From Gammaproteobacteria bacterium (GTDB lineage: Bacteria; Pseudomonadota; Gammaproteobacteria; Burkholderiales; Burkholderiaceae_C), in NCBI GenBank assembly GCA_025359085.1, contig JANYHL010000081.1, forward strand, positions 1 through 34,890: a DNA stretch of 34,890 nt. Reading direction: 5' to 3'. The notes below the pieces were generated by a model. That model worked only from the letters and a program-made list of their open reading frames with translations, had not been told where the DNA came from and made no database searches. Numbering within the stretch: the stretch's first letter is position 1; the number at the start of each line of letters is the position of its first letter. A program made the position numbers and the translations under genes. Shown in pieces: positions 1 through 34,890 of this stretch.

Positions 1-128
1 TGATCGCCTTCCCGAAAACCCAGCGCGCCCAGTGCCTGCTGACGCAAGCGCCGTCAAGCGTGGACGAAAAACAATTGCGTGAACTGCATATTCGCCTGCG
101 CACGCCTGAGGTGGCAAAAACGGCTTGA
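1..128 (+). CDS. aspS: Aspartate--tRNA ligase, C-terminal end (partial)
   Basis: The reading frame enters at the left edge (first whole codon at base 3) and stops with TGA at 126-128, giving 41 residues. The text [18 protein letters not shown] followed by [14 protein letters not shown] is the characteristic C-terminus of bacterial aspartyl-tRNA synthetase, the class II enzyme that charges tRNA-Asp in the cytoplasm. The catalytic core lies outside the window, so only the tail can be judged, and it is intact. A hairpin terminator follows 36 bases after the stop. The downstream nudB is the neighbour I expect in Burkholderiales. The assignment rests on recognising the tail. Confidence 0.9.
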
Positions 129-164
129 TCAAGCTCGGCGCAGCGGGCTTCAGGCAAAATGAAA

Positions 165-192
165 GGGCGCTTGATCGGCGCCCTCTCTTTTT
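165..192 (+). terminator. Intrinsic terminator after aspS, ending at the nudB start codon
   Basis: GGGCGC (165-170) pairs perfectly with GCGCCC (178-183) around a 7-base loop, followed by TCTCTTTTT (184-192). This is a standard Rho-independent layout. The T-run ends exactly where the nudB ATG (193) begins, so any transcript crossing it would carry the hairpin over the ribosome-binding region. Confidence 0.75.
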
Positions 193-672
193 ATGCCTGC
201 AATTTATAAGATTCCCCAATCCGTCCTGGTCGTGATTTACACCCCGGCGCTCGATGTGTTGCTCATTCGACGGGCCGATGCGCCTGATTTCTGGCAATCG
301 GTTACCGGCAGCAAAGACACGCTCGAAGAGACTTTTGGGCACACCGCGGTGCGTGAAGTGCGGGAGGAAACCGGCATTGATTGCGGCCCGGGTACCCCGT
401 TGGCCGCTCATTTGCACGACTGGCAACTTGAAAATGTTTATGACATCTACCCGCGCTGGCGCCATCGTTACGCCCCCGGCGTCACGCGCAACACGGAGCA
501 TTTGTTTGGCTTGCAGGTGCCCGCCGCCACCCCGGTGCGCCTGTGTCCGCGCGAGCATACGGCTTACCAGTGGCTGCCTTGTCTGGAAGCGGCGGCCGCG
601 TGTTTTTCCCCTTCCAACGCCGAAGCTTGTCTGCTGCTGTCCAAGTTGGTGGACCCCACGGTGCCTGCATGA
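193..672 (+). CDS. nudB: Dihydroneopterin triphosphate diphosphatase (Nudix)
   Basis: A 159-residue Nudix hydrolase. The text DFWQSVTGS near residue 33 and HRYAPGVTRNTEH near residue 95 are hallmarks of NudB, which removes pyrophosphate from dihydroneopterin triphosphate in folate synthesis. The Nudix box is present from Gly39, with the catalytic core REVREETGI; the first Gly-to-Glu spacing is six residues rather than the usual five. The ATG at 193 is the only possible start, because an in-frame stop lies at 172-174 and no GTG or TTG falls between. No Shine-Dalgarno sequence is visible, since the terminator T-run abuts the ATG. The stop overlaps the start of a gene relic (ATGA). folE, which makes the substrate, lies about 1.4 kb downstream. 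Confidence 0.88.
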   Translation: MPAIYKIPQSVLVVIYTPALDVLLIRRADAPDFWQSVTGSKDTLEETFGHTAVREVREETGIDCGPGTPLAAHLHDWQLENVYDIYPRWRHRYAPGVTRNTEHLFGLQVPAATPVRLCPREHTAYQWLPCLEAAAACFSPSNAEACLLLSKLVDPTVPA

Positions 673-737
673 CTATCTTGCGGGCTGCCAGCCACCACAT
701 TCACACCGGCGTGCAGACCCGGTCCCCAGCACCCTAA
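669..737 (+). pseudogene. Relic of an endonuclease/exonuclease/phosphatase-family gene (N-terminus only)
   Basis: An ATG at 669 overlaps the nudB stop as ATGA and opens a 22-codon frame ending TAA at 735-737. It reads MTILRAASHHIHTGVQ and then TRSPAP. The first 16 residues resemble the conserved N-terminus of EEP-family proteins (pattern LRVATYNIHKGVQ), where the Asn after Tyr is a metal-site residue; here Tyr-Asn reads His-His. From memory, related Burkholderiales carry an intact EEP gene of about 250 codons between nudB and clsB. I infer that an internal deletion removed nearly all of it and left the translationally coupled start. It could instead be a coincidental small ORF. Confidence 0.55.
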
Positions 738-743
738 GAAGCC

Positions 744-1979
744 ATGCCACAACCCCGCCCCGGTCACCAGATTCAACTGCTGCAGGGCGGGCAGACGTTT
801 TTTCCGGCACTGGTTCGCGCGATTGAGCGTAGTGCGCATGAAGTCCGGATGGAGACTTACATCTTCAGTGTCGAGGCCGCCGGTGAAAGTGTGGCCATTG
901 CCTTGGAGCAGGCGGCGCAACGCGGCGTGGCGGTGTATCTGGTGATGGACGGTGTGGGCACGCCGCGTCTTGCGGCCCAGTGGGCCTCCCGCTTCAATGC
1001 TGCGGGTGTCAAGTGGCGAATTTTCTTACCCCTCGGGCGCTTGGGGATGCTGATCCCGAGCCGTTGGCGGCGCCTGCATCGCAAACTGTGCGTGGTGGAT
1101 GGCACGGTGGCATTTTGCGGAGGCATCAATGTGCTCGATGATTGGTATGACCCCAACTATGGCACTTTGAGGGCGCCCCGTTTTGATTTTGCCGTGCAGG
1201 TAACGGGCCCGCTGGTGCAGGCCGTGCACGAGGCCACGGCGCAGTTCTGGTGGCGCTTGCAGGTGGCCAGTACCATGCGCCAAAGCGATTTTCTGGCGGC
1301 CTGGCTGGCGCTGCAGGAAGCGGTGAAGCTGAAGCTGCAAGTCGGGTCTGATGCTGGTACGCGCAAAAATGCGAACACCGGGGCCGCTGAGGCGGTGGGC
1401 TACAACACCAACGCCCACCTGGTCCTGCGCGACAATTTGCGCAACCGTTTCCGGATCGAGCGTGCCTACCGCAAAGCGATTGGTACCGCCCGTCATGAAA
1501 TCATTATTGCCAATGCTTATTTTGTGCCGGGTCGCAAACTGCGCCAGGGACTGATGCATGCCGCGCAGCGCGGGGTGCGGGTCCGTTTGTTGCTGCAAGG
1601 GCGCTATGAGTACTTCATGCAATACCACGCAGCCCGGTCCGTGTATGGTGCGTTGTTGGCGGCGGGGGTCGAAATCCACGAGTATTCGGTCAGCTTTCTC
1701 CATGCCAAGGTAGCCGTGATTGATGGTCATTGGGCGACGGTGGGCTCTTCCAACCTGGACCCTTTGAGTTTGCTGTTGGCGCGGGAGGCGAACGTGGTGG
1801 TGGAGGATGGGGCTTTCGCACAGGATTTGCGTGCCCGGCTGGAGCAGGCCATGTTGCAAGACGGTGCGCGAGTGGACCCGACGGCGTATGCCAACCGCCC
1901 TTGGCGCCAGCGCCTTCTGGATCGCGTGGCCTTGGGCGTGATGCGCATGCTGCTCTTCCTGAATGGAAAACGCTATTAA
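744..1979 (+). CDS. clsB: Cardiolipin synthase B (phospholipase D family)
   Basis: A 411-residue phospholipase D superfamily protein with both HKD motifs: HRKLCVVDG (His112, Lys114, Asp119) and HAKVAVIDG (His320, Lys322, Asp327), each followed by the usual Gly-x-x-Asn segment (GGIN, GSSN). There is no N-terminal membrane segment, and the length fits ClsB (YbhO type) rather than the longer membrane-anchored ClsA. The expected role is phosphatidyl transfer making cardiolipin at the inner membrane. The start is the ATG at 744, seven bases after the upstream relic. The TAA stop (1977-1979) lies at the edge of a dispersed repeat copy. Confidence 0.88.
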   Translation: MPQPRPGHQIQLLQGGQTFFPALVRAIERSAHEVRMETYIFSVEAAGESVAIALEQAAQRGVAVYLVMDGVGTPRLAAQWASRFNAAGVKWRIFLPLGRLGMLIPSRWRRLHRKLCVVDGTVAFCGGINVLDDWYDPNYGTLRAPRFDFAVQVTGPLVQAVHEATAQFWWRLQVASTMRQSDFLAAWLALQEAVKLKLQVGSDAGTRKNANTGAAEAVGYNTNAHLVLRDNLRNRFRIERAYRKAIGTARHEIIIANAYFVPGRKLRQGLMHAAQRGVRVRLLLQGRYEYFMQYHAARSVYGALLAAGVEIHEYSVSFLHAKVAVIDGHWATVGSSNLDPLSLLLAREANVVVEDGAFAQDLRARLEQAMLQDGARVDPTAYANRPWRQRLLDRVALGVMRMLLFLNGKRY

Positions 1980-2033
1980 AAATATAGCTTACTATGCATA
2001 ATACACAAGGGCTAGCGGCCAAAAACATTGAAA
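1975..2033 (+). repeat. Dispersed short repeat, copy R1 (forward)
   Basis: Box 1 ATAGCT (1984-1989), 19 bases, then box 2 GGGCTAGCGGCC (2009-2020), flanked by A/T runs. The clsB stop codon lies in its left flank. It fills most of the clsB-folE gap. This is one of seven copies in the window with the same 19-base spacing; see the findings. Confidence 0.75.
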
Positions 2034-2080
2034 GTAAAACGCTGCTACCATTCTTCCATGTTAAAAAAAGTGAAAGCACC

Positions 2081-2785
2081 ATGAACACAAGCGATGCCGA
2101 TGAGGGTACGCCCGTCTCCGTCAAAATTCGGGAACGCCTGCTGGCAGCACGCAAGCGCTTCCATGCCAACGACAACATCGCCGATTTCATCGAGCCCGGT
2201 GAGTTGGAGCAGCTGCTTGACGAAGTGCAAGACAAGATGGAAGGCGTCTTGAGCAGCCTGGTGATTGACACCGACCATGATCACAACACGGACAAGACGG
2301 CGCGGCGCGTGGCCAAGATGTATCTTCAAGAGGTGTTCAATGGCCGCTACGTCAGCGCACCCACCATCACCGAGTTTCCCAACGCCGAGCACCTCAATGA
2401 GTTGATGATTGTGGGCCCGATCACCGTGCGCAGTGCCTGCAGCCATCATTTGTGTCCGATCGTGGGCCAGATCTGGATTGGCGTGCTGCCCAACGAGCAT
2501 ACCAATGTCATTGGCTTGTCCAAGTACGCACGCCTGGCCGAGTGGGTGATGGGCCGACCGCAGATTCAGGAGGAAGCGGTGGTCCAGTTGGCCGACTTGA
2601 TCCAGCAAAAAACCCAGCCTGACGGTCTGGCTATTGTGATGGAGGCCACTCACTTCTGCATGGGCTGGCGCGGCGTCAAGGACCTCGACAGCAAGATGAT
2701 CAATTCCGTCATGCGCGGCGCCTTCCTCAAGGACCCCAATTTGCGCCGTGAATTTCTCTCGCTTATTCCCAAGAAAGAAGGCTGA
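2081..2785 (+). CDS. folE: GTP cyclohydrolase I (FolE)
   Basis: A 234-residue protein that converts GTP to dihydroneopterin triphosphate, the first step of folate synthesis. Zinc and active-site residues are visible: Cys120, His122 and His123 in RSACSHHLCPIVG, and Cys193 in HFCMGWRGVK. I chose the ATG at 2081 over an ATG at 1994, because the latter would add 29 unconserved residues encoded mostly by the repeat. The ribosome site before 2081 is weak (AAAG). BLUF follows after two bases, so the two are probably cotranscribed. NudB, which uses the product, is encoded just upstream. Confidence 0.92.
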   Translation: MNTSDADEGTPVSVKIRERLLAARKRFHANDNIADFIEPGELEQLLDEVQDKMEGVLSSLVIDTDHDHNTDKTARRVAKMYLQEVFNGRYVSAPTITEFPNAEHLNELMIVGPITVRSACSHHLCPIVGQIWIGVLPNEHTNVIGLSKYARLAEWVMGRPQIQEEAVVQLADLIQQKTQPDGLAIVMEATHFCMGWRGVKDLDSKMINSVMRGAFLKDPNLRREFLSLIPKKEG

Positions 2786-2787
2786 TC

Positions 2788-3210
2788 ATGTTGGTTCGTT
2801 TGCTTTATGCCAGTCGCGCGACCGACACCAGTTTGGCGGCCATCGAGGCCATTCTGCTGCAGTCGCGCCAGCACAACCCCGAGTGCGGCATTACCGGTAT
2901 TCTTTGCTACGGCGGCGGCATTTTTCTGCAGGCGATCGAGGGCGGGCGCATGGCAGTGAGCGAGCTGTATGGTCATATTCAGAAAGATGTCCGGCACAAG
3001 GACGTGATGCTGCTGCACTATGAAGAAATAACCGAACGCCGCTTTGGAGGCTGGACCATGGGGCAGGTCAATATGGCCAAGATCAATGCTTCCATTTTGC
3101 TCAAATACGCCGAAAAGCCGGAGTTGAACCCGTATTCGGTGTCGGGCCAGGTGTCGCTGGCCCTGCTGGAAGAATTGATGGCCACCGCCTGCATCATCGG
3201 GCGCGCTTGA
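2788..3210 (+). CDS. Short BLUF-domain blue-light sensor protein
   Basis: A 140-residue protein made almost entirely of a BLUF domain, which binds FAD and senses blue light. The flavin-site residues are present at the expected spacing: Tyr7 (LLYAS), Asn30 (NPECGITGIL), Gln48 (FLQAIEGG), and Trp89 with Met91 (GGWTMG). The C-terminal 40 residues look like the capping helices of short BLUF proteins, and there is no EAL or other output domain, so any output would be by protein-protein contact. It starts two bases after folE, with AAGAAAGAAGG at the folE end as ribosome site. Its stop overlaps the TTG start of the next gene. Confidence 0.9.
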   Translation: MLVRLLYASRATDTSLAAIEAILLQSRQHNPECGITGILCYGGGIFLQAIEGGRMAVSELYGHIQKDVRHKDVMLLHYEEITERRFGGWTMGQVNMAKINASILLKYAEKPELNPYSVSGQVSLALLEELMATACIIGRA

Positions 3211-3713
3211 ATCTTTGGCGGCTCCTGCCGTTTCTGGGGTTGCTCCTCCTGATGGTCAGCAATGAGGCGCAGGCGAAATCAACCTTTGCGGGCAACGTTA
3301 CCTTTGTCTCGGATGGTGACACGCTCTGGGTGCGCCCGGACGCAGGGGGCCGGCCGCGCAAACTGCGCATTGACGGCATCGACGCGCCTGAGATTTGCCA
3401 GACCGGGGGTGAGGCCGCGCGTGAAGTGTTGAAGCGCCGGGTGCTGCACCAGCATGTCGAGGTGACGGTCTGGCGCCATGATGTTTACGGACGCGGCCTG
3501 GCGCGCATCGGTCTCGACGGGAATGACCTGGGTGCGCAAATGGTGCGTGCGGGCCAGGCTTGGTCTTACCGCTGGCGCGGCAACCCCGGGCCCTATGCGG
3601 TGGAGGAAGCCCGTGCCCGAGCAGCGGGGCTGGGCTTGTTCGTCGCCAGTCAACCCGAGTTGCCGCGTGATTTCCGCCAGCGTCACGGTCCGTGCGATGC
3701 GGTGTCGCGATGA
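3207..3713 (+). CDS. Secreted thermonuclease (SNase-like)
   Basis: A 168-residue staphylococcal-nuclease-like enzyme. The catalytic set is present: Asp38 (SDGDTLW), Arg54 (KLRIDG), Asp59 and Glu62 (GIDAPE), and Arg96 (YGRGLARI). The start is the TTG at 3207, overlapping the BLUF stop. This start gives a typical Sec signal peptide (MNLWRLLPFLGLLLLMVS, with cleavage near AQA-K). The first downstream ATG at 3252 would delete the signal, so it is unlikely. The protein probably cleaves DNA or RNA in the periplasm or outside the cell. It converges on moeB, one base apart, across a perfect 16-bp palindrome. Confidence 0.88.
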   Translation: MNLWRLLPFLGLLLLMVSNEAQAKSTFAGNVTFVSDGDTLWVRPDAGGRPRKLRIDGIDAPEICQTGGEAAREVLKRRVLHQHVEVTVWRHDVYGRGLARIGLDGNDLGAQMVRAGQAWSYRWRGNPGPYAVEEARARAAGLGLFVASQPELPRDFRQRHGPCDAVSR

Positions 3714-3728
3714 GTCAGCGCGCTGACT
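3713..3728. other. Perfect 16-bp palindrome between convergent stop codons
   Basis: AGTCAGCGCGCTGACT is self-complementary throughout. It begins at the last base of the thermonuclease stop and covers the moeB stop on the other strand. There is no T-run on either side, so it is not a classical terminator. It could be chance. Confidence 0.5.
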
Positions 3729-4476
3729 GCGCCTGGCCGCAGACCGGACAGTCGGCCTGGCGTGCGATGCGCACTTGCGTGAACTCCATGGCGCGGCCAT
3801 CGAGCATCAGCAGGCGCCCGGTGAGGGGCCGCCCGGCAGCACTGAGCAGCTTGAGCGCTTCAGCCGCTTGGATCGACCCAATGATGCCCACCAATGGCGC
3901 GAAAACGCCCATCGTGGCGCAGCGCGTTTCTTCAAAAGTGGTGTCCGGGGGGAACAGGCAGGCGTAGCAGGGCGAGTTGGCGTCACGCGGGTCGTAGACA
4001 CAGACCTGGCCGTCAAAGCGGATGGCCGCGCCCGACACCAGCGGCTTGCGGTGCTTCACACAAGCCAGATTGATGGCGTGGCGCGTGGCAAAGTTGTCAC
4101 AACAGTCCAGCACCACATCGGCCTGTGCCACCAGGGTGTCCAGCAACGCGGCATCGGCGCGTTGCATGAGCGGCGTCACCTGCACGTCGGGGTTGATGGC
4201 GGCAATGGCGGCTTGAATTGACAGCACCTTGGGCTGGCCGACCCGCGCCAGGGTGTGGGCGATTTGCCGCTGCAAATTGGTCAGGTCGACGCGATCATGA
4301 TCGACCACCGTGATGCGCCCGACCCCGGCCGAGCCCAGGTACAGCGCGACCGGCGAGCCCAGGCCGCCGGCGCCCACCAGCAAGGCATGACTGCCTGAGA
4401 TCAGCGCCTGACCTTCAATGCCGATTTCGTTGAGCAGAATGTGGCGTGAGTAGCGCAGCAGTTGCTCGTCTGTCAT
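3715..4476 (-). CDS. moeB: Molybdopterin-synthase adenylyltransferase / ThiF-family E1-like enzyme
   Basis: A 253-residue HesA/MoeB/ThiF protein. It adenylates the C-terminal glycine of a small sulfur carrier (MoaD or ThiS) with ATP. Visible features are the nucleotide-binding loop GAGGLGSP (36-43), the segment DLTNLQRQ with Arg70, Asp127 in DCCDN, paired zinc cysteines CYAC (170, 173) and CPVC (243, 246), and Cys186 before the conserved GVFAPLVGIIGS. MoeB and ThiF cannot be separated on sequence alone, and no mo- or thi- genes are nearby. It lies 10 bases after the ctpA-type protease and probably shares its transcript. Confidence 0.85.
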   Translation of the reverse strand: MTDEQLLRYSRHILLNEIGIEGQALISGSHALLVGAGGLGSPVALYLGSAGVGRITVVDHDRVDLTNLQRQIAHTLARVGQPKVLSIQAAIAAINPDVQVTPLMQRADAALLDTLVAQADVVLDCCDNFATRHAINLACVKHRKPLVSGAAIRFDGQVCVYDPRDANSPCYACLFPPDTTFEETRCATMGVFAPLVGIIGSIQAAEALKLLSAAGRPLTGRLLMLDGRAMEFTQVRIARQADCPVCGQAQSAR

Positions 4477-4486
4477 GCGCTGGCTT

Positions 4487-5959
4487 TCACTCTTCTTTCT
4501 TCTCTTCCGGGCGCTCCACCAAGGTCTTGCTGATCAGAACAGGCTGCCCCTTGAGCTGGTGGATGGCCTGGATCAGCTGAAAATCCTTGTCGGTGCCGTA
4601 CTCCGGCAGCTTGCGCTCGGCCAGCGGCTTCTTGAGCTCTTCTTCGAGCTTGAGTCGGGCCTCTTCGCGCGCTTTCTCGCTGCCGGCAACGATTTGTTCG
4701 TCGCCCTGGCCGCTGCTCAGGTGTTTTTCCAGATCCGCCTCGCGCGTGCGCAAGGCGGCAAACAGATTGCCTTCCTCGGTTTCGTCCAGCATGACGTCGG
4801 GCACGATCCCTTTGGCTTGAATCGACTTGCCACTGGGCGTGTAGTAACGGCTGGTGGTGAGCTTCAACGCTGCCGTCGGGCAGTTGTCCATGCGAAAGCC
4901 GGCGTCCAGGCAAACCGCAGTTTGCACCGAGCCTTTGCCGAAAGTCTGATTACCCAATAACTTGGCGCGCTTGTGATCTTGCAGCGCCCCGGCCACGATT
5001 TCACTGGCAGACGCCGAGCCTTCATTGACCAGCACCACCAGTGGCACGCTTTTCAGCGCGCCCTTGGTCACTTCAGCCAGGCGCTTGAGCGGGTCGGCGC
5101 CGCCGCGGCGCTGGTAATACTCGGGCGCCGCCTTGTAGGTAAATTTGCTTTCGGCCAACTGGCCGTTGGCCGACACCACGGTGACGTTTTCCGGCAAAAA
5201 AGCCGCCGATATGGCCACGGCTGCGTCCAGATATCCGCCCGGATCATTGCGCAGATCCAGCACCAGCCCTTTGAGGTGAGGCTCCTGCTTGTAAATTTCT
5301 TCCATCTTGCGTGCGAAGTCTTCCACCGTACGCTCCTGGAACTGGCTCAGGCGAATCCAGGCGTAGCCTGGTTCGATGACTTTGCTGCGTACCGATTGGG
5401 TGCGAATTTCTTCCCGCGTGATCGTCACCGGGAAAGTTCGATTTTCGGATTTGCGAAAAATGGTCAGAAGCACTTTGGTATTGGGTTCCCCGCGCATGCG
5501 TTTGACGCCTTCGCTGAGCGAGAGTCCTTTGACCAGGGTGTCATTGATCTTGATGATCAGGTCATTGGGTTTGATGCCAGCCCGAAACGCGGGCGAGCCC
5601 TCAATGGGCGACACCACCTTGATCAAACCATCTTCCTGCGAGATTTCGATGCCGACGCCGACAAACTTGCCGGTGGTGCCCTCGTTGAAATCCTTCAGCG
5701 CTTTTTTGTCGAGGTAAACCGAATGCGGGTCCAACCCTGCCACCATCCCGGCGATGGCATCGGTAATCAGTTTCTTGTCGTCCACCGGTTCCACGTAATT
5801 GCTCTTGACCATGCCAAACACGGCCGCCAATTGCTGCAATTCCTCGAGCGGCAACGGCGTCAGCGCGCCACGCGCCACAGTTTGGAGCGATATCGTGGTC
5901 AGGGCACCGGCCATGACCCCAATTGAAATCCAACCCGTAATTTTCAGTTTTTGACCCAT
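4487..5959 (-). CDS. C-terminal processing peptidase, S41 family (CtpA type)
   Basis: A 490-residue S41 protease. An N-terminal hydrophobic segment (about residues 8-30) acts as signal or membrane anchor. A PDZ domain follows (about 97-170, with FVGVGIEI and GSPAFRAGIKPNDLI), then the catalytic domain with Ser317 (NEGSASASEI) and Lys342 (FGKGSVQT), at the 25-residue spacing of the Ser-Lys dyad. These proteases trim C-termini of periplasmic proteins and cell-wall enzymes. The ATG at 5959 has a good ribosome site (GAGGA) six bases upstream. Upstream lies gpmA on the same strand, and downstream moeB. The C-terminal tail is highly charged (RPEEKKEE). Confidence 0.9.
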   Translation of the reverse strand: MGQKLKITGWISIGVMAGALTTISLQTVARGALTPLPLEELQQLAAVFGMVKSNYVEPVDDKKLITDAIAGMVAGLDPHSVYLDKKALKDFNEGTTGKFVGVGIEISQEDGLIKVVSPIEGSPAFRAGIKPNDLIIKINDTLVKGLSLSEGVKRMRGEPNTKVLLTIFRKSENRTFPVTITREEIRTQSVRSKVIEPGYAWIRLSQFQERTVEDFARKMEEIYKQEPHLKGLVLDLRNDPGGYLDAAVAISAAFLPENVTVVSANGQLAESKFTYKAAPEYYQRRGGADPLKRLAEVTKGALKSVPLVVLVNEGSASASEIVAGALQDHKRAKLLGNQTFGKGSVQTAVCLDAGFRMDNCPTAALKLTTSRYYTPSGKSIQAKGIVPDVMLDETEEGNLFAALRTREADLEKHLSSGQGDEQIVAGSEKAREEARLKLEEELKKPLAERKLPEYGTDKDFQLIQAIHQLKGQPVLISKTLVERPEEKKEE

Positions 5960-6080
5960 ATATTCCTCTAAATCAAGAGCCTGGGCGGCTCGCGCAGCGC
6001 TACCGTTGGCGGCACCCAGTCTCAGCTTTGCTCAATGTACACGCTTTGACGAATGTCAGAAGGGGATGTTCCCGGTTTAC

Positions 6081-6824
6081 TCAAGCTTTACCCTGCGCGG
6101 CGACGGCTGCAGCGGCTTGGGTCGCAGCCTCGGCATCGCCCAGGTAGTAGTGGCGAATGGGTTTGAGGTTCTCGTCGAGTTCATACACCAGTGGAATGCC
6201 GTTCGGGATGTTCAGGCCCACGATGTCGTCGTCGGAGATGTTGTCCAGGTACTTCACCAGCGCCCGGATCGAGTTGCCGTGCGCCGCTACCACCACGCGT
6301 TTGCCCGCTTTGATGGCGGGCGCCAGCGCTTCGTGCCAAAACGGCATGACCCGCGCCACCGTGTCTTTCAGGCACTCGGTCAGGGGCACTTGTTGCGACG
6401 CCAACCGGGCGTAACGCGCATCAGCGCGCTCGCTGCGCGGGTCGGTGGGATCCAGCGCCGGCGGTGGGGTGTCGTAGCTGCGCCGCCACGCCAGGACCTG
6501 GGCGTCGCCATACTTCTTGGCGGTTTCAGCCTTGTTGAGGCCCTGCAAAGCGCCGTAGTGGCGCTCGTTGAGCCGCCAGCTGTTGACCACCGGCAGCCAG
6601 GTGCGGTCCATCTCATCGAGCACCAGCCACAGGGTGCGGGTGGCGCGCTTGAGGACGCTGGTGTAGGCGATATCAAATTCATAGCCCTCGGCCTTGAGCA
6701 GGCGCCCGGCGTTCTTGGCCTGCTCGATGCCGGTGGGGGTCAAATCAACGTCGGTCCAGCCGGTAAAGCGGTTGTCAAGATTCCAGGTGGATTCGCCGTG
6801 GCGGATGAGAACGAGTTTGTACAT
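6081..6824 (-). CDS. gpmA: 2,3-bisphosphoglycerate-dependent phosphoglycerate mutase
   Basis: A 247-residue protein that interconverts 3- and 2-phosphoglycerate in glycolysis and gluconeogenesis. The phosphohistidine motif is at the N-terminus ([10 protein letters not shown], His9), and the second catalytic histidine is in [10 protein letters not shown]. The ATG at 6824 was chosen because it places the motif exactly where the family has it; an upstream in-frame start would add 21 unrelated residues. The C-terminus ends in an Ala/Gln-rich tail. It is divergent from the rhodanese gene across 106 bp, and is followed after 121 bp by the ctpA-type protease. Confidence 0.95.
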
Positions 6825-6930
6825 GATGCAGTGGTGGGGTTCAGGCAAGGGCAAAACGAAGGCCAAATGCCTTGCGCGCCCCGCCATTCTAAAATGCCGT
6901 CTTTACCTACGGCTTTCTTTAAGGATTAAA

Positions 6931-7338
6931 GTGAAATTTATTTTCGACAACTGGATGATTATGTCGGTCGCGCTGGCCTCGGGCGCGATGCTGTTCTGGC
7001 CGGTGCTCAAGGGCGTCAGCGCTGGCTCCTTGACCGCGACCGGTGCCGTGCAACTCATCAACCGCGAAAAAGCGGTGGTCATTGACGTCTGCGAGGCCAA
7101 TGAGTTTGCGGCGGCTCATATCGTTGGCGCCAAGCATATTCCCTTGAATCAGTTGGAAGAAAAATTGCCCGCTGCGGTGAAGAACAAGACGTTGCCGCTG
7201 ATTCTGGTGTGTCAGTCGGGCGCTCGTTCCAAGCGCGCCGTGGCGATCGCCCAAAAGCTGGGCTATGCGCAGGCGCAGTCCCTGGCGGGTGGTCTGAGTG
7301 GCTGGCGTGCCGCCAATTTGCCACTTGAAAAATCCTGA
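6931..7338 (+). CDS. Membrane-anchored rhodanese-like protein (YibN type)
   Basis: A 135-residue protein with one N-terminal membrane segment (about residues 8-28) and a cytoplasmic rhodanese domain. The sulfur-carrying Cys94 sits in the active loop CQSGARSKR. The start is a GTG at 6931, supported by the ribosome site AAGGA (6921-6925) and by the membrane segment directly after it. In proteobacteria this gene lies beside grxC, secB and gpsA, as here. Its exact sulfur-transfer substrate is unknown. grxC follows after 40 bases. Confidence 0.85.
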   Translation: MKFIFDNWMIMSVALASGAMLFWPVLKGVSAGSLTATGAVQLINREKAVVIDVCEANEFAAAHIVGAKHIPLNQLEEKLPAAVKNKTLPLILVCQSGARSKRAVAIAQKLGYAQAQSLAGGLSGWRAANLPLEKS

Positions 7339-7378
7339 TGAACCACAACGTCAACCTGATTTGAAAAGGATGAGTCCC

Positions 7379-7639
7379 ATGCAAACCGTCAAGATGTACA
7401 CCACTGCCGTTTGCCCTTTCTGCACGCGTGCCAAGCAGATTCTCAAAGCCAAAGGGGTGGCCGAAATTGAAGAAATCCGCATTGACACCGATCTACAGGC
7501 GCGCGCCCAGATGATGCAGAGCACCGGTCGGCGCACCGTGCCGCAAATATTTATCGGTCAGACCCATGTCGGAGGTTGCGATGATCTGATCGCGCTGGAC
7601 GCGCAGGGGGGCTTGCTGCCCTTGCTGAATGCGGCCTGA
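7379..7639 (+). CDS. grxC: Glutaredoxin 3
   Basis: An 86-residue glutaredoxin with the dithiol active site CPFC near residue 12, the cis-proline segment TVPQIFIG and the GCDDL motif that binds glutathione. It reduces disulfides and glutathione-mixed disulfides in the cytoplasm. The ATG at 7379 is preferred because AAAAGGA lies about seven bases upstream; an ATG at 7370 would touch that site. It belongs to the conserved rhodanese-grxC-secB-gpsA cluster, but a terminator separates it from secB. Confidence 0.93.
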   Translation: MQTVKMYTTAVCPFCTRAKQILKAKGVAEIEEIRIDTDLQARAQMMQSTGRRTVPQIFIGQTHVGGCDDLIALDAQGGLLPLLNAA

Positions 7640-7671
7640 CGTTTCGTGCCGCCAGTGCCTTGATGTTCACC

Positions 7672-7680
7672 TGAGATAAT
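7672..7680 (+). promoter_or_regulatory. Possible extended -10 promoter element
   Basis: TGAGATAAT matches an extended -10 (TGnTATAAT) at seven of eight defined bases. No convincing -35 is seen 16-18 bp upstream. It lies between grxC and the terminator at 7702, so a transcript from here would meet that hairpin within about 20 bases. Confidence 0.3.
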
Positions 7681-7701
7681 GGCTGCCGTTCCCTTTCGTT
7701 G

Positions 7702-7736
7702 GCCCGCTCCATCCATCAGACAGCGGGCTTTGTTTT
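7702..7736 (+). terminator. Intrinsic terminator after grxC
   Basis: GCCCGCT (7702-7708) pairs perfectly with AGCGGGC (7722-7728) around a 13-base loop, followed by TTTGTTTT. It should end the rhodanese-grxC transcript and separate it from secB. Confidence 0.8.
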
Positions 7737-7817
7737 AACTGAAATTTTGCGCAACAGACCGCCGCCAGGCGGGAACTGAGCCAGCGCTGTCCACCACCCA
7801 TCAAGCAAGGAAATCCC

Positions 7818-8285
7818 ATGACCGACCAACAAGACCCCGTCTTTCAAATTCAGCGCGTGTACCTCAAGGAAGCGTCGCTGGAACAACCCAATTCACCGGC
7901 CATTCTGCTGGAGCAGGAGTCGCCCACGGTTGACATCCAGCTCGGCATCAACGCCGGGCCCGTGGCAGAGGGTGTGTTCGAGGTCACCGTCACCGCCACC
8001 GTGCAGACCAAGATCAAGGACAAGACCGTGTTTCTGGTGGAAGCCACGCAAGCCGGTATTTTCGAGATCCGCAATTTGCCACCGGAGCAGATGAACCAGA
8101 TCATGGGCATCGCCTGTCCGCAAATCGTTTATCCCTATCTGCGCGGCAACGTGGCGGACCTGATCCAGCGCGGTGGCTTTCCGCCCGTGCATTTGTCGGA
8201 AATCAACTTTCAGGCCATGTTCGAACAGCAGCAACAGCAACAAGCTGCCGCCGCTGCCGCTGCGCCCCAGGACGTGATTCAGTAA
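7818..8285 (+). CDS. secB: Protein-export chaperone SecB
   Basis: A 155-residue SecB. The family text [10 protein letters not shown] (9-19), [14 protein letters not shown] and the [13 protein letters not shown] segment are all present. SecB is a homotetramer that holds unfolded precursor proteins and passes them to SecA at the Sec translocon. The ribosome site AAGGAA lies six bases before the ATG. The C-terminus is a Gln/Ala-rich tail (EQQQQQQ then Ala-rich). Its TAA stop directly abuts dispersed repeat copy R2, which fills the gap to gpsA. Confidence 0.97.
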
Positions 8286-8289
8286 AAAT

Positions 8290-8350
8290 ATTGAGTATTT
8301 TTAGCCTCTAGCCCGCGTATTCATTGGATAAGTAGCTATGAAAATAATAG
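8290..8350 (-). repeat. Dispersed short repeat, copy R2 (reverse), supplying the gpsA start
   Basis: Read on the minus strand, box 1 ATAGCT (8339-8334) is followed by 19 bases and box 2 GGGCTAGAGGC (8314-8304), with A/T flanks. The ATG of gpsA (8338-8340) overlaps box 1, and the A/T flank encodes the residues after it (MKIIV). Confidence 0.75.
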
Positions 8351-9408
8351 TGCTTGGCGCCGGTGCCTGGGGCACGGCGTTGGCGCTCAGTGCGTGCAGC
8401 ACGCGGGCCGCCCGGCACACGGTCACGCTCTGGGCACGCGATGCGGCCCAAGCCGCGGTCATGCAGGCGCGCCGGGAAAACGTGCGCTACTTGCCGGGCA
8501 TCATCTTGCCCGCGACTTTAGGGATCAGCGCCGCCTGCTTGCCCGACGCCGGTGCTGCACCGGGCGCACTCAATTTAGCTGCGCCAGCGTCGTTTGGCGC
8601 GCTGATTGACAGCGCTGATCTGGTCGTCCTGGCCACGCCGATGGCGGGTTTGCGCGCCATGCTGGTGCACTTGGCAGCCTGTCGCGTGCCCGTGACCTGG
8701 CTCTGCAAGGGCTTTGAGGCGGCCCAATCTTCAGAGGCTTTTGGGCTGCTGGCCCACGAGGTACAAGCGCAAGTAGCTCCTGATTTAATAGCTGGTGGCC
8801 TGAGCGGCCCGAGCTTTGCGCTGGAAGTGGCGCGGAGCCAGCCCACGGCGCTGGTTGCCGCCAGTGCGCACGCCGCGGTGCGCGACGCCCTGGTGGCGGC
8901 GTTTCACAGCCCGACACTGCGGGTGTATGCCAATGACGACATCGTGGGGGTGGAAGTGGGTGGGGCGGTGAAGAACGTGCTGGCGATTGCGGTGGGTCTG
9001 TGCGACGGTCTGAGTCTGGGTTTGAATGCCCGCGCCGCCCTGATTACCCGTGGCCTGGCCGAGATGACACGTCTGGGCCTGGCATTGGGCGCACAGGCCG
9101 AAACCTTCATGGGCCTGACCGGCTTGGGCGATCTGGTACTGACGGCCACCGGCGATCTGTCGCGCAACCGGCAGGTCGGTCTGGCGCTGGCGCAAGGCCA
9201 GACCTTGGCGCAAGCGGTGGCTTCGCTCGGTCATGTGGCCGAAGGGGTTTACAGCGCGCGCACCGTGGTGCAGCGCGCAAACCATTTGGGTGTGGAGATG
9301 CCGATTGCGCAGGCGGTGCTGGCGTTGCTGGAGGGTCAGATGAAGCCGGCACAGGCGGTCGCCGCCCTGATGGGGCGTGATCCGGCCCGTGAACAACTTC
9401 AAGGCTGA
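8338..9408 (+). CDS. gpsA: Glycerol-3-phosphate dehydrogenase [NAD(P)+]
   Basis: A 356-residue protein that reduces dihydroxyacetone phosphate to glycerol 3-phosphate for phospholipid synthesis. The N-terminal nucleotide-binding motif is [10 protein letters not shown] (7-16). The catalytic-lysine region is [13 protein letters not shown], and the substrate segment is TGLGDLVLT. The start codon lies inside repeat copy R2. A second repeat copy (R3) lies in frame in the middle of the gene. A probable insertion, rich in Ala and Pro, lies around residues 63-85 compared with the E. coli protein. It is convergent with cphA, 9 bases apart. Confidence 0.95.
8744..8795 (-). repeat. Dispersed short repeat, copy R3 (reverse), in frame inside gpsA
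   Basis: AGCTCC (8775-8780) stands in the place of box 1 (reverse AGCTAT) and is followed by TGATTTAATAGC, as in copies R4 and R5. Nineteen bases upstream is a degenerate box 2, GCTGCTGGCCC (8745-8755), matching copy R2 at 8 of 11 positions. The segment is translated as part of GpsA ([15 protein letters not shown]) and uses A/T-rich codons unlike its surroundings. It is the weakest of the seven copies. Confidence 0.5.
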
Positions 9409-9417
9409 TCGCGCCGG

Positions 9418-11994
9418 TCAAGGCTGGTCTTTTTTGATGCGCGCGGTAATGTGGGCCAGCGCTTGCTCGACCTGATCCACCAGAATCAGGCACAGATCGC
9501 CTTGGTGCAAGGTGTCCATCGCGCTGTCGATGGCGAGAAACTCCCCTTGAATCTCCGTGATGCTCTGGGTGCGCGTGGCCTGGGCCAGGCCCGCCCGCAG
9601 CAGTGCCAGCACCTCGCCATCGGCGCGCCCGCGCTGACACTGGTCCTGGTACAGCACCACCTTGTCAAACACGTTGCCCAAAATTTCAGTCTGCTGGCGG
9701 ATATCTTCATCACGGCGGTCGCCGGCGCCGCTGATCACGACCGTGCGACGTTTGGCCGGCATGCTTTCCAGCGCTTGCACCAGCGCTGCGATGGCGTCTG
9801 GGTTGTGGCCATAGTCGGCAATGAGCGTGGCGCCCCGGTAGCTGAACAGATTGAAGCGCCCCAGCGCGTTGTCGTTGTCATTGATAAAACGCGACAAGCC
9901 CAGCGTGATCGTGTCCCAGGTGACCCCCAGCGCCCACACCGCCGCCACTGCCGCCATGACGTTTTCAACCTGGAACCCAACCGTGCCCCGATGGGTAATG
10001 GGGATGTCTGACAGCGCTATCTGGTGCCGCACCTTGCCCTCGGCCGCCACCAAGCACTCGCCTTCGACGTAGACGGCGCGCCGCCCCTGCGCCAGGTGCG
10101 TGGCCATGACCGGCTGCTGCCGGTCCATGGCAAAAAAAGTCACTGAGCCGCGGCAGTGCCTGGCCATGGACACCACAAAGGGGTCGGCTGCGTTGAGCAC
10201 GGCCACGCCGTTATCGGCAATGTTTTGCACGATCACGCGCTTGAGCACGGCCAGATCTTCGACCGTTGTGATGTAGTTCAGGCCCAGGTGGTCGCCGCTG
10301 CCGACATTGGTCACCACCGCCACATTGCAACGGTCAAAGGCCAGCCCTTCGCGCAGCATGCCGCCGCGGGCGGTTTCCAGCACGGCGGCGTCCACGTCCG
10401 GGTGCTGCAGCACGTTGCGCGCACTTTTGGGGCCGCTGCAGTCACCGGTGTCGATGCGTTGACCGGCGATGTAAACACCATCGGTAGTGGTCATGCCCAC
10501 GCGCAAACCGCTCTGGGTCAGCAGGTGGGAAATCAGGCGCACCGTAGTGGTTTTGCCATTGGTGCCGGTGACCGCCACCAACGGGATGCGACCATTTTCA
10601 TGCTCGCCAAACATACTGGCGATGATGGCCTCGCCCACCGGGCGCCCTTTGCCGTAAGACGGTGACAGGTGCATGCGCAGACCGGGCGCGGCATTGACCT
10701 CGACCACGCCGCCGCCCTGTTCTTCGAGCGGATGCAGGATGCTGTTGCAGACGACGTCGACACCGCAAATATCGAGTCCGACCATCTGCGCCGCCGCCAC
10801 GGCACGCGCTGCCACTTCGGGGTGGACGCTGTCGGTGACGTCGGTGGCGGAACCGCCCGTGGACAGATTGGCGTTGTGCCGCAGCGGGACGCGTTGGCCC
10901 TTGGCGGGCACCGAGTCGGCCTGCAGGCCCTGCGCTGCCAGGCACGCCAAGGCAATATCGTCAAATCGGATCTTGGTTTGCGAGGTTGCGTGGCCCGACC
11001 CGCGGCGCGGGTCCTGGTTGACCCGCTCCACCAACTCCTGAATGGTGCGCTGGCCATCCCCCACGACGTTGGGCGGATCGCGATGCGCTGCGGCCACCAG
11101 CTTGTTGCCAACCACCAGCAGGCGAAAGTCGTTACCGGCCAGAAAACGTTCGACCAGAATGCCATCGCCGAATTCGGCGGCTGCCTTGTAAGCCGCCAGC
11201 AGCTGTTCGCGCGAGGTGATGTTGACCGTCACCCCCTTGCCCTGGTTGCCATTTTTGGGCTTGAGCACCACCGGCAGGCCGATGACACAGGCGGCGCTCC
11301 AGGCATCGTCCGGTGTCCTTACCTCGCGGCCCTTGGGGACGGGCACACCGGCGGCGGCCAGCATTTTTTTGGTCAGCTGTTTGTTCTGGGCGATCGCCTC
11401 CGCAATGGCGCTGGTGATGTCCATTTCAGCGGCCTGGATGCGACGCTGCTTGCTGCCCCAGCCGAACATGACCATGCTGCCAGTCGTCATGCGCCGGTAG
11501 GGAATGTTGCGCGCGAGCGCTGCCTGGACGATGGCGCCCGTGCTGGGCCCCAGGCGGACATCCTCGTCGAGCTCGCGCAGGCGCTGCAGCGCCTGCTGCA
11601 GGTCAAACGGGAGGTCGTTCTGCGCTGCCAGGCACAAGGCTTGCGCCAGTTCCAGGGCCAGTCGGCCCACGGCCTCTTCTGAATACTCCACCACCATCTG
11701 GTAGACGCCGGGCTCCACGGTGGCCGTGGTGCGGCCGAAGGTGACCGGACAGCCAGCCAGGGCCTGCAAATCCAGCGTTGCCACTTCAAGCACATGGGCC
11801 ATCGGCACCGTGACATTGTGCCCGGTGGGCTGCAAGGTGCTGAGCTCAGGACAGCGCGCCCGCAGACGGTTCTCAAAACCGTCATTACTGCCGATGGCGC
11901 ACTCGGCTGGCGTACAGGTTACCACCGCCTCCATGGCGGTATGACTGCTCCAGAGATTGGGGCCGCGCAGGGCGCGGATGCGTGAGACGTCCAT
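9418..11994 (-). CDS. cphA: Cyanophycin synthetase
   Basis: An 858-residue protein that polymerises aspartate and arginine into cyanophycin, a nitrogen-storage granule, using ATP. Domains in order: an N-terminal domain; an ATP-grasp domain (KPKNGNQGKGV at 245-255, ending in VVEVNAAPGLRMH); and a Mur-ligase-like domain with an intact Walker A loop GTNGKTTT (477-484) and a C-terminal ligase domain (DYGHNPDA). The ATG at 11994 follows the cphA' stop by four bases, with GAAGAA as ribosome site; an upstream start would overlap cphA'. The pair is probably one transcript. No cyanophycinase gene is visible in the window. Confidence 0.95.
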   Translation of the reverse strand: MDVSRIRALRGPNLWSSHTAMEAVVTCTPAECAIGSNDGFENRLRARCPELSTLQPTGHNVTVPMAHVLEVATLDLQALAGCPVTFGRTTATVEPGVYQMVVEYSEEAVGRLALELAQALCLAAQNDLPFDLQQALQRLRELDEDVRLGPSTGAIVQAALARNIPYRRMTTGSMVMFGWGSKQRRIQAAEMDITSAIAEAIAQNKQLTKKMLAAAGVPVPKGREVRTPDDAWSAACVIGLPVVLKPKNGNQGKGVTVNITSREQLLAAYKAAAEFGDGILVERFLAGNDFRLLVVGNKLVAAAHRDPPNVVGDGQRTIQELVERVNQDPRRGSGHATSQTKIRFDDIALACLAAQGLQADSVPAKGQRVPLRHNANLSTGGSATDVTDSVHPEVAARAVAAAQMVGLDICGVDVVCNSILHPLEEQGGGVVEVNAAPGLRMHLSPSYGKGRPVGEAIIASMFGEHENGRIPLVAVTGTNGKTTTVRLISHLLTQSGLRVGMTTTDGVYIAGQRIDTGDCSGPKSARNVLQHPDVDAAVLETARGGMLREGLAFDRCNVAVVTNVGSGDHLGLNYITTVEDLAVLKRVIVQNIADNGVAVLNAADPFVVSMARHCRGSVTFFAMDRQQPVMATHLAQGRRAVYVEGECLVAAEGKVRHQIALSDIPITHRGTVGFQVENVMAAVAAVWALGVTWDTITLGLSRFINDNDNALGRFNLFSYRGATLIADYGHNPDAIAALVQALESMPAKRRTVVISGAGDRRDEDIRQQTEILGNVFDKVVLYQDQCQRGRADGEVLALLRAGLAQATRTQSITEIQGEFLAIDSAMDTLHQGDLCLILVDQVEQALAHITARIKKDQP

Positions 11995-11998
11995 AAAA

Positions 11999-14167
11999 TC
12001 AATATTTCTTCTTTGGGTCAGATTCAAAGGCGCGCAGGCCTGCTGCGATCAGTTCGGGGGCGACGCCCGCGGCCCAGGCCGCCGCCATGGCCGCCATCAC
12101 CATCTCCGGTTTTTCAGACTTGGCCCGCTTCATGGTGGCCATCGACACCAAGGCCACTTCTTCCATGCCTTGGGCCATAACAATCTGCCCGTTTTGTACA
12201 AAGAGTACACGCTTGCCGGCGGCCCGATGCGCGCGGATGGCATCGAGCTGGGGATCGAGTCCGTAAAAAATAACTTCCCCATCACACAAGGGCGCCATTT
12301 CCACCACACGCGGGTCGGCTGCGTTGAGCACGGCCACACCTTGCGGCAGGATCACATCGACCTGAGTGCGCAGCACGTTGTAAAGCTTGTCCAGGTCATC
12401 AATGTAGAACTCGGCCAAGGCCTCAAAGCCACTGACATCGGTGACCACCCCGACCGAGCATTTGTCATAGGCCAGCCCCTCGCTCAGGATCATGCGGCTG
12501 TCGTTCTCAAAAACGGCCACGTCCACCGCGCGGTTGATCAGCAGGCGCTGCGCGCCGTCCCAGTGGCTGCTGTCATCGGCCTCCACCTGGCGCGCACCGA
12601 GGTAAAAACCATCACGGCAGGCCAGTCCGACCTTGTTGCCATTGATATGGAGCAGCCAGGCGATCAAGCGCGCAATGCGCGTGGTGTTTTGGCTGCCGGC
12701 GACGCCAACCACCGGAATGCGGCCGTTCTTGTCGCTGCCAAACAGGTGCTCGATGATGGCCTGGCCGACCGGGCGTGGCAGCCCGCTCGCGGGCTTCAGA
12801 TGGGACAGCAAGCCGGGGCTGGCATTGACCTCAATCACAGCGCCCCGCTGCTCGGCCAAGGGGCGGGAGACGTCTTCCAGCACCAGGTCGACCCCCGCCA
12901 CATCGAGCCCCACCACCCGTGCCGCCAGGGTCGCCGCCGCCGCCACGCTTGGGTGGACCTGGTCGGTGACATCGACGGCAACGTTGCCATTGCGTTGAAT
13001 CAAGACTTTTTCACCGGAGGCCGGCACCGAGTACGCCGTGAAGCCCTGACGCTCCAGCTCAAGAATGATTTCTGCGCCGTCCTGCGGCGCCAGCGCGTTG
13101 AGCGGATCGTCTTCGCCGGTGCCGCGCCGGGGGTCGGAGTTGATTTGGCGGTCGACCAGTTCAATGATGTTGGCGTGGCCGTCGCCCGTGACCCAGGCGG
13201 TTTCGCCCCGCGCCGCCGCCACCACGCGCTTGCCCACCACGAGCAGACGATGCTCGTTGCCGGCAATATATTGCTCAACGATCACGCTGCCGTCGCCCTT
13301 GCGTTGCGCGAGCAAAAAGGCCGCCTCGATGTCTTTTTTGTTGTTCAGGTCCAGTGATACACCGCGCCCATGGTTGCCGTCATAGGGTTTGAGCGCGACG
13401 GGCAGCCCGATGTCCTGCGCGGCCTCCCACGCCTCTTCGACGCTGTTGACCACCTGGCCTTGCGGTACCGGCACGCCACAGGATTGCAGCAAGGATTTGG
13501 TTAAGTCCTTGTCACTGGCAATTTCTTCGGCAATGGCACTGGTCTGGTCGGTCTCGGCGGTCCAGATGCGACGCTGGCCCGCGCCATGGCCGAGTTGCAC
13601 CAGATTGCCCTCGGTCAGGCGAAGGTGGGGGATGCCGCGCGCCGTGGCCGCCTCGACGATGTGCGCGGTGCTGGGGCCCAGGCACAGTGAATCAACCAGC
13701 TCGTGCAGCCGGGCCACGGCCGCCGCCTGGTCGTAGGGTTGATCGTCGATCGCGGCCATGACGAGATCGCGGCCGGTGACCAGCGCGGCACGACCGACCT
13801 GTTCTTGCCGCGTCCGGAAAGCCATTTTGTACACACCGCGCACCGGCGTCTGCCGGGTCTTGCCGAAACCGGTGCGCATGCCGGCCAGATTCTGGAGCTC
13901 GAGCACCACATGTTCCAGAATATGAGCGACCCAGGTGCCCTCGCGCAAGCGCTCCAAAAATCCGCCCGGCGCACCGATGCCGCAGCGATGCAGCGCGAGT
14001 CCGGGCAGCAGGGCGGTCAAACGCTCATAAAATCCGGGAATAGTGTTGGAGGGAAAATCTTCCAGTGCGCCGATATCGACCCAGGCTTCGATTACCGGAC
14101 GGTAGGTCCAGATATTGGGGCCGCGCAAATGAGTCACCCGCAGGAGTTGAATGTTCTTCGTTGTCAT
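11999..14167 (-). CDS. Second cyanophycin synthetase-like protein (CphA'), C-terminally short
   Basis: A 722-residue homologue of the adjacent CphA. The N-terminal and ATP-grasp parts are well kept (KPYDGNHGRGV at 260-270, VIEVNASPGLLSH). In the Mur-ligase part the Walker A loop is lost: where CphA has GTNGKTTT this protein has GSQNTTRI (491-498), so the lysine is replaced by Thr and the glycine before it by Asn. The protein stops before the C-terminal ligase domain, about 135 residues short of CphA. It probably keeps one ATP-dependent step or acts as a partner of CphA. Pairs called cphA' and cphA are known outside cyanobacteria. It is first in the operon and divergent from the ABC gene across 135 bp. 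Confidence 0.88.
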   Translation of the reverse strand: MTTKNIQLLRVTHLRGPNIWTYRPVIEAWVDIGALEDFPSNTIPGFYERLTALLPGLALHRCGIGAPGGFLERLREGTWVAHILEHVVLELQNLAGMRTGFGKTRQTPVRGVYKMAFRTRQEQVGRAALVTGRDLVMAAIDDQPYDQAAAVARLHELVDSLCLGPSTAHIVEAATARGIPHLRLTEGNLVQLGHGAGQRRIWTAETDQTSAIAEEIASDKDLTKSLLQSCGVPVPQGQVVNSVEEAWEAAQDIGLPVALKPYDGNHGRGVSLDLNNKKDIEAAFLLAQRKGDGSVIVEQYIAGNEHRLLVVGKRVVAAARGETAWVTGDGHANIIELVDRQINSDPRRGTGEDDPLNALAPQDGAEIILELERQGFTAYSVPASGEKVLIQRNGNVAVDVTDQVHPSVAAAATLAARVVGLDVAGVDLVLEDVSRPLAEQRGAVIEVNASPGLLSHLKPASGLPRPVGQAIIEHLFGSDKNGRIPVVGVAGSQNTTRIARLIAWLLHINGNKVGLACRDGFYLGARQVEADDSSHWDGAQRLLINRAVDVAVFENDSRMILSEGLAYDKCSVGVVTDVSGFEALAEFYIDDLDKLYNVLRTQVDVILPQGVAVLNAADPRVVEMAPLCDGEVIFYGLDPQLDAIRAHRAAGKRVLFVQNGQIVMAQGMEEVALVSMATMKRAKSEKPEMVMAAMAAAWAAGVAPELIAAGLRAFESDPKKKY

Positions 14168-14302
14168 GAATCTAAATACTTTGGGTCACCCCGTAGTCGG
14201 CCTCAATCTTGATGTGGTCTAGTCTATTGCAATTCGCAACGGGAACCGACCCGTCCTGGTGTCATCACCCCGCTCGTTAACCTGCAGAATTTTCTGACCC
14301 CC
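14168..14302. promoter_or_regulatory. Divergent control region between cphA' and the ABC exporter gene
   Basis: These 135 bp must hold promoters for both cyanophycin-locus transcripts. A small dyad TTGC-AATTC-GCAA lies at 14227-14239, near the middle. I could not place a convincing -35/-10 pair or a known operator, and neither gene has a strong ribosome site. Confidence 0.4.
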
Positions 14303-16603
14303 ATGACCAACCCCATCCCCGCCGCTGAACCCTGGCTGCACGAGCTCTCAATTGATTGGCGGGCACAGGTCCAAACGCAGCTCCAGACAGGTGAGAACGT
14401 TTTAGCCCTGCTGCAGGTGGACCTGGACAACAAACTTTGTTTTGTTCAAGGATTGGTGCTCGTCACCAACCAGCGCCTGCTGAGTCGCGCGCCAGATGCC
14501 ACCTGGCAGACCTGGCCTTACCGGCCCGGGCTGACCCTCAGACACCATGACCATGCCGGGGTGGGCCATCTGGCGCTGGATGACGCCCAAGGACGGCTCG
14601 CCGCCTGGTGTTTCACGCTGGGGCACAACCTGCAGGCGATCCGTTTGCTGGACCAATTTCAGATTCATGCCCAGAGTGCCGTGACCGGGCTGCCCCCGGC
14701 GCTACCCGAAGGGCGCCGTTGCCCCAGCTGCAAAGCGCCGCTGGCGCCGGATCAGGACGAATGCCCGATCTGCACCAAAGTCATCCACACGCCACCGTCA
14801 ACGCGCACGCTGTTTCGGCTCTGGCGCTTTGCCAAACCGTACCGCGGCCAGCTGTTCGCCGGTTTTGTGCTGACCCTGCTGGGCACGGCGGCCAGTCTGG
14901 TACCGCCTTACCTGGCCATGCCATTGATGGACGAGGTGCTGATTCCGTTTCAAAACGGGCAACACATCGACCCCCTGCTGGTGGCGGTTTACCTGTCGGG
15001 CCTGTTTGGCTCGGCGCTGCTGGCCTGGGGGCTGTCCTGGGCCAAGACCTACATCCTGGCGCTGGTGTCCGAGCGCATCGGCGCCGACCTGCGCACTGCC
15101 ACCTACGAGCACCTGCTGCGCATGTCGCTGGAGTACTTTGGCGGCAAACGCACGGGCGACCTGATGTCGCGCATCGGCAGCGAGAGCGACCGCATCTGCG
15201 TGTTCCTGTCGCTGCACCTGCTCGACTTTGCGAGCGACATCCTGATGCTGATCATGACGGCGTTCATTCTGATCTCCATCAACCCCTGGCTGGCGCTGGT
15301 CACGCTGGTGCCGCTGCCGTTCATCGTCTGGATGATCCGATCGGTGCGTTTTCGGCTGCAAACCGGCTTCGAGAAGATCGACCGGGTCTGGTCCGAAGTC
15401 ACCAGTGTGCTGGCCGACACCATTCCCGGTGTGCGCGTGGTCAAAGCGTTTGCCCAGGAGCAGCGCGAGGCGGCGCGTTTCAGAGAGGCCAACAAGCACA
15501 ATCTGGCCGTCAACGACCGCATCAACAAGATCTGGTCGCTGTTCTCGCCCAGCGTCTCCCTGCTGACCGAGCTGGGGCTGCTGGTGGTGTGGGCGTTTGG
15601 CATCTGGCTGGTGGCCAAGGGCGAGATCACGGTCGGCGTGTTGATGGCCTTCATCGCCTACATCAGCCGTTTCTATGGCCGACTCGACTCCATGAGCCGC
15701 ATTGTCTCGGTGACCGAAAAATCAGCCTCGGCGGCCAAGCGCATTTTTGACATCCTGGATCACGTTTCCAGCGTGCCCGAGCCGACCCAACCGGTGAAAC
15801 TGGAGCGCCTGCAAGGCCGCATCGAGTTGCGCGACGTCAGTTTTCGCTACGGCAACCGCGAAGTCAACCGCGCCGTCAATTTAACGATTGAACCCGGCGA
15901 GATGATTGGCCTGGTAGGCCACAGCGGCTCCGGAAAAAGCACGTTGGTGAACCTGATCTGCCGTTTTTACGATGTCTCGGAAGGCTCGATCCGGGTCGAT
16001 GGGGTCGATGTCCGCTCCTTCCCCATTGCCGACTACCGGCGCAACATCGGGCTGGTGCTGCAGGAGCCGTTCCTGTTCTTCGGCACCATCGCCGACAACA
16101 TTGCCTATGGCAAACCGCACGCCAGTCAGGCCGAGATCATTGCCGCAGCGCGTGCCGCACACGCGCACGAGTTCATCCTGCGTCTGGCGCAAGGCTATGA
16201 CTCGATGGTGGGCGAGCGCGGCCAGGGCTTGTCGGGGGGCGAGCGCCAGCGCATCTCGATTGCGCGCGCCCTGCTGATCGACCCGCGTATCCTGATCATG
16301 GACGAGGCCACTTCCTCGGTCGACTCCGAGACCGAGAAAGAAATCCAGAAGGCGCTGGAGAATCTGGTGCAGGGGCGCACCACCATCGCCATTGCCCACC
16401 GCCTGTCCACCCTGCACCGCGCCGACCGGCTGGTGGTGCTGGACCGGGGTGAAATCGTGGAAGTGGGCACGCACGACGACCTGATGGCGCGCGAAGGGGC
16501 TTATTTCAACCTGTACCAGGCGCAGGCGCGCAACATGGACGTGGACATGGACGACGATAGAAGACGCAATGTCAGGGTCGATAACGTGAAAGACGACAAA
16601 TGA
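14303..16603 (+). CDS. Cyanophycin-associated ABC transporter, exporter type, with extra N-terminal domain and zinc ribbon
   Basis: A 766-residue fused membrane/ATPase ABC protein. Residues 1-130 form an extra domain; VLVTNQRLLSR resembles the strand motif of bacterial PH-like domains (inference). A zinc ribbon follows: CPSC (140, 143), ten residues, CPIC (154, 157). The transmembrane domain spans about residues 175-460, then a complete nucleotide-binding domain: [36 protein letters not shown] and AIAHRLS. The layout is that of half-size exporters that work as homodimers. It is divergent from cphA' and overlaps the DUF1854 gene by ATGA. I recall this type being named for its link to cyanophycin genes; the substrate is unknown. 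Confidence 0.85.
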   Translation: MTNPIPAAEPWLHELSIDWRAQVQTQLQTGENVLALLQVDLDNKLCFVQGLVLVTNQRLLSRAPDATWQTWPYRPGLTLRHHDHAGVGHLALDDAQGRLAAWCFTLGHNLQAIRLLDQFQIHAQSAVTGLPPALPEGRRCPSCKAPLAPDQDECPICTKVIHTPPSTRTLFRLWRFAKPYRGQLFAGFVLTLLGTAASLVPPYLAMPLMDEVLIPFQNGQHIDPLLVAVYLSGLFGSALLAWGLSWAKTYILALVSERIGADLRTATYEHLLRMSLEYFGGKRTGDLMSRIGSESDRICVFLSLHLLDFASDILMLIMTAFILISINPWLALVTLVPLPFIVWMIRSVRFRLQTGFEKIDRVWSEVTSVLADTIPGVRVVKAFAQEQREAARFREANKHNLAVNDRINKIWSLFSPSVSLLTELGLLVVWAFGIWLVAKGEITVGVLMAFIAYISRFYGRLDSMSRIVSVTEKSASAAKRIFDILDHVSSVPEPTQPVKLERLQGRIELRDVSFRYGNREVNRAVNLTIEPGEMIGLVGHSGSGKSTLVNLICRFYDVSEGSIRVDGVDVRSFPIADYRRNIGLVLQEPFLFFGTIADNIAYGKPHASQAEIIAAARAAHAHEFILRLAQGYDSMVGERGQGLSGGERQRISIARALLIDPRILIMDEATSSVDSETEKEIQKALENLVQGRTTIAIAHRLSTLHRADRLVVLDRGEIVEVGTHDDLMAREGAYFNLYQAQARNMDVDMDDDRRRNVRVDNVKDDK

Positions 16604-17088
16604 ACGCGACCACTGCCATGGTGACAAGCCATTTTCAGCTGACCCGCAATCCGTTCGGACTGCTTGTTCTGACGACCGCCGCGAGTGAGGTGTTTGAGGG
16701 CGTGGTGCCGGTGCGGGCGTTCCCGATCCAGTCGCCCGAGGACGGCATAGCGCTGGTGCACACCGATGGCCATGAAGCAGCCTGGATCGATCATCTGGCC
16801 GCGCTGGCGCAACCGGCGCAAAGTCTGATCCGCGAAGAGCTGGCAATGCGTGAATTCATGCCCGAAATTTTGAACATTGACAGTGTCACCAGCTTTTCCA
16901 CGCCGTGCACCTGGCAGGTCCGGACCGACCGCGGCGACACCCGTTTTGTGTTGCGCGGCGACGAGGACATCCGCCGCGTCGGCCCCACCATTTTGCTGGT
17001 CACCGACTCGCACGGCATCCAGTTTTTGATCCGTGACCGCGCGAACCTGAACAAGGACAGTCAAAAGATTCTGGACCGTTTTTTATAA
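16600..17088 (+). CDS. DUF1854 protein associated with the cyanophycin ABC transporter
   Basis: A 162-residue cytoplasmic protein with no membrane segment or signal. The texts FQLTRNPFGLLVLTT and EFMPEILNIDSVTS belong, as I recall, to the DUF1854 family, found with cyanophycin genes and with this ABC protein. Its ATG overlaps the ABC stop (ATGA), so translation is coupled and a joint function is likely. No catalytic residues can be assigned. An alternative ATG at 16618 would shorten it by six residues. The TAA stop abuts dispersed repeat copy R4. Confidence 0.8.
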   Translation: MNATTAMVTSHFQLTRNPFGLLVLTTAASEVFEGVVPVRAFPIQSPEDGIALVHTDGHEAAWIDHLAALAQPAQSLIREELAMREFMPEILNIDSVTSFSTPCTWQVRTDRGDTRFVLRGDEDIRRVGPTILLVTDSHGIQFLIRDRANLNKDSQKILDRFL

Positions 17089-17150
17089 AAAATTGGCTTC
17101 AAGCCCCCGTGTTATATGGGTAAGCCGCTATTAATTTAATAGTAAATTTT
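17089..17150 (-). repeat. Dispersed short repeat, copy R4 (reverse)
   Basis: It begins directly after the DUF1854 stop. Box 2 (reverse) is GGCTTCAAGCCC (17095-17106), followed by 19 bases and a box 1 variant CGCTAT (17126-17131), then TAATTTAATAG. It occupies about half of the 114-bp gap before nadC. Confidence 0.72.
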
Positions 17151-17202
17151 AAATCTTGATCACGCGCCTTGCCCGCAACTACTTCCATGGATTTATCCCG
17201 CT

Positions 17203-18093
17203 ATGCCCTCTGCCCTGACCCCTTATTTTGATTTTTCTGACGCGGCCGTGGCCGAATTGGCCGGTGTCGATGCGGCTCGCGCGTTGCAGGAAGATGTGGG
17301 TGCTGACGATTTGACCGCCGGTCTGATTGACGCCAGTCGCCGGACGCGGGCGCACATCCTGGTGCGTGAGGCGGCCGTGTTGTGTGGCGTGCCATGGGCG
17401 CAAGCCGCGCTGCAGCAACTTGACCCGACCGTGCGTCTTGATTGGCAGGTGCAGGAGGGCCAGCCCTGCGTCGCCGACCAGGTGGTGCTGGAAATTGAAG
17501 GCTCGGCCCGTGCGCTGCTCACGGCTGAGCGGACCGCGCTCAATTTTTTGCAGTTGCTGAGCGCAGTGGCGAGTAAAACGGCTGACTATGTGGCCGCCGT
17601 GCAGAGCGTGCCGGGTAGCCGGGCGCAGATTGTGGACACGCGCAAGACGCTGCCGGGCTTGCGGCTGGCGCAGAAGTATGCGGTGCGAGTCGGCGGCGGC
17701 AGCAACCACCGGCTCGGTCTGTATGACGCTGTGTTGATCAAGGAAAACCACATTGCCGCGGCCGGCGGTGTGGCGGCGGTGCTGCGCCGCGCTGCTGAGC
17801 TGGCGCCAGCGGCCAAGTTTGTGGAGATCGAAGTGGAAAACCTGGCGCAGCTGCGCGAGGCGCTGGCCGCCGGTGCCAGCCTGGTGCTGCTCGACAACAT
17901 GGGCCTGGCGCAGCTGCAAGAGGCGGTGCAGCTCAACGCCGGGCGGGCCAAGCTGGAGGTCTCGGGCGGCGTGAACCTGTCCACGGTACGTGCCATTGCC
18001 GCCACCGGGGTCGACCGCATCTCGATCGGCGCCTTGACCAAAGATGTCAAGGCGATTGATTTTTCAATGCGTTTTGCCGCTAGCCCGCTCTGA
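17203..18093 (+). CDS. nadC: Nicotinate-nucleotide diphosphorylase (quinolinate phosphoribosyltransferase)
   Basis: A 296-residue protein that converts quinolinate and PRPP to nicotinate mononucleotide in de novo NAD synthesis. Family text is clear: LTAERTALNFLQ, DTRKTLPGLRLAQKYAVRVGG, NHRLGLYDAVLIKENH, LEVSGGVNL and ISIGALTKD. The family usually ends shortly after a segment like DFSMRF. Here five more codons (AASPL) and the TGA come from repeat copy R5. nadA, the preceding enzyme of the pathway, follows after 42 bp. The ribosome site is weak. Confidence 0.96.
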   Translation: MPSALTPYFDFSDAAVAELAGVDAARALQEDVGADDLTAGLIDASRRTRAHILVREAAVLCGVPWAQAALQQLDPTVRLDWQVQEGQPCVADQVVLEIEGSARALLTAERTALNFLQLLSAVASKTADYVAAVQSVPGSRAQIVDTRKTLPGLRLAQKYAVRVGGGSNHRLGLYDAVLIKENHIAAAGGVAAVLRRAAELAPAAKFVEIEVENLAQLREALAAGASLVLLDNMGLAQLQEAVQLNAGRAKLEVSGGVNLSTVRAIAATGVDRISIGALTKDVKAIDFSMRFAASPL

Positions 18094-18121
18094 GTCTGCG
18101 TAGTGCGCTATTGATTTTGAT
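18072..18121 (-). repeat. Dispersed short repeat, copy R5 (reverse), encoding the end of nadC
   Basis: Box 2 (reverse) GCCGCTAGCCC (18076-18086), 19 bases, box 1 variant CGCTAT (18106-18111), then TGATTTTGATA. The nadC stop (18091-18093) lies within the 19-base spacer, and the nadA ribosome site CAGGAG begins a few bases after the repeat. Confidence 0.75.
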
Positions 18122-18135
18122 AAACAGGAGTTGCC

Positions 18136-19272
18136 ATGACGAACGCCACGGACACGGTCAAAGAAGTTGACTACGAACAGCCCAAGCGTGAAGCCGCAGC
18201 CGGTGCCGCGGTGTGTGCCACCAAACACGCCTGGGCACGGGTGCCGCTTGAACCCGGTCCGGCCGAGCGCGCTGCCCTGAAAGACAAGATCCGCCGCCTC
18301 TTGAGAGAAAAAAACGCGGTCATGGTGTCGCATTACTACGTGCACCCGGACCTGCAAGACCTGGCCGAAGAAACCGGTGGCCTGGTCAGCGATTCACTGG
18401 AAATGGCCCGCTTTGCCCGCGACCACACGGCGCAGACGCTGGTGGTGTCGGGCGTGCGCTTCATGGGTGAGACGGCCAAAATCCTGTCGCCCGAAAAGCG
18501 GGTCCTGATGCCCGACCTGGACGCCACCTGTTCGCTCGACCTCGGTTGCCCGGTGGATGAATTCAGCGCCTTTTGCGACGAGCATCCGGAGCGCACGGTG
18601 GTGGTCTATGCCAATACCAGCGCGGCCGTCAAGGCGCGCGCCGACTGGCTGGTCACATCGAGCTGCGCGCTGGAGATTGTGAGCGCGCTCAAAGACAAGG
18701 GCCACAAAATCCTGTGGGCGCCCGACCGCCATCTGGGCGGCTACATCCAGCGCGAAACCGGCGCCGACATGCTGATGTGGGGTGGCTCCTGCATCGTGCA
18801 TGACGAGTTCAAGGCGTTTGAGCTGCAAGCCCTGATGAAGGAACACCCGGGGGCCCGCGTGTTGGTGCACCCGGAGTCCCCGGCGGACGTGGTGGCGCTG
18901 GCCGACGCGGTCGGTTCGACCTCGGCCATTTTGAAAGCCGCGCAGCAGATGGACGCCCAGGAATTCATTGTGGCCACCGACAACGGCATGATGCACAAGC
19001 TGCGCACCCTGAACCCGGGCAAAGTGTTCCTGGAAGCCCCGACCGCTGGCAACAGTGCCACCTGCAAAAGCTGCGCCCATTGCCCCTGGATGGCGATGAA
19101 CAACCTGGCCGATGTCGCCCGCGTGCTGGCAACCGGCGCCAACGAGGTGCACGTCGACCCGGCGTTGGGACTGCGAGCCCGTGTTCCGATTGACCGGATG
19201 CTGGCCTTTACCGCGGCGCTCAAAGGCGGGCGCGATGCCGGGAGTCTGGTGCCGCTGATCGGGGCGGCGTAG
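18136..19272 (+). CDS. nadA: Quinolinate synthase
   Basis: A 378-residue NadA that condenses iminoaspartate with dihydroxyacetone phosphate to quinolinate, using a [4Fe-4S] cluster. The cluster cysteines are recognisable: Cys132 ([15 protein letters not shown]), Cys219 ([10 protein letters not shown]), and the CKSCAHCPW segment with Cys310, 313 and 316, the last expected to be the ligand. The start at 18136 has a good ribosome site (CAGGAG). The roughly 45 N-terminal residues before the conserved core are longer than in E. coli but usual for Burkholderiales, as I recall. It forms a two-gene unit with nadC; nadB is not in the window. Confidence 0.96.
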
Positions 19273-19320
19273 GGCGCTGTTTCCAGCGGACGAACTCCAA
19301 AGAATCTTGACCTGTGTCAG

Positions 19321-20034
19321 TCAGATCGCTGAATGCAGGTAATTGACCATGGTGATGAAATCGAATACCGGCAGGCCTGACTGACGTCGAATCGCTGCCG
19401 AATAGGGTGGCAGATCCGTGCATTCAAGAACAAAGGCCCGAATGCGAGGATGCTCATCGAGCGCTCGCAGCGCCGTGCCCAAAACTTCCTGCTCAATGAC
19501 CTCCAGATCGATCTCGGCCTCGGGTTCGGCGAACATCCTGTTCCACTGCGCACAATGTTCTAGACCCACAATGTGCAAGCCAGCCGTGCTTGCGATGCCA
19601 ACCGACGTCAGGTGCTCCAGCCCGAGAGCCCCGGCGTTGGCCGTGATGATGCAGATATCGCCTTCTGGGCCGCAGATCTGCCGTGCAAACGGCACTTGCA
19701 GGAGACTCGAGGTAAATACCGGCACGCCGACGGCGCCGGCCAGTTCTCGCTGGAAGATGGCATTGAATCCACAGCTCGTGGTTATGGCCCGGACACCCTG
19801 CGAGACCATCGTCCTGGCATCGGAAATCATCGTACGCAAAACGTTTTGATCCGGATTCTCAAGAATCGTATGGACATTGGCACCCCACACTGGATGGAAC
19901 CTGACCGAGTATTCATACGAGGCAGGATTGGTGCTGTTGCCAGGCAAGGCTTCAAGTTGCTGCAGGCCCTTGGGGACCTGGCCCTTTTCCCAGCACAAAA
20001 CCCCGATCTTTGCCGATCCGCTTTCGTTTACCAT
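19321..20034 (-). CDS. Aspartate/glutamate/hydantoin racemase-family protein
   Basis: A 237-residue protein of the cofactor-independent Asp/Glu racemase superfamily. The two catalytic cysteines stand in the expected settings: Cys88 in ITTSCGFNAIF and Cys205 in LECTDLPPYS. Members racemise aspartate, glutamate or hydantoins, or decarboxylate malonates, and the substrate cannot be read from sequence. It is the last gene of the minus-strand amino-acid cluster, 42 bp after the FAD enzyme, which suggests it converts the imported amino acid to the isomer that enzyme oxidises. It converges on nadA with no T-rich terminator between. Confidence 0.75.
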   Translation of the reverse strand: MVNESGSAKIGVLCWEKGQVPKGLQQLEALPGNSTNPASYEYSVRFHPVWGANVHTILENPDQNVLRTMISDARTMVSQGVRAITTSCGFNAIFQRELAGAVGVPVFTSSLLQVPFARQICGPEGDICIITANAGALGLEHLTSVGIASTAGLHIVGLEHCAQWNRMFAEPEAEIDLEVIEQEVLGTALRALDEHPRIRAFVLECTDLPPYSAAIRRQSGLPVFDFITMVNYLHSAI

Positions 20035-20076
20035 AAGTCACTCCGGTCGTTGCGTCTGTTTTCCATTTTTGGCAAC

Positions 20077-21354
20077 TCAGAATCTTGCGATTCGATAGGG
20101 TGACAGGTCAAATGGATCGGGATGACCACGGACCAAACCGGCAATCAATTGAGCGGTGATCGCGGCCAAGGTGAGTCCCAGATGTCCGTGACCAAAAGCG
20201 TAGTACACGTTCTTGCAGCTTGGCGAGCGCCCAATCACCGGCAAGGAATCCGGCGTGGATGGGCGATAGCCCATCCATTCACGTTGAATCGCCTGTTCGG
20301 CAAGACCCGGTAGCACGCTGCGGGCAAAGGGCGCTAGCGCGCGTATGCGTCGGTAGTCTGGCGGCGCGGTCAGTCCCGCCAGTTCATCGCCGCTCACCAG
20401 AGAAATGCCGTCATGCATCGGTGACAGGACACAATGTTTTTCAGGAAAACCGACCGGGCGACGAAGCAACTCATCTTCCGTCGAACCAAACGAAATATGG
20501 TAGCCACGCTCGGTGTCGAGGCTGACGCTGTCACCGATTTGTTTTGCAAATTTCTTTGACCAGGCGCCCGCAGCAATAACCACAGAATCAAATTTCCGTG
20601 TGGTCTTATCCGTTTTGATCGTGATGCCACCCCCCTCCATGGGGCGGACCTCCAGGACGCTCTCTTGAATGTATTGGGCCTGACGTTGCCGCGCGCCCTC
20701 AAAGTAGGCTTGGGTCAAACCCGTGGGGTAGTTGACGAAGCCACTGTCGGGCTGGAATAAGCCCCGTGTGTAGGCATTCTTGTTGAGCTTGGGTTCAAGA
20801 TCAGCAACCTCATCCGCATTGAGGATGGAAAAATTGACGCCATGTCGCGTCATCAATTCGCGCTCAAGTGCAGTTTCTGAAAATCCGGCATCTGACCCGT
20901 AAACTTTCAGCCAACCCACTGGCCGGATGAGATCAAGGCTGGCGCTCGCAGCGGCCAATGCAAGATGCGCTTTCATGGCATGGGAGACGAGCGGGTCAAG
21001 CGCCCTGGCAATATCCGCCACCCGTGCCGGGCGACCTGCTTCAATAAAACGAAGAAGCCAGGGAAGTACCTGGAAAAAGTACGACGGACGCAGAACGGCG
21101 GCGCCGTCCGGATCAAAAATATACGAGGGAATAGATCGAAGAACACCGGGTGTGGCGGTTGGCGTCACGGCCCCCGTGACGATGCCCCCGGCGTTGCCTG
21201 AGCTTGTTCCGGCACCTACTTCACCGTGATCAATGACAGTGACCAAGCAGCCCTCAGCGGCGAGAGCCAAGGCTGTCGCCGCACCAACGACGCCAGCCCC
21301 GATGACGGCAATCGAACGTTCGCTCTCTGTCCCCGTGTTACCGATGTGACTCAT
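20077..21354 (-). CDS. FAD-dependent D-amino-acid dehydrogenase-like oxidoreductase (DadA type)
   Basis: A 425-residue DAO-family flavoprotein. The N-terminal FAD motif is GAGVVG (19-24), followed by IDHGEVGAGTSSGNAG, which resembles DadA, and the C-terminal FAD-contact segment is GHGHLGLTLAA. The family oxidises D-amino acids to imino acids, passing electrons to the membrane. The start at 21354 has AAAGG seven bases upstream; an in-frame start further upstream would add 12 residues without support. It sits between the transporter ATPase and the racemase. The RidA-like protein at the head of the cluster could hydrolyse the imine products. Substrate is not established. Confidence 0.82.
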   Translation of the reverse strand: MSHIGNTGTESERSIAVIGAGVVGAATALALAAEGCLVTVIDHGEVGAGTSSGNAGGIVTGAVTPTATPGVLRSIPSYIFDPDGAAVLRPSYFFQVLPWLLRFIEAGRPARVADIARALDPLVSHAMKAHLALAAASASLDLIRPVGWLKVYGSDAGFSETALERELMTRHGVNFSILNADEVADLEPKLNKNAYTRGLFQPDSGFVNYPTGLTQAYFEGARQRQAQYIQESVLEVRPMEGGGITIKTDKTTRKFDSVVIAAGAWSKKFAKQIGDSVSLDTERGYHISFGSTEDELLRRPVGFPEKHCVLSPMHDGISLVSGDELAGLTAPPDYRRIRALAPFARSVLPGLAEQAIQREWMGYRPSTPDSLPVIGRSPSCKNVYYAFGHGHLGLTLAAITAQLIAGLVRGHPDPFDLSPYRIARF

Positions 21355-21402
21355 CAAATACCTTTCTGAAGTTCTTGCAATTTTCTGCAACGCCGGTGAT
21401 AC

Positions 21403-22128
21403 CTAATGTTGAAGAATTTTCCCCAGGAATTCACGCGTTCGCTCATTCTTGGGTGCGGTAAAGAAGGCCTCAGGCTCGGCAACTTCAACGATCACGCCCT
21501 TGTCGATGAACGCGACGCGATCGGCAACCTTGCGGGCAAAGCCCATTTCATGCGTGACCACAATCATCGTCATGCCGTCTTTGGCCAAGGACACCATCAC
21601 GTCCAGAACCTCGTTGATCATTTCGGGATCCAGGGCAGAGGTTGGCTCATCAAAAAGCATGACTTTGGGTTGCATGCACAGGCTGCGGGCGATGGCGACC
21701 CGTTGTTGTTGCCCCCCCGACAACTGCTGTGGGTAGGCATCGAATTTGTCTCCCAGACCGACCTTTTCCAAAATCTCCCGCCCCCGGCTGATGGCTTCTT
21801 TCCTGGGAAGCTTTCGCACATGAATCGGCGCAAGCGTTACATTTTCAAGTGCCGTCTTGTGGGGATACAGATTGAATTGCTGGAAGACAAAGCCCAATTC
21901 CATCCGAAGCTGCCTCAAATTGGCTTCATTGGCGACGGGCAGGTCATCGACGATCAAAGTGCCACTTTGAAATTTCTCCAGGCCATTGACACATCGGATC
22001 AATGTGCTTTTTCCCGAGCCGCTAGGCCCGCAAACCACCACCACCTCGCCTTTGGCAACCTCAAGATTGATGTTTTGCAGAACGTGATGGGTGCCGTACC
22101 ATTTGTTGAGCTCGTTGAATTTAATCAT
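21403..22128 (-). CDS. Amino-acid ABC transporter ATP-binding protein (GlnQ/ArtP type)
   Basis: A 241-residue ATPase with Walker [11 protein letters not shown]-loop FQQFNLYPH, signature [15 protein letters not shown], Walker [13 protein letters not shown] and switch VTHEMGFA. The [13 protein letters not shown] wording is that of the polar-amino-acid uptake family. It powers the two permeases encoded just upstream in the same direction. The substrate is an amino acid, but not a definable one. Confidence 0.93.
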
Positions 22129-22205
22129 GCTGGATATTCCTCGTCTTCGTCGCTATCGCTATCGCCATGGCAGGGCCTGATGTGTTTTGAAGGGCTGTGG
22201 ACAGC

Positions 22206-22856
22206 TCACGTCTTTTCCATTCGCCGAGACAAATGAAGCAGCGGATAGCAGATCAGGAAATAGCCGATGCCCACAACGGAAAAAACCAGCAGTCCATTGG
22301 GAACACTTTGCACGATGATCCAGCCAGAGCGTGTCAGATCGAGAAGCCCGATGGCTGAGACAACCGAAGAATCTTTGACCAATAAAACGAATTGCCCGAC
22401 CAGAGACGGGACAATCATTCTCGTGGCTTGCGGCATCACGATCAACCTGAGCTGTTGCCAGCGGGTGAGGCCGGCGGAGGCGGCCGCTTCGACCTGGCCC
22501 AGGGCTACAGCCCTGATCCCGGATGCCACGATTTCAGAGATGAAGCATGCCGCTATATTGGACAGCGCCAAGGCGCCCGCAGTGAATGAGTCAAGCTCGA
22601 TGCCCGCTTCAGGCAGTATAAAAAAGACGACAAAGACCTGAACCAGCACAGGCGTGCCGCGAAAGATATCGGTGTAGGCGCCGACGACAAATGACAGCAG
22701 CTTGTTTGAACTGGCGCGGCCTATGCCCAGTACGAAGCCGACAATCGTTCCCGCAACAATGCCGATAGCCGACAGGGCAAGGGTCACGCCAATGCCCTTC
22801 AAAAGGACCGGATAGTATTGGGCGATACCCTGTATTTGCTCCAAGAACATAGTCAT
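22206..22856 (-). CDS. Amino-acid ABC transporter permease (HisM/GlnP family), second
   Basis: A 216-residue inner-membrane permease with about five membrane segments. The start of the family domain is LLKGIGVTLALSAIG, and the cytoplasmic EAA loop ASAGLTRWQQLRLIVMPQA contacts the ATPase. FRGTPVLVQVFVVFF is typical of polar-amino-acid permeases. It lies 10 bases after the other permease and probably forms a heterodimer with it. An alternative start two codons in (MFLEQ) is possible. Confidence 0.92.
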   Translation of the reverse strand: MTMFLEQIQGIAQYYPVLLKGIGVTLALSAIGIVAGTIVGFVLGIGRASSNKLLSFVVGAYTDIFRGTPVLVQVFVVFFILPEAGIELDSFTAGALALSNIAACFISEIVASGIRAVALGQVEAAASAGLTRWQQLRLIVMPQATRMIVPSLVGQFVLLVKDSSVVSAIGLLDLTRSGWIIVQSVPNGLLVFSVVGIGYFLICYPLLHLSRRMEKT

Positions 22857-22866
22857 GTCATGGTCC

Positions 22867-23535
22867 TCAGTGGTGCGCAGAGGGATGATTGATGCGCATC
22901 CATGCGGCTGCCATCAACTTCAATCCAAAATAGATGATCAAGTAGCCCACAGCGGTTGTGACCAAACCTTCAACCGGCATGAATCGGTCATTGGCCAAGG
23001 TTTGGCCGGCACGTGTGAGTTCCAATACTGAGATGAGTGAAAGCAAGGACGAGTCCTTGACCAACACAATCGCCTGACCGATCAGCGGCGACACCATGGG
23101 GCGCAGCGCTTGCGGAAGAATGATGAGGCGCATTTGCTGCCAATAGTTCATGCCCGAACTGGCGCTCGCTTCAACTTGCCCACGAGGAATCGACATTATT
23201 CCGGAGCGGATGATTTCGCTGACATAGGCGCCACTGTTGACGGAAAGCGCAATGATGCCGATCATGGTTTCCGGCATGAGCACGCCGAAATTCGGCAAGC
23301 CGAAATATAAAAAATAGAGCTGGGCCAGCAAGGGTGTGGCCCGTATCACATCCACATAGGCGACCGCTGGCGCCCTGACAAAACGGGATGGCTGGATACT
23401 CATCGCACAAGCAATGATGCCAATGACGATGGCACCAGCAAACGCAGTCAATGAAATCGTCAAAGTGGAGACGAAGCCCAGCCAAAATTCCGGAAGGGTT
23501 TCTCCTATCACCCGAAGGTTCAGATTCAATAGCAT
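22867..23535 (-). CDS. Amino-acid ABC transporter permease (HisM/GlnP family), first
   Basis: A 222-residue permease with the same layout as its neighbour: a hydrophobic N-terminal segment, VIRATPLLAQLYFLYFGLP, and the EAA loop ASSGMNYWQQMRLIILPQA. It pairs with the downstream permease as the membrane pore of the uptake system. An 82-bp gap with a strong stem-loop separates it from the binding-protein gene upstream. Confidence 0.92.
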   Translation of the reverse strand: MLLNLNLRVIGETLPEFWLGFVSTLTISLTAFAGAIVIGIIACAMSIQPSRFVRAPAVAYVDVIRATPLLAQLYFLYFGLPNFGVLMPETMIGIIALSVNSGAYVSEIIRSGIMSIPRGQVEASASSGMNYWQQMRLIILPQALRPMVSPLIGQAIVLVKDSSLLSLISVLELTRAGQTLANDRFMPVEGLVTTAVGYLIIYFGLKLMAAAWMRINHPSAHH

Positions 23536-23569
23536 GCGACAGCCAATGATTGAAGAAAATGAGGTTTAA

Positions 23570-23599
23570 GAATCGGCGCTTTGATCACTGCGCCGATTC
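23570..23599 (-). other. Stem-loop between the binding-protein and permease genes
   Basis: GAATCGGCGC (23570-23579) and GCGCCGATTC (23590-23599) form a perfect 10-bp stem with a 10-base loop. In mRNA sense it is followed only by TTAAACC, so it is not a strong terminator. Its place fits structures that protect the 3' end of binding-protein mRNA and lower permease expression. Confidence 0.75.
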
Positions 23600-23617
23600 C
23601 AAGCTCAGAGCAGACGC

Positions 23618-24418
23618 TTAGTGCGTTTCTTTCCATTTCGTCGAGTTGACCCAGTAGTCAAGATTCTGTTGAAGGCGACCGTCGAGTGTTGTCTGGTCGA
23701 TGAACAAGTTGATCCAGGTCAAGAGGTCAAGCGAGTCGTAACGGGTGGCGTAAGCCAGGGGTTCCTTGGCCAGCAGTTCCGGCATGATCTTGAAGGTTCC
23801 CGCAGGGTATCCGGCCGCCTGGCCCGCAACTGCCGAGCTGTCATTGAGCAGGCAGTCTGCCTGTCCATTCTTCACAGCGTCGAGCAACAGAGTTCCACCG
23901 CCTTTGTAGCTCTTGATTTCGCCTTTGTCAAAGAATGTTTTGGCCAGCTTCTCGCCGGTACTGCCAAACAGAACTGCGATTTTTGTACCCGGCGCTTTGC
24001 AGGCGACCGTGGAAGTGAATTTGCTCCCTGCCTTGGCCGCCACCACAGGACCAATGTAGATGAAAGGCTTGGTGAAAGCGACCTTGGTCGCACGCGCCAG
24101 GGTCGGCGTCATGTCGGCAGCAAGCAAGTCGGCCTTGCCGGAAATAAGGGCCGGCAAAAGTCCATCCCAGTCCAGGTCAAGAAAGACCACCTTGACGCCC
24201 ATTTCCTTGGCCATCAATTTGGCCAGCTCCACCGAACTACCGGTGCGCTCGCCGTTCTTGTCGATCATTGAAAACGGCGGGCCCTGTGTTTGAACCGCAA
24301 TTCTCAGCTCACCGCGTTTTTGAATGTCATCAAGGGTAGAGGCATGGGCGGTGGCCGCGACGCCCACAGAGCCCGCGCACGCCAGCAGGATTGCGGGTAA
24401 AAAATTCGACATCTTCAT
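23618..24418 (-). CDS. Amino-acid ABC transporter substrate-binding protein
   Basis: A 266-residue periplasmic protein of binding-protein family 3. The signal peptide runs to about residue 26 (AATAHA-S), and the mature part starts TLDDIQKRGELRIAVQTQGPPFSM, wording typical of polar-amino-acid binders (split here by description: strand then ligand lobe). The ATG at 24418 has an excellent ribosome site (AAAGGAG). It delivers the ligand to the two downstream permeases. The specificity-determining residues cannot be assigned without a model. Confidence 0.92.
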   Translation of the reverse strand: MKMSNFLPAILLACAGSVGVAATAHASTLDDIQKRGELRIAVQTQGPPFSMIDKNGERTGSSVELAKLMAKEMGVKVVFLDLDWDGLLPALISGKADLLAADMTPTLARATKVAFTKPFIYIGPVVAAKAGSKFTSTVACKAPGTKIAVLFGSTGEKLAKTFFDKGEIKSYKGGGTLLLDAVKNGQADCLLNDSSAVAGQAAGYPAGTFKIMPELLAKEPLAYATRYDSLDLLTWINLFIDQTTLDGRLQQNLDYWVNSTKWKETH

Positions 24419-24484
24419 TTGCTTTCTCCTTTAATAATCTCCACAGAGGACCATCCTCCAGGAGAGAACCCATTGCTCAACCAT

Positions 24485-25012
24485 TCATCGTGTCAGTGGC
24501 ACGGCAACTTCATCAGTGGCGCCCATGACGCCCGGTTCCCAGCATCCCCGCGGAAGGTTGATCCATTTGTTATGCGACTTAATCACCACGAATGTTTCAC
24601 TGCGGCTAACGACCCCAGATCCAGCAACCCGTGGAAGAAGTTCGCTTGTGAACCGGTAAAGATCTTGGACATCGCCGGCCACCAGTACCTCCACGATCAG
24701 GTCGAAACGACCCGTAACGAGACTCACGGAAGTTACAAATGGCAGCTCTGCGATCTTCTGGATGAGGTCGTCCATGTGCCCTTGCGCGTTGGCATTGATA
24801 CCCACAACAGCGGCGATCAGCTCGGGCCGTTCCGATAGGTTGAGCAAACCCACAATCTTCAGGATATTTTTTTCGATCAAGGACCGCAAGCGTGTCCGGA
24901 CCGTGGGTGGACTTAGCTGCAATTTGTCCGCCAACTGGTTGACGCTGTCCTGCCCATCGCTGGAAAGCAGCTTGGCCAGGCGCCTGTCGGTGGGGTCAAG
25001 AAATTCGCGCAC
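24485..25012 (-). CDS. Lrp/AsnC-family transcriptional regulator
   Basis: About 175 residues. An N-terminal winged-helix domain (LDPTDRRLAKLLSSDG, then LSPPTVRTRLRSLIEKNI) is followed by a RAM ligand-binding domain (ELIAAVVGINAN, then VTGRFDLIVEVLV). The start is uncertain. I prefer the GTG at 25012, which puts the helix at the family position; a TTG at 25042 would add ten residues but lies inside a strong Lrp-type operator. The protein should sense an amino acid and control the transporter operon, which begins 66 bp downstream. The C-terminal tail after the RAM domain is longer than usual. Confidence 0.87.
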   Translation of the reverse strand: MREFLDPTDRRLAKLLSSDGQDSVNQLADKLQLSPPTVRTRLRSLIEKNILKIVGLLNLSERPELIAAVVGINANAQGHMDDLIQKIAELPFVTSVSLVTGRFDLIVEVLVAGDVQDLYRFTSELLPRVAGSGVVSRSETFVVIKSHNKWINLPRGCWEPGVMGATDEVAVPLTR

Positions 25013-25036
25013 AGCAATCCAATTGGAAAAATTAGT

Positions 25037-25082
25037 CAGCAATATTTTCTAAATAGAAAAAACATTAATGTAATTTATTCTA
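25037..25082 (-). promoter_or_regulatory. Lrp-type operator sites in front of the Lrp/AsnC gene
   Basis: On the minus strand, TAGAAAATATTGCTG (25051-25037) matches the E. coli Lrp consensus YAGHAWATTWTDCTR at 14 of 15 positions. A second, weaker site TAGAATAAATTACAT (25082-25068) matches at 11 of 15. Their centres are 31 bp apart, about three helical turns. A perfect dyad TTTTCTA-AA-TAGAAAA (25045-25060) overlaps the first site. The region is far more A/T-rich than its surroundings. Confidence 0.6.
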
Positions 25083-25181
25083 ATTGGTAATTTTTCGGGC
25101 CTTACTAGCGTTTACACCTAGGCGCACCGGGGCAGGCCTCCGACAAACGTCGAAGTCTTGTTCATGGCGTGCAGCAGCCGT

Positions 25182-25526
25182 TCAAACAGCGGCAGTGACA
25201 ACGATCTCGATTTTCCACTCGGGCTTGGCCAGCGCCGCCTGAACAGTCGCACGCGGTGGTGTGTGGCCGGTCACTACCCAAGCATCCCAAACCGCGTTCA
25301 TGCCGGCAAAGTCCACCAAATCCGCTAGAAAGATCTGAGTCATCAAAATCTTGCTCTTGTCACTGCCAACACGGGCCAGCAAAGCGTCGACAGCCGCAAG
25401 AACTTGGGCCGTTTGACCTTGGATGTCCTCCTTGGTATCGTTGGCCACCTGACCGGCCAAATAGACCGTACCATTGTGGATCGCCATCTCTGACATGCGA
25501 GTTCCGATTTCAAAGCGTTTGATCAT
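25182..25526 (-). CDS. RidA/YjgF-family protein
   Basis: A 114-residue member of the Rid family, small trimeric proteins; the best-known members hydrolyse reactive enamines and imines made by amino-acid-metabolising enzymes. The catalytic-type arginine is in TPPRATVQA, and the C-terminal Glu in IEIVVTA is present. The residue two after the Arg is Thr rather than Ser, and the family cysteine is replaced by Val, so this is not classical RidA. The ribosome site GGGGA precedes the ATG. It is the first gene of the minus-strand cluster whose FAD enzyme would make imines. Confidence 0.87.
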   Translation of the reverse strand: MIKRFEIGTRMSEMAIHNGTVYLAGQVANDTKEDIQGQTAQVLAAVDALLARVGSDKSKILMTQIFLADLVDFAGMNAVWDAWVVTGHTPPRATVQAALAKPEWKIEIVVTAAV

Positions 25527-25807
25527 TGATTTCCCCTGGTTTTAGCTGCCCCCAGAAGCGAGGGAGTTTATCCATTGGACCACTGCGGCAAGAAATGACA
25601 ATAAACTTGTTGCCCTATCACGGGCAAACCTTTTTGCCTGCAATCTGTCAAGCGACGCCCTGATCGACCCGACGCGCAAGGAATTCCAGTTTTTCGTCCC
25701 TGGGGGTGATGGCCTTGGCAAGGCGTTGCCAGTCAATTCAAGAATGTTGCTGCGACGTTGAAACTACCGCATTTCGTCGTCAGAACGAGCTTGCGCAGGG
25801 TGCTGCG
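25527..25807 (-). promoter_or_regulatory. Upstream region of the RidA-like gene, with overlapping dyads and a possible coding relic
   Basis: No complete gene is seen. At 25610-25627 there is a dyad TTGCCC-n6-GGGCAA, and overlapping it a second dyad GGCAAA-n4-TTTGCC (25623-25638), which together look like an operator in the leader of the RidA-like gene. Between about 25650 and 25740 the minus strand has a codon-like stretch (DWQRLAKAITPRDEKLEF, then LARRVDQGVA and stop) preceded by a stop codon. It may be the tail of a lost gene; I do not recognise it. Confidence 0.35.
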
Positions 25808-26587
25808 TCAGGGGAGCACCTCCGGTGGGGCGTCAAAACTGTCACGGAACGTGAAGTAAAGCGAAGTGAAAAACATCGACGCCATCAGCAGCAGGGCAGG
25901 AAACAGCAAGTCGCCGGCCAGGGCCGGATTGCCCATGAGCGATGCCACGGTGGTCACACCCACCACCAGCAGGATCAACACGGCCAGCCACATCAAGCCA
26001 AACATCACATAGGCCCAAAAATTTCGCCCACAGGCCACGATGCTGAAGAAGAGACTTTTGATTGGCGACAGCCCGTGCCAGTGCACCAGCGCCGGTGCAT
26101 GCCAGAACATCAAGGAGAGGGGCAGATGCAGGCCGATAAAGACCCACATGGCGGCCTGAAAATCGGGCTCCAGCATCATCTCGCGGGTCGGTGTTGCGCC
26201 ACCCAGGTAGACCCGGGCAAAGGCGCCGTCGTCCACCAGCCAGGAGGCCCCCATGGCCAGCAGAAAACCCAGGGCATACAGGGCGCCCAGCAGCAGCATG
26301 GCGCGGGTTTGCTGACGGCCAGCGCGAAAGGCGGTCAGCAACACCTTGGGCATGGGAAAGCGGCCCTCGATGGCTTCTCGCGTTGCCGCCATCATGCCCA
26401 GTGTCGCGGCCGGCAGCAGTGTCATGGCGAGCGCGATACCGATCAAGGGAACCTGGCTGACGACGGTCATCAGCGCCATGAACATGAAAAACAGACCGGC
26501 CAGCGCCAGGGGCTGTTTGAAAAATGTCTTCATGCCCAGCTTGACCCAGAGCGCGCCGCTGCGGGCCGAAACGATAGTGAGTTTCAT
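25808..26587 (-). CDS. BPSS1780-type integral membrane protein
   Basis: A 259-residue membrane protein with about six hydrophobic segments, opening MKLTIVSARSGALWVKLGMK, which I associate with the BPSS1780 family of Burkholderiales. No function is known, and no catalytic motif is visible. Its ATG overlaps the thrB stop as ATGA, so the two are translationally coupled. The conserved neighbours are thrB and DUF2782. Confidence 0.75.
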   Translation of the reverse strand: MKLTIVSARSGALWVKLGMKTFFKQPLALAGLFFMFMALMTVVSQVPLIGIALAMTLLPAATLGMMAATREAIEGRFPMPKVLLTAFRAGRQQTRAMLLLGALYALGFLLAMGASWLVDDGAFARVYLGGATPTREMMLEPDFQAAMWVFIGLHLPLSLMFWHAPALVHWHGLSPIKSLFFSIVACGRNFWAYVMFGLMWLAVLILLVVGVTTVASLMGNPALAGDLLFPALLLMASMFFTSLYFTFRDSFDAPPEVLP

Positions 26588-27579
26588 AGCGACATCTCCA
26601 GCAGGTTGGCAACCTCCGGGTGCATCACCCGTTGTTGCAGTACCCGCTCAAAATGGTCCGGGTCGTGGGGTTGCAGCAGGCTGGCCTGGCGCGGTAGATA
26701 GTGGTCCCACAAGCGGGAAATCCAGAAACGCAGGGCGGCGGCGCGCAGCATGGCGGGCAGCAGCGCCCGCTCGGCGTTCTCCAGCGGGCGCACCGCGCTG
26801 TAGGCGCGCAGGAAGCTCTGGCAGCGTTCCGGGTCGTGCGCCCCGCTGTCGAGATCAATACACCAGTCGTTCAGGGTCACCGCCAGGTCAAACAGCCAAC
26901 TGTCGACGCCGGCAAAATAGAAGTCAAAAACGCCGGTGAGTTCCGGCTGGCCGTGCACATTGTCAAACAGCACGTTGTCCCGAAACAGGTCGGCGTGAAT
27001 CGGGCCGCGGGGCAGCGCGGCCCAGGCCGACGAAGCGGCAACATGGTTTTGGTAGGCCAGCTCGCTTTGCAGCAAGGCGGCTTGCGTCGGGTTGACCTGG
27101 GGCAGCAGCACCGCTGCGGTGTCATTCCACCAGACCAGGCCGCGTAAATTGGGTTGCGACAGGGGGAAGTCGCGACCCGCCAGATGCATTTTGGCCAGCG
27201 TGGTACCGACGGCGGCGCCATGCGTCGGCGTCGGCGCCAGTTCACTGTGGCCACGCAACTTCGTGACTACCGCAGCCGGTTTGCCCTTGAGCTCAAACAC
27301 CAGATCGCCGCGCGCGTTGACCATCGGCTCGGGCACCGGGATACCGCGCTCGGCCAGATGCTTCATCAAGCGCAGATAGAACGGCAGCTGTTCCAGCGTG
27401 AGTCGCTCGAACAGGGTCAGCACGTAGTCAAAGGTCTGGCCATCCCGTTTGGTGCTGGCAAAATAATTGGTGTTCTCGATGCCCCGGGCGCAGCCTTGCA
27501 GGGTGGTGAGCTCACCCAGTTTAAGTTGTCGCAGCAGGGCGCGGGCCTCTCGGGTAGAGACTTCTGTGTAAACCGCCAT
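26584..27579 (-). CDS. thrB: Homoserine kinase (ThrB, APH-fold type)
   Basis: A 331-residue homoserine kinase of the choline/aminoglycoside-kinase fold, unrelated to the GHMP-type enzyme of E. coli. Hallmarks are the N-terminal ARGIENTNYF, the catalytic loop IHADLFRDNVLFD (His195, Asp197) and the magnesium aspartate in GVFDFYFAG (Asp219). It phosphorylates L-homoserine on the way to threonine. It starts three bases after the DUF2782 stop and overlaps the next gene by ATGA, so all three are one transcript. thrA and thrC are not here. Confidence 0.93.
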   Translation of the reverse strand: MAVYTEVSTREARALLRQLKLGELTTLQGCARGIENTNYFASTKRDGQTFDYVLTLFERLTLEQLPFYLRLMKHLAERGIPVPEPMVNARGDLVFELKGKPAAVVTKLRGHSELAPTPTHGAAVGTTLAKMHLAGRDFPLSQPNLRGLVWWNDTAAVLLPQVNPTQAALLQSELAYQNHVAASSAWAALPRGPIHADLFRDNVLFDNVHGQPELTGVFDFYFAGVDSWLFDLAVTLNDWCIDLDSGAHDPERCQSFLRAYSAVRPLENAERALLPAMLRAAALRFWISRLWDHYLPRQASLLQPHDPDHFERVLQQRVMHPEVANLLEMSL

Positions 27580-27582
27580 GAA

Positions 27583-27879
27583 TCAGAAGCCCAAAATTTT
27601 CCAGCTGCGTTCACCGCTGGTGGGCTCAACTTGATAAACGGGCAGGCGCCCCTTGGGTTGAACCGTGATGGTTTTGGTTTCACCGCCAACGCGCAGTTCA
27701 TCAATGCGGGTGCCTGAGTCTTCGATTTGAATGCGCTCGGTGCGCTTTTCAATCACATCCGGTTGAGTGGATGCCGCAGTGCTGGGTTGCGCCGCCGCAG
27801 CTTGGGCGGGCGCAGCAGACTGTGCCAGCCCAAGGCCGCAGAACGATAAAGAGAGAGTAAGAAGCAGGGCTTTTCGCAT
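27583..27879 (-). CDS. DUF2782 small exported protein
   Basis: A 98-residue protein with a signal peptide (MRKALLLTLSLSFCGLGLAQS, cleaved near residue 20) and an Ala/Gln/Pro-rich linker. The conserved part after it contains RIQIEDSGTRIDELRVGG and ends RSWKILGF. I recognise it as DUF2782, a family found between polA and thrB in Burkholderiales; function unknown. A -10-like TACAAT lies on the minus strand at 27891-27886, only seven bases before the ATG, so the mRNA may be nearly leaderless. Confidence 0.8.
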   Translation of the reverse strand: MRKALLLTLSLSFCGLGLAQSAAPAQAAAAQPSTAASTQPDVIEKRTERIQIEDSGTRIDELRVGGETKTITVQPKGRLPVYQVEPTSGERSWKILGF

Positions 27880-27933
27880 CGCGCGATTGTAGGGCGACCA
27901 GGCACGGGCAGCAGTCGCAGGCAAAATGGGCGC

Positions 27934-30798
27934 ATGAATATGAATGACTCCCTGACCGACCGCCCGCCCAAGCCCAGAACCCTGCTGCTGGTGGACGGCT
28001 CCAGCTACCTGTACCGCGCCTTTCATGCCATGCCGGACCTGCGCGCCGTGCCGGGCGACCCGAGCAGTGCGCCCACCGGTGCCATCCGCGGCATGATCAA
28101 CATGCTGCAAAGTCTGCGCAAAGAGGTGCCCGCTGACTATGCCGCCTGCGTTTTTGACGACAAAGGGCCGACCTTTCGGGATGCGCTCTACCCCGAGTAC
28201 AAGGCGCACCGCTCACCCATGCCCGACGATTTACGCTCCCAGATCGAGCCGATTCATGAAGTCGTGCGCCTGATGGGCTGGAAAGTGATGGCCGTGCCCG
28301 GTGTCGAAGCGGATGACGTGATCGGCACGCTGGCCGTGACGGCGGCGCGTCAGGGCATCGAGGTGATCGTAAGCAGCGGCGACAAGGATCTGGCGCAGTT
28401 GGTCAACGCGCACATCACCATCATCGACACCATGAACGGCCGTCGCCGCGATGTGGCGGGTGTCGAGGCCGAGTTTGGCGTGCCACCGCACCTGATGGTG
28501 GACTTTCAAACCCTGGTGGGCGACGCTATTGACAACGTGCCGGGCGTGCCCAAGGTCGGCCCCAAGACCGCTGCCAAGTGGCTGCAGGAATATGGTTCGC
28601 TTGATGCCGTGGTGGCCAACGCCGACCAGATTAAAGGCGTGGTCGGCGAGAACCTGAAGAAGTCGCTCGACTGGTTGCCCTTGGGCCGCCAACTGCTGAC
28701 CATCAAGACCGACTGCGATCTGGACGGTTGGATGCCGGACTTGCCCGCTCTTGATTCAATAGCTACAGGGGTAATGGATACGGGGGCTCTGGCCATATTT
28801 TATGAAAAATACGGGTTCAAGGGCTTGGCCCGCACCTTGGGTGGCGGGTCGGCCAGCGTGGCAAGCAAGGCGAGCTCAGGATTTGGGGTCGGCTCCAAGG
28901 AGCGAAGCGACGCTGGCTCAGACCCCAAATCCGGGTACAAAGCTGAACCCGGTTTGTTTGACGACATTGACCCCCCCACCCCATCCCGAATGACCGACCT
29001 GCACTACGACACCATCCTGACCTGGGAGGCGTTTGAGCACTGGCTCGCCAAGGTGCAGGCGGCGGACCTGGTGGCGCTGGACACCGAAACCACCTCGCTG
29101 GACGAAATGCGCGCGAAGATCGTCGGCATCAGTTTCAGCGTGACGCCGGGCGAGGCGGCTTACATTCCGCTGGCGCACGCCTACCCCGATGCCCTGGCGC
29201 AGTTGCCCCTCAACGAGGTGCTGGCCAAGCTCAAACCCTGGTTGGAAAACCCGGCGAAACACAAGCTGGGCCAGCACGTCAAATACGACCGCCACGTGTT
29301 TGCCAACCACGGCATTGAGGTGCAAGGCTATGCCCATGACACCATGCTGCAAAGTTATGTGCTGGAGGTGACCAAACCCCACGGCCTGGCCAGTCTGGCC
29401 GAGCGGCATCTGGGTCGCACCGGCATCAGCTTTGAGGATTTATGTGGCAAGGGGGTCAATCAAATCTGTTTTGACCAGGTCGATATTGCCCAAGCCGCCC
29501 AGTATTCATGTGAAGACTCCGACATGACGCTGGACGTGCACCGGGTACTGTGGCCTCGGCTGCAGGCCGATGACAAATTGGGCTTCATCTATGAACTGGA
29601 AATCGCCAGCAGCGAGGCCTTGTACCGGATTGAACGCAACGGCGTGCTGATTGACGCGCCCACGCTGGCAGCGCAAAGCCACGAGCTGGGCCAGCGCATT
29701 TTGCAGCTTGAAAAAGAAGCGCATGAGTTGGCCGGCCAGCCTTTCAATTTAAGCAGTCCGAAGCAAATCGGCGAAATATTCTTCGTCACGCTGGGCCTGC
29801 CGATCGTCAAAAAAACCCCCACCGGCACGCCCAGCACCGACGATGAAGTGCTGCAAAAACTGGCCGAAGACTACCCGTTACCGGCCAAAATTCTGGAGCA
29901 CCGGGGACTCGCCAAACTCAAAGGCACCTACACCGACAAGCTGGCGCAACTCGCCCACCCGCGCACCGGCCGCGTTCACACCCACTACGCGCAAGCGGTG
30001 GCGGTGACCGGGCGCTTGAGCAGCAATGACCCCAATTTGCAAAACATTCCCGTGCGCACGCCCGAGGGGCGGCGTGTGCGCGAGGCCTTTGTCGCGCCTG
30101 CGGGTTGTGTGATTGCCAGTGCCGACTACAGCCAGATCGAGCTGCGCATCATGGCGCACATCAGTGGCGACGCGGCGCTGCTGCTGGCTTTTCGTGACGG
30201 CATGGATGTGCACCGTGCCACCGCCGCCGAGATTTTTGGCGTCGATACGGCCCAGGTCACCAGCGAGCAGCGCCGCTACGCCAAGGTCATCAACTTTGGA
30301 CTGATTTACGGCATGAGTGCCTATGGCCTGGCGAGAGCTTTGAGCATCGACAACAGCGCCGCCAAGAACTACATCGAGCGCTACTTTGAGCGCTACCCGG
30401 GAGTCAAAAATTACATGGAACACACCCGGGCGCTCGCCAAGCGCCAAGGCTATGTCGAAACCGTGTTTGGCCGCCGGCTGTATCTGCCCGAGATCAACTC
30501 ACCCAACGGTCCGCGCCGCAGTGGTGCCGAGCGCGCCGCCATCAACGCGCCGATGCAGGGCACGGCGGCGGATTTGATCAAGCTCAGCATGGTGAAAGTG
30601 CAGCAAGTGATCGATGAACAAAAACTCGTCACCAAGATGATCATGCAGGTGCATGACGAACTGGTGTTTGAGGTGCCCGAGTCAGAAATCGATTGGGTCC
30701 GCCATGAGGTGCCCAAGCTGATGGCAGGGGTGGCGCACCTGAAGGTGCCGCTGCTGGCCGAGGTGGGCGTGGGGGCGAACTGGGACCAGGCGCATTGA
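27934..30798 (+). CDS. polA: DNA polymerase I
   Basis: A 954-residue protein for gap repair and Okazaki-fragment processing. Domains: 5' nuclease (about 15-300, LLLVDGSSYLYRAFHAMP to GVPKVGPKTAAKWL); 3'-5' exonuclease (about 375-560, with its metal acids in VALDTETTSL, and GQHVKYDRHVFANHG and YSCEDSDMTLD); polymerase (DYSQIELRIMAHIS, RRYAKVINFGLIYG, QVHDELVFE). Proofreading residues appear intact. The linker between the first two domains is unusual: residues 272-295 coincide with dispersed repeat copy R7, and residues 316-333 lie on a 12-bp inverted repeat. Length is about 25 residues above the E. coli enzyme. A second ATG two codons in is possible. Confidence 0.96.
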   Translation: MNMNDSLTDRPPKPRTLLLVDGSSYLYRAFHAMPDLRAVPGDPSSAPTGAIRGMINMLQSLRKEVPADYAACVFDDKGPTFRDALYPEYKAHRSPMPDDLRSQIEPIHEVVRLMGWKVMAVPGVEADDVIGTLAVTAARQGIEVIVSSGDKDLAQLVNAHITIIDTMNGRRRDVAGVEAEFGVPPHLMVDFQTLVGDAIDNVPGVPKVGPKTAAKWLQEYGSLDAVVANADQIKGVVGENLKKSLDWLPLGRQLLTIKTDCDLDGWMPDLPALDSIATGVMDTGALAIFYEKYGFKGLARTLGGGSASVASKASSGFGVGSKERSDAGSDPKSGYKAEPGLFDDIDPPTPSRMTDLHYDTILTWEAFEHWLAKVQAADLVALDTETTSLDEMRAKIVGISFSVTPGEAAYIPLAHAYPDALAQLPLNEVLAKLKPWLENPAKHKLGQHVKYDRHVFANHGIEVQGYAHDTMLQSYVLEVTKPHGLASLAERHLGRTGISFEDLCGKGVNQICFDQVDIAQAAQYSCEDSDMTLDVHRVLWPRLQADDKLGFIYELEIASSEALYRIERNGVLIDAPTLAAQSHELGQRILQLEKEAHELAGQPFNLSSPKQIGEIFFVTLGLPIVKKTPTGTPSTDDEVLQKLAEDYPLPAKILEHRGLAKLKGTYTDKLAQLAHPRTGRVHTHYAQAVAVTGRLSSNDPNLQNIPVRTPEGRRVREAFVAPAGCVIASADYSQIELRIMAHISGDAALLLAFRDGMDVHRATAAEIFGVDTAQVTSEQRRYAKVINFGLIYGMSAYGLARALSIDNSAAKNYIERYFERYPGVKNYMEHTRALAKRQGYVETVFGRRLYLPEINSPNGPRRSGAERAAINAPMQGTAADLIKLSMVKVQQVIDEQKLVTKMIMQVHDELVFEVPESEIDWVRHEVPKLMAGVAHLKVPLLAEVGVGANWDQAH
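28750..28815 (+). repeat. Dispersed short repeat, copy R7 (forward), in frame inside polA
   Basis: Box 1 ATAGCT (28759-28764), 19 bases, box 2 GGGCTCTGGCC (28784-28794), then the A/T flank ATATTTTATGAAAAAT. All parts match the intergenic copies in order and spacing. It is translated near the end of the PolA 5' nuclease domain (DSIATGVMDTGALAIFYEK), with A/T-rich codons unlike the rest of the gene. Confidence 0.7.
28879..28932. repeat. Inverted repeat inside the polA interdomain linker
   Basis: GGATTTGGGGTC (28879-28890) and GACCCCAAATCC (28921-28932) are perfect 12-bp inverted arms around a 30-base spacer. The spacer holds a smaller perfect hairpin GCTCC-AA-GGAGC (28892-28903) and the text GGAGCGAAGCGACGCTGG. 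The frame stays open (GFGVGSKERSDAGSDPKS), in a low-complexity linker. Confidence 0.8.
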
Positions 30799-30802
30799 CA
30801 GA

Positions 30803-31051
30803 TCAGCCCTGCCGATACAGATACAGGCCCAGGCACAAGCCAGAACCAACGGCATACAGAAGCCAGGTCGTCGAAATGGCATAGGGGTAGAGCATGAGTG
30901 CGACCCCGATCCATTTGGGGATGGCCAGCGAGGCTTTCTTGCCATAGCGGTAAGCCGCATAACCCACGATGCCAAACACAAGGGCACCCAAAATGTAGAG
31001 TGGGCTGGGCAGGCTCAAGCCGAGGGATTCGAGGGTTTTCAACTCATTCAT
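30803..31051 (-). CDS. Small hypothetical membrane protein
   Basis: About 82 residues with two or three hydrophobic stretches (LYILGALVFGIVGYAAY, and from WIGVALMLYPYAI through TWLLYAVGSGLCLGLYLY), separated by a basic loop (RYGKKASLAIPK). I do not recognise the family. The ATG at 31051 is preferred; a TTG at 31093 would add 14 residues and overlap the upstream spacer without a ribosome site. It converges on polA with four bases between the stops, and is divergent from the PhoD-type gene. Confidence 0.65.
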   Translation of the reverse strand: MNELKTLESLGLSLPSPLYILGALVFGIVGYAAYRYGKKASLAIPKWIGVALMLYPYAISTTWLLYAVGSGLCLGLYLYRQG

Positions 31052-31116
31052 GGACAAGGGCGGCGCGGTAGGCGCTTGCCATAATACGTTCAAACCAGTC
31101 CATGAGATACGCTGAC

Positions 31117-32718
31117 ATGATCCATCGCCGTCGCCTGCTCCAGTTGCTTGTTGCCCATGCCGCCAGCTGGAGCCTGTCGCGCACGGCCTGGAGCCAGTCG
31201 CGCTTCAACCAAAATCCGTTTACCTTGGGGGTGGCGAGCGGCTCGCCGACGCACGATTCGGTGGTGCTGTGGACGCGCTTGCACAGCGCCAAGTCGTCGC
31301 TGCTGGGCCTCAGTGAGGACTTGGGCCACGCTGCGGTGCCGGTGCGTTGGGAACTGGCGCACGACGAACAATTCAGCCGCCTGGTGCAAAGCGGGCAGGT
31401 CCTGGCCAGTTCGGCGCTGGCGCATTCGGTTCACGTCGAGGTGGCGGGGCTCGACGCTGACCGCTGGTATTTTTACCGTTTCATGGCGGGCGATTTTGTC
31501 AGCCCGGTGGGGCGCACGCGCACGGTGCCCAAGCCCGATGCGGTCGTGGTCCGGTTGCGGCTGGCCTATGCGTCGTGCCAGAAATGGGAGGACGGCTATT
31601 TCACTGCTTGGCGCCACATGCGCGAAGAAAACCTGGACTTGGTGCTGTTTCTGGGCGACTACATCTATGAATACCCTGCGTTGACAAGCAAGGTGCGGGT
31701 GCCCACGGGTGGCTGGGTGTTGACCCTGGACGACTATCGCCAACGCTATGCGCTGTACAAGGGCGAAGCCGATTTGCAGGCGATGCATGCGGCCTGTCCG
31801 TGGCTGCTGACCTGGGATGACCACGAGGTGCAAAACGATTACGCGGGCGTGCACGCCGGTTTCAGTAGCGCGGCTGACCCGTCCGTGCCGAGTCATTTTT
31901 TGGCTCGTCGTGCGGCGGCTTACCAAGCCTGGTACGAGCACATGCCGGTGCGCGCGTCTGCCTTGACGCGCGGCCTGGCCGGTTTGGCGAGCGGCGCCGA
32001 GCTGCGCATCTACAGCCGCTTGCCCTACGGCCAGCTCGCATCGCTTTACCTGCTCGACGGGCGCCAGTACAAGGACCCGCAGGCCTGCACAAACGGCGGG
32101 GGCCGGGGCTCGGGTAAAGTGAAGCCAGGCACTTGTCCGGCGTGGAATGACGCTGTGCGTTCCCTGCTGGGTCGGGCCCAGGAGCGCTGGCTGGACGGCG
32201 AGTTTGCAAAACCCCATGCGCAGGAATCCGGCTGGAACGTGCTGGGCCAGCCCACGCTGTTTGGCCAGCGTGATTTGAAAGTTGGCCCCGGTCAAACGTT
32301 CTGGAACGATGGCTGGGACGGCTACGCCGCGGCGCGCACGCGCTTGACCGATGCCTTGCGCCAACACGCCGTGGCCAACCCGGTGATTTTGGGGGGCGAT
32401 CTGCATGAAAACTGGGTCGGCCATGTGAAGGCCGATTACGCTGACCCGAACAGTGTCAGCCTGGGGGTGGAATTCTGCGGCACCAGCATCAGCTCGCGCT
32501 CTGGTGGCAATGCGAAAACAGCCGAGCGGCTGGCCGAGAACCCGCACTTCGTTTTTGCCGAGGCACAGCGCAAAGGCTATGGCGTGGTGGAGTTCACGCC
32601 GACGCAGCTCACCACCACCTTGCGCGTGGTCGACGACGTGACGCGGCAAGACACCAAGATTGAAACCCTGGCGCGCTTCACGGTGCAGGCCGGGCGGCCT
32701 GTGGTGGAGCGGGTTTGA
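31117..32718 (+). CDS. PhoD-type alkaline phosphatase/phosphodiesterase
   Basis: About 533 residues. The N-terminus IHRRRLLQLL followed by a short hydrophobic run and TAWSQS looks like a twin-arginine export signal, usual for PhoD. The family N-terminal domain (FTLGVASGSPTHDSVVLWTR) and the metallophosphatase motifs follow: ASCQKWEDGYF, LFLGDYIYEY, LLTWDDHEVQNDY and ILGGDLHENWVGH. These enzymes release phosphate from mono- and diesters outside the cytoplasm, with calcium and iron. I prefer the ATG at 31117; an in-frame ATG at 31102 would add five residues. No pho regulon genes are beside it. Confidence 0.87.
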   Translation: MIHRRRLLQLLVAHAASWSLSRTAWSQSRFNQNPFTLGVASGSPTHDSVVLWTRLHSAKSSLLGLSEDLGHAAVPVRWELAHDEQFSRLVQSGQVLASSALAHSVHVEVAGLDADRWYFYRFMAGDFVSPVGRTRTVPKPDAVVVRLRLAYASCQKWEDGYFTAWRHMREENLDLVLFLGDYIYEYPALTSKVRVPTGGWVLTLDDYRQRYALYKGEADLQAMHAACPWLLTWDDHEVQNDYAGVHAGFSSAADPSVPSHFLARRAAAYQAWYEHMPVRASALTRGLAGLASGAELRIYSRLPYGQLASLYLLDGRQYKDPQACTNGGGRGSGKVKPGTCPAWNDAVRSLLGRAQERWLDGEFAKPHAQESGWNVLGQPTLFGQRDLKVGPGQTFWNDGWDGYAAARTRLTDALRQHAVANPVILGGDLHENWVGHVKADYADPNSVSLGVEFCGTSISSRSGGNAKTAERLAENPHFVFAEAQRKGYGVVEFTPTQLTTTLRVVDDVTRQDTKIETLARFTVQAGRPVVERV

Positions 32719-33278
32719 ACTGGCATGGCAGTGGCACGCACCCCCAACAACGAACGTTATCGTGAAACAGCTTCCCGTCGTTGATTAATTTGATAGCTGG
32801 TCACGCAATGCCCACGGGGGCTGCAGCCTGATTTGCTATAAATCAGGCACCGCCTTTAACTTGCAACAACAACCAAAGCCGTTCGCGCCGAGGGTGCTTG
32901 AGTGTGGTCAGCTCATTTGCTGGACTGATTTTCACGATCGGTGATGGACGCCATTGGCATCGAATGCCAACAGTCTGTTGAACTTACACAACAGATTTGA
33001 CCAACAAAATCAGCGACTGCTTCAGAGGCGGATCTGCTTCGGCTGTGCAACGGAAGCCGACATAGGGTTGGCCAAAATGCTCCCCCTATACCCGACCTTC
33101 AGCCCAGTAGATGACCTCCAGCAATGAGGTGTCGATTACCAAGATCACTGCACCCGCCAACGACCAACAGCCGCCACTTATGATCGGTGACAGGACACAG
33201 TCCTCCAAAGGTGGTGCGATTTCCCCATTGCAGTCGTTCCAATCCAGAAATTTGGCGGCGACCTTGGAGCCAAAATAG
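32719..33278. other. Gene-poor stretch after the phosphatase gene
   Basis: No convincing gene. It holds repeat copy R6 and two adjacent perfect hairpins: TTGGCAT-CGA-ATGCCAA (32954-32970) and TCTGTTG-n8-CAACAGA (32974-32995). They might act in 3'-end formation but have no T-run. A 55-codon frame at 33111-33278 (+) and a 61-codon frame on the minus strand have no recognisable features. The base composition looks less G/C-rich than in the flanking housekeeping genes. Confidence 0.45.
32787..32850 (+). repeat. Dispersed short repeat, copy R6 (forward)
   Basis: Box 1 ATAGCT (32793-32798), 19 bases, box 2 GGGCTGCAGCC (32818-32828), then TGATTTGCTATAAATCA. It lies about 70 bases after the phosphatase stop, in a non-coding stretch. 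Confidence 0.72.
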
Positions 33279-33530
33279 GTTCATGCCGCTCTGACAGCCT
33301 TGGTGGCGTTCCTGCGCGAGGGCGCCTTCAAGACACCCGGTCTAAGCAATGTCACACTCAGGCCGCCCTATATGCACGCTGGGCAGATGGGTTCCGTCGA
33401 AGACGGTCATCGCGCACTACATGCAGGCGCCTGCGGCCCTGATCGGACATACCGAGCGAAAATCCCTGCACCTGTCAGCGCAAGAGCCCGGGAACTGGCA
33501 CTGTTTCTTGGCGCGCTTTCCGGGCCCTGA
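33279..33530 (+). pseudogene. Frameshifted C-terminal relic of a di-haem cytochrome c peroxidase (MauG/CcpA type)
   Basis: The text GAFKTPGLSNVTL and RPPYMHAGQMGSVED is the C-terminal signature of bacterial di-haem peroxidases, in which the conserved Met/His segment lies near YMHAGQ. After base 33404 the homology moves to another frame (VIAHYMQAPAALIGHTERK, then SLHLSAQE), consistent with one extra G, and near 33487 returns to the first frame (ARELALFLGALSGP, stop at 33528-33530). Nothing of the N-terminal haem domain (CxxCH) is seen upstream. I infer a dead fragment of a gene encoding a periplasmic enzyme that reduces hydrogen peroxide. Confidence 0.75.
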
Positions 33531-33538
33531 GCAAGATG

Positions 33539-34468
33539 CTACGAAGCTTGAGATGCTGGCGGTCGTTCCACAGGATTGAATGTGCGTCGTGCGTTGTCAG
33601 CGATGGCCCTGGCTACAAACGCAAACAGCGAGGGTGGAATATCGTGGCCCATTCCCTCAACTATCCGCAATTCGGCACCCTTGATATGGGCCGCCGTGTC
33701 TTTTCCCGCCTCCGGGGAAACGAGTGGATCTTCTGCCCCGTGCAACACCAGTGTTGGAACAGTTATGTTCCTTAGTCGTGATCTCAGGTCACCACTTGCT
33801 GCGATGGCGGCGATATGCCGCCAAAACCCGCTTGGGTTGTATGCTCGTTTAACTTCGGCTAAGGCTTGATCTCGTTGGGCGGATTCGTCAAACGGATAGC
33901 CTCGCCCGGCAATCACTTGAGAAAAGGCAACGCAATGCGCGAGATAGCCCTGCTCGTCTTTCAAAGGATGTGGCGCGGGCGATGTCATCGCCGCCATCAC
34001 TGCAGGGCTGGCCTGCGGCAAATCACGATTGCCAGTACTCGACATAATGGAAACCAGAGATAGAACGCGTTCAGCATGCTCGCTGGCCAACAGTTGTGCG
34101 ATCATGCCGCCCATTGATCTCCCAACCACGTGCGCTCGTTTGATCATCAACGAATCGAGAAGTCCTACAGCGTCGTTCGCCATATCGAAGAGCGTATAAG
34201 ACACATTGGGGGTTTCGCCGCGAGAGACTGCGTCGGCAATTGCAGCGAGATCTGGCATCGACGCGCTATCGAAGTGAGTTGAAAGGCCAGCGTCGCGATT
34301 GTCAAAGCGAATCACGCGATAGCCTTGTTCTGCCAATATCTGGCAAAACGTTTCGCTCCAGCGAATCATCTGCGTACCCAGACCGGAAATCAGCAGAACA
34401 GCTTCCGCGTCGTTATTGCCAAAACAATCGTATTCAATTTCAATTCCGTTCGCTTTAGTCTTGGGCAT
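33539..34468 (-). CDS. Alpha/beta hydrolase
   Basis: A 309-residue alpha/beta-hydrolase. The triad is visible: Ser118 in the nucleophile elbow GRSMGG, Asp247 in GAEDPLVS and His275 in GMGHDIP. The oxyanion region is ISGLGTQMIRW and the strand text is IRFDNRDAGLST, wording seen in esterases of the RdmC/aclacinomycin-methylesterase type; the true substrate is unknown. A ribosome site AAGGA lies upstream of the ATG. It is on the same strand as, and downstream of, the partial MarR-like gene, with a 147-bp gap. Confidence 0.85.
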   Translation of the reverse strand: MPKTKANGIEIEYDCFGNNDAEAVLLISGLGTQMIRWSETFCQILAEQGYRVIRFDNRDAGLSTHFDSASMPDLAAIADAVSRGETPNVSYTLFDMANDAVGLLDSLMIKRAHVVGRSMGGMIAQLLASEHAERVLSLVSIMSSTGNRDLPQASPAVMAAMTSPAPHPLKDEQGYLAHCVAFSQVIAGRGYPFDESAQRDQALAEVKRAYNPSGFWRHIAAIAASGDLRSRLRNITVPTLVLHGAEDPLVSPEAGKDTAAHIKGAELRIVEGMGHDIPPSLFAFVARAIADNARRTFNPVERPPASQAS

Positions 34469-34615
34469 GGCGTGTGGTCCTTAAATGTTTTTGTGTTGCG
34501 CGCTTTTTGGGAGCGCTCCGATATTTCGTTTGGCCGACTTCACTACAGCACAACGGATGAACCGCCAGGCTGTGCAAGTGGCCACGTACCCAACAAATCG
34601 GCGCGATCGCGTTGC

Positions 34616-34890
34616 TCATGAGAGTGCTAAGGTTGGCGTGCGTGCAAGCGTTACCATTGCTGCGGAAACTGTCGCAACCACAGTGGAGTCGATTGACTCA
34701 ACAGCTTCGGTACAAATGCTATCGGCAGTTTCACGCGCGGCGTTCACCAGCGCACGCCCGGCTGGGCGAAGCACGGCCTGACGATTTCCATTCGCACCCT
34801 CGCGCACCACAAGGCCAATCTTCTCGAGCAAGATCAACTGACGCAGCACAGACGATTGAGGCTGACCAAGCGGCCGCACGAGTTCCGGGA
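34616..34890 (-). CDS. MarR-like winged-helix regulator, C-terminal part (partial)
   Basis: The frame enters from the right edge and ends TGA at 34616-34618, giving about 91 visible residues. The text ELVRPLGQPQSSVLRQL, then ILLEKIGLVVREGANGNRQ and AVLRPAGRAL, matches the recognition helix and wing of MarR-type regulators. The remaining tail (VESIDSTVVATVSAAM) would form the C-terminal dimer helix. The N-terminus lies outside the window. It may control the hydrolase gene next to it. An ArsR-like protein cannot be excluded. Confidence 0.6.
   Translation of the reverse strand, partial: PELVRPLGQPQSSVLRQLILLEKIGLVVREGANGNRQAVLRPAGRALVNAARETADSICTEAVESIDSTVVATVSAAMVTLARTPTLALS

Follow-up and report, generated by a model that had tools for sequence, protein, structure and literature searches.

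Within the window (the whole stretch of DNA analysed, 34,890 nucleotides), two cyanophycin synthetase genes, cphA' and cphA, lie on the minus strand, and an ABC exporter gene and a DUF1854 gene lie divergently on the plus strand. The cphA open reading frame spans 9418-12027 on the minus strand, and its true start is most likely the ATG at 11994 because the family match starts there. The features of the locus are as follows.

9418..11994, minus strand: cphA, full-length synthetase (NF010623, alignments to solved CphA1, site census)
11999..14167, minus strand: cphA', truncated synthetase paralogue (NF010623, alignments to solved CphA1, site census)
13910..13984, minus strand: predicted primer-making zinc protease motif Cx19HxxEH in the CphA' N domain (C62, H82, E85 and H86 of the CphA' translation)
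14168..14302, no strand: divergent spacer of 135 bp between cphA' and the ABC gene
14303..16603, plus strand: ABC exporter gene, ABCB/MsbA-type TMD and NBD, family NF052233
14399..14686, plus strand: N-terminal PH-like domain predicted in the ABC protein, roughly residues 33-128 (AlphaFold2 and Foldseek)
14720..14773, plus strand: zinc ribbon CPxC-x10-CPxC, ABC residues 140-157 (conserved Cys)
16600..17088, plus strand: DUF1854 gene, NF052234, predicted soluble beta-rich domain

These coordinates agree with the layout given in an earlier note on this DNA, in which the two gene pairs diverge from a 135-bp spacer and the last two genes are coupled, the ABC stop and the DUF1854 start overlapping in an ATGA (16600-16603). 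Of the 115 loci fetched, 86 hold the complete four-gene set, and 81 of these are distinct; the remaining 29 comprise 24 that reach a contig end and 5 fetched as cphA controls. The arrangement exceeds chance. Eighteen further ORFs of the window were tested and none was common to all 86 four-gene loci, whose flanks were fetched short on the cphA side; the commonest were gpsA (42), secB (40), nadC (23) and nadA (21). A shared regulatory element in the spacer was considered and rejected: an alignment of ten loci was weakly conserved (mean column identity 40%), and a search of 14100-14400 for sigma-70-like promoters found none, nor any consensus promoter or terminator match.

Both synthetases scored above the NF010623 cut-off of 877 bits (CphA 1241.8, CphA' 1032.7). 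With the full-length profile TIGR02068, CphA lies above the equivalog cut-off of 850 bits (988.6) and CphA' below it (711.7). Bootstrap support (UFBoot) was 100 for the CphA' clade and only 75 for the CphA clade, and the phylogeny indicates that the pair derives from one duplication and that CphA' forms one old clade. Median dN/dS values were 0.123 (N), 0.112 (G) and 0.215 (M) for the domains of CphA', and 0.194 (N), 0.115 (G) and 0.141 and 0.109 (M) for those of CphA.

The window CphA' has the Cx19HxxEH motif of primer-independent CphA1, as defined in an excerpt of PMC9262961. Its residues C59, H79, E82 and H83 (SuCphA1 numbering, as for the residues below) are kept in 87/87 CphA' sequences and in 30/30 of a second set having no sequence in common with the first, that is in 117/117, and H57, F67, R70, E87 and Y110 are likewise found in 87/87 of the first set. 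The residues S396, R323 and R458, which line the Asp site of TeCphA1 (PMC9427784, excerpt), are lost from the window CphA'; among all CphA', S396 is missing in 117/117, R323 is replaced in 117/117 (Gly in 116, Ser in 1) and R458 is replaced in 117/117 (Leu in 114; Met, Glu and Ile in one each). The ATP ligands K220, K261, D431 and E450 are retained in all CphA', and since the G domain is also under strong constraint, its role may go beyond carrying the N domain. In the M domain of the window CphA' the P-loop Lys is lost (P-loop GSQNTT) and the lid is absent. M-domain death was nevertheless rejected as the defining mark of CphA', as 5 of the 117 (L062, L172-L175) retain all tested M motifs.

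Sequence alignment of CphA revealed the reciprocal pattern. The Cys and the second His of Cx19HxxEH are missing from the window CphA, and the full motif was found in 0/78 CphA rows holding the N domain and in 0/29 more, so it is lost in 107/107. The protease loop is gone, with residues 67 and 70 gapped in 79/79 rows, and three CphA (L060, L064, L190) retain HxxEH without the Cys. N394, S396, R323 and R458 are retained in 78/78 first-set rows holding the G domain and in 29/29 more, and the M-domain (Arg-adding) motifs are intact. His267 of the G-domain P-loop is Gln in the window CphA (GNQGKG) and in 105 of 107 cluster CphA. Excerpts of two studies report that His267Ala was used to inactivate SuCphA1 (PMC9262961) and lowers the activity of TeCphA1 (PMC9427784); CphA may therefore be slow or altered. 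The further reading that the CphA G domain is dead, leaving Asp addition to CphA' and Arg addition to CphA, was rejected, because the Asp pocket of CphA' is lost and Gln267 is also found in the L071 enzymes, which are linked to a cyanophycinase.

The ABC protein scored 1405.5 bits (cut-off 880) with NF052233, 'cyanophycin metabolism-associated ABC transporter', and has the ABC TMD, Walker A and B, signature and H-loop expected of an ABC exporter. The Walker A Lys, the signature LSGGE, the Walker B Asp-Glu and the H-loop His were present in 91/91 ABC homologues. Transporters of the ABCB type have many substrates. In the AlphaFold2 model, block pLDDT values over residues 31-130 are 86-95, and Foldseek matched the predicted domain with probability 1.00 to the bacterial PH domains 3dcx and 3hsa, at E-values of only 0.007 and 0.01. 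All four zinc-ribbon Cys are invariant in alignment A2 (52 rows) and are present in 89/91 ABC rows.

The DUF1854 protein scored 221.6 bits with NF052234 (cut-off 150) and 164.6 bits with PF08909 (cut-off 26.8). Its model (pLDDT 82.5, pTM 0.53) consists largely of beta structure, its only helices being 10-12 residues long, and for this reason the protein is predicted to be soluble and not a membrane protein, which removes it from the "membrane partner pair" of the earlier note. A sequence search found no relative of known structure (best E 0.14), Foldseek gave no credible fold match (best E 0.005, TM about 0.2), and a search for DUF1854 on plasmids gave no match. A Sulfolobus acidocaldarius gene among the search controls did match DUF1854, a candidate case outside cyanophycin. 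As the earlier note says, both partner families are already named for cyanophycin, NF052233 and NF052234 carrying NCBIfam names from association only; the association is not known to have a described role, and the term 'DUF1854' was not found in the open-access literature searched.

The ABC and DUF1854 genes were found in an identical 16 genomes of a phylum sample of 299 (p = 8e-27), all 16 with cphA. In an order sample of 200 genomes, 68/68 DUF1854 genomes carry cphA, and DUF1854 is present in 68 of the 76 genomes with cphA. Thus the partners do not occur mostly without cphA, the outcome that had been named as contrary to a link. The association with cyanophycin synthetase is real, with one restriction: ABC and DUF1854 track the cphA'/cphA pair and not cphA in general. 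The co-occurrence holds even where the synthetase genes and the ABC-DUF1854 genes lie 7.6 kb to megabases apart (G363, G438, G467, G502). In a search of 60 relatives for the ABC gene, a loose E-value matched 60/60, and therefore only the count over the family cut-off (17/60) is meaningful.

Cyanophycinase is nearly excluded from these genomes. In the order sample it was found over the cut-off in 4/68 DUF1854 genomes versus 6/8 other cphA genomes (Fisher p = 2e-5); the remaining two of the 8 are doubtful, although the test treated them as lacking DUF1854. Of these two apparent exceptions, G444 has an ABC gene at a contig edge (L203) and G457 has a synthetase that is only 34% identical (L204). 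In the phylum sample, 4/4 cphA genomes without ABC and DUF1854 carry cyanophycinase. The cyanophycinase of G350 may be explained by a second synthetase cluster; G056, G393 and G425 have both DUF1854 and cyanophycinase over the cut-off, with no such cluster to explain it. The absence of cyanophycinase noted for the window extends to its whole genome (97% complete), in which searches found neither a TIGR02069 cyanophycinase at E<=1e-20 nor a match to Peptidase_S51 at E<=0.001. The genome does have an Asparaginase_2 gene, of the family of the isoaspartyl dipeptidase IaaA. Overexpression of the Cupriavidus necator H16 homologues gave no detected cyanophycin, according to an excerpt of the review PMC8560796. 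Together with the lack of cyanophycinase, this suggests that the premise of an intracellular granule may not hold here.

The reciprocal active-site loss indicated by the alignments, the gene set, the co-occurrence, the near-exclusion of cyanophycinase and the intact ABC motifs are firm features of these sequences. We propose that the four genes would form one system of two modules. The first would be a split cyanophycin synthase: CphA would build the chain, adding Asp through its G domain and Arg through its M domain, and would be unable to make its own primers, while CphA', with its Asp-adding pocket lost and its M domain usually eroded, would be a dedicated cutter whose N-domain zinc protease site cleaves cyanophycin chains internally. 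The published chemistry of related enzymes suggests that the short chains so produced would serve as primers for CphA in trans. With separate proteins the cell could adjust how much cutting takes place relative to building, which is impossible with a single enzyme. This division of labour, well supported by sequence, is probable.

The second module would be an ATP-driven exporter, with DUF1854 as the coupled soluble partner of the ABC protein, whose cytosolic PH domain and zinc ribbon would be docking parts. It would move chains, or oligomers released by CphA', across the inner membrane. Gene content points to such export, which we regard as nearly an even question, and also suggests the part given to DUF1854. 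Export is favoured over storage because cyanophycinase is so rare beside DUF1854 (4/68 versus 6/8) and absent from the window's genome, and because the ABC motifs are intact. The whole reading, a split synthase whose product is exported by ABC-DUF1854, is accordingly put forward as tentative though plausible. That cyanophycin is secreted and not stored, with chains of set length exported as an extracellular or envelope polymer and DUF1854 a subunit of the exporter, is a more doubtful suggestion; no report of exported cyanophycin was found in the open-access literature searched.

It is rather unlikely that the locus is an unusual storage system. In that case the two synthetases would produce a normal reserve inside the cell, the N domain of CphA' (an endo-cyanophycinase site) would do the work of the missing cyanophycinase, and ABC-DUF1854 would tether granules, transport products of breakdown or keep Asp and Arg in balance. 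CphA' does hold the sole recognisable cyanophycin-cleaving site in the window's genome, the NCBIfam names refer to cyanophycin metabolism, and the polymer could still be a reserve if some depolymerase has escaped recognition, in a pathway that Asparaginase_2 could finish. However, N-domain cutting is slower than polymerisation and internal, and granule chains are argued to escape it (PMC9262961, excerpt of the Discussion), so that the N domain would be a poor mobilising enzyme; the C. necator result (PMC8560796, excerpt) also speaks against storage. The latter also fits a product other than cyanophycin, a different isopeptide made or capped by the altered G domains and exported by the ABC protein, as do the fixed, non-random changes in CphA' (R323Gly in 116/117, R458Leu in 114/117, ATP ligands kept in all) and its G-domain dN/dS of 0.112. 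We consider this unlikely, as CphA retains its Asp pocket and M motifs, and therefore an Asp backbone with amino acid side chains is the simplest prediction; Gln267, moreover, also occurs beside a cyanophycinase (L071). Passive hitch-hiking through a mobile element or a gene order retained by descent, for which an excerpt of an activated sludge survey offers its proposal that an IS-flanked two-cphA and ABC cluster could be a composite transposon (PMC10687191), is highly improbable given co-occurrence that is complete in both samples and persists between distant modules, the lack of any other tested window ORF common to all 86 loci, and the apparent age of the CphA' clade.

The proposed split synthase can be compared with primer-independent SuCphA1 (PDB 7lg5/7lgj), which belongs to the same three-domain family and shares Cx19HxxEH with CphA' and the Asp pocket and M motifs with CphA. 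SuCphA1 combines the three sites in a single chain (PMC9262961, excerpt), whereas here cutter and builder would be separate paralogues. The same excerpt reports that SuCphA1 with G, M or both inactivated turned the primer-dependent TmCphA1 primer-independent in trans, so that a synthetase with only its N site rescues a primer-dependent one, as proposed here. That pair was a laboratory mix, whereas the present pairing appears, judged from sequence, to have been fixed by evolution via other changes. Canonical cphA-cphB storage clusters share the synthetase family but differ from this locus, which has two synthetases with ABC and DUF1854 and no cyanophycinase. The 'Group 1' cphA cluster described from activated sludge, with two cphA, an ABC gene and no cphB, is very likely this system; the term DUF1854 is absent from that study (PMC10687191), and the excerpt does not describe the active-site partition or genome-wide exclusion. 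Exporters of the MsbA/TAP type share the TMD-NBD core and ATPase motifs but lack the extra predicted N-terminal PH-like domain and the zinc ribbon. New here are the co-occurrence counts, the near-exclusion of cyanophycinase, the active-site partition indicated by sequence, and the predicted PH domain and zinc ribbon of the ABC protein.

Cyanophycin is a nitrogen-rich polymer, regarded as a nitrogen reserve that a single self-sufficient enzyme produces. Many Rhodoferax-related bacteria seem to split its synthesis between two paralogues and to couple it to a transporter in place of the customary degrading enzyme. If this common class (DUF1854 occurs in 68 of the 76 genomes with cphA at the order level) is a split, exporter-linked system lacking cyanophycinase, the storage annotation of such genomes may be wrong. 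Failed detection of cyanophycin would then have a possible reason, either that the wrong compartment was assayed or that a paralogue was tried without its partner or exporter. A natural pair of cutter and builder would also offer a way to tune chain length, and the function of two families named from association becomes directly testable.

The divergent arrangement, 135-bp spacer and ATGA overlap reported in the earlier note are all present in the window, as follows:

9418-11994, minus strand, ORF, cphA
11999-14167, minus strand, ORF, cphA'
135 bp between cphA' and the ABC gene, spacer
14303-16603, plus strand, ORF, ABC exporter gene
16600-17088, plus strand, ORF, DUF1854 gene, overlapping the ABC gene by ATGA

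The ABC and DUF1854 proteins scored above the cut-offs of their NCBIfam families (NF052233 and NF052234), whose names already point to cyanophycin, as the earlier note says. The cphA' product was above the cut-off of the broad subfamily NF010623 and below that of the equivalog TIGR02068 (711.7 bits versus 850). Rhodoferax genomes are the closest named relatives, and on this kinship the phylum was taken to be Pseudomonadota. The flanking secB-gpsA (7818-9408) and nadC-nadA (17203-19272) genes are found at some but not all of the 86 loci (81 distinct) that carry the four genes, and none of 18 other window ORFs tested was common to all 86 within their limited flanks. The minus-strand genes at 19321-24418 (an Asp/Glu racemase-like gene, an FAD-dependent (DAO) oxidoreductase, and ABC importer genes that include one for a family 3 solute-binding protein) were not kept alongside the cyanophycin genes at the loci tested. 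One locus titled Akkermansia muciniphila (L113, CALPVM020000145.1) has a cluster 67-78% identical to that of the window; its bin is probably mislabelled or mixed.

In CphA1, the N domain carries a zinc protease site, Cx19HxxEH, which cuts chains into primers (PMC9262961); the G domain adds Asp (His267 and Arg309, with an Asp site of Arg323, Asn394, Ser396 and Arg458), and the M domain, with Lys499 in its P-loop and a lid at the C terminus, adds Arg (PMC9427784). Alignments with the window proteins and solved CphA1 as anchors were used to score these sites by position, in a first set of 79 CphA and 87 CphA' rows and a second of 29 and 30, with no sequence common to both. In CphA', C59, H79, E82 and H83 were kept in 117/117 rows, and H57, F67, R70, E87 and Y110 in all 87 of the first set. 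The full motif was found in none of the 107 CphA rows holding the N domain; HxxEH is kept without the Cys in three (L060, L064 and L190), and all 79 first-set rows show gaps at residues 67 and 70. Ser396 was lost and Arg323 and Arg458 were replaced in all 117 CphA', with the ATP ligands kept, and all three residues were kept in every CphA row holding the G domain (78 + 29). The M domain is eroded in most CphA'. Its death was rejected as the mark of CphA', as five (L062 and L172-L175) keep every tested M motif; the constant signature is thus a kept N site with a lost Asp pocket. In nine single, cyanophycinase-type CphA (L067-L070, L199, L200, L202, L205 and L206) all tested sites were intact, except that L070 has Ser in place of the P-loop Thr. 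By these residues, CphA' and CphA have divided the active sites between them. His267 is replaced by Gln in 105 of 107 cluster CphA (His in L181 and L182), a caution on the putative builder role of CphA.

In an IQ-TREE analysis of the N and G columns of 71 sequences, CphA' formed one clade (UFBoot 100), cluster CphA formed another, weakly supported (UFBoot 75), and the two were joined with L066 (UFBoot 99). This topology points to a single old duplication. L066, from a genome outside the class, lies next to ABC and DUF1854 genes and encodes a single chain that retains the Asp pocket and M motifs together with the protease site; it might resemble the form from which the pair arose, but its contig may end short of a second copy. 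Median pairwise dN/dS among twelve close loci (pairs with dS 0.1-1.5, 38 to 65 pairs per domain) was 0.123 (N), 0.112 (G) and 0.215 (M) for CphA', and 0.194 (N), 0.115 (G) and 0.141 and 0.109 (M) for CphA. These ratios show weaker constraint on the N domain in CphA and on the M domain in CphA'. Neither gene looks pseudogene-like.

Profile searches for each family in the same 299 Pseudomonadota genomes found DUF1854 in 16, and the ABC family over its cut-off in exactly those 16 (Fisher p=8e-27). With NF010623 at E<=1e-120, cphA was found in 20, namely the 16 carriers and four others. A second sample of 200 genomes from the order, searched for DUF1854, cphA and cyanophycinase, gave DUF1854 in 68 and cphA in 76. 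A check for carriers without cphA upheld the proposed tie, since 16/16 and 68/68 have cphA. cphA' adjoins cphA in 15 of the 16, the other (G242) having the single cphA of L066 running off the contig; at least two cphA matches were found in 67 of the 68, the exception (G360) having a second synthetase that begins at a contig edge (L178). The cphA'/cphA and ABC-DUF1854 pairs lie apart on their contigs in G363 (~7.6 kb), G438 (~13 kb), G467 (~0.8 Mb) and G502 (~2.3 Mb), both pairs being intact in all four; in G434 (L210) and G388 (L181) a single strand carries all four genes. The co-occurrence therefore does not come from gene order alone. The control archaeon Sulfolobus acidocaldarius has a DUF1854 match without a cphA match, which shows that the domain is not confined to cyanophycin; Pfam reportedly places it C-terminally in ABC proteins.

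The four cphA genomes of the phylum sample without ABC/DUF1854 (G142, G145, G324 and G349) have one cphA match each, with a cyanophycinase match at most 300 bp away. Cyanophycinase was over the cut-off in one of the 16 carriers, G350, where one copy sits in an additional synthetase cluster set apart from the first (L071, G350:C1:5337000-5352000). The two CphA-like genes there are on opposite strands near the cyanophycinase, and both products have Gln at 267 and no full protease motif. In the order sample, cyanophycinase was over the cut-off in 4/68 DUF1854 genomes (G056, G350, G393 and G425; G435 has a match under it) versus 6/8 cphA genomes without DUF1854 (p=2e-5), and in 3/124 without cphA. 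Two cphA genomes have neither DUF1854 nor cyanophycinase, and both are doubtful: G444 has the ABC gene at a contig edge, and the synthetase match of G457 is only a 34%-identical protein. ABC/DUF1854 thus follow the cphA'/cphA pair, not cyanophycin in general. The absence of cyanophycinase from the window was confirmed and extends to its own genome (97% complete), which has no TIGR02069 or Peptidase_S51 match; an Asparaginase_2 gene, of the family of isoaspartyl dipeptidase IaaA, is present. At six cyanophycinase-type loci (L068, L069, L199, L202, L205 and L206) a second ORF adjoins cphA and matches only its M (Mur ligase-like) part at 30-38% identity; clusters of this kind may include an M-only ligase.

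The ABC protein has an MsbA/TAP-like core with ATPase motifs kept in 91 homologues. The N-terminal 165 residues are unusual: a predicted seven-stranded domain with a long helix as its cap, whose model matched PH domains in Foldseek (probability 1.00, best E 0.004), is followed by a zinc ribbon invariant in the alignment. DUF1854 contains FVLRGDEDIRR, invariant in 49/49 rows, and a Foldseek search of its model found no recognisable fold. Of the "membrane partner pair" proposed earlier, the ABC exporter stands, but DUF1854 is predicted to be soluble and beta-rich.

The locus is like the "Group 1" cluster of activated sludge, which the text of PMC10687191 describes as two cphA and an ABC gene without cphB, and discusses as a possible transposon. 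Two other organisms may carry the four-gene set: Cupriavidus necator H16, for which a review says that no cyanophycin was detected, whether its homologues were overexpressed in C. necator itself or E. coli was used for expression (PMC8560796), and Herminiimonas arsenitoxidans, with two synthetase copies and cyanophycinase absent according to a genome paper (PMC5670224); neither case shows export. The gene cluster and family names are thus already known; in the open-access literature we found no paper describing the site partition or an export role, and none containing the term DUF1854.

Inactivating the G domain, the M domain or both in SuCphA1 leaves a protein that frees the primer-dependent TmCphA1 from its need for primer in trans (PMC9262961). 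By their residues, CphA' would be a natural counterpart of that inactivated SuCphA1 and CphA of the primer-dependent enzyme, and we infer that they act as cutter and builder, CphA' making primers in trans for CphA. Expression cannot set the balance between the two activities when a single chain carries both (PMC9262961); on separate chains it could. The ABC protein, with DUF1854, may export the product of the polymer synthase, and export would be its simplest role because it is an intact ABCB-type exporter linked to a polymer synthase, and most of the genomes concerned are without the store-mobilising enzyme.
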